From assembly GCA_963422465.1 (NCBI GenBank), contig OY730170.1:1550001-1614000 (forward strand): DNA of 64,000 bases, written 5' to 3'. The notes below the pieces were generated by a model, which ran no database searches, was not told the DNA's origin, and saw only the letters and a list, made by a program, of their open reading frames with translations. The DNA is from Lichina pygmaea (taxonomy: Eukaryota > Ascomycota > Lichinomycetes > Lichinales > Lichinaceae). The position numbers were made by a program, and so were the translations under genes. This document shows positions 1 through 64,000 of the stretch, piece after piece (position 1 is the stretch's first letter; each line of letters starts with the position of its first letter).

Positions 1-2596
1 TGAAGTATAAGTCTAGAGGGGGTAGAAATAGTTCTGATTCAAGTAGGAAAATAGGAGTGGCTTTAAAGACACCTCCTATAGTTCTTAAACATTTATTTTG
101 GAAAGTAGATAATGAAATAATATTAGAGAGTTTCTTTTGGGGATTGAACCAGACTCCTACTGCATAACTAAGAAGAGATCTTAGTATAGCAGTGTAGACA
201 TGACGTGCTGTTAGGACTGGTAGTCCCCAAGTAGAGTAGGTTGTTCTGGATAAAGCTGAGAAATATTTGGAGACTTTCTGTGACATGATTTTTTGGTGTT
301 TTTTCCAGACAAGTTTTGAGTCAAAGTAAAGTCCCAAGATGCGCACTTCTTCTTTTGGTTGAAGTACCACTTCTCCAAGTCTTAGACTGAGCTGAAGATT
401 GTCTCTTCTTCTTCTAGAAAAATAGAGAAGTTCATACTTTTCAGGTGCAAACTTCATACCATGTTTTCTTGCCCAGTCCTGACATTTGGAATGTGTAGAC
501 TTCAACTTGAGAAGGTTGCTTTTCAAGGAGGAGGAGAATGCAAGAAGATTAGTGTCATCTGCAAAACCAAGTGCTGAAACTTCTTTCTCAGGGGTGTGTA
601 CAGTATTGTGCAGTTCTGAGATATAGAAAAGAAATAGAATAGGAGAGAAAGGTGATCCTTGAGGGACTCCACAGTATATAGGGAACTGGGGGGATTCTGA
701 GTCATCAAACACCAGAGAGGTAGTACGTGAAGTAGTGAAGGAAAAGATCCAGGATACAAACCACTTAGGAATCATTCTCTTAATCAGGATCTTTCTGAGA
801 ACTTCTGGCAAGACTCTGTCATAGACTCCAGAGATGTCTAGAGAGAGAAGACTAGCAACCATTCCTTCTTTCCAGATCTTTTCTACCTGGGAGGTCAGAA
901 GAAAAAGTGCTGATTCTGTTGATCTTCCTTTTCTGAATCCCATCTGGATTTCTGGCAAGAGATTTTCTTTCTCAGCTAGTTCACTTAGTCTTGCAGCTGC
1001 AATAGCTTCCATTAGCTTCCCAATTGTATTCAGGAGAGCTATAGAGCGCCATGCTTTTGCTTGACAGTAGGATCCCTTGCCAGGTTTCCTTAGGCAGATT
1101 GTCTTGGCTGACTTGTACCTGTCTGGAAAGTATTCCAGTCTCCAGCAAGCCTCCAAAACCTTAGCAATTCTTTTGTTGAAAGGGTCTCCCAGTGCTCTTA
1201 GAAATCCATTTGGTAGAGTATCTTGGCCTGGTGCTGAGAGAGGTTTTTTCTTCTTTAGAACCTCTTGTACTTCTTCCTTGGAGACTTCTTGGGATAGTTG
1301 CCATTCCTGGGTTTCTTCTGGCAGGTTCTGTTCCTCTGGCTCTGGCTGTAGGGGAAGAGGGAAGAATTGAGTCCTGAAAGCTTCTGTTTTCTCTTCAAAA
1401 GACTTTGCCAGCTGTCCTTGTTGTCCTATAAGTTCTGGGACTATTGGTAGGTCAGGAACTTTGCCGGCTTTTTCTTCTCCCTATTTGGCAATTCTCCAGT
1501 AGTCCTGGGTTTCTGCTAGCTGGTGGAGATGTGTTCTGAATGTCTTTCTTTTGGCTTGTCTGATCAGACTCTTTTTCTTTTTAGTTATCTCCTCTAGTCT
1601 GGTGGTTTCCTCTTGGCCTTGGAGTACTTTTCTTCTTACTTTTCTTTCCTCCTGGATTATTTCTTTGATTTCCTGGTTCCACTATGGTACTGCATACCTG
1701 GACTCTTTGCAAGGTTGGGTTGTCTTGTTTGCAGTTTCTTGGAGAGTTTTGTCCAGTCTTTCCAGGTAATCATTCACTTCTTTCTTGCTAGTAAGAGATG
1801 GAATAGGTGGTAGGTTATCAGCTTCTTGTCTTGCTTGACTAGCATCCAGAGTTCTCCAGTTCTTTTTGTCTGTTCTGGTTTTTCTTGGAGTCTCCAGACT
1901 GAGAATTGTGTGCACTGGTCTGTGGTCTGACCCTGTGTGGAATCTCATGTTAATTTGTGAGTAAATAAGAGAATTAAGTAAAGAACTTGAAATAAAAGAA
2001 AGATCAATTGCTGATGAAGGTGGTTCTAGAAGAGTTCTTGCTCTTGTTGGTGTGTAGGGAGCTATTGCCAGCTCTAGTCCCCATTTGTCTGTTAGGTTCT
2101 TGAAGGATAAGGCCAGTTCTGAGTATAGCTGGCTTGACTTTGACCAACTTGGGTGGTGGAGATTTGAGTCTGTCAGGAGAATATGTTCACCCTCTTTTTG
2201 GATAGCTTGTTCCAGTAGGTCTAGAAGAGTCTGAGCTGACTCTCTATAGTTCCTTTGGCTTGTGGGTGTGAAATAGAGGTTGTGGATCCAGAATGACTTT
2301 GTTTGAACTCTTATCTCCAAGGAGACTAGATCTTTACTCCAGAAAATTGGGCTTATAGATAACCGCAAAATTCTTCTGTTAACAAGAACAAGTGTTCTCC
2401 CTAGCTTCTGGCTTTGTAAAGGGTAGAAGGCTGAGACTGTTGTAGAGATGCTTGATTCTTGGTGGGGGTTTTTCCAGAGTTCTTGCAGAGTGATGATGTC
2501 CACTTCCTGTAGTCTAGGGTTTGCCAGTAGAAGTTCTTGGCATGTCTGGCTTTTCTGGACATTGTACTGGAGAAGGTTAAGTGTGGAGTAACTCAT
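1..2596 (-). pseudogene. LINE copy 1, ORF2 (endonuclease-reverse transcriptase), cut by the window start
   Basis: ORF2 of a Tad-like non-LTR retrotransposon. It starts at ATG 2596 with the apurinic-type endonuclease signature LLQYNVQKSQ. The motifs QELW, TDSNLHHPSW (about 2150) and GSDHRPVHT (about 1920) mark the endonuclease active-site blocks. The reverse transcriptase follows, with GVPQGSPFSP near 670 and the catalytic FADDTNLL near 560. Bases 1-350 encode the region after the palm, so base 1 is not the element end. The copy is dead: the conserved tryptophan after the endonuclease (VPWW in copy 2) is a TAG stop at about 1682, and more stops and shifts break the RT. ORF1 ends at the ORF2 start in a TAATG stop-start overlap. 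I am sure of the class; assignment to the Tad clade is from family resemblance. Confidence 0.85.
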
Positions 2597-3739
2597 TAAT
2601 CCTCTTGGCTAGAGTCTTCCAAGATCTCAGTAGCTTTTTTTCTGGGTATGTTGATTTGGAACTCTGAGTTCTGTGCAAGTGGGAAAGTGGGGAGCTGAGT
2701 GTTCAGTCTTGAGCTTGAGCATGCTCTTAGTACTTCCCCTTGTTTTCTTTTCTTAGCTTCTTGTCTGTCTTGTAGACTTGGCTCTTTTTCTTGTGTTGAG
2801 GGAGTCTGAGGTAGAGCTAGTCTGGGAGCTATTGTGTACCTCCCTGGTCTTGCTAGCCATACCTCTCTTGCTTTCTGGATTGCTTCCTGTTTTTTCTGGC
2901 AGGACTTTGACCAGGCTGGGTGGTTTCCCTTGCAGTTTGCACATTTTGGTGTTAGAGTTTCTGGAGAAGTCTGGCAGTCTCTTCTGGTATGCTTTCCTCC
3001 ACAGGCTGTGCACTGGGCTTGGGCTTGGCAAGTGCGTGCTTGGTGTCCAAACCTAGCACATTTGTAGCACTGGGTGACTGATGTTGCTAGCAGGGCTGGT
3101 TCTACTTCATGTAGAGTGTATCCTAGAACTACTCCTTTCTCAATTAGGAGGTTTGCTTGCTCTGGGGTGGCTAGATCCAGATGTAGAGATGTGACTGGCT
3201 TCTGGAGGAGTTTGGCTTTTCTGGACTAGTAGGTTCTTAGGATGTTGACCTTACTTTCCATCCCAGGGTTTTGGGAGAAGATTGTCTTTTTTGTTTCCTC
3301 CAGGTTTTCTGGCTTGAAGTCTTTTGTCTGCACCCTATGGACTAGCACTGGAAAGATTCTGGGTGATATCTTGGCCTCTGCTGTAAAGACAGCTGGGATC
3401 CAGTCCTTGTTTTCCTCTAGCTGGGTCTTGGCTTGAGGAGTTTCCAGAGAGATTATAATATCTCCTGAGGGTAGTTTTCTGGCTGCTCTTATTTCTTTTT
3501 GGCAGGAGAGTGGTGTTTTCTTCTTGAGAGCTTCCATGAGCTGGGCTGGTGTTCTGTTTGCTAACTGGCCAGTCTGAGTTCCAGGTCTGATAGTGATTTC
3601 ACTGTGGATTCTGGTTGGAACAGGGATTTCCTGTCCTACTGTTTTCTGGGCTGCCTGAGCATATGTTGGCTTGGTGTTTTGTTTTTGGACTTGTTTCTCA
3701 ATACTGTCCAGTCTCTCAAGTATCTTCTGGAGACTCTGG
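2597..3739 (-). pseudogene. LINE copy 1, ORF1 C-terminal part (gag-like, CCHC knuckles)
   Basis: C-terminal part of the LINE nucleic-acid-binding protein. Three zinc knuckles run in order between about 3073 and 2889: CYKCARFGHQARTC, then CTACGGKHTRRDC, then CANCKGNHPAWSKSC. This trio is usual in ORF1 of fungal and insect LINEs. The frame is broken by stops (for example near 3230) and is cut at 3739 by gypsy element A, whose TSD (TCTGG) is repeated at 16606-16610. The N-terminal part of the same ORF lies beyond the insertion at 16611-16870. Confidence 0.8.
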
Positions 3740-4166
3740 TGTTAAGGCCTAGGCCGGAACAGCCCAGGTAAGCGAGGGAGAAGTGTTAGTCATGCGGAAC
3801 AACATCCAACCGATCCGGTGGACAAGCAAGAGCTAAGCGAGGAGCTCGTCCGGTGGACGAGCAGGAGCTAAGTGAGGAGCTTGTCCGGTGGACAAGCAGG
3901 AGCTAAGCGAGGAGCTTGTCCGGTGGACGAGCAGGAGCTAAGCGAGGAGCTTGTCCGGTGGACAAGCAGGAGCTAAGTGAGGAGCTTGTCCACGCAAAAG
4001 GATGATACCCCTTGAGGAGACCCCCCCCTTGGGGCATCTGTATAAAGACCCCCAAAGAGTCCGGAGGGATTAGCTCTCCAGGCTGAACACATGCAAGCAA
4101 TACAAACCCATCGTACAGAGACAATAGCACAGGAGAGTTATCCCACCTGTCTATTCCTCTACCAAG
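3740..4166 (+). repeat. 5' LTR of element A, left part
   Basis: First 427 bases of the 501-bp 5' LTR of element A, cut at 4166 by element B. It holds the 35-bp minisatellite (3819-3993), a TATA box TATAAAG at 4041 and the word AGGCTGAA at 4080-4087, complementary to the sequence just inside the element (see findings). The remaining 74 bases are at 10637-10710. Confidence 0.93.
3819..3993 (+). repeat. 35-bp minisatellite in the LTR of element A (5 units)
   Basis: Five tandem 35-bp units in the U3 part of the LTR, each with inverted arms GGACAAG / CTTGTCC. Units differ mainly by C/T and G/A. The 3' LTR has five units too (16180-16354); element C LTRs have different numbers. Confidence 0.9.
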
Positions 4167-4710
4167 TGTTGCGGTCCGTACCGTACCGTCCTATCCGAGT
4201 ATAGGATTAGGGCGAGAGGTGGAAGGTGGGTTGGTTCTCGCAGGAGAGGAGTGTCAAGGAGTGCGAAGGGGTTTGGTGGAATGTGGTGGTGGTGACACCT
4301 GATCAACAGCTTCGTACAAAAGGATTGTATTGAAGTAGATCTAGTTGTCTGGATCACAACATGAGTTGAAGATGATCGTTCCATAGGGGAACTATCGCCT
4401 GGCTATATAGTGCCCAGTTTGTGAGCAGAGTGAGCTCTGCTCACTTTGCTCACTTTTCATGCACGCTGCGGTGAGCTGGGTGAGCTCTGCTCACTTTGCT
4501 CACTTTTCATGCACGCTGCGGCGAGCTGGGTGAGCTCTGCTCACTTTGCTCACTTGTTCGTGCATATGCATGCTGCGGCAAGCACCCCCTGGTTTGTCTC
4601 GCCGGTCACGTGACCGGTTCCCGTGTCACACTGTCTGGTACTTCTGTCCAGTATCCTGTCTGCTGCTTTCTGTGAGTATATAAAGACTGTGTTCCTCCTG
4701 GGTCGTAACA
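4167..4710 (-). repeat. 3' LTR of element B
   Basis: 544-bp LTR with TG...CA ends. It holds GTGAGC/GCTCAC inverted-repeat minisatellite units (about 4418-4560), the sense TATA-like CTATATAG (about 4402) and an opposite-strand TATA box at 4677-4685. The polypurine tract lies just inside (complement of 4711-4726, reading GGAGAGGAGGATAG in element sense). Confidence 0.93.
4677..4685 (+). promoter_or_regulatory. Antisense TATA box in the 3' LTR of element B
   Basis: TATATAAAG on the plus strand, 69 bp upstream of the antisense ATG at 4754. The same word is in the other LTR (10598-10606). The position suggests that the 3' LTR drives the antisense ORF. This is inference; no transcript evidence is available. 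Confidence 0.5.
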
Positions 4711-4753
4711 CTATCCTCCTCTCCATCTTTCATCATCTTGATGAAATCTGGTC

Positions 4754-5158
4754 ATGCCTCCAAAGTCACGTGCGACTATTAGCCGAACTCAGCTGGCTGC
4801 TCAAATCCGCGATCAGGGTTTTGTTTTGCGTACGCCCTGCAACTTTTGTGTTCTCCGTGGTCGTCCGTGCTTCCAGATGCCGGGAGAAGACGATAAGTTG
4901 AAATGTGCTGCGTGCACTCAGCGCAGAAGGTCTTGTGTCTCTGTGTCCTGGGAATCTTTGAACATGTCCCGGGACAACCTCTGTAAGGATGTTGCCGCTG
5001 ACAAGGCAACACGTGATGCACTCTTTGAACAACTTGCCACAGTGCAGGCTTGTCTGTCTCGGAAGCGAAAGGTGTTGGAGGGTGCCGAGGTCCGTGCGAG
5101 GCAGAAGCTTCAGTGCTTGGTGAAAGAGATGGAGTCGGATGGCGAGGATTTGACTTGA
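4754..5158 (+). CDS. Antisense ORF of element B: Zn2Cys6-like small protein
   Basis: 134-residue open frame between the 3' LTR and the end of pol, on the strand opposite to gag-pol. It ends 38 bp short of the pol stop at 5196, so the two face tail to tail. Its six cysteines C29, C32, C39, C51, C54 and C61 give C-x2-C-x6-C-x11-C-x2-C-x6-C, which fits the fungal Zn2Cys6 binuclear cluster rule (x2, x6, x5-12, x2, x6-8). Basic residues RRR sit between the last two cysteines. Residues 75-125 are charged and helix-prone. It lacks the usual CRxRKxKC wording, so DNA binding is uncertain. Element A has an antisense ORF of the same design in the same place. It may be an element-encoded regulator; it could also be a chance open frame, but the shared spacing argues against that. 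Confidence 0.6.
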   Translation: MPPKSRATISRTQLAAQIRDQGFVLRTPCNFCVLRGRPCFQMPGEDDKLKCAACTQRRRSCVSVSWESLNMSRDNLCKDVAADKATRDALFEQLATVQACLSRKRKVLEGAEVRARQKLQCLVKEMESDGEDLT

Positions 5159-5195
5159 TCAGTCATTGACGTGTCCTTCCTGCAGGCCGAGCTGT

Positions 5196-8100
5196 TCAGT
5201 CCTGCTCCTGCCAAAACTGTCGCAGAAGAAGCTGGCAGTTCGCGAGGTTCTTGAGTGGTTCCCAGGTATTTTCTGAGTCTGGGTATCCTTTCCACTTGAC
5301 GAGGTATTGCTGACCTTCCCTAGCCAGGATCTGTTCAACCTCAAACTCTTGTTCTTCTTCGGGTTGGTAATAGAATGTTTCCTGCAAGGGTGTGCTCTGG
5401 TCGGCTGGTTCAATCATTGATATATGAAAGTTTGGGTGTACCCGAGCGTCTTTCGGTAGTCGCAGTCTGATGTTGACTGGTCCGGTTTTTTCTTCGACTG
5501 AAAATGGTCTGACCTTGACATAGTCCAGTTTCTTTGTTCTTGGTTTCTTTGTTTTCCAATTTCTTGTGAGGAGGTAGACTTTATCCCCCTTCTTTAGCTG
5601 AGGTGCCATTTTCGATTTCTTGTCCATTTGACGTTGCATTCTTTCTGAGGTCTCTTGAAGGTAGTGCCTCATCATCGTGTGCGTTTGTCGTAGGAGCTTG
5701 TCGTGTTGGAGTGCTTTCTCTGTGTTTGGTGAAGCTCTGCTTGGCATCCCGATGTTCGCATGTTGTCCAAAATTGGCAAAAAATAGCGATTCCTTTGTTG
5801 AGTCTGATCTGTGCTGGTTGATTGCCAGCTGTGCCACCGGTAATAACTGTACCCAATTGCTGTGGGTCTTGTTGATGTAATGCTGTAAGTAAGTCTCCAG
5901 GACTTGGTTCGCTCGCTCTGTCTGGCCGTCAGTTCGTGGGTGATAGGCCGTAGACATTTTGGGTTTTGTTCCTATGGCTGCACTGATTGTCTTCCAGTAG
6001 TTGGATGTGAAGAGTTTGTCTCTGTCTGTAATGATCGTGATCGGAACTCCGTGGTCTCTGACCAATCTGTCCAGTAAAAGGTGTCCCAACTGTTCTGCTG
6101 TGTGGGTTTCCTTGAATGGTACTGCTATTAGATATTTTGTGAATCTGTCCACTATCACCATAATCAAGTCGTAGGTGATTCCTGTGACTGGGTCTTTGGA
6201 CTTGGGTAGCTTTGTGATGAAGTCCATTGACATGTCTTCCCACAGGCCTTTCGGTATCGTGTTCGGGTGTCCTTCTCCGTATAGCTTATGTCTTCCATGT
6301 TTGTTTTTCTGGCATAGTAGACACTTGCTGATGTAGTTTGTGACATGTTGTCAGAGGTTAATGACATTGTTCCCTGCCTGTTGGATAAGGTCTGTGGTCT
6401 TGGAGATTCCTGGGTGACTGTGTGCTGGGTTATCATGGTAGTTCCTTATTAGTTCTTCAGTGTCTTCTGCCGTGAGCTTGTTGATCTGTGGCTGGGGCAC
6501 CAGGTTTCCTTGCTGGTCCTGCTGTAAGATTGTTTCTTGGCGTTCATCATCTTCCATGTGGTCTTTTCGTCAGCTTAGTGCGTCTGCTCTCCTATTGTCT
6601 TGTCCAGGGATGTACAAGATCTTGAACTTGTGTTGCCCTAGGAGTTCAGCCCATCTGACTTGCCGTCTGTTCAGCTTCTTGGTTGTCGTGAACGTTGTCA
6701 GATTCTTGTGGTCTGTGAGAATGGTGAGTTCAGAACTGCTTTCCGCGTACACTCTCCAGTGTTCGAGTGTGTTGACGACTGCCAGTAGCTCTTTATCGTG
6801 GATATCATAGTTTCGTTCCGCTTGTGTCATCTTTCGTGAGTAGTAGGCAACTGGGTGCCACTTGCCGTCTGCCTGTTGGCATAGACATGCTCCCACTGCC
6901 TGATCTGAAGTGTCTGTCTCGATTCGTGTCGGTTGGCCTGTCTTGAAGTTGAGGAGAACTGGTTCCTTGGCGCAAGTGTCCTTGAGCTGTTGGAATGCTT
7001 TTTGTTGTCTCTCCGTCCACCGGTACTCCACGTCCTTCTTCGTGAGTTCTGTCAGTGGTGTTGCCATCTGTGAGTAGTTCTTGATGAACTGTCGGTTGAA
7101 GTTGGCAAATCCTAGGAAAGCTTGTACTTCCTTAACTGATGTCGGTGTTGGCTATTGCTGAATCACTTTGATTTTCTCAGAGTCAATCTTGATCCCTTCA
7201 ATCCCTATGATGTATCCAAGGAATTCAACTTCCGGTTTGTTGAACTCGCATTTCTTCGGGTTGAGCTTGAGCCCTGCCTCTTGTAGGCATCGTAGAACAT
7301 CCTTCACATGTTTGGTATGTTCCTGTTGCGTGTTCAAGTAGACAAGAATGTTGTCCAGGTAGGCGATAGCTGTTTGGTCCAGGTGTGCTCTGATGATGTT
7401 GTTGATCAATGCTTGACATGTTGCTGGTGCGTTTGTGAGTCTGAATGGCATAACCAGATACTCGTAGTGTCCGTATCAGGTTCTGAAGGCTGTCTTCCAT
7501 TCTTCTCCTTTTTTCATGCGTATCAGGTTGTATGCTCCTTTCAAGTCCAGCTTGGTAAAGATTGTAGCTTGGCTGATCCTGTCTTGCAATTTGTTCGCAT
7601 TTGGCAGTGGATATCAATTCTTGATAGTAATGTTGTTGAGTTTCCTGTAATCCACACAAAGTCGAAGACTTCCATCTTTCTTTGGTGCAAATAGTATCGG
7701 GTATCCTGCTGGCGATTGAGATTCTTGAATGAAACCCTTTTTCAGGTTTTCCTCCAGGTACTCGCGAAGTACTTGGAGCTCTTTCTCTGATAACTGGTAA
7801 ATTGGTCCAAATCCTGGCTCCGTCCCTGGTTGCAACTTGATCTCATGATCCCAAGGTTGGTGCTTAGGCAACACTGCTGTTGTTGTCTCTTCCTGAAAGA
7901 GGTTATCATACCCAGGTCAGTACTCTTCAGAGATCTCCAGAGGGTTAACAACTTCCTCTCTCTTCATCTCTGACTGTTTGGCCACCTGGTTCCGGGGTGT
8001 GCCTGTCAAGGTGGACCTCTTCTTTTGAGAGTCGTCCTTTCTGTCAGTGAGGTTCCACTGAGGACTCCTTCCCTTATCTGTCCACGCCTTCTGCGGCTGG

Positions 8101-8576
8101 TAACAGGTCCGAGCTGTGTTGTTAGTGCAGTTCCTAAACGTGAGTACTCCTGTCTTCCAGTTAACAACTGGGTTGTGCTTCTTTAGCCAAGGCATCCCCA
8201 AGTAGATATCCTGAGTGGCCAACTCGACAATATCAAGGTGGATCCTTTCAGCATGGTGTCTGGTAACTATTTCCATTGGCTGTGTCTCATGGCAGACTAG
8301 CTCTGTCTGTCCATTTGCCATCGCAAGCTGATAGGGCTGCTGCTTGCGTCTCCTTCCAGTGCCAAGGGTATCGTAAAGTTGTCTTGAAATGTAGTTCCCA
8401 CTGGCTCCAGAGTCAACAAGTGCGTATGTCCGTATCGGCGTGTTGGCGTATAGTGACACAGGCAATCGCAGGTGCTTTGTGTTGCTAGGGGTCATGTTGT
8501 TGAGCTCCCGATGTCGCCCCTTGACAAGGGAGTTCAGTCTTTTCCTGATTGAAGTGTCTTTCCACTGACTGGGCAA
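5196..8576 (-). pseudogene. Element B pol region: protease, RT, RNase H, integrase, chromodomain
   Basis: Pol part of fossil element B in several open stretches. The protease motif ALVDSGASGNYISRQ is near 8400. The RT covers 7150-7880 (VKNGF-type [18 protein letters not shown] and the YLDN active-site block). RNase H is at 6570-7067 (ETDTSDQAVGACLC, LTDHKNLTTF). The integrase core is at 5400-6240 ([26 protein letters not shown]). The chromodomain, [20 protein letters not shown] then TWEP, is near 5220-5320. A chromodomain at the integrase end defines chromoviruses and is thought to guide insertion to heterochromatin. Broken. Confidence 0.88.
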
Positions 8577-9118
8577 TGGGTCCAGCTATTCCCATCAGTC
8601 CTGAGGAATCCATTCATGAATTTGTCTTGCTGATGCTTGTCACATCCAGGCTTGAGGCAGTACTGCCAATTGTTGACGTAGCAGTTGTGGTTGTTGCCTT
8701 GCTGTAGGAACATGAGGTGTTTGTGCCAATCATGTGTGTGCCCGGGGAATGCGGTGTGTTGGCGTTTGTCCCAAAGATGGATCTCACACGCATCCTTCTC
8801 GCAATTGACCCAATGCTTGTGGCAGGTGGCGTGGTAGGGTGAATGTCCTCCGTACCTCCGTAGTTGTTTGTGGTAGGTGCAGTAGTGCCTCGTGCAAAAC
8901 CTCCACTGTAGTTCACCATGCTGTAGATTTTGTGGGTCCATGCTGTAAGCATAGCTTCCTTGTGGTATTTCTTCTTTGATAGACGTGGGTTTGTCTCGGT
9001 CCCCATCAGAGGTGGTTAAGGGCTCCTGTCCCTTGTCCTGACCTGTTAGTTCTGGTAGGTCCTTGCCTCCTGATGTTGCCAGTTGGTGGGCTGCTTCCAA
9101 TATCTGATTGTAGTCGTC

Positions 9119-10033
9119 CTATTGTTTGAGGGATAGCTGAGCCTCTCCTGGTGGGTCCTCTGGCTTGATGACATTCCAGTCTCCGTCGAGCGTATTAAGT
9201 TGCTGTCGGTGCACCTTGTTCTTTGAATGACAGTCTTTCGCCATGTGGCCTAGCTTGCCACAGGCATAGCACTTCAGTGCTTTCCCCTTTTTGTTGTTCC
9301 CTCCCCTCGTGAACCTTCCCTTGTGGTGGACTGCATCCAGTTCCATGGGTGCATAGCCATATGGATCATGTGGTGGTGCCTTGTTAGGCGGCTTGTAGTG
9401 GTTGCTCACATGCCATGCGGGGTGGCTGTATCCTCTGTCATGGCGTTTCTCCATCGCTCGCTCGAATAGTTTGTCATCAATGTTGATTGCTTGTGCAATC
9501 AGTTCGTCCAGTGTGTTGACTGCTCGTCCGTCAAAGGTGATTTCATCCTTCATGTTTTCCTTGAGTCCACGTCAGTACATGACCATCAGGGTGTTGTTGT
9601 CCCAGTCAGTCAGTACTGAGTATTGTTTGAACTGCGTGGTGTACTCTGCAGCTGAGTGTTGTTGTTTGATGTGCTGGATCATTCGTATAGCCACTTTGTC
9701 TTTGTTAGATGGTCCAAGGATCCTTTTGATCTTGTCCTTGAATTGTGTCCATTTTGTCATCTATTCTGTTGTGCTGTTGTGGTCTCTGTTTCCTGAGAGA
9801 TGTTTGTTGACGTAGGGCTTGATCCATTGATAGGCATTGCCTCTCATGTAAGTGGTTGCAAAGAGGGGCCACTTTTCCTTAGGCAGCCTTGTCTCTGGTT
9901 GGAATTGAAAGTAGACTTGGAGTTGCATGAGCCAGTCGTCGACCTTGTTTCTTTCACCGTAGAACAGGTCTGGCTTGGCGACGCTAATCTTTCCATCTGG
10001 GAAGTTGGGGTTGGTTGCTCCTGAGGTACTCAT
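9119..10033 (-). pseudogene. Element B gag region
   Basis: Gag of fossil element B. It starts at ATG 10033 (MSTSGATNPNF), only 18 nt inside the 5' LTR, which leaves almost no leader. The retrotransposon gag block (DDWLMQLQVYFQFQPE, then TQFKQYSVLTDW) and the zinc knuckle CYACGKLGHMAKDC (about 9240-9280) are clear. Broken into open pieces. Confidence 0.85.
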
Positions 10034-10051
10034 CCTTGAGGGTCTTCAAAG

Positions 10052-10631
10052 TGTTGCGGTCTGTACTGTACTGTCCTATCCGAGTATAGGATTAGGGCAA
10101 GAGGTGGAAGGCAGGTTGGTTCTCGCAGGAGAGGAGTGTCAAGGAGCGCGAAGGGGTTTGGTGGAACGTGGTGGTGGTGACACCTGATCAACAGCTTCGT
10201 ACAAAAGGATTGTATTGAAGTAGATCTAGTTGTCTGGATCACAACATGAGTTGAAGACGATTGTTCCATAGGGGAACTATCGCCTGGCTATATAGTGCCC
10301 AGTTTGTGAGCAGAGTGAGCTCTGCTCACTTTGCTCACTCGGTGAGATAAGTGAGCTCTGCTCACTTTGCTCACTTTTCATGCATGCTGCGGTGAGCTGG
10401 GTGAGCTCTGCTCACTTTGCTCACTTTTCATGCACGCTGCGGCGAGCTGGGTGAGCTCTGCTCACTTTGCTCACTTGTTCGTGCATATGCATGCTGCGGC
10501 GAGCACCCCCTGGTTTGTCTCACCGGTCACGTGACCGGTTCCCGTGTCACGCTGTCTGGTACTTCTGTCCAGTATCCTGTCTGCTGCTTTCTGTGAGTAT
10601 ATAAAGACCGTGTTCCTCCTGGGTCGTAACA
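10052..10631 (-). repeat. 5' LTR of element B
   Basis: 580-bp partner of the LTR at 4167-4710, with 36 extra bases in the GTGAGC minisatellite. TATA-like CTATATAG is at 10288-10295. TTGAAGAC (10251-10258) lies 37 nt downstream of it in element sense and can pair with the sequence just inside the LTR. Confidence 0.93.
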
Positions 10632-10636
10632 CCAAG

Positions 10637-10710
10637 TCCCTGTCTAGAACCCACCCCACAAGGCAACAGACTGTACCAGTTTCTGTGTGAACCCGGCCCA
10701 GCCTTTAACA
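10637..10710 (+). repeat. 5' LTR of element A, right part
   Basis: Last 74 bases of the 5' LTR of A, resuming after element B and its TSD, and ending CCTTTAACA. The next bases GTTTCAGCCT form the presumed primer-binding site. Confidence 0.92.
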
Positions 10711-10748
10711 GTTTCAGCCTCTAACGTACAGGACACTGACTTGATACG

Positions 10749-11732
10749 ATGGTGGATCTACAAAGCCCTACCCCTTCTCAGGCGGCCCAAGCCCAGGCTG
10801 TTCAGGCAGCTCAGGCCCAGACTGTCCAGGCAGCACCTATTGTTAATCTACCCCTGAAGCCCTTGAAGGTAGGTGCCCCAAAGAGGTACAATAGATCCAG
10901 AGGAGGACTGGAGTTGTTCTTCTCACAACTGGAGCTCTACTATGGGTTCAACACAGCCCAGTTCCCAACAGACCAGGAGAAGATGCTATTTGCAGCCTCC
11001 TACCTGGAAGGACCAGCCTTCGCTTGGTTCAACATCTACTTAAGAGATTACCTAGACAATCAGGCAGACCCCAAGGAGCAAGAAGACAATACCTGACAGG
11101 TCATGGGAAGCTTGAAAATCTTTAAGACAGCCATGAGAAAGATGTTTGGGATCCTCAACAAGGAAAGGGATGCAGAACAAAAGCTCCAAGCACTGCGGCA
11201 AACTGGATCAGCATCAGAATTCACGGCGAAGTTCCAACAACTAGCAGTGAGGACCCAGTGGGGGGACAGTGCACTAACAGCACTATTCTACCAAGACCTC
11301 AAGGAACAAGTCAAGGACAACATCGTGCGAGGAGACTGACCAACCGAGCTCTACGAAATAATCAAGACTGCGGCTCGCATCAATGACCGACAGTTCGAGA
11401 GAGAGCTTGAGAAGTGAGGCAAGCAGACAAAACTATGGGTGAAGAAAAAGCCAACACCTGCCAAGGATAACTACAGCTTGGTACCTATAGAAGTTGACAC
11501 AGCAGAACCACAAAAGAAGAAGACATGGAAGTGCTACAACTGTCAGAAAGTGGGCCACCTTGCGGTAAACTGCAGGAGCAAGAAGAAGAACAAGGAGGGC
11601 AAAGGGAAGCAGTTGAACACCACAAGTGCCTGGAAAGGCAGGGAGATAGAGGAGCCCCAGAGGGCCCCTCAAGGCACACTGCCCCACAATCACTCTGAGG
11701 CGGCACTCCTCAGAGAGGAGGACAACCTCTGA
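10749..11732 (+). pseudogene. Element A gag region
   Basis: Gag of fossil element A, starting at ATG 10749. The N-terminus is an alanine-glutamine repeat (QAAQAQAVQAAQAQ). A Ty3/Gypsy gag block follows (FFSQLELYYGFN, YLEGPAFAWFNIYL), then the zinc knuckle CYNCQKVGHLAVNC near 11535 and a lysine-rich tail. Broken. Confidence 0.85.
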
Positions 11733-12046
11733 CAACACGCCGAAAAACTCAAGAACATGCTCCAAGAAACCTTGGACTGTCTTGACAAGGTCTGAAGGAG
11801 GGTTGATGAGATCCACTGAGAGGAAGACTTGATCTCCGAGTTTGACACAACCAGCTACATGGAGGAACAGGTTAACGACAAGGAAACCCAGCCACCACCA
11901 GTCCCTGACAAACCTGTCCTTCAATGACAGCACACAACCCTATCGGAAATAGGGGAGATGCAAGTGTCACGATAGGTTGATGATACCCTCAGCATCATAC
12001 AGGTCAGAGATATTGCTGATGATTACAACCAAGATCTGAGGGAACA

Positions 12047-15000
12047 ATGCACCACCACATGATGCAAACAACATGTGGTAGAGTGTCAGGCCCAGGGTCT
12101 AGGCAGCTCAAAAAACTAGCAGCACTCTTCAAAACTAGGGTCGGAAGAGCAGGCAAGACAACACCCCGGGAGGAAGGAGTCAAGCTGAGTCTTGACGCAA
12201 CAGCCTGCAGCCCACACTTTCACATCAAGATCAGAGTCAATGGGTGGTTGGCTAAGGCCATGATTGACTCTGGTGCGACTGGCAACTTCATGTCAGAAAG
12301 CTTTGCCAGAAGAAACAAGGTTCCAGTCCAAGGCAAGAAAGACCTCTACCAGCTGACAGTAGTGGACGGAACACCACTCTCCAAAGACAAGGGATGAGTG
12401 ATGAAGGAGACCAAGAGCCTGAGACTGAGTGTCCATGGCACGATGATCGGAACAGAAGAATTCGACTTGGTCCGGATACCACACAAAGTTATATTGGGAC
12501 TTCCGTGGTTGGAAAAACAAAACCCAAGGATTGACTGGAAAAGAAGGCAACTAGTCTTTCCAGATGAGACACTGGTCATGTCAGAACCAGGGGTGACAAT
12601 TAAAGAAATCTCACTGACACAGTGGAAGAAATACCACCAGCGCAGGGAGGCCTGTGTGGCCTGGATGAAACCCTGAACACAACAACTTTGCACCACGCAA
12701 GACGCCGTGGGCAAGACTCAGGCACTGCAGTTGCCAAGTGAGTATAAAGAATACCAGGAGATGTTCAAAGAAACAGCGATTGCAATGCTACCAGAACATC
12801 AGGAGTGGGACCACAAGATTCCACTGGAAGATGGAAAAAAACCCACACACAGCCCTATCTACGCTCTGTCAGCAAAAGAGCTTGAGGCCCTGAGAAACTA
12901 CCTGGACAAGAACCTAGTGAAAGGGTTCATAAGACTTTCAACATCACCGGCTGGATACCCGATATTGTTTGTACCAAAGAAAGACAGCAAACTTTGACTG
13001 TGTGTTGATTATCAGCAGCTAAATACGATTACAGTGAAAAACTGTTACCCGCTGCTATTGATATCAGAAATCCAAGACCAGATCCAAGAAGCCAAATAGT
13101 TTACCAAGTTCAATATTCAAGGCACTTTCAACCTGGTTAGGATGAAAGACAGCGAAGAATGGAAGACAGCCTTTCGTACAAGGTACAGGCACTACGAGTA
13201 TACTGTGATGCCATTCAGCTTTACGAATATACTGGCAACATTCCAATCACTTATTAACACTGTCCTCTGACAATACCTGGACATATTTGTCACCGCTTAT
13301 ATTGACGACATCTTGGTATACACCAATGGAATCTTGGAGAAGCACAAACAGCATGTCAAGAAGATCCTACATGCACTCCAGAGAGCAGGGATGAGGTTAC
13401 GCCTAGATAAAAGTGTTTTCCACACAAAGGAAGTGGAATATTTGGGGTTGATCCTGACAACAGAAGGAATCCGAATGGACAACACAAAGACGGCAGCAGT
13501 ACAAGACTGGCCAACACCCAAAAACCTCAAAGAAGTACAATCCTTCCTAGAGTTTGCAAACTTCTACTGACGATTCATCAAGGACTACTCAAGAACAGCA
13601 GCAGTCTTGACAGAGTTAACCAGAAAGAACAAATCTTTCAGGTGGGAGGAGAGCCAACAAGCAGCCTTCCAGGAGTTGAAGGATAAATTCATCTCCGCAC
13701 CTATTTTGGCATCATTCAATCCTGAGAAGAGGATCATTCTGGAGACTGATGCCTCGGACCAAGCATTGGGATTCTGCTTGTGTCAACCAGACGCCGACGA
13801 CTGCTTACACCCTGTCGCATACTGATCAAGAAAGTTCTCTGGCCCAGAACTGAGGTACAATGTTCACAACAAAAAGTTGTTAGCAATCGTCAACACATTC
13901 CAAGAATGGAGGCCTTACTTGGAGGGGGCAAAATACATGATAGACATGTACTCAGACCACAAAAACTTAGCTTACTTCACAACAACGAAGAAGCTAAACT
14001 GACAACAAGTTTGATGGGCAGAGTTGTTAGCATCATACAACTTCCAAATCCTCTACCAGAAGGGCACTGAAAATGCTTGAGCAGACACCCTCAGCAGGCG
14101 ACCAGACCTGATGGATGAGAAAACAACAGAGGAACACCCAATCCTAGCGACAAAAGGATGAACCCTGGTCTATACCCAACCCCAACTGGCAACAACAGAA
14201 ACAAAGGGTCCACTCCTTACCCTTGGCCACAAGACAGCAAACAAAAAGGAAACTGTGCCAGGAAGAGCACAAGAGGAGGTGATCCAGAGGCACCATGACA
14301 AGCCTTTGCATGGACACCCCGGGCAAGACAAAACCTTGGAGAAAATCCAAAGGAACTACCGCTTCAACAGAATGAAGCGCAAGGTGACAGAGTTCATCCA
14401 CAACTGCGAACAGTGCGCGAAGAACAAACCATCAAGGCATAAGCCCTACGGGCAGGCACAGCAGATGGACCTACCCAAGGCACCATGGAAAACTATCACA
14501 ATGGATTTTGTGGTCAAGTTGCCAAAGTCAACAGACCCAGCAACAAAGGTGGTATACGATAGTATTCTGGTGGTTGTTGACAAACTCACCAAATACGCCC
14601 ACCTGGTCCTGTGGAAAGAGTCAGGAACTGTGAACAAACTTGCGAGTGTTCTACTCAGAGAGCTGGTAAGCCACTGAGGGCTACCAAAGACAATCATCTC
14701 AGATCAAGACAAACTCTTCACCTCAAAATTCTGGAACACGTGGACAAGGCAACTTGGCATTGATACAAGGATGTCAACAGCCTACCACCCACAAACTGAT
14801 AGACAAACTGAGTGGACAAACCAGACAATGGAGCAGTATCTACAACACTACATCAACCACCAGCAGGACAACTGGGTGGAACTGCTACCAATAGCCCAGT
14901 TTGCGTACAACGACCAGCAACACAGTGTGACAGGGACAACACCATTCTTTGCAAACTACAGAAGAAACCCCTGATGGCAGGCAACAGCAGGAGGCAACGT

Positions 15001-15553
15001 TGTTGATGTTAGCAAGCTCGCTGCTATGCACAAGATGATGAAAACAACAATCAACCGTGCCCAGAACACCACCACCCACCGGTTACACAACAAAAGGTTG
15101 AAGGGACCAACCCTGGAAAGGGGGGATAAGGTCTACCTATCAACAAAAAACCTGCACTTGAAGCGACCGAGCAAAAAGCTGGACCATGTACAAATCAGAC
15201 TATTCGAAATTGAGAAGTGCACTGGGAAGGTCAACTATCAACTGAGACTGCCACGAAAAGCAAGAATACACTGAGTATTCCACGTCTCGCTGCTTGAACC
15301 AGCACCCAGCGACGCAGAGGTCAAAACAGAATGGAACTTCGAGGACGACAAAGAAGAGTACGATGTTGAAAGGATCCTGGATAGTCGAAGAAACAGATGG
15401 AAAACTGAGTACCTGGTGAAGTGGTTAGGATTTGACGAAGAGGAGAATTTGTGGGAACCAACCGAGAACTTCAGCTCTGCGATGAACCAGAAACTGGTGG
15501 ATTACCACCGAGCAAATCCGCAGCGACCAGGTCCGACAGAGACAACAGCTTGA
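12047..15553 (+). pseudogene. Element A pol region: protease to chromodomain
   Basis: Pol part of fossil element A. The protease block IDSGATGNFMSESFARR is near 12260. The RT has [17 protein letters not shown] near 12930 and the active site YIDDILVYTNG near 13300. RNase H is near 13620-13950 ([20 protein letters not shown]). The integrase has zinc-binding HxxxH at 14280-14330, the core MDFVVKLPKS at 14500 and YHPQTDRQTE at 14780. The chromodomain (YDVERILDS, EYLVKWLGF) is at about 15360-15450 and the end at 15551-15553. The last 83 bases overlap the antisense ORF. Broken. Confidence 0.88.
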
Positions 15554-16043
15554 GAGAAGCCAAAGCCTCTGAAGAGAAGACATCCTCAAAGGATGGCGGA
15601 GCAGCAGCTTGACAGGCCTCCTGTTCACGGATAATGTGGAGGGCCTCTTGTTCCTGAGCATCGAGGGACTCTTGATCCTTGATGGCTGACAGCTCACAAC
15701 AGATGGCATCAGCCTTCTTCTGTGAGAGATGACCCAGCTGCCAGCGGAGGCGGATCTGCTGGGGAAGCAGCTTTGACAGTTGGTCATCAGTCTCCTGCAG
15801 CTGAGCCTTGAGCTGCTCATGCTCAAGTTCCATCTTCTTCCATTCTGATTCCGAGAGATGAAGGTCACAGTGACAACCCTTCTTGATGCACTGACAACAA
15901 AAAGACAATGCGGAACTCACAACACACTTGGCGTGGTCACGACAACAAGCACCGCATGTGATTTTTGATTCCTTGCCCATTTTGCCAACACGACAAGAGA
16001 GAAAACCACGATGACAAGTTTGAGTTGTCTGGCTTTGGTTCAT
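15471..16043 (-). CDS. Antisense ORF of element A: Zn2Cys6-like protein with helical tail
   Basis: 190-residue uninterrupted frame on the strand opposite to gag-pol, starting 62 bp inside the 3' LTR. Cysteines C30, C33, C40, C49, C52 and C59 give C-x2-C-x6-C-x8-C-x2-C-x6-C, the canonical Zn2Cys6 spacing. Residues 63-150 are rich in E, Q, L and K (SESEWKKMELEHEQLKAQL) and look like a coiled coil. The tail is acidic-hydrophobic (PSFEDVFSSEALASLKLL), as in activation domains. It stays open although gag-pol of this copy is heavily broken. The counterpart in element C is decayed. The architecture matches the antisense ORF of the other family (4754-5158), though the sequences share little else. Function unknown; a regulator encoded by the element is a reasonable guess. 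Confidence 0.62.
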   Translation of the reverse strand: MNQSQTTQTCHRGFLSCRVGKMGKESKITCGACCRDHAKCVVSSALSFCCQCIKKGCHCDLHLSESEWKKMELEHEQLKAQLQETDDQLSKLLPQQIRLRWQLGHLSQKKADAICCELSAIKDQESLDAQEQEALHIIREQEACQAAAPPSFEDVFSSEALASLKLLSLSDLVAADLLGGNPPVSGSSQS

Positions 16044-16104
16044 GGCAAAAGAGAAGCAGGAACAAAAAGGATCTGGGGACAGAACCCTTGGAGGGAGGGG
16101 ATAG

Positions 16105-16605
16105 TGTTAAGGCCTAGGCTGGAACAGCCCAGGTAAGTGAGGGAGAAGTGTTAGTCATGCGGAACAACATCCGACCGATCCGGTGGACAAGCAAGAGCTA
16201 AGCGAGGAGCTTGTCCGGTGGACAAGCAGGAGCTAAGTGAGGAGCTTGTCCGGTGGACAAGCAGGAGCTAAGCGAGGAGCTCGTCTGGTGGACAAGCAGG
16301 AGCTAAGCGAGGAGCTTGTCCGGTGGACAAGCAGGAGCTAAGCGAGGAGCTTGTCCACGCAAAAGGATGATACCCCTTGAGGAGACCCCCCCCTTGGGGC
16401 ATCTGTATAAAGACCCCCAAAGAGCCCGGAGGGATTAGCTCTCCAGGCTGAACACATGCAAGCAATACAAACCCATCGTACGGAGACAATAGCACAGGAG
16501 AGTTACCCCACCTGTCTATTCCTCTACCAAGTCCCTGTCTAGAACCCACCCCACAAAGCAACAGACTGTACCGGTTTCTGTGTGAACCCGGCCTGGCCTT
16601 TAACA
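16105..16605 (+). repeat. 3' LTR of element A
   Basis: 501-bp LTR, TGTTAAGG to CTTTAACA, with five 35-bp minisatellite units at 16180-16354 and a TATAAAG box near 16405. It is preceded by the polypurine tract GGAGGGAGGGGATAG (16090-16104) and followed by TSD TCTGG. Confidence 0.94.
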
Positions 16606-16610
16606 TCTGG

Positions 16611-16899
16611 GAGTTAGGTGAGTGAGTAGAGACATCTTTGTCCAGAGCTTCTGCCACTTTGGACAGAATACTATCCCATGCTTTTTTGATGTGTTGGGGA
16701 GCTTTTGTGTGGATAAGCTATTCTTCCACTAGCTGGGGAGGTGTCAGCCCCTTCTCTTCTTCTTTTTCTTGAGTCTGGGATTGGTCTGTCAGGGAGTTAG
16801 CCACTGGGGGTTGCTGGGAGCTTGGAGAAGGCTGGTTTTCTTTCTCTTTCTCTGGTTTTTTCTTTGACATTATGTGATTTTGGGTGTCTTCCAGCAGTT
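16611..16899 (-). pseudogene. LINE copy 1, ORF1 N-terminal part
   Basis: Start of the LINE ORF1: ATG at 16870 opens MSKKKPEKEKENQPSPSS, a lysine- and proline-rich N-terminus common for LINE ORF1. An in-frame stop follows the PPQLVEE segment near 16720. It is cut by element A on the left and by element C (TSD CAGTT at 16895-16899) on the right. Confidence 0.65.
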
Positions 16900-17428
16900 T
16901 GTTAAAGGCCAGGCCGGGTTCACACAGAAACCGGTACAGTCTGTTGCTTCGCAGGGTGGATTCTAGACAGGGACTCGGTAGAGGAATAGACAGGTGGGGT
17001 AACTCTCCTGTGCTATTGTCTCAGTACGATGTGTGCATTGGTGTTCAGTCTGGAGAGCTAATCCCTCCGGGCTCTTTGGGGGGTCTTTATACAGATGCCC
17101 CAAGGGGGGGGGTCTCCTCAAGGAGTATCATCCTTTTGCGTGGACAAGCTCCTCACTTAGGGACTGCTTGTCCACCAGACAAGCTCCTCGCTTAGCTCCT
17201 GCTTGTCCACCGGACAAGCTCCTCGCTTAGCTTCTGCTTGTCCACCAGACAAGCTCCTCGCTTAGCTCCTGCTTGTCCACCGGACAAGCTCCTCGCTTAG
17301 CTCCTGCTCGTCCACCAGACAAGCTCCTTGCTTAGCTCCTGCTTGTCCACCAGATCAGTCGGATATTGTTCCACATGACTAACACTCCTCCCTCACTTAC
17401 CTGGGCTGTTCTGGCCTAGGCCTTAACA
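16900..17428 (-). repeat. 3' LTR of element C
   Basis: 529-bp LTR with six to seven imperfect 35-bp units (about 17145-17355). TATA-like TATACAG replaces the TATAAAG of element A near 17090 (opposite strand). Confidence 0.92.
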
Positions 17429-17486
17429 CTATCCCCTCTCTCCAAGAGTTCTGTCCTCAGATCCTTTTCGTTCCTGCTCCTCTTTT

Positions 17487-18062
17487 GTCATGAACTAAAG
17501 CCAGACAACTTGAACTTGTCATCACAGTTTTCTTTCTTGTTGTATTGGCAAAATAGGCAAGAAATCAAAAATCGCATGCAGTGCTTGTTGTTGCGACCAC
17601 ACCAAGTGTGTTGTGAGCTCCACATCATCTTTTTGTTGTCAGTATGTTGAGAAGGGTTGTCACTGTGACCTTCATCTCTCGGAATCAGAATGGAAGAAGA
17701 TGGAACTTGAGTGCGAGCAGCTCAAGACTTAGTTGTGGGAGACTGATGACCAATTGTCAAAGTTGCTTCCCTGGCAGATCCACCTCTGCCGGCAGCTGGG
17801 TTATCTCTCACAGAAGGAGGCTGATGCTATCTGTTGTGAGCTGTCCACCATCAAGGATCAGGAATCCCTCAATGCTCAGGAACAGGAGACTCTCCATGTT
17901 ATCCGCGAACAGGAGGCCAGTCAGGCTGCTGCTCCACCATCCTTTGAGGATGTCTTCTCTTCAGAGGCTTTGGCTTCTCTCAGGCTGTTGTCTCTGTCAG
18001 ACCTGGTCACTGCGGGTTTGCTTGGTGGTAATCCACCAGCTTCTGGTTTATCGCAGAGCTGA
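17487..18062 (+). pseudogene. Element C antisense ORF remnant
   Basis: Counterpart of the antisense ORF of element A, in the same place and orientation relative to its element. The helical and acidic C-terminal half is open from about 17733 to 18062 (SYLSQKEADAICCEL-like, PSFEDVFSSEALASL). The N-terminal half with the cysteines is decayed. It confirms that the ORF belongs to the family and not to one insertion. Confidence 0.7.
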
Positions 18063-21000
18063 AGTTCTCGGTTGGTTCCCACAAATTCCTCTTCGTCAAA
18101 TCCTAACCACTTCACCAGGTACTCAGTTTTCTGTCCATTTCTTTGACTATCCAGAATCCTTTCAACATCGTACTCTTCTTCGTCATCCTCAAAGTTCCAT
18201 TCTGTCTTGATCTCTGCGTCACTGGGTGCTGGTTCAAGCAGCAAGACATGGAATACTCAGTGTATCCTTGCTTTTCGTGGTAGTCTCAGTTGATAGTTGA
18301 CTTTCCCAGTGCGCTTCTTGATTTTGAATAGTCTGATTCGTACGTAGTCCAGCTTTTTGCTTGGTCACTTTGAGCGCAGGTTTTTTGTTGATAGGTAGAC
18401 CTTATCCTCCTTTTCCAGGGTTGGTCCCTTCAACCTTTTGTTGTGTAATCAGCGGGTGGTGGTGTTCTGGGCACAGTTGATTGTTGTTTTCATCATCTCG
18501 TGCATAGCAGCGAGTTTGCTAACATCAACAACATTGCCTCCTGCTGTTGCCTGCCATCAGAGGTTTCTTCCGTAGTTTGCAAAGAACAGTGTTGTCTCTG
18601 TCACACTGTGTTGCTGGTTGTTGTACGCAAACTGGGCTATTGGTAGCAGTTCCACCCAGTTATCCTGCTGGTGGTTGACGTAGTGTCGTAGATACTACTC
18701 CATTGTCTGGTTTGTCTGCTCAGTTTGTCTGTCAGTTTGTGGGTGGTAGACTGTTGACATCCTTGTATCAATGCCAAGTTGCCTTGTCCACATGTTCCAG
18801 AATTTCGAGGTGAAGAGTTTGTCTTGATCTGAGATGATTGTCTTTGGTAGCCCTCGGTGGCTTACCAGCTCTTTGAGTAGGATGCTTGCGAGTTCATTCG
18901 CAGTTCCTGACTCTTTCCACAGGACCAGGTGGGTGTATTTGGTGAGCTTGTCAACAACCACCAAAATACTATCGTATACCACCTTTGTTGCTGGGTCTGT
19001 TGACTTTGGCAACTTGACCACAAAATCTATCGTGATAGTTTCCCATAGTGCTTTGGGTAGGTCTATTTGCTGTGCCTGCCCATAGGGCTTATGTCTTGAT
19101 GGCTTGTTCTTCGCACACTGTTCACAGTTGCGAATGAACTCTGTCACCTTGCACTTCATTCTGTTGAAGCAGTAGTTCCTTTGGATTTTCTCCAAGGTTT
19201 TATCTCACCCAGGGTGTCTGTGCAAAGGCCTGTTATGGTGCCTCCGGATCACCTCCTCTTATGCTCTTTCTGGCACAATTTCCTTTTTGTTTGCCACCTT
19301 GTGGCCAAGGGTAAGGAGTGGACCCTTTGTTTCAGTTGTTGCCAGTTGGGGTTGGGCATAGACCAGGGTTTGTCCTTTTGTTGCTAGGATTGGGTGTTCC
19401 TCTGTTGTTTTCTTGTCCATCAGGTCTGGTCGCCTGCTGAGTGCGTCCACTCAAGTATTTTCAGTGCCCTTCCAGTAGAGGATTTGGAAGTTGTATGATG
19501 CCAACAACTCTGCCTATCGAACTTGTTGTCAGTTTAGCTTCTTTGTTGTTGTGAAGTAAGCTAAGTTCTTGTGGTCTGAGTACATGTCTACTGTGTATTT
19601 TGCCCCCTCCAAGTAAGGCCTCTATTCTTGGAATGTGTTGATGATTGCTAGCAACTCTTTGTTGTGAACATCATACCTCAGTTCTGGGCCAGAGAACTTT
19701 CTTGATCAGTACGCAACAGGGTGTAAGCAGTTGTCAGCGTCTGGTTGACACAAGCAGGATCCCAATGCTTGGTCTGAAGCATCAATTTCCAGAATGATCC
19801 TCTTCTCGGGATCAAATGATGCCAAAATAGATACAGAGATGAATTTATCCTTCAACTCCTGGAAGGCTGCTTGTTGGCTCTCCCCCCACCTGAAAGATTT
19901 GTTCTTTCTGGTTAACTCTGTCAAGGCTGCTGCTGTTCTTGAGTAGTCCTTGATGAATTGTCAGTAGAAGTTTGCAAATCCTAGGAAGGATTGTACTTCT
20001 TTGAGGTTTTTGGGTGTTGGCCAGTCTTGTACTGCTGCCGTCTTTGTGTTGTCCATTTGGATTCCTTCTGTTGTCAGGATCAACCCTAAATATTCCACTT
20101 CTTTCGTGTGGAAAACACTTTTATCAAGGTGTAACCTCATGCCTGCTTTCCGGAGCGCATGTAGGATTGTTTTGACATGCTTTTTATACTCCTCCAAGGT
20201 TCCATTGGTGTATACCAAGACATCGTCAATATAAGCGGTGACAAATATATCCAGGTATTGTCGGAGGACAGCGTTAATAAGTGATTGGAATGTCGCCAGT
20301 GTATTCTTAAGGCTGAATAGCATCACAGTATACTTGTAGTGCCTGTACCTTGTATGAAAGGCTGTCTTCCATTCTTCACTGTCTTTCATCCTAACCAGGT
20401 TGAAAGCACCTTGAATGTCGAACTTGGTAAACTATTTGGCTTCTTGGATCTGGTCTTGGATTTCTGATATCAGTGGCAGTGGGTAGCAGTTCTTCACTGT
20501 AATCGTATTTAGCCACCGGTAATCAACACACAGTTGAAGTTTGCCATCTTTCTTTGGCACAAACAATATCGGGTATCCAGCTGGTGATGTTGAAAGTCTT
20601 ATGAACCCTTTCGCTAGGTTCTTGTCCAGGTAGTCTCTCAGGGCCTCAAGCTCTTTTGCTGACAGAGCGTAGATAGGGCTGTGTGTGGGTTTTTTTCTGT
20701 CTTCCAGTGGAATCTTGTGGTCCCACTCCTGATGTTCCGGTAGCATCATGATCGCTGTTTCTTCGAACATCTCCTGGTATTCTTTATACTCACTTGGCAA
20801 CTGTGGTGCCTGAGTCTTGCCCACGGCGTCTTGCGTGGTGCAAAGTTGTTGTGTTCGGGGTTTCATCCAGGCCACACAGGCCTGCCTGTGCTGGTGGTAT
20901 TTCTTCCAGCGTGTCAGTGAGATTTCTTTAATTGTCACCCCTGGTTCTGACGTGACCAGTGTTCTGTCTGGAAAGACTAGTTGCCTTCTTCTCCAGTCAA

Positions 21001-21508
21001 TCCTTGGGTTTTGTTTTTCCAACCACAGAAGTCTCAATATAACTTTGTGTAGTATCCGGACCAAGTTGAATTCCTCTGTTCCGATCATCGTACCATGGAC
21101 ACTCAGTCTCAGGCTCTTGGTCTCCTTTGTCACTTGTCCCTTGTCTTTGGAGAGTGGTGTTCCGTCCACCACTGTCAACTGGTAGGGGTCTCTCTTGCCT
21201 TGGACTGGAACCTTGTTTCTTCTGGCAAAGCTTTCTGACATGAAGTTGCCAGTCACACCAGAGTTGATTATGGCCTTAGCCAACCACCCATTGACTCTGA
21301 TCTTGATGCGAAAGTGCGGACTGCAGGCTGTTGTGTCAAGGCTTGGCTTGACTCCTTCCTCCTGGGGTGTTGTCTTGCCTGCTCTTCCGACCCCAGTTTT
21401 GAAGAGCACTGCTAGTTTTTTGAGCCACCTAGGCCCTGGGCCTGACACTCTACCGCGTGTTGTTTGCATCGTGTGGTGAGGCATCATTCCCACAGGTCTT
21501 GGTTGCAA
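17921..21508 (-). pseudogene. Element C pol region
   Basis: Pol part of fossil element C, nearly the same sequence as that of A. The longest open stretch, 20432-21508, spans the end of gag-pol linker, protease (SGVTGNFMSESFARR) and RT start ([16 protein letters not shown]). RT active site AYIDDVLVYTNG is near 20240. RNase H is at 19706-19924, integrase (ITIDFVVKLPKS, YHPQTDRQTE) at 18695-19195 and the chromodomain at 18090-18200. Broken. Confidence 0.87.
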
Positions 21509-21798
21509 TCATCAGCAATGTCTCTGACCTGTGTGATGCTGAGGGTATTGTCAACCTATCGTGACACTTGCGTCTCCCCTATTTCTGATAGGGTTGTGTC
21601 CTGTTGTCAAAGGACAGGTTTGTCGGGGACTGGTGGTGGCTGGACTTCCTTGTCGTCAACCTGTTCCTCCATATAGCTGTTTGTGTCAAACTCGGAGATC
21701 AGGTCATCCTCCCAGTGGATTCTGTTGACCTTCCTTCAGACCTTGTCAAGGCAGTCCAAGATTTCTTGGAGTATGTTCTCGAGTTTTTCAGTGTGTTG

Positions 21799-22782
21799 TC
21801 AGAGGTTGTCCTCCTCTCTGAGGAGTGCTGCCTCAGGGTGATTGTAGGGCAGTGTGCCTTGGGGGGCCCTCTGGGGCTCCTCCATCTCCCTGCCTTTCCA
21901 GGCACTCGTGATGTTCAACTGCTTCCCTTTGCCCTTCTTGTTCTTCTTCTTGCTCCTGCAGTTCACTGCAAGGTGGCCCACTTTCTGACAGTTGTAACAC
22001 TTCTGTGTCTCCTTCTTTTGTGGTTCCACCACATCGATTTCCATAGGTACCAAGCTGTAGTTATCTTTGGCAGGTGTTGGCTTTTTCTTCACCCATGGTT
22101 TCGTCTGCTTGCCTCACTTCTCAAGCTCTCTCTCAAACTGTCAGTTGTCAATGCGAGCTGCAGTCTTGATCATTTCGTAGAGCTTGGTTGGTCAGTCTCC
22201 TCGCACGATGTTATCCTTGACTTATTCCTTGAGGTCTTGGTAGAATAGTGCTGTTAGTGCACTGTCCCCCCACTGAGTCCTCACTGCTAGTTGTTGGAAC
22301 TTCGCTGCAAATTCTGATGCTGATCCAGTTTGCCGCAGTGCTTGGAGCTTTCATTCCGCATCTTTTTCCTTGTCAAGGATCCCAAACATCTTTCTCATAG
22401 CTGTCTTAAAGGTTTTCAGGCTTCCTATGACCTGTCGGGTATTGTCTTCTTGCTCCTTGGGGTCTGCCTGATTGTCTAGGTAATCCCTTAAGTAGATGTT
22501 GAACCAAGCGAAGGCTGGTCCTTCCAGGTAGGAGGCTGCAAACAGCACCTTCTCCTGGTCTGTCGGGAACTGGGCTGTGTTGAACCTATAGTAGAGCTCC
22601 AGTTGTGAGAAGAACAACTCCAGTCCTCCCCTGGATCTATCGTACCTCTTCGGGGCACCTACCTTCAAGGGCTTCGGGGGTAGGTTAACAATAGGTGCTG
22701 CCTGGACAGCCTGGGCCTGAGCCACCTGAGCAGCCTGGGCTTGAGCTGCCTGAGAAGGGGTAGGGCTTTGTGGATCCACCAT
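21799..22782 (-). pseudogene. Element C gag region
   Basis: Gag of fossil element C, from ATG 22782 (MVDPQSPTPSQAAQAQAA) through the gag block to the zinc knuckle CYNCQKVGHLAVNC near 21990. Broken. Confidence 0.85.
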
Positions 22783-22820
22783 CGTATCAAGTCAGTGTCC
22801 TATATGTTAGAGGCTGAAAC

Positions 22821-23209
22821 TGTTAAAGGCCAGGCTGGGTTCACACAGAAACCGGTACAGTCTGTTGCTTCGCAGGGTGGATTCTAGACAGGGACTTGGT
22901 AGAGGAATAGACAGGTGGGGTAACTCTCCTGTGCTATTGTCTCAGTACGATGTGTGCATTGGTGTTCAGCCTGGAGAGCTAATCCCTCCGGGCTCTTTGG
23001 GGGGTCTTTATACAGATGCCCCAAGGGGGGGGGTCTCCTCGAGGGGTATCATCCTTTTGCGTGGACGAGCTCCTCGCTTAGGGACTGCTCGTCCACCGGA
23101 CGAGCTCCTCGCTTAGGGACTGCTCGTCCACCGGATCGGTCGGATGTTGTTCCGCATGACTAACACTCCTCCCTCGCTTACCTGGGCTGTTCCGGCCTAG
23201 GCCTTAACA
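22821..23209 (-). repeat. 5' LTR of element C (short)
   Basis: 389-bp LTR with only about two minisatellite units, four fewer than its partner. The ends and the rest match the 3' LTR. TSD CAGTT follows at 23210-23214. Confidence 0.93.
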
Positions 23210-23214
23210 CAGTT

Positions 23215-23640
23215 CTTTTTGGCTGGGATTGGTGAGGCTCTTTTGGAGGCTTCTTCCAGTTGTTCGCAAAGGGTCACCTGGTTCCTAGCAGTAGTTGCAC
23301 AATCCTGGGACCACTCCCCAAGACTGTACTTTCCTGGGCAGTCTTTTCCAACTAGACTCTAGGGAAATCTGGTTGTATTAACTCAAGCTAGGGACCACAC
23401 CCCCTGCCTGAGCTTTCCTAGAGTTTTTCAACTCTACCAGCACTAGAGGCAAGCTCTAAACTATTCCTCTTATCCTGGGAGCCCTGATCTCCTTGTTGGT
23501 GGGTGTTTCTCACTTTTAGGAGAGGTTTCGTGTTTTATCTCTGATAGACTGGGAGTGCTGGCTCAATCCTGAGTTTTAGTCTCAGGGCTGATTGTTCCAA
23601 GGTAGGTAGGGCTTTGCCCAGTCCTTCAGAATACCTCTGG
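23215..23640 (-). mobile_element. LINE copy 1, 5' untranslated part (boundary with copy 2 unresolved)
   Basis: Continuation of LINE copy 1 after element C. It aligns by eye with the 5' part of LINE copy 2: ACTTTCCTGGGCAG at 23329 and 28098, and AGGGACCACACCCCCT at 23391 beside AGGGACCAGACCCCCT at 28156. Where this leader ends and the 3' end of copy 2 begins (23460-23640) cannot be fixed; there is no poly-A and no clear TSD. Confidence 0.55.
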
Positions 23641-25262
23641 TCCCTCTCACTCTTGTTGTGGCTGGGTGGTTGGTAGTTGAAGCAAGAAGACGTGAGTTCT
23701 GGGATCACAACTTTTGACCAATAGGCCTGATTCAGAAAAGTGATGGGTTTTCACTCTTGGGAAGTGGGTGGTTTCAGCAAGCTTCACGACTGGTTTCCAG
23801 GACTTATGACCAAATCCGCTGATTGTCAAAAGTGATGGTCCTTTGACGATGTGGTACTGGGAAGAGTTTTTTTGTTTGAGAAGTCTTAGTTAGTAGTTAG
23901 TTGTTCCAGCCAGACTGTTCTCCAGTTTAGAGAAATAGTTGTCAGAGACTTTGGTGTAGTTCTGAGAGAAGAAACATAGAGAGAAATTTGACTGTGTAGT
24001 TTGTGGAGAAGTGTAGAAGGAGAGTTGGGTAGTGTGTTTGAATAGAAAGATAAAAGAAAACATGCTGTTCTCAGCTTGAAGTATAAGTCTAGAGGGGGTA
24101 GAAATAGTTTTGATTCAAGTAGGAAAATAGGAGTGGCTTTAAAGACACCTCCTATAGTTCTTAAACATTTATTTTGGAAAGTAGATAATGAAATAATATT
24201 AGAGAGTTTCTTTTGGGGATTGAACCAGACTCCTACTGCATAACTAATTCTTTTGGTCTTAGAATCACATTCCCCAGTCTGAGCTTAAGCTGAAGATTGT
24301 CTGATCTTCTTCTGGAAAAATGAAGTATTTCATATTTCTCAGGAGAGAAGACTATTCCATGTCTTGCAGCCCATGATAGACATTTGAGGTGTGTGTTCTT
24401 CAACTTCAGAAGGTTGCTTTTTAGAGTGTCCAAATACAAGCAGATTTGTATCATCTGCAAATCCCAGAGCAGAAACACCAGTGGAAGGAGAGTGTACAGT
24501 TTCATGAAGTTCAGAAATATAAAATAGAAACAGAATAGGAGATAAAGGGGAACCTTGGGGAACTCCACAGTGAATAGGAATAGCAGAAGACTCAGAGTCA
24601 TCAAACACAAGAGTGGTAGAACGACTGGTGCAGAAAGAGAGAATCCAGAAAGATAGACAGAGAGGAATTCCTTTTCTCTCTAGGATTTGTTGGAGGATCT
24701 TAGGTAGAACTCTGTCATAGGCTCCTGAGATATCCAGAGAAAGTAGAGATGCAACCATGCCTTCCTTCCAGACTTTTTCCACTTGGGAAGTTAGTAGGAA
24801 GAGTGCTGATTCAGTTGATCTTCCTTTCCTGAAGCCCATCTGGATTTCTGGCAAAAGTCTAGCTTCTTCTGCTACCTTGCTTAGCCTGGTTGCTGTAATA
24901 GCTTCCATCAGCTTGCCAGTTGTGTTTAGCAAAGCTATAGGGCGCCAGGCTTTAGCTTGGTTATAGCATCCTTTACCAGGTTTTCTTAGACAGACTGTCT
25001 TTGCATTCTTGAACCTCTCTGGAAAGTATTCCAGTCTCCAGCATGTTGATGTGAGAACAGCCATAGCTTGGCAGAACTTGGAACCCAGAGCTTTCAGAAA
25101 TCCATTTGGCAGCTTATCTTTTCCCCCTGCTGTGAAAGGTTTCTTTTTATTCAGGATTTGTTCCACTTCTTCAGCAGTAACTTCCTGAGAGAGCTGGATC
25201 TCTGGGGTACTCTGGGAACTCTCTGTACTTGGTTCTGGAACAAGTGCTTTGGGGAAGAACTG

Positions 25263-25863
25263 TGTTACGACCCATGGGATGGGAGCCACTCATTTATAGG
25301 CAATCAGGCCGCGGGCCAGGCAAGAGGACACCATGGAAGTCAAGTGACCAACCAACAAGGGGTCACGTGACTGTCGAGACACACACAGGAGTCTTGACGC
25401 AGGATGCATGAAGCATCGAGACAATCTCACCAGTCTTGACGCAGGATGCATGAAGCATCGAGACAATCTCACCAGTCTTGACGCAGGATGCATGAAACAT
25501 CAAGACAATCTCACCAGTCTCGACACAGGGTGCATAACATGGTGGGACTGTCGAGACAATCTCACCCGTCTCGACGTCGAGACTGTCAAGACAATCTTGA
25601 TTGTCTTGACAGGCCAGCACTATATAGTCTGACGATAGTTCCTCTATGGAATGATCGTCTTCAACTCATGTTGTGATCCAGACAACTAGATCTACTTCAA
25701 TACAATCCTTTTGTACGAAGCCATTGATCAGGTGTCACCACCACCACGTTCCACCAACCCCTTCGCGCTCCTTGACACTCCTCTCCTGCGAGAACCAACC
25801 CGCCTTCCGCATCTCGCCCTTAATCCTATACTCGGTTAGGACGGCACGGTACGGACCGCAACA
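25263..25863 (+). mobile_element. Solo LTR of the element B family
   Basis: 601-bp LTR, TGTTACGACCC to CCGCAACA, flanked by the 5-bp TSD AACTG (25258-25262 and 25864-25868) with no internal region: the product of LTR-LTR recombination. The last ~230 bases (TATA box CTATATAG at 25620, R and U5) are nearly identical to element B. The U3 part is different and holds its own minisatellite and hairpin. Its orientation is opposite to element B. Confidence 0.93.
25388..25530 (+). repeat. 42-bp minisatellite in the solo LTR
   Basis: Three tandem units of about 42 bp beginning GTCTTGACGCAGGATGCAT and ending CGAGACAATCTCACCA, plus degenerate copies. Each unit is an imperfect inverted repeat (GTCTTGA / TCGAGAC). 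Just downstream (about 25586-25614) is a perfect hairpin with arms CTGTCAAGACAAT / ATTGTCTTGACAG. Confidence 0.85.
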
Positions 25864-27094
25864 AACTGGGCTGAGAATGCTTTTGTCTTCTCCTCAAAGG
25901 TTTTAGCTAGTCCTTCTTGTGTTTCCAAATCTGGGACCAGGGGAAGATCAGAAGTCCTGTTGGCTTTTGTTTTTCCCCACTTTGCAAGCTTCCAGAATTT
26001 TGAAGAACTGGCTAGCTCATGGACTTGTTGTCTGAAGGTGGTCTGCTTTACCTCTCTGACTGCTTTTTTCTTGTTCTTAGTTGCTTGCTCAAGGTCTTCT
26101 TGGGATACCTGTCCTCTGAGAACTTGTCTTCTTACTCTTCTTTCCTCTCTAACTTTGTTTTGGATGTCTTGGTTCCACCAGGGAGCTGAGTGACCAGATT
26201 GCTTCTGGAGCTGTGTACATTTGCTTGCCACTTCTTGGAGAAAGTTGTCCAGGTACTCCAAGTACTTATCCACTTTATTTTTGTCTTGAAAGTGGGAAGG
26301 TAGCTGTAGCTTCTCACACTCTACTCTTGCAAGGTTTGAGTCCAGTGTCTTCCAGTTCCTTTCTGGCTTCCAGGTTTTCCTTGGAGGATCCAGGTCCAGG
26401 CTAGTTAGTATAGGTCTGTGGTCAGACCCATGAAAGAACTGGAGAGCCACTTTAGAGAAAATCAGGGAGTTAGAAAGAGAAGAAGAAATAAAAGACAGAT
26501 CAATTGCAGAACATGGTTTTTCTGAAAGAGATCTTGCTCTGGTGGGAGTAAAAGGTGCAATAGCTAAATCCAGATTTAAATCTTTCATTAGACTTTGGAA
26601 CTTGTTTGCAGTGTCAGAGTACAGTCTTCTTTTCTTTGACCAGTCTGGGTGGTGGAGGTTTGAATCTGTGAGAAGAATACGTTGTCCTTGTGCTTGTAAA
26701 GCATTTTGGAGTAAACAGAGAAGAGCTTCTGATGCCTCTGTATAGTTTTCTTGACTTGATGGGGTAAAGTAAAGATTATGCACCCAAAGAGAAGTAGAAG
26801 AGTTTTCCAAGTAGATTTCAAGAGAAATAAAGTCTTTACTCCAGAAAGTAGGATGAAGAGAAGAGAGTTTCAGGTTTTTATTAATAAGAAAAAGTGTTCT
26901 ACCAATCTCTGAACAGTAAAGAGGAAGAAAAGAAGAGAAAACAGTAGAGGTGCTTATCTCCAGGTGAGGGTTTTTCCAGGGTTCTTGAAGTGCAATAATG
27001 TCCACCTCTTGAAGAGCTGAGGTTGTTAGAAGTAGCTCTTGGACTGATTGGCTTTTTTGCACATTATACTGGAGAAGTGTGAGCTTTGAGTCTT

Positions 27095-27960
27095 TCATGT
27101 AGACATCTCATCTTCAAAGATCTTGAAAGGGTTGGCTGATACTTTTCCCTTATTATTTGTTGATCTTGCCCCAAGAATTTGAACTTCTGGACAGCTTCCC
27201 CTGATTCTCTCTGAGCTTCTGGTTGGCTCAGCTGTTTTACGTTTTTTCCCCCCTGGGAGTGGCTGGGAGAAAGAGAAAGATGTAGCTGGAGATTGGGGTA
27301 CTGGTGTCAGAGATGTAGAGATTGGGATCTCATACTTCCCTGGGCGTGAAATCCAAGCTTCCCTGGCTCTCTTGGCTGCTTCCTGGTGTACTGGGCATGT
27401 GCTAGCCCAGGCTGGGTGAGATCCCTGGCAATTGCAGTATTTTGGTTTCAGCAAGTTTTCAGGAATTGGGCATGCTCTCCTCTCATGTTGTCCACCACAT
27501 GCTCCACAGGCAGTTCTGTTCCTGCAGGCATGAGCTTGGTGGCCATAGCCAAAGCACTTGAAGCATTGTGCAATAACTGTGTTTGCCAGGAAGGGTTCCA
27601 CTTCATGTAGTCTGTGTCCCAGCACTAGTCCATTCTCAATAAGAAGATTGGCCTGTTGGGGAGTAGAGAGATCCAGGTGGAGAGAGGTGACCTGTTTCTT
27701 TTGAGCTATGGATTTCTTGGACCAATATACTCTCAGAATAGTGATCTGTTTGCCAAGAGAAGGGTTGCTAGTCTGGATTTTTTTGCAGGTGTCCTCCAGA
27801 TTCTCTGGCTGGATATCTGCTGTTCTGACTCCATGAACCAGAACTGGGAATCTCTGGGGGAAGTAGATAAAGAAGAAGAGCTGGATTGGATGTTGGAGGA
27901 TCTGGGAGCCAGTATAGAGATTGGTACTCTAGAGTTGTGTTGGAGATGACTGGGTTTTTT
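27095..27960 (-). pseudogene. LINE copy 2, ORF1 (gag-like, CCHC knuckles)
   Basis: LINE ORF1 on the minus strand. The C-terminal 176 residues (27095-27625) are open and hold three knuckles: CFKCFGYGHQAHAC, CGACGGQHERRAC and CNCQGSHPAWASTC, followed by a basic KKRKT segment. The N-terminal part up to about 27960 is not open in one frame and its start is unclear. The stop TGA overlaps the ORF2 ATG as ATGA. Confidence 0.75.
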
Positions 27961-28270
27961 CTTTTTTGAGGCTATAGCTCTGGGTTTCCAGTAGTGATAC
28001 CTTTAGAGAGTTGAGAGAGTTGAGGGAAAGAGAAGAGTACCCTGACTTCCCAGCAGTAGTGATCTAGCCCTGAGTCCAGACCTCAGAGCTAGACTTTCCT
28101 GGGCAGCTTCTTCCTTCTAAGCTCTGGGTTAGGTCTGGGAGTATTCACCTAGACTAGGGACCAGACCCCCTATCTAGACTTTCCTTGAATTCTTAGATTC
28201 TGCCAGCCAAGAGTAGAGCTCAAGTCATTCCACTTTTCCACTCTCTGTTTTCCTCTTGAACTGGGCCACA

Positions 28271-30695
28271 GTCGTACTATGCCAGAACATAGTGTAGAGT
28301 TGGCACCCCCCCACAGGGTCTCTACCACGCTTTCCCACAGTCCCGAGGTTTCTTGCACTCCGCCGTACGTGCTCACCCCTGGGATCCTGCTTCGGAGCGC
28401 TGGGTCACCAGCCCAGAGCCCACGCTCCAACTGTAGTTTGCTCCCTGAGCTCGTCGTTTGCAGCCTAAGCCTGCACTCCGTACGAACCGGCATGCGCATC
28501 CGTCCTCTCGGGCCATATAGACAGTCTCGTAGTAGGCCCAGGCCCTACCTCCGTCACTGCCATTATATGCCACGCCTCGCAGTTGTTAACTGTTTTGCGT
28601 TACCTTCCCAGATCTCTCGTACGAAGGCCGACCATGCCTCGCAGGCCTTACGGACCCTGCAGGCCGTGCCAGCACCTGCAGGGCCGCCTTTCCAGCCCAC
28701 TAACCAAGTAGGGAGGAGTTCTCCTTGGTCTGCTGTCGCCTGTGGGGCCCCGGTTGCACCTGTTGGCCCACTGGATAACCCAGTCCCCTGGCCCCAGATT
28801 GTGGATCGTACGAAGAGACTTCGTGGCAAGGCCTTAGGCAAAACCATCAAGCCAGCACTTTGGCTATCACACGGCCCTTAGGCACTGGAGCGGCGACGTC
28901 TCCTCGTACGACCACTCTCCTTCTTTAACAGGTGGTCCGTGTTCGATTAACAACGCCGCGGTGCCAAGGCCACTCCCCCCCTAGCAGATCCTCACGCGTT
29001 AGCTGGAGACTCTGCTAGGAGGGTGACGTGACGAGAACTCCTCTCGACTACTCCAGAGGTGCCCTATCAGACGCCTAGACTTCACATCCACCAGCTGTGG
29101 GGCTGGCTTCGGGCCGTAGCGTACACGGTAGTCGTCTGTCGGGTGGTTTTCATCTCCCAAGCTTGGTCGCAGTCCTCTGTTCTGCTGTAGCTGTTTCACG
29201 GGGGCGTCCAGGGTGCCTGCGCGACACCTCCGGTGGCCCGTCGCTCCGCAACACCAGCAGCTCGACCGGTGACTCGATTAGCTCTCGGTGCAGCGACTAC
29301 GAGCAGCCTGGGAAGCCGCCCGCCATCGACTGCCCCGAGGTTCCCAGCCTGCACCACGTGGAGGTTCGAGTCGTTGCAGGCCGTGTGTCCCTGTAAGTTC
29401 TGTATAGTACCATACTATTCTATACTACAAAATCTTCCTGGGCGAACGAGTATCGGTATTCTATCCTCTTCGACACTAGTAGCATATACGTAGTCTTCCA
29501 CGTACGTAGTGCGCGTGCTGCTCTTGCACGTAGAGAGGTCGCCTCACTCATCGACAAGGTGATCAGTCAAAAGACTTTTCACGTTCTCCTCACCAACACA
29601 GTACCGTACTGTACTGCACGACAGCGTACTGCCCCCGTAGCTCCGTACTTCATTTTGCACCTCACCGAGCACACCACACAAAAGTAGCCTTCCCACGACT
29701 ACTGTACTGTACTTCCGTACAAAGCAGTTGCCGTTGAACATTGATTACCCCAAGTAAGCAATGCAAGGTGGCAAGGTACGTAGTAAGTTGTGCAAGAGCG
29801 ACTTCCGGCTGTTCTTAACCAGAATAATTGCGTCTAACGAGTATCCAAGGTGGATATCGTACTCGCAGGACTCGACGGCTCACTTTGATCGATCCCATCG
29901 ACACTTGTCCCGTCGCTCCCCCAGCTTCCCCATCTGTCACGGGACACTCATCACAGGACTTCGGGCTCGGAGGCCTATCGGCCCTTCGCCTCAGAGCCTG
30001 AGGCTATTCGGCTCGACAATGCCTGTGGTCCAGGGCACCTTTAGACAGGAGCTCAGGTAGAAGCTCTTCAGAGCTTGGAAGGTATGTGCTTGTAGGGAGC
30101 TTAGAAGGATACAGATTGCTGTCATGTGTTCTTCTTTGGCCTTGTTGAATGAGTAAATAGTCTTCCTTCCGTTCTTCCTTTCATCTTTCCATCCTTCCGT
30201 CACTTCCTTCTTCTCTCCTTCCTTTCTTGGATAACGATTGGGTACATACGTACCACAATTAGAGAGTTGAGATAGAGAAGAAAAAAAAAGAGCCCGATTT
30301 GTTGTCGGAGGATGCTCATGGAAGACGCTCATAGAAGAGGAGAGAGGATTACTGTGGGGTACGAGAGGGGAAAGAACAAGTAGACTCGTAAAAGAGAACA
30401 AGGGTATAACGCATCAAAGAAGTGAGGGGGGGATTGTTTGAACGAAGAAAGCCACTCCAAAAGCTAGGTGGGGGAAAAAAATGCACAGAGAAGTGAAGAA
30501 GATCAAGAGGAAGAGGAGAAGCTGAACGAGCAAGAAGAAGAGTAAGGCAAGATTAGATCAGACACCGGTGAATGAGCAGAGGTACTGTGAGCCATGCCCG
30601 GATATCTACCCTAGAGAGCATCTCCGTGAGAGAAGAGAGGGATGAGCGAGATGGCCGCGGAAGAAGCCACGTAGGGAACGGAAAGAGGCATTTGT
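28271..30695. other. Non-coding stretch, no gene recognised
   Basis: 2.4 kb between LINE copy 2 and the RhoGAP gene. GC-rich at 28.3-29.4 kb with CGTACG words and a 200-codon plus-strand frame (28279-28881) that has no recognisable domain and a biased composition; I do not call it a gene. 29.4-29.75 kb is dense in GTAC. 30.12-30.26 kb is pyrimidine-rich. It probably includes the 3' UTR of the RhoGAP gene. Confidence 0.5.
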
Positions 30696-32071
30696 TCACG
30701 AGTTGCCAAAGATGACCTTGTTCTTTTCGATCAAGAATTGGATGGCCAGGTTCTTGGTCAACATGTCCTGCAGATCGCGGTCGGGGTTGTAGTCGCGCAT
30801 GATCGTGGGTGCAAAGACGACGGCGAGGTTACGCGGAGACATCTGACAGAGGCCGTGTGTTCAGTTTGGCAACTTGTGAGGACGGCTAGAGCGGACAGGA
30901 GATGAGATGCGCGCAACTGACCAGATTCTCCCCGGCCCTCGTGGCCACGCGAGCCAGGTGAAAGACGACAAACTCGAGACAGTCGCGGTGTTTGGTGGGT
31001 AGCCTGTCGATCGTGGCACGCATAGCCAGCGCGCGTTTCTCGTCGTCGAGTTTGGCTGCAGGAAACGCCGGTCAGCACTACACGTTCGCTGTATTGTCGA
31101 GGTGCGGAAGCGCGGCAAGGGACACAAGACTGACCGTACGCATCCATGATCCCGTTGTACGCGTCAAAGGTGAGCAGCGGGATCGGAAGCTTGCGCAGGT
31201 ACTGCTTGAGCACCGAGGTCACGGCCGTAATGTCCAGCGACGGATCCGAGATGTCGTAGTCGTCCGACCGCTCAAAGCCCTCTTGGATCGTCTTGACCTG
31301 GCTGTTGCCGCCGGTCTTGCGGTAGATGCCTTCGAGGTCCATGCCTGCGGAAAGGATCAGTTCTGGCCCTGTTCGCCTGGGCACAGGTGCAGGGCGGGAA
31401 GGACAAACCTCGGATCTCAACCTCCTCGATGCAACGGGTGACGACGCTGGGAATGGCGCGCCGCTCGTAGTCGCCTCGTTCGATGAGATCAGAGCCAAAG
31501 AGAGCTTGAGAAAACAAAGATCGCGATTAGCATTTTCACTTTTGCGACGGCTTGCCTCGAGTTGCGCTTACTGCTCGGCGCCTCGACCGTGATCGTCGTG
31601 GCCGACGGCATGCTCAGACCCGTGAGATTCCCGCTCGACTGCATCCTGGTCGGCCCAGCTCTGACCGGCTTGGACCCAAAGATGCCGAGACCGTGCCGGG
31701 GCATGTCCGAGGTCGACCGGATAAGAACGTTGGCGGGAGGCTCGTTGACAGCCGTGGTGCCGTACGGCACGCTCTCCGGCATCTGGCCATCGCGTTGGTG
31801 CTGGAATGGCGGCTGGTTCTGGCTCGTGGACGAGAAGGCGCCCTTGATGCCCTTCGAGACGCCCTTGGCCACCGACTGACCCGGCTTCTTCCAGTTGAAC
31901 TTCTTGACGACCTGTCCCTTTCGGATGGCGACGACGTGCGGCGGCGCCGTGACGACCGTCGGTGGGTCTCCCTCGGGCGTCTCGACCAACGGCGTCGAGC
32001 CGTTCGGGGTCGTCACGGAAGCGAACCCTTTGCCGGCGTCGGGCAGCGAATCGGCGCGGTCCTTGTGGCCG

Positions 32072-32132
<61 letters not shown>

Positions 32133-32969
32133 GATGGTGGTGATAACTCAAGATGGCAGATCCGTTGCCCTGGAGTCGAGGGCTGTCGATCGCTCCTCCT
32201 CCTCCTCCTCCTCCCCCTCGATCGAGGTCACGCACGAGGCGGTTGCGTTCGTTGATGTTCTGCGAGAGCTCGTTGTTGAGGTCGGCGAGCTGCGCGTTCT
32301 TCGCGTTCAGCTGCTCCGTCTCCTGGATGGCCTGGTCCCGCAGACGTGTCAGGTTGGCCGTCTCCTCGATGAGTTGGTTCTTCTCTTGGATGAGTTCTTC
32401 GACCTCGCCCGCGAGCTTCTTCTTGAGCTGCTCGAGCGAGAGCGCAAAGTCGCGGACGACCCGAGATCGGAGCACTTCAAAGTTCAGGGGCTGTTGGCTG
32501 CCCTTGGCGTCGCCGAGCTGCTCCGTCAGCGTCTCCAGCTCCCGCACCATCATCTCCTTCTGCGTGTCCAAAAAGGCCACGGTCGACCGCTTCTCGCGCA
32601 GCTTCGTGTCGATCGTGGCGAAATCCGAGTCGGTGCCGGCGCTGACGCGCGCCTCGAGCTCGATGACCCTCTGCGTCGATCGCCGCAATTCGCTCTTGAG
32701 CTTCTCGTTCTCCTCGCACATTTCCGGCGAGACCAAAGTAGGGCTGTGCATCTCTCGGCCGGGCGTCCTTGGCCATTTGCCCCCCTTCATTCGAGTCTCG
32801 GCCTCGCTGAAACTACGACCGTGGCGGACCGCGTTCGACACCCTCCGTAAGATCGACGTCGCACTCTCGTCGGTGTTGGCGAGCGTGCGCGCGACGTCGT
32901 CTTCGCTGTTGAGCTCGCCGTTGGCCTGTGGTATCGGATGATCGTCGCCACCTCGGAACGTCGTATCAA

Positions 32970-33010
<41 letters not shown>

Positions 33011-35263
33011 AACGTCGGTGGCGCCGCGTGTCGTGGAGTTACCGGCCGGGTCGCCGTTGGCAGCTGAGGCGGCGCTCGCGGTGCCGTGAAGGTCTCATCG
33101 TACCGTGGGCCCGATGCATGCTGTTGCTTTTGCTGATGATGTTGATGGTCGGGTGCTCTCGGCGGCGGGTCGCCGAGCTCGCCGACGGCCGCCGCTGCCG
33201 CTGTTGGCAGAGAGTCGACCGAGCGAGATGATTCCCGGGTCCCGTTCGTGATCGGGTTCAGGGCGCCACGAGGCTCTCCCGGGGTGGCACCGGTCGAGCC
33301 CGACCGGAGACGTTCTTGAGTTGGGATGGCGCTGGAAGACGCCGACTGCGTGATCGCTCGCGACTGAGCATCCTTCTTCGGCAGCGGCTTCCTCGGGTGC
33401 GCCCCACGAAGGGAGTCTTGTCGGGTTGGTCTGGATACTTGCTGCGCCGATCGAGACCGGCCAACTGTCGGGTTCGGTCCGAGCGGGAGCTCCTCCGGTC
33501 TCTTCGCGTCCGTCGAGGAGCGCGGCGAGTCCTCGACCGGGCGGAGATGGAGGGAATGCGGGGACTCGTTCCTGCTGGACGGCCACGGGTTCCGCGAGCT
33601 CGTCGAGCCCGGCGTACCCATAGCAGGAGTCGGGCCGTCCACGGGCGATTGGGAGCCTGATTTCTGACTTCGCCCAGAGCCGGCACCGCCGCCTTTCTTA
33701 TGTTTTGGTACCTCCTGCAGCAGGAACCGGTCGCCGTGGCTCGATTGGATGCGGCCATCCTGGGTCGGCTCACGCGGACTCGCATGCTGGAGGCGGAGGT
33801 CGTCGACGCCCGTGGACGACGCAGCATCGTTCGGGGTCGTCGCGTTCGACGTGTCCAGCTCTGGCAGCACGGGGCCCTTGGTCCGTTGACCGGCGACCTT
33901 ATCGGACGAGGACCGGCGCGACCGGTCATGGTGCGACGTGTGCGGGCTGACCTCGGCCGACGAGGGCGGACGTTCGTCATGGTCTCCAGGGCCAAGGGTC
34001 CTCTTCGAGGACGATTCTTGCGGGCGTTGACGTGATGGAGACCGAGCGGGGCCGGCGCCGCCGAAATAGTCGCCTTCGGGCCGATGGCCTTCGGCGGTGC
34101 CGGGGTTTCTTCTACGCGAGAGCCTGGGATCGGACGACTCGCGGGACGGCGCTCGCTCCGGGATCTCGGGCGCGATGCCGGTATCTAGCACGAGGGGAAT
34201 GTGGAAGGATTGCGACTCGCGGTTGCCCTCGACCGAGATCGCGAGATGATGCGACGAGTTCGAGCGGCTCTCGCCCGAGTACGTCGTGGCCGGAAGCTGC
34301 ATGTTCTCTGTGGGCCAGCCATGTCAGTGCGCTGCTGCCGCTGTCCACCTTGCCGTCATTGCCGTCTTGGAGTCTGCGTCTTCTTCTTGCTATTGCTCTC
34401 GTCTTCGGCCTTTGCATGAGACAACAACAAACGCGTGGGCGCGGCAGGGGATTGGGATGGATATGGTATACTCGACCCCGGGGCCGCCCGGGGGGGGGGG
34501 GAATTCGGGAGGGAGGTGGGGTAATTTGAAGGAACCCAACGTACCCTTCTGTTTGATGTCGGGAGTCAAGCCGGATCGATCCCGCTTCAGGCTGCGAGAC
34601 GAGTCTCGGCGGACATCTTGCAGTGGCGGTCGTGGCGAGAGTTCCGTCGGAGTCTCGGTGTAGATCTCGGACGGCGACGTGCCACGATCGCGATCCGAGG
34701 TCGTGCTGACAGGCGGCGGCGGCGGCGGCGGTGGCGGCGGCATCACGCCCGGGGGTGGAGGCGGCAGGGACTTGTCGAGGAACATGGGGGATTGGGATGC
34801 GCTAGGCGTCTTGGCCGCCGACGTCGTGCCGCGCGATCGTTTCCGGCGCCGGGCCATGAGCGACTCGTGGCAGCTCATGCAGAAGATACCCTGCGACGTG
34901 CGGGCATAGCGAAGGTTCTCGATCTTGCGCTTGCAGTTGCGACAACGGAAGCAGTTGGCGCAGAAGGCCTGGTCGCCGGTCAGGATGGCGAGGTCTTCGA
35001 TCTTGTTGCCGCAGGCATTGCAGCTGTAGGTGCAGTTGTTGCAGATGAGCGAGCCATCCCCGAGGAGAAGGAGATTGGCATCGGAGTCGAGGAGGGTGCC
35101 GCAAGTGTTGCATCGAAAGCAGCTGATGTGCCAGCGGTTGCCAGCTGCTCAACGTCGTCAGCTCAGTACGTACCGCAGACGGAAGGGGAAGAGGGTTGGA
35201 GGGCGAGCTGAACGAAAGGCTGTGAGGTAGGCTATGAGGCTCGTGGGCCGGTCGTGAGCGGCG

Positions 35264-35296
<33 letters not shown>

Positions 35297-35583
35297 TCGT
35301 AATCCAAGCAAGCGCACGCCCCACACAGACAGCAGCGGATCGATTCGAAAGAGATTACGAGCTTACCCAGTTCAAAAGCCTTTCCCTCCTCGAGGATCTG
35401 TGACGTCGGCGGGGATGAAACGTCAGCGGACATCGGTCTTCAGCCTTGCGCCGCAACGTCGCAGACGGCGGGATCGAGGCTCACCTCTCCGCAGCCTTTG
35501 CATGGATAGGCGACATCGTCCTGATCGAGTAGCGAATCGGGCGTGTCGCTCATCGTCTCGACCGTGGTCTCGGAGCCCATCAT
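30696..35583 (-). CDS. rga1: LIM-LIM-RhoGAP protein (Rga1 type), 8 exons
   Basis: GTPase-activating protein for Rho/Cdc42-class GTPases, acting in polarity and cell-wall signalling. Exons as I join them: 35583-35485, 35397-35367, 35144-34545, 34307-31572, 31504-31409, 31344-31135, 31055-30922, 30842-30696. They sum to 1351 codons, so 1350 residues, with all introns GT-AG (64-237 bp). Two LIM domains (about 22-140) start at YPCKGCGEILEEGKAFEL and include FRCNTCGTLLDSDANLL and FRCRNCKRKIENL. A proline run, two polyglutamine runs (13 and 21 Q), a coiled coil (about 770-945) and the conserved FNWKKPGQSVAKGVSKG follow. The C-terminal RhoGAP has the arginine finger in GIYRKTGG and the closing PRNLAVVFAPTIM. 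The start could be either of two adjacent ATGs (35583, 35580); an in-frame stop lies upstream. Family certain, symbol by homology to fungal Rga1. Confidence 0.93.
32073..32132 (-). repeat. (CAA)n microsatellite coding polyglutamine
   Basis: About 60 bp of pure trinucleotide encoding roughly 20-21 glutamines after HHH in the RhoGAP protein, just past its coiled coil. Confidence 0.95.
32971..33009 (-). repeat. (CAG)n microsatellite coding polyglutamine
   Basis: 39 bp of CAG repeats encoding 13 glutamines in the disordered middle of the RhoGAP protein. It uses CAG, whereas the other tract uses CAA, so the two arose separately. Confidence 0.95.
35264..35296. repeat. (CGC)n microsatellite in an intron of the RhoGAP gene
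   Basis: About 33 bp of CCG/CGC repeats inside the intron 35145-35366. Confidence 0.85.
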
Positions 35584-37901
35584 CGTGGGCAGGCCCAGGC
35601 TCGGCTCCGATCTCCCGAGCGGTCAACGAGCGGCGCCTGGCTTCGCTACCCCACCGGCGGCGTCGCTGGTCGAGCGGTCGTGTCGGGCGCGTGGCCACAG
35701 TCGGAAGGCCACGGTGCCGCTGCAAAGGGAGGCACCAGACAATCTCTGAGAGGACGACGACGGCGCGGGTGCCTTCGTGATGCCCTCTCTTTATCTTCCA
35801 GCGCCGGGACGGACCGCGGGCGACGGCGAAGGGGCGATCAGCCTACAGCGTCCGTCACTGACCGAAAGGGCCGCGAGGTGAAGCGGCAGCTCGAGCGCCA
35901 GGGGATGTTGGACGACGAGGCCGCCTTTGGAGTTGCGACTGTGGGGTCGTTGCTTCCCCGCTGCACGACCGCGGGAGGGGTGCGTTTCAAGGGTGCCGAT
36001 GGCCGTCGCGCGGGGCTGACGTTGGTGGCTCAGCCAAAGTCCGGGAAGGGTCGAGCGTCCGGGTCGGCACGAGCACTGCGGGCGCGCAGGCAAGCCGAGA
36101 TCGGTGTGGGCGGCGACGGAGTCGGGCTTGGGGGCCGCGGTCGACTCCGACTGCGTGGACGGTGTGCGCGCCAGAGTCAGGGCCCTTCTCAGCACTAAGG
36201 GAAGCAGCTGTGGTCCGGACGGGATCTCGACGTGTCAGCCAAGCCTCGATCAACTCCTACATTTGATGAGCACCGTCGATGCAGGATGCCCCGGCTGGCT
36301 GCACCGGTGACCACGTTTGAGCTTTCCGGGCCCGAGGACCTTCATTGGGCCCCCAGCCAAACAGTAGCGTGGGCGTTCGGTGGGAGGAGGTGAGCTGACC
36401 TGAGCATATCTGATCTGGTCTGATCCGGTTCGATCGCAACCCTTGGGCTACGAGGCTGACGAGCCTGTCCCTGCGTCGGCTGTACTGTACCGGTACTGTG
36501 GCGTACGTTGCTGTCGGAAACGCACACAAGGTACCGTAGAGGCACAGTCGCGGAGCCGAGGGTGGGTGCCCGTCCGAGCGTCGGGGCTACGTCGGGAGGA
36601 TGATTGTGTCGACGGTGGAGGACGACGACGGCGGATCGTGGTGGTGGTGATGGTGCAAATCTATGCAACGGGCCCGCGGCTGGTGCGTGTGAGTGGGAAG
36701 CGACGACGCTCTGGTCAACAGCTGACCTAATCGTCCATCTCCAATCTCGAATTGGGACCTTGAATCGGAGCGGGCTTTGGTGATCTGAGTAGCCGTACGG
36801 AATTCCGTACTGTAATACGTACTGGTACGAAGGTGGTGGGTGAGTGACCTCTTCCTGACTAATCGACCGACGCAGCAGGTGTCACTTACGATAGCTCTAT
36901 CTCGTACTCGTTTCAAGAAAGAGAAGCTGTGCCAATGAACGAACGGTTGCCCTTTGCTGCTTCACCCCCCTCTACAGTCGTCGTCGTTTTCGTCTCCAGC
37001 TGTGTTAATCTTCAAGCGTAGGAGAGGGACGGCCCCGACGGTGGAGGCTGCGTCGAAATTCCCCGAGCCCGCAACAGTTGAACTCTCATTGGTGGATGTG
37101 GCGGGACGGTCTAGCGGTGTCATACCCCATACCGAGAGTCAGATCAGTATGCCAGCGACTGAGGGGTATCGAGCAGTATTCAACACGATGATGATGTGGG
37201 CGGAGCATGACAAGAATCGGACAGATGAAAAAAGGTCCGCAACATATACTCCGTGCCTACCGGGTAATTGACCCACATGTATCTCCGTCGTGGCTATTGT
37301 AGAAGACCAAATCCATCCCATTGATCAATCAATCAATCAATCAACCAAGCATGGAACGTATCACGTGATCGACCGAGCCTGGCACCTGATTATATAATCA
37401 CACAAGCCGCCGACCTCCGCATCAGTGCGTACATACTCGTACCTAGGAGTACCTCGATATACGTACTGTACTTACGTACTACTGTACGTAGATTTCTTTG
37501 CATCGCATCCACCGAACACAGCCCATAGTCTACAGGACCACAGCAACAGAGTGTTCCGATAGAAGATTCAAAATAGAATCCAAGCATAGCCTCAGTCCGG
37601 CCACTCTTTTTGTATCAAGCTTCCCGCACAATCAGACGTGTTTTTTTTAACCGTTCCATCGTTCTTCCCCTTCCGCTTTTCCCCTTTCTCCTTGCCGCGT
37701 CACCACTACTGCACCCAAACATGCTACCGAACGGTAGGTACTTCAAGCGGAGGTGGGGAGGGTGTGGTGTTCCGATACCCACTCGTGCCACTCTGGAGAT
37801 AAGGTCACCCATAGCTCTACGTACGAACGTACTGTACGGGAGTACTCCGTACAGTGCGTACGGCATGCGTGTTCGGCGAACGTGGCCAGCCTGATACGCC
37901 T

Positions 37902-37948
37902 GTTTCTGTTTCTGTTTCTGTTTCTGTTTCTGTTTCGGTTTCGGTTTT
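37902..37948 (+). repeat. (GTTTCT)n hexanucleotide repeat
   Basis: About six units of GTTTCT followed by GTTTCG variants. Not telomeric (TTAGGG). A related GTTTCC run lies in a P450 intron at 56354-56390. Confidence 0.85.
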
Positions 37949-39641
37949 GGGATTTCGCAGGACATCTTCTGTTCTCTTGTCGGAAATCCCATCCTTGAAA
38001 AGGGGGCCCGAGCGAGATGTTCTACGAGTACGTACTGTACATCGTACGTACTTCGTGGTAGTGTCGCGAATACTGATCCGGCTGGGCAAGTTGTGCGAGA
38101 TGGGTGTACCTGAGATGGTCCCATTGGACAACAGTTACGTGAGTACGGAAGTACGGAGTACGAGTACGTACTGTACGAACTGCAGATGGAAGACCGATTA
38201 GTCATCCGTACACAACCCCTCGAGCCCCTTTGCAGTGCATAAGCTCTCATTGACAGCCAGCCACATGCAGACGCTGTGTTACAACACAAGCAAAAGCACT
38301 CATATGTTATCCCATAGCGCACCCTACTACATACTGTACGTAGAGCGCCACGACAGTGTTGTTTCAGCAAGTTCCCAAGCAACCGCACCGCTCCAGGTCT
38401 TGCTACAGTACTCCTCTGGACCAGCCAAGAAGGGAGGGGGGTTTCTCCTTGTGGCGCCAAGAGGAAGCAGGAGTATACAGTACCAAACAGTACTGTAGCG
38501 TCTAGCTATTTCCATCTACATCACTGTCGGTGGGCCCTGTGGGCAGTGATGAGCAGATCAAGCTACAGATGTATGTCTGATCGACCAAGAAAAGCAATGC
38601 GATGCCGCAGTGTGAAGAAGAGCACACGTGGTATGCTGCTCCGTAAAAGAGTTGAAATATGTTGGGGTGAGTGACCTCATACATCTCCGACTGTGGAGTT
38701 GCATCCTACCACGCTCGCAGGCTGTCTGTGCTCTCAAGATTGGATTGGATAAGGATCAGTTGCTACGGATGAGTCTGGGAAGTTGAGAACCGCCTTGAGG
38801 ACTGCCCTGGTAAGTAACTCCAGAGCAAGGCGAGACCAAAAGCGACATCAAGCTCAAGGATATTTCACTTTCATCCAGAACTCAGTAAGACACATAACAT
38901 TACCATCACTGCCACAGCAAGTAGAATCACAACAGATGTCTATCAATGAACAACACCAGATGTAGAAGACTGGACCAGACAGACAACATACAACATACAG
39001 AGGTACAAACAATATACAAGAGTATGAATATAGACCGGACAAGCCAAGAAGCACCGAAAGATCCAAGTGATTGCATCCTTGTGCAGACCCCATCCAATAC
39101 TGACTCGGACTCCAACAACAGAAGTGCGAGATGAGAAGCAGGCAGAAACAAAAGAAAAATCAACTCCAGAAAACAAGACCAAGACAGACTAGAAAAGACC
39201 CATCATACGAACCCCAGAAAGCACAGAAGAGACACAGGCAACAGGAAAAAAGCACAAAGATCAGACATCATGAGCACTAGTGCTAGATATGTCAGCCGGC
39301 ACCATGGAAGTAGGATAGGACGTCAGGTACATGTACAATATAAGGTATGCAGTGGAGAGAAGTCATAGAGAATGAAGAAGGAAGTGATAGATGGTCGATA
39401 ATTCTAGTTTCTGTTAAGAGTGAGGACAAACGATTGAATTTTGAGGGGAACAAGAGTTGTTTGTAGAGATCCCTAGGAAGAAAATAACCAGTCGTTATTC
39501 GTATCTGCATCGTCTTCGTTTTGGTATCCTATAGCATACAAGAACAGCAGAGCATGGACGAGGCAAACAGAAACGGGGCGTACAGGTGAACAAGAACGGG
39601 AATAGTCATACAGCGTAGGAGAAGAGAGCTGGAAGGATGGT

Positions 39642-39680
39642 ATGAGAGAGAGAGAGAGAGAGAGAGATAGAGAGAGAGAA
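39642..39680 (+). repeat. (GA)n microsatellite
   Basis: About 38 bp of GA repeats with one interruption, 47 bp past the CLASP stop codon, in its likely 3' UTR, followed by a G-rich run. Confidence 0.9.
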
Positions 39681-39726
39681 TGGGGGGAAGGGGGAAAGGG
39701 GGCGAGAGGGGGTCAAAATAAATCCG

Positions 39727-42700
39727 TCAAGCTGCCGACGAGACAGCAGCAACGGATTTGTCTGCGACTTTGTTCGACCCCGCGCGGACCTCGTGGCGGG
39801 CGAGACTGTGGCAGAGCATCGCGCGTTGGTCGCGCTGGATGCCGTGGAGAGCCTTCCAGAAGGCGGCGTGCGGGGTCGCGAGGGCGTAGAGCGAGGTGGA
39901 GACGCCGGACACGGCGCGACGGGCGGCCGGATCCCGGCTCTGCAGGTGGCGCACGATGACCTCGCCGACGCGCGTCATGACGTCGGGGTCCAGCGGCGTC
40001 GTCGGCCCGAGTCGACCGAGCGAGGCGTCGAGCAGGTCGAGCGCGTGCGCCACGACGACGAACTGCTCGGCACCGGCGGTGCCGTCGAGCAGGTCGAGGA
40101 GCGCCCGGACGGCGTCCTCGGCCGGCACCATCGCCACGAGCGTCTCGATCGTGTCGTCCAGGCTGTCGGCAAACGTACTCCCCGGCTCGTGGTGCCCTCG
40201 GAAGACCAAGAGACGCACGAACAAGGGGCAGTAGACGCTCGACGCCCACGGCTGCGTCTCCGTCTGCGAGTCGAGGATGGTGCGCATGATCGCGAGCGCG
40301 TGCATGTACGACTGCATCGTCTGGGTCGCCTGGCGCCGGCTGGACTTGCCCGACTGGCTCGGCCGGCACATGAGCAGGTCCTTGAGCCCCGACAGCACCG
40401 TGCTGTAGGCGTCCTTGTCCGCCCAGATCTCCCATCCGTTCTGGACGGCCGTGTGCAGCTGTTCGAACCACGTCGCGTCCAGAGGCCCCTGCCAGAGCTT
40501 GTCGATGCTGGTCTCGATGATGTGGAGATGATGGCGCGTATCGGGCCGCGGTCGTGGGTGAGCCTTCTTCTTCCTCGGCGAAGACGGCTTTGTCGGTGAC
40601 TGGTCGCCCTCGAAGGACTCCGCCGTCGTGGTGGCGCTGGCGGTCGGGGTGCTGGCTTGCACCGGTTCGTTGACCGAGAGCTCTTCGAGTACGTACGGCG
40701 GAACAGGGGCCTTGGACGGGAGGGCGTCAGGGTCGCTGTCGACAGGGTCCTCGTAGACCTTCACCGTCGAGGCCGAGGGTGCGGGAGGCAACTTCGCGTC
40801 GACCGAACGGACATCCCCGTCAACGGCCGACTCCATCCTCGGGGAGAGCTCAGCCGTCGAAACGCCGGCAACGTCGCGAGCCACCGGGAGTACAATCTCC
40901 TTGGACACGTGCAGCACACCCGGGGAAGACTTGTGTGGCGAAACACCGCTAGTGTCGTGGACGACCTCCGGCTCAACCTCCGTCGATGGAAGTGCGGAGG
41001 TGCGGGAGAGCTCGGACGTGGGCGAGCCGGCAATACGCGCCTCCTGGGACTCAATCTCCCGCGATGGGAGCTCGACATGCGGAGAGCGCTGGGGTGTGGA
41101 TGTACCGGCAGCGGTGGAAGTAGCAGCAGCGGAGGCTTCCTCGGGCTCCACCTCCTCCGCGATCGTTGCGGTGCGGGGAGGCGTTGCGAGAACGTCAACA
41201 GGGTGGGTCGGGCGAGCGAGGACCGCTTCCGCTTCCAGAGAGCTTTCCGACTCGGTCAAGGACGGAAGCAGGACCCGGTCCTGGTTCAGGCGCGGCAAGA
41301 CCATAGTCATCTCTTCATCGCGCCGACTCGAGACGGCCACACCGCCGTCGGAGCCAAACGAGTCGCTCTGGGTCGGACTGCTGGCGGACCGTTCAATCTT
41401 CCTGGACCGGCCGACGACTTTGATGGCCGACGGAGGGGCCGAGGGGCTCGCGATTCTCGAATTCGGCCTCTGCAGGCCAGCAGGGACGGCCGTCGCGGGG
41501 CTGCCAGCCTTTGCCAGACGACGCGATGCGAACGGCTCCGCCGTTGCCGGACGTCGGAGCTCTGGCCGCCGCGGACCCCTAGCTGGCCGCATCGGGGCCG
41601 AAGCGAGCCCGGACGATGTCTTTGTCGTCGTCGTCATCGACGACATGCCTGCCTGCGAGGACTTCGCGCCGGGTGAAAAGAGGGACTGGGCCGAGCCAGG
41701 TCGGGTGGGAGGGCCCTTGGAGGCGGCGGCCGCGGCGGCTTCCCGCTTACGGGCCGCGATGGTCTCCTTCAACGACTGTCGGCCCGGGGCGGCAGCAGCG
41801 GCGGTGACGCTGCGAGAGAAGAGGGGCTTGCTCGTCGCTGCCGGACCGATCGACTGCTGGAGCTTCGTGGCGACGGGATTCGCGAGATGCTTCTCGAGCG
41901 ACCTCTTCGTGTTCGCGTCCAGAGACGACATGATCCTGTCCCATTCTCTCGGTCAGTCGAGCTGAAATGTTCGAGAGTTCCCCTCACCCACACACACACA
42001 CATAGGGTGCGACGGGTCGACTTACGCTTCGGCGCGGTCCGCAAAGTGCGATTCGTACACCCAGAAGGTGGAACGCATGCCCTCGCGGACTCCCGGGTTC
42101 GGGTCGCTGAGCCCCTTCCGGATGCACTTCTCGACGTGGTCGAGGCCGCCGGTGTGCTCGAGCTGGTTTCGGTGATGGGCGTGCTTCCTGACGATGGTCT
42201 CGAGCCAGCCGGATGCGTACGTGCGCGGCTGGACGTTCTTGTCCTGGCAGGCCGACCAGACGTGCTGCAGAAGCCGAACGCTGTACGACGCGTTCGCGAA
42301 AACGAGATCGACCGTGACGTTGCCCATCTGGGAGCTGATCTTCTTGGTGCCGGCGCACAGGCGGATGAGATTCTGCAGGAGAAGCTCGACCATCGGGTCC
42401 AGCCCCGGGCCGGCCGCCTTGGCCAGCTCCTGCACGAGAGCGCAGGCGTGGGTCGACAGCGTCGTTCGCAGCGAGTTGACACACTTCAAGATGCCGTCGA
42501 GCAGGGCTTTGATGCCGGCGAGGAACTGGTTGTGATAGTCCTTCAAGGCGTTGCCCCTCGTCAACTTGCGCAGCCGAAGGATGCTCTTCTCCCGCTGCAG
42601 CCAGTTCTGCTCGTTTTCCCGGCCCTCGAAGTACTCCTGCATCGGGCGGAAGGTGTCGTCGAGCTCGCGGTAGGAGCTGACGAAGGCGGGCTCGACGTGA

Positions 42701-43720
42701 TCGACATCATGGTCCGACAGAGCCGACGGCATCGAGGACACCGAGGGAGGCGTCGAGTGAGCGTCAGTGTGGGCGACTTGCTTGAGAAAGACGTCCTTGT
42801 TCGGGGCATCGTGGGTTGGGATGGGTTGCGTTGGGACCCGCTGAGATGGGATCGACCTGCTCTGGGCGGGCAACGACGACTCGGACAGATATGGAAGGTT
42901 CAAGTGGGTTACAATCTCGGTGACGATGGATTTTCGGACGTTCTGCTGCTGCAGACGCTTCTTCAGGTCGGCCTGAGCATGGCCGGCCGCGTGTCTGGCG
43001 CAGAGGGGGGCATCGTCAGCGAAGCGGCTCAAGCTCCGGCGGAGCATACGACGGCAAGCAGGTATGACATACGAGAAGAGCTCGATGATCGTGGACTTGG
43101 CCGCATCTCGGACCATACCATCGGCATCCTCGAGGGTGTCGACCATGCGGGGCACGAACAGCCGGATGTGCAGTCCGTGTTCTTTGCTCATCTGCAATCC
43201 ACCGTCAGCAAACGTGGTAGATCGAGGGCCGGATAAGATGCGAGAGCCATACTCGGCAGATCCAACGTAGGCCAGCCTCCTTCGTCCGAGGATTCTTGCC
43301 GACCAAGGTGGTGTCGCGGATGAGACGTTCAACCTCCTGAGGGCAGACCTTCCACAGGTCCGAAAGACACTGCGAAGCCAGAGCGCGCGAGCGGTCTTTC
43401 TGGTCTCCAAGTCGGTCGGCCAGCAGCGGCAAGGTGCGTGGCCCGTGGTTGACCAGGAGCTTGGGCTCTTGGAAGGCAAGGCGCTTGATGAGATGGGCCA
43501 AGGTCGCGAAGCCAGCCGTCATCAGCGCCGAGTGCTGCGAGGTCATGGCGATGCGGACCGTCTCGAAGATGCTAGGCACGGTCGCATCAAGGACGGCCTG
43601 ACGTTTGATCGAGGTCTTCATCTCCTCGAGACAAGCAACCTTTGCTTCGACAGAAGCCTCTGGGGTGCGCATGATGCCGACAATGTCGGCCACTTGGGCG
43701 TCTGAGAGCTTGTCAGACAT
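39727..43720 (-). CDS. stu1: CLASP-family microtubule-binding protein (Stu1), 3 exons
   Basis: Microtubule plus-end and spindle-stabilising protein of the CLASP/Stu1 family. Exons 43720-43253, 43191-42026 and 41935-39727 join through GT-AG introns of 61 and 90 bp and sum to 1281 codons (1280 residues). Exon 1 opens MSDKLSDAQVADIVGIM and encodes HEAT/TOG repeats. Exon 2 continues the first array (PRMVDTLEDADGMVRDAAK) and carries the second CLASP TOG domain (LRKLTRGNALKDYHNQF). Exon 3 starts IMSSLDANTKRSLEKHL, has a long basic serine-rich linker expected to bind microtubules and an acidic T/S/P-rich stretch. It ends with a third helical array (about the last 220 residues). Length and domain order are usual for filamentous fungi. 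The second intron holds an (AC)n run. Start ATG 43720 is the first in frame. Symbol by homology. Confidence 0.92.
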
Positions 43721-44834
43721 GGTGGATGAAGTCGACGATGTTGGTGGTGTTGTTGTTGTGAGATGATGGTTGCTAGGCGGTCAGAAGTGGTTAAATTCTT
43801 TTCCGTACGGAGGACCGAAGAGCGCGGATCAGCTGGAGACATGAACAAGCGTGACAGGTACTCATAAGACCAAGCTGTAGCGTATCTTAGCACATTTACG
43901 CGGAGAATCATCTCTATACATACTTGAAGATGTCTTATAAGTATTGATGCCACTCTCTACATACGTACCGTCAAGGGAACAAGCTCCATGTCGCCTAGAT
44001 TCAGCTTAGTGCAGGTGCCCGACGCCTATTTTACTCCAGCAATCTAGGCTGCCCCCCTTATCGTATTGGCCCTGCCCACTAGCTAGGCTATTCGTCGCCC
44101 ATTTCTAGCGCCGAGTGGACCTGTCGCTCAACAGTAAGAGCCGATGACGGTCCGTCAGGGTACAGCATTTCGACGTGAGAGTGATTGAAATAGAGAGCAG
44201 GCCACCAATTGAAGTACCACCTCTACAAGATATACCTACTGTACGTAATGATATGACTGAGGGGAGATTCATGTTCCATTCGGACAGTAGCTAGCCTCTT
44301 ACACATCGTCAGCCGCTTGGTCTTGACTCTGATCCTGAGCAGCCAACAAAGAGAACAAGAAGAAGCCGAGGCAGATTAGGACGCTATCGTACGGAAGTGC
44401 TCTGTACCCGCCGACCCTCTCGAATCCCTGGTCGGCTGAAGGACGCAGGGAAGAGCGTCGTCATCGTCACCGATGGACCGAAGTATGCGCAAAGATGGGC
44501 GCCGTAGCAGCTTGCCCTGAGACGCGATGAGGACGTGCTCGTTACCACCAGCAGAATGCGGTTGAATGAAGAGGCAGGGTCTACGGAGTACTTGGTGATG
44601 CACTGAGGAGATGCCGTATCAAACTACGAGACATGGTCAGGGGAGTTCGCGAGCCGGCAAAGTGAGGGGGCTGTGGAAAGCTAGTCACGATTAGACGCCC
44701 AAGCCTCAGAAGAACCGGGCACGCCCGGGCACCTGTGTGGACAGACAGCGCCATGTCGAGTGTCTAGTCGACCGACAAGCAGACGCCCTCGACGGAGTCT
44801 CTACGTCCTGATTGCTGTGCAGGCGCCACGAGCT
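43721..44834. other. Divergent promoter region, CLASP and PBSP-like genes
   Basis: 1.1 kb between two divergently transcribed genes. No further gene seen. A four-codon upstream ORF (ATG 44753 to TAG 44765-44767) precedes the PBSP-like start and could dampen its translation. A few GTAC words, no other clear motif. Confidence 0.55.
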
Positions 44835-46010
44835 ATGGTCACCTACAAAACCGCAGTGCCGAGTTCCGTCATGATGCAGCAGTCGCCGGCAGTTGTGGCG
44901 ACCGCAGCCCCGGAGTGGCCAGCATCGCCAGCAACAGCATCGCCAGTGGCAGCAACAGCAACAGCAACAGCAACAGAAGCAGCATCAACACCAACACCAC
45001 CACCACCCAGGCACGGACGATCCCCAGGACGGTCATTGCGGCCAGGCTCGACAGACGAGGACGGAAAGGGCGAGCGTTCGTGCAAGTCACGCTGGCCGCA
45101 GGATGCCAAGCTGCTTCTCGAGGTGCGCGATCTGCGCAACGACGGCGCCCGATCGTTCCTGGACGCCATCGACGGTGGCTTCGTCCTGGCCGAGTTTGTG
45201 AGGCTCGTGCTGAGACTGCTGTACGACCCGGCCGGCCGAGACCCGATGCCAAGGACGCGATCGGTGACCTTTATCGTGCGTCCGTTCGCCGGGGTCGCGT
45301 ACACGACCGGCCGAGACATTGATAACGACCACAAGGAGATTCACGTGTCGACGGACTACATCGAGAAGAAGATGAGGCCGAAGAAGGCGCTGCCGACGAC
45401 GACGACGACGACGACGACGACTACGACGAAAGCGAAAGAGACCGTGGAGCCGCGGTCCTCCTCCCCTCCCTCCTCCTCCTCCTCCTCCTCCTCCTCGTCC
45501 CCCTCGTCCCCCTCGTCCCCCTCCTCCTCCCCCGACGACGCCCGCCGTCAGCTGACGCGCGAGATCCGCGGCGTCGTCCTGCACGAGCTGGTGCACTGTT
45601 TCCAGTGGGACGGGCGGGGCACGTGTCCGGGCGGGCTGTGCGAGGGGATCGCAGACTGGGTGCGGCTGAACTGCGGCCTCGGGGCGACGCACTGGACGCG
45701 GCGCGTCGACTGCGGCTGGGACGCCGGGTACGAGACGACGGCGTACTTCCTGGACTACCTCGAGGACCGCTTCGGGCACGGCACCGTCCGGAAGATCAAC
45801 GCGAGCCTGCGTCGCGACGCCTACGACGAGGCCGTCTTCTGGCCCCGCCTCTTCGCCGGCCTCGGCGTGCGTGCCCTCTGGCACCAGTACCGCAGCTGGG
45901 TCCGAGGATCGTGCCCCGGCGACGACGATGCTCTGACGGCGGACGATCAGGATGCAGAAGCCAAGCAGTCGGAGCAGACCGTTCTCGATGTGTCGTCCTC
46001 TGAAGAATAG
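44835..46010 (+). CDS. PBSP (basic secretory protein) domain protein, metallopeptidase-like
   Basis: 391-residue single-exon protein with the plant/bacterial basic secretory protein domain, a zincin-like fold. The zinc site HELVHCFQW (HExxH) is followed by CEGIADWVRL and TAYFLDYLEDRFG, as in the family, and the C-terminus has ALWHQYRSWV. The first ~90 residues are disordered and Q/T/P-rich (CAACAG repeats). Between the strand ending STDYIEKKM and the helix before HELVH, the gene has an unusual insert of a threonine run (ACG repeats, 45397-45427) and a serine/proline run (TCC repeats, 45459-45531). No signal peptide is visible, so an intracellular role is likely; substrate unknown. I chose ATG 44835; the frame is open upstream only from a GTG at 44760. 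The second in-frame ATG pair is at 44871. Confidence 0.8.
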   Translation: MVTYKTAVPSSVMMQQSPAVVATAAPEWPASPATASPVAATATATATEAASTPTPPPPRHGRSPGRSLRPGSTDEDGKGERSCKSRWPQDAKLLLEVRDLRNDGARSFLDAIDGGFVLAEFVRLVLRLLYDPAGRDPMPRTRSVTFIVRPFAGVAYTTGRDIDNDHKEIHVSTDYIEKKMRPKKALPTTTTTTTTTTTKAKETVEPRSSSPPSSSSSSSSSSPSSPSSPSSSPDDARRQLTREIRGVVLHELVHCFQWDGRGTCPGGLCEGIADWVRLNCGLGATHWTRRVDCGWDAGYETTAYFLDYLEDRFGHGTVRKINASLRRDAYDEAVFWPRLFAGLGVRALWHQYRSWVRGSCPGDDDALTADDQDAEAKQSEQTVLDVSSSEE

Positions 46011-46342
46011 CCTCCATCTCTTTCTTTTGTCCTCTCCTGGCCCTTCTCCTGCTGCTGCTACTGCTGCTGTTACCACTGCTCCCTCTCAGCCGGTGAACGG
46101 CCCATGGGCGCGAAGGGGTTGGGAACGGTGGATGGTTTTCTAGGACTACAGCTCCCGGAGAGAGATCTATGTTGGAGCTGGGAGGCAGGGAAGAGCCGTT
46201 GTCAATTTCTCTAGGAAGAAGAACTCGCTATATACACGAATTCAACACCTGTTCGGTCCCTGCTCTGCAGCCCGCCGTAGTCCTTCCCGAGATTGGACCT
46301 CGGCAGTGTTGAAATCCCAACAATCTACGATCGCATGGAGAA

Positions 46343-46809
46343 TCACGTGACACCGGGCCCCCTTTCCCTCGAATCCTGAAGTACCATCTCTTGAGAAGAA
46401 GGAGCACCGGCGTATCGACGTCTCGCTATCATGTCGTCCCTTGGCAACGGTGGCTCGATCCGGCAGAGCCGGCTCGTCGCCGAAGAAGAAGCACGTCCAG
46501 AAGTCGGCATGGGCGAATGGCCAGAGCCACCACCGCCAGTCCCACCGCCAAAAGGCCCCGTGGGCCACGATCCCACGTCTACAGGCACGACCTCAGTTGA
46601 TCTCTTACAAGATAAGAAGGGATTTCAAACAGAACAAAGGGAGAAGGGCAGAGAAGATCTAAAAAAGTGCAAGCATGACTAGAGTATACGCACATCGTAT
46701 GTCGTTCCTCTTCGCTGATCTTCGCCCAGCCGACCAGGAAAGCCACCACGAAGATCACGATCGCAGCAATCGTGTTGAACACCCTGTCGATGGCATTGAG
46801 AGTGTCCAT
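46343..46809 (-). CDS. Possible small single-pass membrane protein, 2 exons
   Basis: Tentative model: exon 46809-46690 (40 residues, ATG in good context), intron 46604-46689 (86 bp, GTATAC to TAAG), exon 46603-46343; 126 residues. Exon 1 has one clear membrane segment, NTIAAIVIFVVAFLVGW, followed by AKISEEER. The second exon is glycine- and serine-rich without a known domain. The membrane segment looks real; the splice join is a guess, and the plus-strand frame 46431-46682 competes for part of the same DNA. I do not recognise the family. Confidence 0.35.
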
Positions 46810-47611
46810 CTTGGTGACAAAGACCACGAGGGAGACGTGATGAGCGAAGAAAATGCAGGGAAAGAGAGACTCCCTTATCATCTTCTCGTTACGCCTGTGT
46901 GTCCCGCATCTATTCGATCTGGTATCAGACCCTCTAGAATGGCACCACCTGCCCCCCCCCCGGTGGGTACGGCCGACTCGCTAACAGATCAGATACAGGA
47001 GTAGACTGCTTGCTCGTAGCTAGAGACACTATCGCTCTTATGTACAGTACGTACAGTATGTACATCTATATCATCGTCTCCCTAGTCGTCCCATCCATGA
47101 CATTTGGGGTCGACTCCGGCAATCGGGTGATGAAATCGCCGGCATGATGGCCGGTGGACCCTTGAGGATGCTGGTCCGGAGACAGCTTCGTTCGAAAAGA
47201 ACAGATGCGTTGCCACCCGTTCAGTAGGCTCACTACGTATGCCCTCGGGGCGAGTTGATGGGAAAGAGAAAGATAGTCCCCCATGGAGTGGTCGGGAATG
47301 GGGTCTGCTGACTAACCACGGTAGCTCCGGTACAGAACCGTTACTGTAATGATGACCACGCCCTCCTCTCCCAGTATGAGATGACGAGGTATCTGCAAAG
47401 TACAGCTATCGCCCCTGCCCGAGGCTTCTGTAGGAGATCACTTTCCCTCGATGGATGTTATTCAGCACTGTACGGAAGTAGAGCTCTAGAGACATGTGGT
47501 GCGTTTGGATGATTGCGCTGTACCGTACTGTACCGTACCGTACCGTACCGTACCGTGCGTACCTTACCTTACCGTACTCCGTACTCCCCTGATATCAATC
47601 AGGAAGACAAC
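46810..47611. other. Intergenic stretch rich in GTAC and ACCGT repeats
   Basis: No gene recognised. 47040-47065 has overlapping GTAC words and 47519-47560 is an (ACCGT)n run, similar to the start of element B LTRs on the plus strand. Ends at a MITE. Confidence 0.5.
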
Positions 47612-48124
47612 GGACATTTGATGCGATGCCCCCCCTCTATGCAACTTTTTGCTTACCATGCCTCCCTTCTTACTTCCATGCCCCCCTCGCCTGCTGGTAC
47701 GTACCTCAGTACATGCCCTATACCCAGCTGAGCCACCAAAACCTAAGTACTTTTAAAAGTCGACCAGGATCCAGGTGTCATAAGTCTTGGAGGCATCACA
47801 CCGCACACATTTCTCAGTCGGATCTTTTTCCTAGTCGTACCCGGTGTCCAAGTCTACGTTCCCGTAGTCAGACCTCAATTTTGATGCTGTGTATGGCATT
47901 TTTGTGGGTGTGGAGACTCCGTCGGCTGCTTGGAGTCAAGCGGTGTGGCCATGAGACTTGTCAATAGTTCTGGCGTACTTACACTCTCTCCGGGATCTTC
48001 GCAGATTTCAAGGTACTAAGGTACGTACCGGTACCTCTAAGCGAGGGGGCAATGGAAGTACGAAGGGGGGGGGCCATGGTAAGCAAAAAGTTGCATAGAG
48101 GGGGGGCATCGTATTAATTGTCCG
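47612..48124 (+). mobile_element. MULE-like MITE, copy 1
   Basis: 513-bp non-autonomous element with long imperfect inverted ends of about 75 bp: the left end reads GGACATTTGATGCGATGCCC and the right end reads inward ATGCGATGC-like with GGACAATTAATACGATGCCC. Both continue through CTCTATGCAACTTTTTGCTT. The flanks GGAAGACAAC (47602-47611) and GGAAGACCAC (48125-48134) match at 9 of 10 bases, a target duplication of the length made by Mutator-like transposases. No coding capacity. A second copy is at 62665-63157 in the same orientation. Confidence 0.8.
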
Positions 48125-48167
48125 GGAAGACCACCCCCGTCAGTCAGTCAAGCTCAGCTACTCCGTA

Positions 48168-50570
48168 CCCATGCCTTGGAGGTACTTCGTACCTCCCACT
48201 CCCTTCCAAGCGAGGTCGGGACACCCTTACTCGGTAAGGGTGTCCGCCACCTCAACGGTTTGGTCACCTCAACAGTTTCCACAGCCCAAATCAACTTTGC
48301 AGTTGTATAACTTTACAACAAAGTGACTAAATTTGAATCTGAGTTGCTCATCAGATTCCCCTACTTCTCTAGTATCATCTCTGAAGTTATAGTGCTCTCA
48401 CAATTTTTATAGTGTTGCTGAGAAACTGTGGCAGTTAGTACACCAGCAATAGATTATTTACTAGACATAATTTACAATGTTAATAACTTCATGAAGGAGC
48501 AATAAACTTGTAGATTTTTTGCGCCAATCTGATTCTAGACCAGGTCATCAATCAGAATCCAAAAGTCCAGCTCCTCCAGATTTTCGTCGAGTTGTGGAGA
48601 ACCAATAACAGTGGCTGTGGTTGGTGTTGTCGCTGTTGGCTGTGCCAACTCTACTGAGTCGCTACCCCACCTTGCCCCACCATTGCTGCCCCACCCTGCC
48701 TGATTGATCCACCAACTGTTCTTACTGCTTGCTTGGCTACTTTTGCATCTTCCTTTACCTTGACTGTAGCAGCTCTTTCTGCTGCCTTTGCTGCCTTTGC
48801 TGCCTTCTTTGCTTCTGCTATTGCGGCCTTCTCTGCTTTCTTTGCTTCTTGTGCCTGAGCATGTTCCTGTCACTGTTCCTCCTCAATCTATCACTTCTCT
48901 GCTACAGCTCAGGCTGCACCACTGTTGATAGATCTCCTGTTCTGGATTTGCCGGCAACTTGGTTTCTGGCGAACACTTCAAGCTGCTTCTGCTACCTTTG
49001 TGTGGCTAAGTTCTTCTTTCAGAACAATGTTCTCTGTTGCATGGACAATACATGCCTTCCCAATCTTTCGCAAATCTTCAGTGTACGTAGGTGTATCAGG
49101 GTCCATGATGTTGCTTAGTTGTCTTTTCATTGTACAGATTGTGAGGGGTGTTGTGAATACTGGCTTAGATAATTCTCCTTGTGCTGGAGGGGTGGCTGGT
49201 CGTTGAAGTTGTGTCTTTTTCTCTGTTTCCTTCTCTTTCTCTTGTAGCTTGTCAACCACTTTTTTTTGGTTGGTACAGAATGAGACCAGTCTCTCTGAAC
49301 GTAGAGAGAATGGTAGAAGGCTTCAATGCCTTCTGTTGAATAGATCCAAGTGCCTCAAGGAATTCAATCTTGTTGAAGTCCATACATCCTATACAAGCTG
49401 CCGCATCAACAGCCTCAGCATGCCAATGCTTGTATGGCTGGAAAACAACAACATCCAGAGGCTGGAGGAGATGCGTCACATGTGGAGGGAGACAGAACAG
49501 TATGATGAGGTTCTTCTCACAGTGTTCAAGAAACTCATATGTGCAATGAGACCCGTAGCTGTCAAGAAGTAGTAGTTGATGAGCACCTGTCTGGGATTTT
49601 GCACTGTGTACTTCAAAGTGCTTGATCTATTCAAGACTTAGCTAGTTGTTTGAGAATCCACTATCAGAAACAGAGACAAGAGCATCTTCCTCAAGACTTG
49701 TACAAGTATACCAACACTCCTGGTGAATTTTGCCTGACAGGATGATCTGTGGAGGTATAACTTTACCACCTCCACTGATGGCTTCAACAACAGTAACCAG
49801 CTCATGATTGCTGACACTTCCAATATATGACTGCTGACAAACATCCTTGGTGATGATCTTTTGGCTCTGTCCCATGCCTATCTGGAATCCAGACTTATCC
49901 ATATTCCAGCAATCACCAGCCTGGATTCCCTTTTCAAGGTAGGTGGAATGGAAATCCTCGTACCATGCCTGAATGGATTTGGCGTTATTGGCAACCTTTC
50001 GTCGTGGATCTGTCACCTTCTGTTTGCGTACAGAATACTCAGGATGGTGGCCAAGGAATCTTGTTGTCTATTTGGGGCTGACCGTGGGTGGAGAATTGTC
50101 ATCTCCTTTGTAGCTCCTAGCTAGAATGATATTGGCACAGTTACGTAACATCTGTGGTCTCACACATAGTCCTAGGTGATCCAGTCTATCAATGTACTGG
50201 CAGACAACCAGCTCTTCAGCTGGAGAAAGCTTCAGATTGACCGGGATTCAAGCGCTTCGAGGGGGAACCCCTTTTAGGTAGTTCTGGAGTCGCCGTACAG
50301 GAACACCAAATTTATTGGCCAATTCTGGAATTGAGAATTCCTCGTCGGGGGCAAGGGAACCCAAGGCTTCCTGGATGCGAGCCTCAACTTCATTGTAGGA
50401 TTTCACCATGTTGTTGAGAAGTTAAGGAGATTTGAAGACAATTGGGTTGTTTTGTGCGGGCACCGTTGAGGTGACCAAACTGTTGAGGTGGCGGACACCC
50501 TTACCGAGTAAGGGTGTCCCGACCTCGCTTGCGAGGAAGTGGGAGGTACGAAGTACCTCCAAGGCACGGG
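48168..50570 (-). mobile_element. pogo/Fot1-type DNA transposon, decayed
   Basis: About 2.4 kb element with inverted ends of about 105 bp beginning CCC(A/G)TGCCTTGGAGG and flanked by TA on both sides (48166-48167, 50571-50572). Each end contains a hairpin, GGACACCCTTAC / GTAAGGGTGTCC (48219-48245 and 50493-50519), and the repeated word CCACCTCAAC. The transposase lies on the minus strand. The TA flank and transposase class fit Tc1/mariner, pogo branch. It starts 43 bp after MITE copy 1. Confidence 0.8.
48535..50409 (-). pseudogene. pogo/Fot1 transposase pseudogene
   Basis: Transposase reading from ATG 50409 with the helix-turn-helix start MVKSYNEVEARIQEALG and FSIPELANKFGVPVRRL. A CENP-B-like DNA-binding part follows, then a DDE_1 catalytic core with the three aspartates in WNMDKSGFQIG (about 49900), LLLLDSYGSH (about 49570) and HLLQPLDVVVFQPYKHW (about 49450). 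The C-terminus is DENLEELDFWILIDDLV. At least four in-frame stops break it: CGA to TGA near 50248, CAG to TAG near 50070, and others near 49640 and 49620; all are C-to-T type changes. Inactive. Confidence 0.85.
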
Positions 50571-50597
50571 TACAGCCAACCCAAGCACCCCCCCCCC

Positions 50598-50674
50598 CCA
50601 CAGTGGACAAAAAAACTGGCACACCCCACTACTGCAAGTGTGGTGAGGTGTGCCAGTTTTTTTGTCCACTGTGG
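50598..50674. repeat. 77-bp foldback with perfect 28-bp arms
   Basis: Arms CCACAGTGGACAAAAAAACT... (50598-50625) and their exact complement (50647-50674) around a 21-bp loop. CAGTGGACAAAAA resembles the outer end of Tc1-like elements, so this may be a minimal Tc1-type MITE or a solo pair of ends. It lies 28 bp past the pogo element, beyond a run of C. Confidence 0.8.
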
Positions 50675-51198
50675 TGCCAAGCTACTCACCCACGCACTGT
50701 ACAGAAAGCCCGAGCCAAGTCGACTATCAGGAAGCCCAACCCAAGCCACACGCTACCAAAAGCCAGACTCGGCTCATCTACTCTGTACATACTGTACGTA
50801 CAGATGCACGGTACGGTACGGTGCGGTACACAAGTCCAGATGTAGTATATTTATTCGGATGTGGACGGGTATGATGCGAGTGTGGCTGAGGTCAAGCCAT
50901 CTTCCACGGGAGAAAAGCATGGTCTACTGTACAGTACTGATGTTGTTGCTACTCGGACCTCGTGGCGTGGTCGTTGATCGGACGGAATATCTGGCCGGAG
51001 AGAATGAAATGTTGGGATGTTTGGCGTGGTAGAAAGTAGTGGGAGACGTTTGGCGGACGAACGATGCGAGGCGCGGACAAAGTGCGAGCAAAGAGATGGA
51101 TTGATGAGTCTCTCCCTCTTCCCACCTCCCGTCAAACGCCATCGCTCATCTACGTTGAATGAAAGATCTATCTTGACAGACAGAGTCCCCCTCACCGC

Positions 51199-53699
51199 TC
51201 AAACTTTGAGCATCTCGAGCATGAGCCTCAGCGAGAAGTTCTCTTGGCCGAACCTCGCCTCCAAACTTCTGACCTCCTTGTCCATCTCGCGGTGCAGCTC
51301 CCTGAGCACGCCGACGGTGTAGTCCAAGCTCTTTGTCTTCTTCATCGTCGCGAGCACCTCGCGCTTGGCCTCGTTGCTGAGCTTGCCGTCGAACCTACGC
51401 TTCATGAGCAGGGCCCGCAGCTGCATCGCGTCTCCCGCGAACCTGGGCTCGGCCTCGAGCGTCTGGATGCAGTGGATCAGCGTGAAAGAGTACTTCCCCT
51501 CGTCGAGGTCCTCGGCGAAGCCCTTCTGCTTGGCGTAGTCGGCCGACGCGAGATTCTGGTGGTCGTCGCGGATCTGGAAGAAGCGCCCGATGAGGCAGCT
51601 CAGCAGGTCCAGATCGCCGTCCGACGCCGTCTCGCCGACCGCGCCTTCGGCGATCATCAACCGCGTCAACATGCGGAACAGACCACCCGTCTTCTTGTCG
51701 ACCATCTTCAGGTACTCCGATATGGTCGGGCACAGTGCGTTGTGGGTCCAGTAGAGGTCGTAGCTCTGCCCGACGTACAGCTGTTGCATCTCTTCGATGA
51801 AGATGCGGAGGCATGCCGGGCTGCCGAGCTCGGCCGCCATGGCTGTGGCCTCGGTGTACTGGTACGTCGCGCTGTTGATTGTCTGGGCCGTGCCGTAGAT
51901 GTGGTGCGTCGAGGGCTTGCCGCGACGAAGTGGTGAGCCGTCCTCGAGGTCATCGAGCCTGGACGCCTCGTCAGGCTGGGCCGACCGAGAGAATGGCCGA
52001 AAGGGAATCGTGGGGCCCGTCGGTGCAGGGAAAGGAAAAGGCTGCTCACATGAGAGACGCGCTGTGCAGCATCTTGACGACCTTCTTGATCATCTTAACC
52101 GACTTCGGGGGCACCTTGAGCCACGTGTTGATCGCATCGATGGCCTGGTCGCGGAAGCCTTTGGAAGGGAGCGACGTGAGATATCGATACGGTTGGAGCA
52201 CAACCTGAGAGCGACCACGGTCAATTGCAGCTCCAAGAATGCTTGGGGGCGGGGACGAATCAGTTCGGGGGTGTTTTCAACTCACGTCTTCGCTGAGATC
52301 GGGTAGATCCCGATCGAGGGCCAAAGCCATCACGTTCTCGAGAACGAGTGAATCAGCGCTTGGTCGCGCCGCTGCTGCGGGCCTCTTGACACCGTTTGCA
52401 CCGTTGACGCCGTTGGTACCGTTCGTCCTCTTCCTGTCACCGGCTTCGCCGCTCGTCCTCTTCCTCTTCTGGCCGTTCACCCGAACGTGGCCGTTGACGA
52501 GGGGCTCCTTGGGCTCGGGCTTGACGGAGAGGTCTCCATCTGCGTGGTTCTTCGGTGGCCACCTCGCCGGGTATTCCTTCACGCCGTACTCGGCTCTCAG
52601 CAACTGCAGCTCGTTCCACTTGGCCCCGGCGTTGTACCTCGGGCACTGAGTGCTCCACGCGACGTTGCCCGAGAGGGTGTACTGCATGACTTCGATGTAT
52701 CTCTTGGTGCCTTCGCTGAGGTCCGTCCGCGCCTTGGTCTCCTTGACGACCCGCACGTAGTTGGCGTTCTCGATGCGGATGCGCTCCTTGCAGACGCGTC
52801 TGGCCTCTTCTTCGCTACAGCCGTGCTCTCTCATGACGACCAAGACGGCGTTCTGGACGTTCTTGTCGTCGCGCTCCTTTTCAAAGGAGAAGAGGTCGTT
52901 GACGAGAGAGGCGGAGATGAGGGCAGGCGTGAGCAGCTCCTTGACCTCGTCGGCCTCTTCCTCGGGGATGGTGATGGCGCAGCCAAAGGTGACGAGGCCA
53001 TGCCAGAGCCTTGACGGACGGGATCGAGTCAGCGGCCAGCTCGGTGGTAAAGAAAAAAAGGCCCGGATGGGGAGGATATACATATATCCGACGTCGAAAC
53101 ACCTGTACGGGATGTACTCCTCAAGGCTGGCAAAGTCCGTGTCCTCCTGCCGTCTGCTCGAATGCTGGACGCCTGTGGCCCAGCTCTTGGCGACGACCAT
53201 AGCCCTCTCCGGGTCGATCGCCATCATCTCCTGGAGGATCTGAGCGGCGATCTTGGCCTTGCCAGAGGCGCCTCTCGCTTCGATCTCGCCAGTCTCGCCG
53301 CCCTGCTCCAGGGCTTGCTCCATCTCGTCCAGAGATGCATCGTCAATGTCTTTGTCGATGACGTCTGCGATGAGTTAGACTCGGCGCCGCCGCAGCCCCC
53401 CCCGACAGGCCGAACATACCGTCATGGATGAAACCAAACTCGAGCGCGTAGCTGGTGATCTCCAGTCGGTCCGGGAGACACTCGGGCACGGCGACGGTGA
53501 TGAAGCTGAATATGGGGCCGAGACCGCCCTTGTAAGGCTTCTCCAGGGGCCCGACCAAGCGGCGCCAGTCTTCCTGAACTCGGAAGGCGCCGACGTCTTC
53601 AAGGTCGGCAGCCTCGTGCGTCCTGAGGTCGATTCCGGGGCAGAGGCCTTCGGTGTCGTACTTTGAAAAATCGATGACGGTCGAGTATTTGTACTCCAT
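51199..53699 (-). CDS. Chimeric terpene synthase (class I cyclase plus prenyltransferase), 5 exons
   Basis: Bifunctional enzyme of the fusicoccadiene/ophiobolin-synthase type: the C-terminal domain makes a C20 or C25 diphosphate and the N-terminal domain cyclises it. Exons 53699-53420, 53364-53082, 53009-52286, 52204-52050 and 51958-51199 join at GT-AG introns of 55-91 bp and give 734 codons, 733 residues, the usual length. Cyclase: MEYKYSTVIDFSKYDTEGLC start, aspartate motif DDVID (D93-D97 region), and NSE motif NDLFSFEKE (225-233). A linker rich in K/R, N and G (about 350-410) follows. Prenyltransferase: DDLED (483-487) and second aspartate motif DDHQN (612-616). Both active sites look complete. 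It is divergent from the P450 gene across 1.7 kb. The product cannot be read from sequence; a sesterterpene or diterpene is likely. Confidence 0.93.
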
Positions 53700-55420
53700 C
53701 TTACATGCAGACGCCGAGGACCGTCGCGTTGGCACGAGCGGGCAACTGAGGCTTCGAGGGCGCTAAGAGTAGAGACGAGTTGTACGAGCCGAACACGTAC
53801 AGGCTCAGCAGGATGAGATGGACGACAATGACGAAGAAGATATCACTCCAGATATCTTTCGAGGCTGGAGAACCTGTCTTGAACATGAGGGAAGGCTGCA
53901 CCTCTTAGATGGTTCAATCTCGCCACAGCTGCCACGTTGCTGGTTGGTGGTGTCAAGGCCACATGGCCGTACGAATCCTTATATCCGGACAAGGGTTTCC
54001 CTCCTCCTCGTGAATCGCCCAAAGAGGAAGATCCGAGCCAGGAGGGTGAGAAGATGAGCTGAGCCATCCTCATCCAAGAAGGACGCGTTGGCAGTGGCTG
54101 GCCTGCCTGAATGGTCTGAGGCCAGACGATGCAGCGGCTGGGTTCCCATCCGTCCGAGCATGGGCATTCGGTAGTAGGATTTTACTACCCAGCGCGGCGG
54201 TCCAGGGCCGTATCAGGCCATTTGCCGACCTGTCAGATCCAAAAACCCCGACAGAGCACGGGCGTGGCACGTTGCCGGGTGCGTAAGACAGCGCCGTAGT
54301 AAGACGAGAAGCTTAGGCGGTGAGCTACCGCGAACCCGGTGATAGCTTCGCTTCAGAAAGAGTTCCTGCAGATGGGGGGACGGACTACTTCCGTATTTGG
54401 ATGCGATGGATGCCCTTGATGCCGTATGGAGGTGAGAGCCCGTGAGAGCCGTCAGCTACAGTTCTTTCTCGTGCTTTTAGAAAGCGTTCTACTCTGAGCG
54501 CAAAGGTTTGGCAAGATCTATACTCCTTGTCAGGATACATAGGAAATCCCGTCTACCTCGAGAATCTTCGTTGCTTACAAAAGTAACGAGAGAGTGTCAC
54601 TTTTAAAAAGCGGTATTGGATCTTATGACCTTTGTATCATACAAAGCCCGCAAACCCGAATCGGAAATGTCCGGATTGGGATGACTGAATTGGGCCGTTA
54701 CGTATGTAGGATCTCGAAAAGAAAGCCGGCAGAGCCTCACCGCCTGCCAACGACGCTGACAGACCCGGCGATTGGCCTGGTGGGGCCAATCCGCATCGAA
54801 GTCTTTCGCGGGGGTGATTGATTACGTACTCGTACGTACGTACGTATGCAGTCCGCTCTTTGGGGGTCAGATATCACATTCCCCTCCACTCGTAGTTCTG
54901 CAAGCTGGTGAGACGCTGGTATTTCCTCCCTCCTTTCGGTCAAGCGCGCAAGACGTGGATGACCGTATGCTGAAACAGCTGACAGCTCGTCGACAACTTC
55001 GTGCGGAAACGACCGAACTGGGCGATTTACCGATCTACACTTTGTACATACGGATTTGTCCTCTAGACCTAAAGGGGACGGCCAACCCCCGGGACAGTCG
55101 GCGGCACGTCAAGCAACGACATCCACAATGGAGGTCAGACGGATGTCAAGGGCGAACCACGACCACTTCGAGGGAAGGCCCGAATGGAGAACAGCCCCAT
55201 CGGGCAATCCGCGGGCCTTCGGTGGCGGCCAGCCTGCCTCAGAAAACGCCCGTGGAAGTCCCCAAAGAAGCGTGTCCCGGTATCTACGGACGAAGCCTCG
55301 ATACAGGCTAGAGCTGGGCTCTTATAAACACCGCAGCTCACTTGTGCGCTGGCCGACTACCTCGGTTTTCCACCGGACATCCAGTTTTTGCTTCCCACGG
55401 TTCCCGTTGGTCCATCTCGA
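53700..55420. promoter_or_regulatory. Divergent promoter between terpene synthase and P450 genes
   Basis: 1.7 kb non-coding region between two ATGs facing apart. It contains CGTACGTACGTACGT at about 54825-54845, an inverted repeat GGTAGTA / TACTACC near 54170-54187 and several TCG...CGA pairs with non-standard spacing, so no clean AflR site (TCGN5CGA) was seen. Open frames here lack domains. Confidence 0.55.
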
Positions 55421-57365
55421 ATGGAGGCATACTTGCCCAAAGACGCCGGTGTGCGGGCCACCGTTGTTGTCGTTGGCCTAAGCACGCTCTATCTTATCGG
55501 CCTAGGCATCTATCGCCTCTTTTTCTCTCCTATAGCAAAGTTCCCGGGCCCCAAGCTTGCCGCGGTGACAGGCTACTACGAGGTCTACTACGATGTGCTC
55601 AAGAAAGGGAAGTATTTGTTTGAGATTGAGAAGATGCACAACAAGTATGGTATGTGCTGTTGGACCTCTGGCGCCTAGCACGTTACGCGTTAGACGATCG
55701 AATCCTCATGCCTGTTCCAACCGACGCAGGACCGATTGTCAGGATCAATCCCTACGAGCTCTCGATTCGCGACTCCGAGTACTACGACGAACTCTACGTT
55801 GCCGGCTCCGTGCGGCCGTCGGACAGATACGAGGGCTTCGTCAGCGGTGTCGTCGACTTTGAGGGATCCCACCTGGCGACGATAGCGCACGACCTGCACC
55901 GCAGGCGGCGAAAGCCGCTCGACCCCTACTTCTCGAGGAACGGCGTGACGAAGCTAGAGCCCATGGTGGCCGAGCTCTGCGAGAAGCTGATCGTGGAGCG
56001 GTTCGAGAGCTTCAGGGGGACCGGCAGGGTCGTGCGGCTGGACCATGCCTTTACGGCCTTCTCTGGCGATGTCATCAACCGGCTCTGCGTCGACGATCCG
56101 CCCAACTTCGTCGACGATCCCGACTTTGCTCCCGGCTGGTTTTCGCTCTTCCACGACGGCATCGTCTCGTTGCCGCTGTTCATGGGCTTGCCTTGGTTGA
56201 TTCAGTGAGCGGCCAGACCCGATGCTCGACGAGTTCTCGCGCTGACCAGAACAGTGCCGTCCGTCTCATTCCCGACCGACTTCTCGCGAGGCTGGATCCC
56301 AGGAGCCAGACCTTTAACAGGTTCAAGCTGGTAATTGATCAGACCCTGCCGCCGTTTCCGTTTCCGTTCCCGTTCCCGTTGCCCTGCTGACGCGCGGTCA
56401 AAGATGTGCGATGACCATCTCAAGCTGGCCAAGCGTGAAAAGAGCGCCGTCTTGTCGAAAGACGCGCCGAAACCCGGGGCACGCCTCACTCTTTTCCGGC
56501 ATCTTCTCAACAGTGACCTTCCGCCGTCCGAGCTCACGGACGACCGCCTGTCGAAGGAAGCCCAGGTCCTGATCGGCTCTGGCACCATCACCACGGCCGG
56601 GACGATGGCCTTCATCTGCTACTACGTCCTGGCGAACCCGGCCATCCGGAAGCGTCTCGCGGAGGAGCTGAGGCCTGTCATGGAGGGCTATCCGGCGAAG
56701 AAGCCGACCTGGGCTCAGCTGGAGAAGCTCGAATACCTGCAGGCGTTGATCAAGGAGAGCCTCCGGTAACTGTTCTTCCTCTCGCGTTTCGAGGGATCAG
56801 AACCGACAACAGGAAACAGCTGACCGACACTGTACAACAGCCTCAGCTATGGCACCATGCACCGTCGTCCGCGTGTCTCTCCGAAACAGCCGCTGCGGTT
56901 CAAGGACTGGGTCATCCCGGCCGGCGTTGCGGTCGGCATGTCGGCGTACTTCCAGCACCGCGACCCCCGCATCTTCCCGCGCCCGCTGGAATTCTGTCCC
57001 GAGCGCTGGCTCGAGAAGGTGACTCCGGAGATGAAGTACAACTACGTGCCGTTCTCAAGGGGATCGCGCTACTGTCTGGGAATGAAGTGAGTCGAATCGC
57101 ATCGACCCTCACCCTGTCCCATTGTATCCGGCTCTTTCTACGAATCTGCCAGCGGCCTCCTACGGCACAGAACCATGGCTGATACGGCATCCGTTGCAGT
57201 CTCGCCTACTGTGAAATCAACCTCATCATCGCGACGCTCTTCCGACCCGAAGCCGCCTCGTTCGACCTTTACGAGACGGACGAGTCGGACGTGCTCCCCG
57301 CTCACGACCTCATCGTGCCTCTGCCGAAGCTGGACACGAAAGGTGTTCGTGTCATCTTCCACTGA
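55421..57365 (+). CDS. Cytochrome P450 monooxygenase, 6 exons
   Basis: Membrane-anchored haem monooxygenase, probably oxidising the terpene made next door. Exons 55421-55649, 55730-56204, 56255-56330, 56404-56765, 56841-57086 and 57200-57365 join at GT-AG introns of 50-113 bp and give 518 codons, 517 residues, the normal size. The N-terminal anchor is [17 protein letters not shown], then the hinge FPGPKLAAV. The I-helix region is [12 protein letters not shown], the ExxR motif is ESLR (378-381) and the haem loop [12 protein letters not shown] puts the cysteine ligand at about 459. Sequence style ([21 protein letters not shown]) resembles the trichodiene-oxygenase-like fungal P450s; the exact CYP family needs a search. 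Intron 3 holds a GTTTCC repeat. Confidence 0.92.
56354..56390 (+). repeat. (GTTTCC)n repeat in P450 intron 3
   Basis: Six imperfect hexamers GTTTCC/GTTCCC inside a 73-bp intron, forming its pyrimidine-rich middle. Confidence 0.8.
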
Positions 57366-58056
57366 AGCGTGTCCGAGTGCGGGAGAGGGCAAACATGCTT
57401 GAGTATGGGGGAGGGCAAACACATCCGATCATGCAGAAGTGGTGTGGCGCGCACAGACACCAACAGACCAGGAGCTCCCATCACGTGCTAGCTACAGTCA
57501 GCAGACGGGACATATTGACTCATCTTACCCTTGGACCACTTCTGATTTTTTCTCTCTTTCTTCTCCTCTCCTCCTGTTCTCTTGTTCTCTTCTTCTTCTC
57601 TTCTTTTTCCTCTCCCCCTTTTTCTTCCTTCCCCACAGTTCAAAAATCTCCACCACTCTGATCTTTTTTTTTCCTCCATCTCTTTTTCCTCATCAATCCT
57701 TTTCTGTGAAGGCCAACAAGGGATTGATTAGAGAGGGAGGGGGAAGAAACGAGACTGAAGAGTATTTGAATAGATCGGATGACACAGACGTAGAAAATTA
57801 CCATGGATCTCGCAGAGCCTTCATTTTTCTCGCGTTGCTTGAAACGGAAGCAGGCTTCGAGTACCACGTACAGTACTGTACGTAGAGCAGACCTGGAGTC
57901 GAGCAGATCTAGAAAGGGCTTGCAAGGGCTTGCAGGCCGATACACTTATACGTCTAGCAGACAAGAGAGAGATGGATAAAAGTCCATGGCTACGCTCGTA
58001 CTAGACTAGCCCAAAAAAAAAATAAGAGAATCCGCCCCCCAAAAAGCTCCCCTGCT
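57366..58056. terminator. Convergent 3' region of P450 and AflR-like genes, with long C/T tract
   Basis: 691 bp between two converging genes. 57540-57720 is almost wholly C and T on the plus strand, broken by few purines. Such tracts near gene ends may help transcription stop, but this is inference. GTAC words at about 57867-57883. Confidence 0.5.
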
Positions 58057-59558
58057 CTAGGATGCCATGTCCATGATATCCTTTTGAAACTCGGCCAGTC
58101 GCGTTTCGGCCTGCACAAGGCTCGCCGTCTGCGCTTCTCCGAGGAGCGTACGACCCGTCGTCTTGGTGTCGGCCAACAGCTGCGTGACGGCCCTGAATTG
58201 CAGCCCGATCAGGATCCGCATGAGATGCTCCCACTCGACCGGCGAATCAATCTCGTAGTCCCCGCAGAGAAGTTCTCGCCAGTCCGCCGGTGACAAGATC
58301 GAGGATGACGAGGATGGTGGTCGTGGTAGCGCTTGGTGCGACGGTGGTGGCGGTGATGGGAACGGAAACGAGATGGAGGATGACGACGACGGGACGCGAT
58401 ACAAGATGACGATCCGGCCGCACGCCGCGACAATCTTCTCGATCATAAAGACCAGCAGGACGAGGTTCTCTCGCTTGACCATGCAGCTGCCGCACTGCAG
58501 CATCAACCGACAGAGCTTGATGGCCTCCTTCTGATCCGCCACGATCGAGTCCAGCTCGCCGCGGGTGCCCGAGTTGCAACTGGCCTCAAACTCTTCGACG
58601 GCGAAGACGACAGCTGCCAAGCACCGGCACGGCTGGCCGGAGCCAGTCGGAAACGACAACCCCGTCGGGACGAGCGTCGGTGCAGAGGAGACAGAGGAGG
58701 CCGTGGCCGTGGCGGCCGCGGCGGCCGCGGCGGCGTTGGCATCGGAGCGGACTTGGAAAGAAGGCGTCGGTTGGTGGAATTGTCCGGTCGGCTCATGGGA
58801 TTGCCCGGTGGATGGCAGGTTGCGCGACGTCTCATCGTCCGCCGAGCTTGACGACGGCGTGAGGAGATTCTCGGGCGAGCGAGCGACGGCGGGTCGGGCC
58901 GGCTCAGGGTGCATGTCGGGCAGAACCGATGAGAAAGGAGTCCACGGGGCGAGCGCGAGGTTGAAGCCGTCGTCTCCGTCGTGGCCGCCCGTTCCTTGGC
59001 CGAGCCCAGCGAGAAAAGGCAGGTCAAAGTCGGGGGGGATGTCGGTCAGTCTGTCGGTTGAAGGCTCCGCGAGCAGGTGCTGTCCCCGCTCAACATACTC
59101 CATGTTGTCGTCTGCTGGGGATAAGGCCGCATGTCGCTGCTTGTCCGGGGCCGCCTTCCCACCGCGCCCGGTGCCTCTGGACGTCGACGACACCGGCGAC
59201 CGGATCAAAAGACCCGACGAGCGCTCCTGCCGTTCGGCGTCGATGCTCTCCTTCCGTACCATTCGATCGCCTCGGCACTTGACGGAGCTGAAGGTGCACG
59301 TCTTTCGAAGTCGCATGCATCGTGTGCAGCCACCATGTTTGGTACTGCATTTGACCTACAGAAGAAGCCCAGACGCGTCAGTGTGGGATCCAGGGTTGAT
59401 ACATCGCTTGTGATCCAGCTTCGATTGACGCTACCCCGTACCTTCTTAGCCCTGCATCGATCGCAGGCTGAATTCTTCTCTGGATCCGATGATCCCTGTG
59501 GCCTCTCGACAAACTCGACCTCTTCGGTACGCGGGTTCCAGTGCAACGTCCCAAACAT
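58057..59558 (-). CDS. AflR-like Zn2Cys6 transcription factor, 2 exons
   Basis: Nuclear regulator, probably pathway-specific for the terpene cluster. Exons 59558-59442 and 59355-58057 join at an 86-bp intron that splits the zinc cluster between AKK and VKC; 471 residues. The cluster is C32-x2-C35-x6-C42-x6-C49-x2-C52-x6-C59 (ACDRCRAKKVKC ... CTRCMRLRKTC). The C-terminal half has the aflatoxin-regulator-type domain: CRCLAAVVFAVEEFEASC, then LCRLMLQCGSCMVKRENL and VFMIEKIVAACGRIV. Low-complexity serine/proline runs (PSSSSSIS, PPPPS) sit inside this domain. I chose ATG 59558 because the protein then begins just before the zinc cluster; the frame is open to an upstream ATG at 59642. Divergent from the bZIP gene. 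Confidence 0.88.
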
Positions 59559-60770
59559 GATGTGGCCGATATCTCGATCTTTCCGGCCCAAGACCACTCG
59601 GATGACGGCAGCGACGGTCACTGCATGTAGAGCCAGAAGCATTCATCGTCCCAGCGCCCTGGAATCCGGAGCCGGCTTCTCCGTCACGGACCAGTCTGTC
59701 GTGTCAAGGCAGGCCATCGACCCGACTCCCCTGGGGAATTGGCGACTGCTTATCATGTTGCATAAGATCCGGCTTGGCCATGCTCCCAGGCCTCGCAAGG
59801 ACCCGTAGAGAGCTACTGCATCGTCCCCCCTTCGTCGGATGGAACGTGGGTCGTGACTGGGGCCGATCACTCGGTCTGCAGGTTGGCGGCCCATCCCATC
59901 AAACTTCTTCGTGCCAGTGCCCGTAGTCAGCTGACGACCGCTGAGTTTGACTCCTATCGCCTGTGAGAACTCGACGATGAAGGAGGTGCGGAGCGTAGGT
60001 ACGGACCATATCTTCTGCCATGGTCATCCAATCGGCTGGTGGCCGCGGACGTTCGTACGTACGAGTAGTCGTACGCGGGCCATCTGGCTGTGACGGGATA
60101 CCTTCGTACAGTTCATCGCATTGACGGGCGTGTGATATTACTCGCCTTTCAAGTATGGCAAAGGTTTGATTTTGACCGATGTAGGCGGGGTTGAGGCACA
60201 GCAAGCAGGAGATGCGAATCGTGCAGATGAACGTTCTTATGACTTCTGGATTGGTTTCTTTCTTCCGCTGTACTGACCCTTGACAGGTGAAGGACTGTCA
60301 GAATACGCGAGAAACCCGCAAGGTCGCCTGAGATCTTCCGTAGCCTTGTATGCTGTCGGTCCACGCCAGAAATCTCTCGACAGACAGGAGTGACCGCTAC
60401 ATAAAGAGTCTGATTACTTCTTTAAATAAGCCCGAGTTGCAAAAGATATGACATCGCATGCTGTCTCTACCCTCCTGCTCGTCCGAGAATTTTTGCACAT
60501 CGACCTCTTTGTACGCGGTGTCCTGCTCAGCGTGCTGTGCCTCAGCCGTTGAAGACGTGCCAACCACCAAAGAAGTCGGTGGAGCCCTGATCGCCAGTTG
60601 GCTTACGGTCCGTCCCAGTCAGAGAGCGCATGGCGCCGGTTGCCGGCCGACCCCCCCCACCGAATCCTTCGGCCTTGATAGACGAGAAGTGGCTTTCGTC
60701 AGCCACGGGTCTGAACTTATCTCGACCACGTCTCGTCTCCTCGATGGAGTAAGCCACACGTGCTGCACCC
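59559..60770. promoter_or_regulatory. Divergent promoter between the two regulator genes
   Basis: 1.2 kb between the AflR-like and bZIP starts. It holds TTCGTACGTACGAGTAGTCG at about 60051-60070, a palindromic TCG-N6-CGA. A similar CGTACGTACG word occurs in the synthase/P450 promoter, but GTAC words are common across the window. No other gene seen. Confidence 0.5.
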
Positions 60771-62041
60771 ATGGACCCCAAAGCGACAGCGGTAGCGATG
60801 CCCTCGACTGTCCCGAGCCGATCCCAGCACGACAGCAAAGGCGACAAGGGCAGCGCGAAGAAACGAAGGCCGGTGCGGCGCGATCCCGAGAAGAGGCGAC
60901 AGCAGAATATCCAAGCGCAGAAAAAGTACCGTGAGTGGTCCTCTCGCGTGTCTCGCGCATGCGCCTCGCCTCGTGTCTTCTTGCGAGGGGTTCTGATCCA
61001 ACGTGTCCAGGGGAGAAGGTGAAGAAGCGTCTTGATCACCTCGATCAGCTCGAGACTCTAGCAGCTGCCGTCTCAGAGATTCCTGCGCCGGAGCCACCCC
61101 AGAGTGGCCCATCAGACTGCACGTCCTCCGAACACGACAGCCCCCTTCGGCGCGTAGGACAGAGCTTCAGCGACCACAGCGTCGAGTTCTCCGTCGGCTG
61201 TTCCGAGCTCCCTCTTCCGACCTTCATTCCTCAAGCGTCACTGTCAGATGTTTCTCTATGGGACCCGGCTGGCTCCGTCGTCCCGCCCCAACCCGTGCAG
61301 ATCACCGACGCCGTCGCAGCTCCACAATGCTGGGTTAGCTATGTCGACTGCGGCTGCTTACGACCACACGTCCAAGTCAGCTCGTCACGGCCCAAGAAAT
61401 ACCGCGACCTACAAGTGCTGAACGTCGGCCCAACTCTCCTTCTGGCCGACCCTTACGTCAACGCTCTCCGTGTCGAGCGAATCTGCATCGTCCAGGCTGT
61501 ATTGTCCAACTGCTTGCACATTGGCATCACAGAAACCATGTTCTGCAGCGACGATGCCATCTCCCCGTTTTTCCGGCCTGGGGGCGAGACCGCCGACGGC
61601 TCTGGGTCCGATGGCCTGGTGAGGACGATACAGAGCATCTTCAAGACTCTGAAGAAGGACATGAGGCCGACCAGCGAGCAGATCACGATCGCGCACCGTC
61701 CCGTCATCGACGTCCTCCCGTTCCCAACCCTGCGAACGAACCTGATCAAGAGCGGAGATGCCGTCGACGAGGATGAGCTCTACGACGACCTGCTCAACGG
61801 ACTGGTCTGCTGGGGAGGAGCAGGGCTCGGGAAGAGGGACCGGGACTGCTCCAGCGGCTACGTGTCGACAGGCACCCCCTGGGACTGTCGGAGCTGGGAA
61901 GGCAGGACCTGGTTCCTGCAGAAGTACTGGGCCCTGCTCGGCGGCGAGGACGGCGAACTGGTGCGGCAGAGCGAGTGGTGGCGGAACATGAGAGGGGAGG
62001 AGGACGATACGTGGCTGGGCCTCTCGGTTTCGGCTTGCTGA
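60771..62041 (+). CDS. bZIP transcription factor with DUF3425-type C-terminus, 2 exons
   Basis: Exons 60771-60930 and 61011-62041 join at an 80-bp GT-AG intron inside the basic region (TAC-C then GG-GAG), giving 396 residues. The N-terminus SAKKRRPVRRDPEKRRQQN IQAQKKYREK is a bZIP basic region followed by a short leucine-spaced helix (RLDHLDQLETL). The C-terminal half, from DPYVNALRVERICIVQAV through PFFRPG to WDCRSWEGRTWFLQKYWALL, matches the pattern of fungal bZIP proteins with DUF3425, many of which sit in secondary-metabolite clusters. It is the fourth gene of the terpene cluster and is divergent from the AflR-like gene. ATG 60771 is the first in this frame with a complete basic region. 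DNA target unknown. Confidence 0.88.
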
Positions 62042-62664
62042 CACCGCCCAACGTGCTCGCAAGTCTCTTGCTTGGGCACTCATGGAAGGGCTGGAATGAG
62101 AGAAGTTGACGAATTTGAGACGGCACTTGATCTTGTATTGGCTTCATTGCAGATGAGAAATCTATTCAAGTACGGACGCACTTCAAGAGATGTTGAAGAC
62201 AAGCATTGATATCCACGAATATCTTACTGTACTGTATGCCTTCGGGGGGGCTGCCCAGCACCATACGATACCTGCAAGGGTGTTGTTAGCACAACACCTA
62301 CCGTTAGCTTTGTTAGCAGGGCACCTTTTCCAGCACTCTTTAGCTGTGCTAGAGACACATCCCTGTACGTAAGGGTACAGTACGTACGTACTGGTACGCA
62401 CAGAATGACACCCCCTCCACTAATACGTACGAGTACAGGTGGGAACATAAGTATAAGTACACTTCACCAAGCAACCCCACGTAAACTTGAGTATTTCTTG
62501 ACTTACCGAGACCGCAGAGTCCACTCATGATCTTGAAGATGATACATAACCAATCTTTTCCAGTTGTATTTTTGGCAAGTTACATGCAGTAATCAGCTTT
62601 ATGGTCACATATCAGAAACTGATTTTTGATACTGAAATATGACGAGCTTGATGGTATCTAGAAC
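62042..62664. other. 3' region of the bZIP gene, no gene seen
   Basis: 0.6 kb with GTAC words at 62366-62400 and 62428-62440, turning A/T-rich toward the MITE. No open frame with a recognisable domain. Confidence 0.5.
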
Positions 62665-63157
62665 GGACAATTAATGTGATGCCATACCCCGCTCTTACTT
62701 CGATGCCCCCCTCGGCTGAGGGTACATACCTGGATACATACACTGCACCCAGCCCGGGCCACGTAAGCCTAAGTACTTTTCAAAGTTGACTAAGATACAG
62801 GTGTCATAACTCTTGGGAGTATCACACAGCACACGTTTCTCAGTCGCATTTTTCTTCTTGTCACATCTAGTGCCTAGCTCTACGTTACTTTAGTCAGACC
62901 TTGATTTTGATGTCATTCATGGCATTTTTGGGGGTATGGAGACTCCATCAGCTGTGTGGAGTCAGGCGGTCAGGGCATGGAAGGCTGACTTGTCAATAGT
63001 TCTGGAGTACTTATGCTTCCTACAGATCTTCGCTAATTTTGAGGTATCCTGGTACGTACCCTTCGCTGAGGGGGCACACGGTGGGGGCATTGAAGTAAGA
63101 AGGGGGGCATGGTAAGCGAAAAGTTGCATAGAGGGGGGGCATCGCATTAATTGTCCG
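62665..63157 (+). mobile_element. MULE-like MITE, copy 2
   Basis: 493-bp copy of the element at 47612-48124, same orientation, clearly alignable throughout (for example TTTCTCAGTCG, CTTGTCAATAGTTCTGG). The right inverted end is intact (GTTGCATAGAGGGGGGGCATCGCATTAATTGTCC in pieces); the left end lacks about 30 bp of the terminal repeat. No target duplication is recognisable. Confidence 0.8.
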
Positions 63158-63219
63158 TCATACGTAATCTGTTGGATGTTGGACGTTGTGGGTGTAGAAC
63201 CCGGAGCCCTAAGCACCGT

Positions 63220-63419
63220 NNNNNNNNNNNNNNNNNNNNNNNNNNNNNNNNNNNNNNNNNNNNNNNNNNNNNNNNNNNNNNNNNNNNNNNNNNNNNNNNN
63301 NNNNNNNNNNNNNNNNNNNNNNNNNNNNNNNNNNNNNNNNNNNNNNNNNNNNNNNNNNNNNNNNNNNNNNNNNNNNNNNNNNNNNNNNNNNNNNNNNNNN
63401 NNNNNNNNNNNNNNNNNNN
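63220..63419. other. Assembly gap (200 N)
   Basis: Run of N of round length 200, so the true distance is unknown. It lies 63 bp past MITE copy 2 and cuts the gene that ends at 63622. Confidence 0.98.
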
Positions 63420-63622
63420 AACAGCTAACCATTATAAACGTCAAAGACAAGACAAGCTGGTGGGGCTGCGGGTTCCATGTGCCATCCGTGATGGATTCCA
63501 TCCCGAAAGAAGAATGGTGTACGTGCAATCCGCGCGTTGAGAAGAAGGGCGTCAAGTATCCTCCTGCGGCCCCGGCCATGAGCTCCTTGATGAACACAGT
63601 GAAAAGCATATTCCGCAAGTGA
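63420..63622 (+). CDS. 3' end of a conserved Cys-containing protein of unknown function (partial)
   Basis: Last ~67 codons of a gene cut by the gap. The segment has TSWWGCGFHVPSVMDSIP then KEEWCTC, a CGxH-x-PSVMD-x-IP-x-W-CxC pattern with three cysteines and one histidine that could bind zinc, and ends IFRK with stop at 63620-63622. AACAG at the gap edge could be a splice acceptor. I have seen this pattern in small fungal proteins but cannot name a function. Confidence 0.6.
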
Positions 63623-63851
63623 CGTGAGGGGGCACGGTGGTGTAGGTGGTGAGACGAGAAGCGGAGCAGTGCTCCGGTGCTCTACGAATGGGATGTGGAT
63701 GGGTGAATGATGGGATGGTGCTCAATGACGCAGCCGTGTTGATCGAGGTGTTCCTCGATGATATGACGTAGGATGGATGAACGGTGAATTGCATGATGGC
63801 GCACAGAGTCTGAGTCAAACACCATTGATCCATCCATCGATGGAGCTGAAG

Positions 63852-64000
63852 CTACCCTCGACTGTCCAACGAAGTACCAGTATCGTGCTGCACGTCACCG
63901 TCGTCTAGACCGAAAGTGTCCATGTCATCCAGGTTGCGGAACACCATGAAGTTTTCGTTCTTGGCGTCAGTCCGCTCAGGCACCATGTATGCACCTTGGA
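63852..64000 (-). CDS. C-terminal end of an unidentified protein (partial)
   Basis: Open minus-strand frame from the window edge to a TAG at 63852-63854, 48 codons: QGAYMVPERTDAKNENFMVF then an acidic tail DDMDTFGLDDGDV. Codon use looks coding (C/G at third positions mixed with acidic bias) and no stop occurs until TAG. It converges with the gene ending at 63622. Too short to identify. Confidence 0.5.
   Translation of the reverse strand, partial: QGAYMVPERTDAKNENFMVFRNLDDMDTFGLDDGDVQHDTGTSLDSRG

Follow-up and report, generated by a model that had tools for sequence, protein, structure and literature searches.

Four of the five element subfamilies compared here (A1, A2, B1 and B2) probably carry an antisense gene that is under selection and encodes a predicted Zn2Cys6-like regulator, likely acting on half-sites in its own U3, and that is exchanged together with this U3 as a cassette. 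The gene was identified in the window, i.e. the whole 64-kb stretch of DNA analysed, next to the 3' LTR of two elements, A and B. A regulator encoded by the elements had been proposed in a preliminary description. The proposal is supported in part, as the best reading of the purifying selection, of matches of the A proteins that lean towards Zn2Cys6 and of the co-exchange with U3; DNA binding and an effect on transcription are what we infer from these.

Antisense reading frames of elements A and B

Element A (3740..16605, + strand) was classified by eye as a Ty3/Gypsy element with a chromodomain. It is flanked by the target site duplication TCTGG (3735-3739 / 16606-16610) and interrupted by element B (4167..10631, - strand; duplication CCAAG at 4162-4166 / 10632-10636), of the same type by eye, which is nested in the 5' LTR of A. 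ORF A, of subfamily A1 (15471..16043, - strand, 190 aa), starts 61 nt inward of the 3' LTR of its element (16105..16605, + strand). It comprises a Zn2Cys6-like cluster, with cysteine spacing C-x2-C-x6-C-x8-C-x2-C-x6-C, a long predicted coiled coil and an acidic/hydrophobic tail; its last 83 nt overlap tail-to-tail the 3' end of pol, which ends on the opposite strand at 15553 (+, by eye). ORF B, of subfamily B1, starts 43 nt inward of the 3' LTR of element B (4167..4710, - strand), with spacing C-x2-C-x6-C-x11-C-x2-C-x6-C. Both the location on the strand opposite pol, next to the inner edge of the 3' LTR, and the two spacings had been described beforehand and are confirmed for A and B.

ORF B is present and open at 4754-5158 (134 aa), as first described, but this end is a stop of the window copy (TGA, 5156-5158), and the frame (4754..5254, + strand) continues to 5254. 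Sister copies read past this stop into a tail resembling that of A, and the frame reaches 5254 without stops in 6 of the 30 B1 copies. It overlaps by 59 nt (5196-5254) the pol ORF of element B, located at 5196-6233 on the opposite (-) strand. The window protein P0001 contains extra cysteines (residues 34, 50 and 57), which are Arg in many sister copies; they were rejected as part of the cluster and attributed to decay at CpG.

A third element, C (16900..23209, - strand, duplication CAGTT), lies inverted and contains a decayed antisense ORF (17490..18059, + strand) with three stops, 81% identical to ORF A. The relic is located where it had been reported; the view of C as a separate, third family was rejected: with 91-92% likeness to A over stretches of 0.9 and 4.8 kb, it is family A in a second copy. 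Similarly, an unrelated origin of the two ORFs is not borne out. In an hhalign comparison of the A and B protein profiles all six cysteines fall in register (probability 75%, E 2.5e-5 for one comparison); an earlier one, based on smaller alignments, gave 7.5% and a different register. Integrases of sister copies of A and B are 47% identical over 120 aa. The A and B antisense proteins are not clearly unrelated.

Conservation, selection and likeness to Zn2Cys6 proteins

At least 150 genome copies of each antisense ORF were found, and five subfamilies, A1, A2, A3, B1 and B2, were distinguished; first looks for matches to the window ORFs had given 274 and 502. The 30 A1 and 30 B1 copies used, window copies included, are the best protein matches (best 30 of 150 scored rows each), while 10 A2, 8 B2 and 4 further B2 copies (B2b) were picked without internal stops; 53 of the 61 A2 rows that are at least 85% identical have none. 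Two A3 copies were used for the selection test and five for U3. In A2 and B2, too, the gene belongs to a chromodomain Gypsy element, and in A3 the ORF starts just inside an LTR. Loss of the cysteine spacing in other copies had been named as evidence against the proposed regulator. The spacing is conserved: 76 of 78 copies retain all six cysteines (28/30 A1, 10/10 A2, 30/30 B1, 8/8 B2), a count biased upward by the choice of best protein matches or stop-free copies; it leaves out the decayed A3 copies, some of which have lost cysteines of the cluster. Copies decay by transitions. More than half of these fall at CpG (93 of 177 and 73 of 114 two-state columns), a pattern suggestive of a defence akin to methylation or RIP.

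The open state of the frames in copies with broken gag-pol, to which the preliminary description had pointed, is no evidence. Stops per 100 codons are 0.26 in the A1 ORF vs 0.92 in pol, but 0.80 in the B1 ORF vs 0.51 in pol, where the pol stretch extends beyond its own stop and terminal stops may be included. Since the ORFs are short, and the B1 density exceeds that of pol, openness is no sign of selection.

Selection was evaluated by comparing pN/pS with spectrum-matched neutral simulations. Between subfamilies, pN/pS ranges from 0.27 to 0.49, against 0.66-0.94 in the simulations: 0.41 vs 0.84 for A1-A2, 0.30 vs 0.78 for B1-B2, 0.48 vs 0.78 for A1-A3 and 0.49 vs 0.66 for A2-A3. For six named A1-A2 and B1-B2 pairs, the observed value was reached in 0 of 1000 simulations each. 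The same test on pol, applied to A, gave 0.21-0.24 vs 0.66-0.69. The preliminary description had listed a dN/dS near 1 as counter-evidence: tested as pN/pS, the ratio of observed to neutral values is well below 1 between subfamilies (0.38-0.74) and nearer to neutral within them (0.67-0.97; within A2, pN/pS is 0.69 vs 0.72), as expected after insertion. These values show purifying selection on the antisense frame, which by this measure is conserved as a protein between subfamilies. Codon constraint from pol, suggested as a source of the open frames, was excluded over most of the ORF length, because pol overlaps only 83 nt of it in A and 59 nt in B, and no sense frame is open. All sense frames were found closed in 80 of 80 copies, and constraint from a sense frame was rejected as the cause of the open ORF. 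In the frame test, the sense frame r1, which has third positions in common, scores 0.43 for A2-A3, below the antisense frame; frames other than the antisense one also score lower within A2, B1 and B2.

The spacing of the Zn2Cys6 motif (PF00172), C-x2-C-x6-C-x(5-12)-C-x2-C-x(6-8)-C, is found in both ORFs. Of 15 A proteins, 7 had a listed Zn_clus match at a cut-off of E 1 (best 7.6e-4), located on the cluster itself. The best scores shown, 16.6 for A and 14.2 for a relative of B, are below the curated 21 bits, and for this reason the proteins are called Zn2Cys6-like and not filed as members. The window's own antisense proteins had no Zn_clus match in the Pfam scan, and single window proteins found nothing in Pfam and PDB sequence searches. 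Comparison of the A profile with PDB gave LEU3 as best match, and LEU3, HAP1 and LAC9 account for 6 of the 13 matches listed, none significant (best E 0.62). Foldseek, run on the model of an A sister copy, returned GAL4 and PPR1 as the first two of three matches (E 1.3 and 3.8); the best Z of the A model, 4.7, belongs to an ATP-synthase stalk, vs 3.0 for PPR1. For the B-lineage profile, GAL4 chains make up 3 of the 17 PDB matches listed (E 0.18-2.2), the best row being an antitoxin; the fold search with the B model, whose cluster block has a pLDDT of 47-59, revealed no Zn2Cys6 neighbour. Among phage records, tblastn with P0001 gave no match of use, and IMG/VR scans with both alignments gave 10 and 75 pattern matches and no relative. 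The sub-threshold Pfam, PDB and fold matches point to Zn2Cys6 for A, and more weakly for B. GAL4, PPR1, LEU3 and HAP1 are similar in cysteine spacing and in combining a short cluster with a coiled coil; they are, however, host genes, and the similarity is sub-threshold.

The predicted layout, a metal cluster with a coiled coil (dimer) behind it and then a hydrophobic, mostly acidic tail, would be that of a minimal activator. The tail of the B1 copy L033 contains 9 D/E, 2 K/R and 8 large hydrophobic residues out of 35; that of A2 is weakly acidic (3 D/E and 1 K/R among 37 residues).

Half-site arrays and exchange of the U3 cassette

The U3 of the 3' LTR of A contains tandem repeats of about 35 bp (~16180-16360), with inverted GGACRAG half-sites, and a sense TATA box (GTATAAAG) at 16405-16412; in the 3' LTR of B, an array of GTGAGC / GCTCAC half-sites (~4418-4554) is accompanied by a sense TATA box at 4403-4410. 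A candidate antisense core promoter, TATATAAA (4677..4684, + strand), is located 77 nt upstream of the ORF B ATG and is found in 30/30 B1 copies; TATAAAT occurs at 79 nt in 2/2 B2 copies, and no antisense TATA was found in 32 A1/A2 copies. The arrays of element B sit between the sense and antisense TATA boxes.

Half-site words were chosen by eye after reading the U3s (30 A1, 10 A2, 5 A3, 30 B1 and 6 B2), and tandem copying inflates their counts. GGACRAG occurs at least twice in all 30 A1 and 10 A2 U3s, and L089, one of the five A3, carries it as well; 4 of 5 A3 have GGCAGAG at least twice; GTGAGC is found 11-17 times in all 30 B1 and TCRAGAC 4-13 times in all 6 B2. In these U3 sets, no count was obtained for any A word in B, any B word in A, the B1 word in B2 or the B2 word in B1. 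The arrays of paired half-sites differ between cassettes, one word being common to A1 and A2. Fungal Zn2Cys6 activators use half-sites in pairs. By eye, both direct and inverted half-sites occur here. Unbiased comparison with 60 Markov-randomized sequences (every third A1 and B1 copy being used) gave mixed results: p<=0.05 was reached by the longest inverted repeat in 30 of 41 copies (A1 7/10, A2 8/10, A3 2/5, B1 9/10, B2 4/6) and by the best inverted 6-mer in 34. Between A2 and A3 the half-sites change in concert, and the intervening sequence stays (by eye).

The commonest loop between the second and third cysteines is near-identical in A1 and A2 (RRDHAK / RRDRAK), which have a half-site in common, and different in B1 and B2 (VLRGRP / VLNHKP), whose half-sites differ. 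The changed half-site of A3 is accompanied by only a small change of the loop, visible in decayed copies.

The B1-type cassette, made up of U3 and antisense ORF, spans 4411..5254 (+ strand, right edge gradual) and the A1-type one 15471..16404 (- strand, edges approximate). B1 and B2 are 92-95% alike in pol and 94-99% in R-U5, but only 71-74% in the cassette, as compared on one B2 copy (L083); another mosaic comparison covers few pairs. In 11 of 30 A1 copies, an A2-type pol is found under an A1 cassette. At the sequence level, these comparisons show that U3 and antisense ORF behave as one cassette, exchangeable between gag-pol backbones, which is new here. From this we infer that a self-specific regulator moves along with its putative binding sites. 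Neighbouring sequences may also be exchanged jointly without being functionally linked. The edge of the cassette lies near the sense TATA box, close to the start of R, which fits a first strand transfer plus one template switch.

A mechanism may be outlined as follows. The antisense mRNA would start in the 3' LTR (in B, with a TATA box at -77/-79), and the predicted dimer would bind inverted half-sites of its own U3, raising transcription from this LTR and not from others. The cassette would be swapped when reverse transcription, as in the known retrovirus cycle, makes its first strand transfer from one co-packaged RNA to another and then switches template once, near the end of pol. A wider reading, which we put forward tentatively, as possible but short of probable, is that of an 'immunity region': the regulator and its cognate palindromic U3 operators would form a self-specificity cassette that strand transfer at R lets jump from one gag-pol backbone to another, elements would re-programme which LTRs are switched on, and half-site and loop would co-evolve.

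Related systems and alternative explanations

Botrytis and plants already provide examples of 3'-end antisense genes in LTR retrotransposons. The brtn gene of the Boty-like elements of Botrytis cinerea was reportedly described by Zhao et al. in 2011 (Virology 417:248). In plants, aORF-3R genes lie between pol and the 3' LTR. HBZ of HTLV-1, a bZIP regulator, is encoded antisense, its transcription starting from the 3' LTR; we know of no cassette exchange for it. VANDALs are DNA transposons. In lambdoid phages, the immunity region, a regulator gene with its operators, is swapped as a single block between genomes that are otherwise similar; the exchange is alike, although a phage repressor and a different biology are involved. 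If the 'immunity region' reading is true, retrotransposons would swap regulator-operator modules as phages do.

For a fungal Gypsy element, an antisense gene is already on record: brtn is such an additional gene in the Boty-like chromodomain element of B. cinerea (passages in PMC8365987, PMC4227169, PMC7264820), as are the genes of A and B in theirs, and represents prior art. Cassette exchange and cognate arrays go without mention in the passages on brtn of PMC8365987 and PMC4227169. The plant genes (Grande gene23, Retand) likewise occupy the element's 3' part and are transcribed antisense to gag-pol, but belong to plant elements; the Grande antisense promoter is placed in the region upstream of gene23, and the HTLV 3' LTR also contains an antisense promoter (all in passages of PMC7264820). 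HBZ shares the antisense position at the 3' LTR, its bZIP domain differing from the Zn2Cys6-like cluster found here. According to passages of PMC5735166, VANC is element-encoded and sequence-specific, has tandem-repeat targets that differ between related elements and was shown by experiment to be anti-silencing. The arrays described here similarly differ between related elements, but their role as targets is putative; VANC is a DNA transposon protein, and no protein relation with the present ORFs was seen. Among the papers listed for the open-licence PMC literature, none was recognized as reporting a Zn2Cys6-like protein encoded antisense, or an antisense gene swapped jointly with its U3; passages of PMC5118889 and PMC10648671 contained nothing on the subject. 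Sequence alone ties the antisense gene to a promoter that travels with it, and names candidate binding sites for each subfamily, so that the purpose of the gene is now a directly testable question.

That the frames are open by chance, or mark a non-coding antisense RNA, agrees with the near-neutral values within subfamilies, as in A2, but is extremely improbable and was rejected in view of the low pN/pS between subfamilies, where the frame is conserved as a protein, of the closed sense frames and of the cysteines kept in nearly all copies. A repressor of sense transcription, HBZ-like or serving copy-number control, would hold its own LTR in check. The antisense place by the 3' LTR, as in HBZ, and the arrays between the two TATA boxes of B are in favour; the acidic and hydrophobic tail of L033 weakly suggests activation, and no bZIP family was listed in Pfam scans of the antisense proteins; we regard a repressor as quite improbable.

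An anti-silencing factor, which would bind the arrays of its own U3 and strip repressive chromatin or DNA methylation, like VANC and not as a classical activator, would account for tandem motifs differing between related elements, as do VANC targets (passages of PMC5735166), and for the CpG-biased decay, with the defence that it suggests; the tail suits an activator, and we regard this explanation as unlikely. It is, finally, somewhat unlikely that U3 and ORF are exchanged together as mere neighbours, the arrays being hairpins in RNA, or enhancers for host factors, with no connection to the antisense protein. Strand transfer at R with one template switch would move any 3'-end sequence, the sense RNA could fold at its 3' end through the inverted repeats, and tandem U3 repeats are common LTR enhancers. 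Against this, direct and inverted half-sites, judged by eye, change in concert between A2 and A3, leaving the spacers unchanged, and the loop between the second and third cysteines changes with the half-site in both comparisons available.

Antisense ORFs and their copies

Three LTR elements, each complete with its two LTRs, lie in the left third of the window: element A (3740-16605, plus strand, TSD TCTGG), element B (4167-10631, minus strand, TSD CCAAG), which sits inside and splits the 5' LTR of element A, and element C (16900-23209, minus strand, TSD CAGTT), another copy of the element A family. Elements A and B are Ty3/Gypsy, with a chromodomain, recognised by eye, at the pol end; the integrases of sister copies of A and B are 47% identical over 120 aa. 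Each carries an ORF antisense to pol just inside the 3' LTR (ORF A, 15471-16043, minus strand; ORF B, 4754-5158, plus strand). The preliminary description of these as open frames with the cysteine spacing of fungal Zn2Cys6 clusters was borne out when both were re-read. The ORFs overlap the pol end tail to tail, by 83 nt (A) and 59 nt (B). ORF B stops at codon 135 (5156-5158), as do 22 of the 30 B1 copies; 6 of the 30 are free of internal stops. The longer B frame, like the A1 ORF, finishes in an acidic/hydrophobic tail, and the A2 tail is hydrophobic and no more than weakly acidic.

A search of the genome (32.5 Mb, 8 contigs) with the proteins P0001 and P0002 gave at least 150 scored matches each. 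Besides subfamilies A1 and B1, which include ORF A and ORF B and are represented by the 30 best protein matches to each, subfamilies A2, A3 and B2 were found in the same genome with two public relatives, P0088 and P0016, as queries. A2 comprises 61 matches at 85% identity or more, 53 of them stop-free; A3 copies are about 64-70% identical to P0088, and B2 copies about 55-58% to P0016. In the one locus read per subfamily, the A2 and B2 ORFs are likewise antisense beyond pol. At one locus (L086), with two cluster starts, an A3 element has apparently landed inside the antisense ORF of a second element of A type.

Elsewhere in the window, inspection by eye revealed LINE-like endonuclease/reverse transcriptase ORF pieces (1682-2596 and 24339-27098, minus strand) and two minus-strand ORFs (51199-53323) resembling parts of a fused terpene cyclase/prenyl diphosphate synthase. 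Together, the LINE-like pieces and the Gypsy elements with a chromodomain point to a filamentous fungus as the probable host. An ORF at 62962-63609 includes a stretch of unknown residues, from either withheld sequence or a run of N.

Protein features and selection

All six cysteines are retained in 76 of 78 A1, A2, B1 and B2 copies. In a Pfam scan, A2-type and some A1 proteins matched Zn_clus below the cut-off, and the window's own ORF proteins gave no Zn_clus match; Zn2Cys6 membership is not claimed, because scores fall short of the curated one. LEU3, HAP1 and LAC9 account for 6 of 13 weak matches of the A profile to PDB, and GAL4 for 3 of 17, all weak, for B. GAL4 and PPR1 came first among three fold matches for the A model; on a second look, the best Z belonged to a coiled-coil stalk. 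In the AlphaFold models (mean pLDDT 74 for A, 69 for B) the cluster is poorly resolved; a long helix, spanning residues 65-147 in A and 66-128 in B, is predicted with confidence, and the tail has short helices. Among the 98 public proteins listed by a profile search, distant ones at about 19-35% identity included, several distant relatives, such as P0162 and P0025, have a recognisable cluster with an x8 spacer; others have lost cysteines.

Selection was evaluated by comparing pN/pS from codon alignments (at most 60, non-independent, pairs per group) with simulations in which the same changes were randomly placed, matched for base and CpG context. Between subfamilies, observed and neutral values were 0.30 and 0.78 (B1-B2), 0.41 and 0.84 (A1-A2), 0.48 and 0.78 (A1-A3), and 0.49 and 0.66 (A2-A3); in each of six pairs none of 1000 simulations was as low as the observed value. 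In one example, differences in the antisense ORF fall 35, 29 and 78 by codon position. Within subfamilies the corresponding values were 0.69 and 0.72 (A2), 0.50 and 0.63 (B2), 0.49 and 0.62 (B1), and 0.41 and 0.61 (A1), as expected for copies mostly decaying after insertion. The reverse frame r1, which has its third positions in common with the ORF, also looks constrained (0.48, 0.40, 0.51), and in A2-A3 its value, 0.43, is below that of the antisense ORF; r1 is closed in all 80 copies. The pol of A gave 0.21-0.24 in the same test.

Variation among copies (ORF A, 15471-16043, and loci L001-L060) consists almost purely of C-T/G-A transitions, and CpG sites make up more than half of the two-state columns, 93 of 177 in A1 and 73 of 114 in B1. 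Such transitions turn Arg codons to Cys, generating false cysteines in zinc-finger-like ORFs.

U3-ORF cassette and probable antisense regulator

Pairwise profiles of copies revealed that identity varies along the 3' end of the elements. Between B1 and B2, it is 95-97% in R-U5 and 58-71% in U3 and over the ORF's first 400 nt (U3 plus antisense ORF being the cassette), then climbs gradually, from 81% at +400 through 86-87% at +500 to +699, to 90-97% in pol from +700. Against a single B2 reference (L083), all 30 B1 copies are 92-95% identical in pol, 94-99% in R-U5 pieces and 71-74% in cassette pieces. A pS of about 0.6 in the B ORF, beside a pol about 93% identical, requires recombination.

In A, the A1 copy L003 matches A2 at 52-81% in the cassette and 92-98% in pol from +700; the window copy (L001) matches L003 at 64-87% in pol and 91-98% in the aligned parts of the cassette, their arrays differing in length. 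An A2-type pol, 95-97% identical to L081 and 77-78% to L001, is found in 11 of the 30 A1 copies and a window-type pol in 19; whichever the pol, all 30 have an A1 cassette (87-94% to L001, 67-70% to A2). In B, no more than about 20-40 nt separate the left edge of the cassette from the sense TATA. The edge is softer in L003, where identity is 65-85% between 20 nt ahead of the TATA and 60 nt beyond it, and lower thereafter. In another A1 copy, L007, U3 resembles A2 as far as about 60 nt beyond the sense TATA, where the likeness ends; this edge probably marks an independent exchange point, so that more than one exchange would have occurred.

The U3s read contain tandem arrays of variable length, with half-sites both inverted and direct: CTTGTCC-ACC-GGACAAG in A1, two GGACRAG, a spacer and two inverted in A2, an A2-like frame with GGCAGAG instead in A3, GTGAGC-TCT-GCTCAC in B1 and TCRAGAC-N10-GTCTYGA in B2. 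These words were picked by eye; unbiased scans were supportive, for an inverted repeat in 30 of 41 copies and for a 6-mer in 34 of 41, A3 being weakest (2 of 5 in both). An antisense TATA is retained at -77 in 30/30 B1 and at -79 in 2/2 B2 copies, even though the flanking U3 is only about 60% alike; it was sought in A1 and A2 and found in none of 32 copies.

We read the antisense gene as encoding a regulator that probably recognises its own U3; the sequence steps are facts, and we infer binding, expression and direction of effect of the protein. The closest analogues known to us are VANC/VANDAL in function and brtn in anatomy.

The U3 repeat units are about 35 bp long in A1 (window LTR 16105-16605) and about 50 bp in B1, in seemingly variable number among copies; U3 lengths among the copies listed range over 175-295 in A1 and 292-378 in B1.
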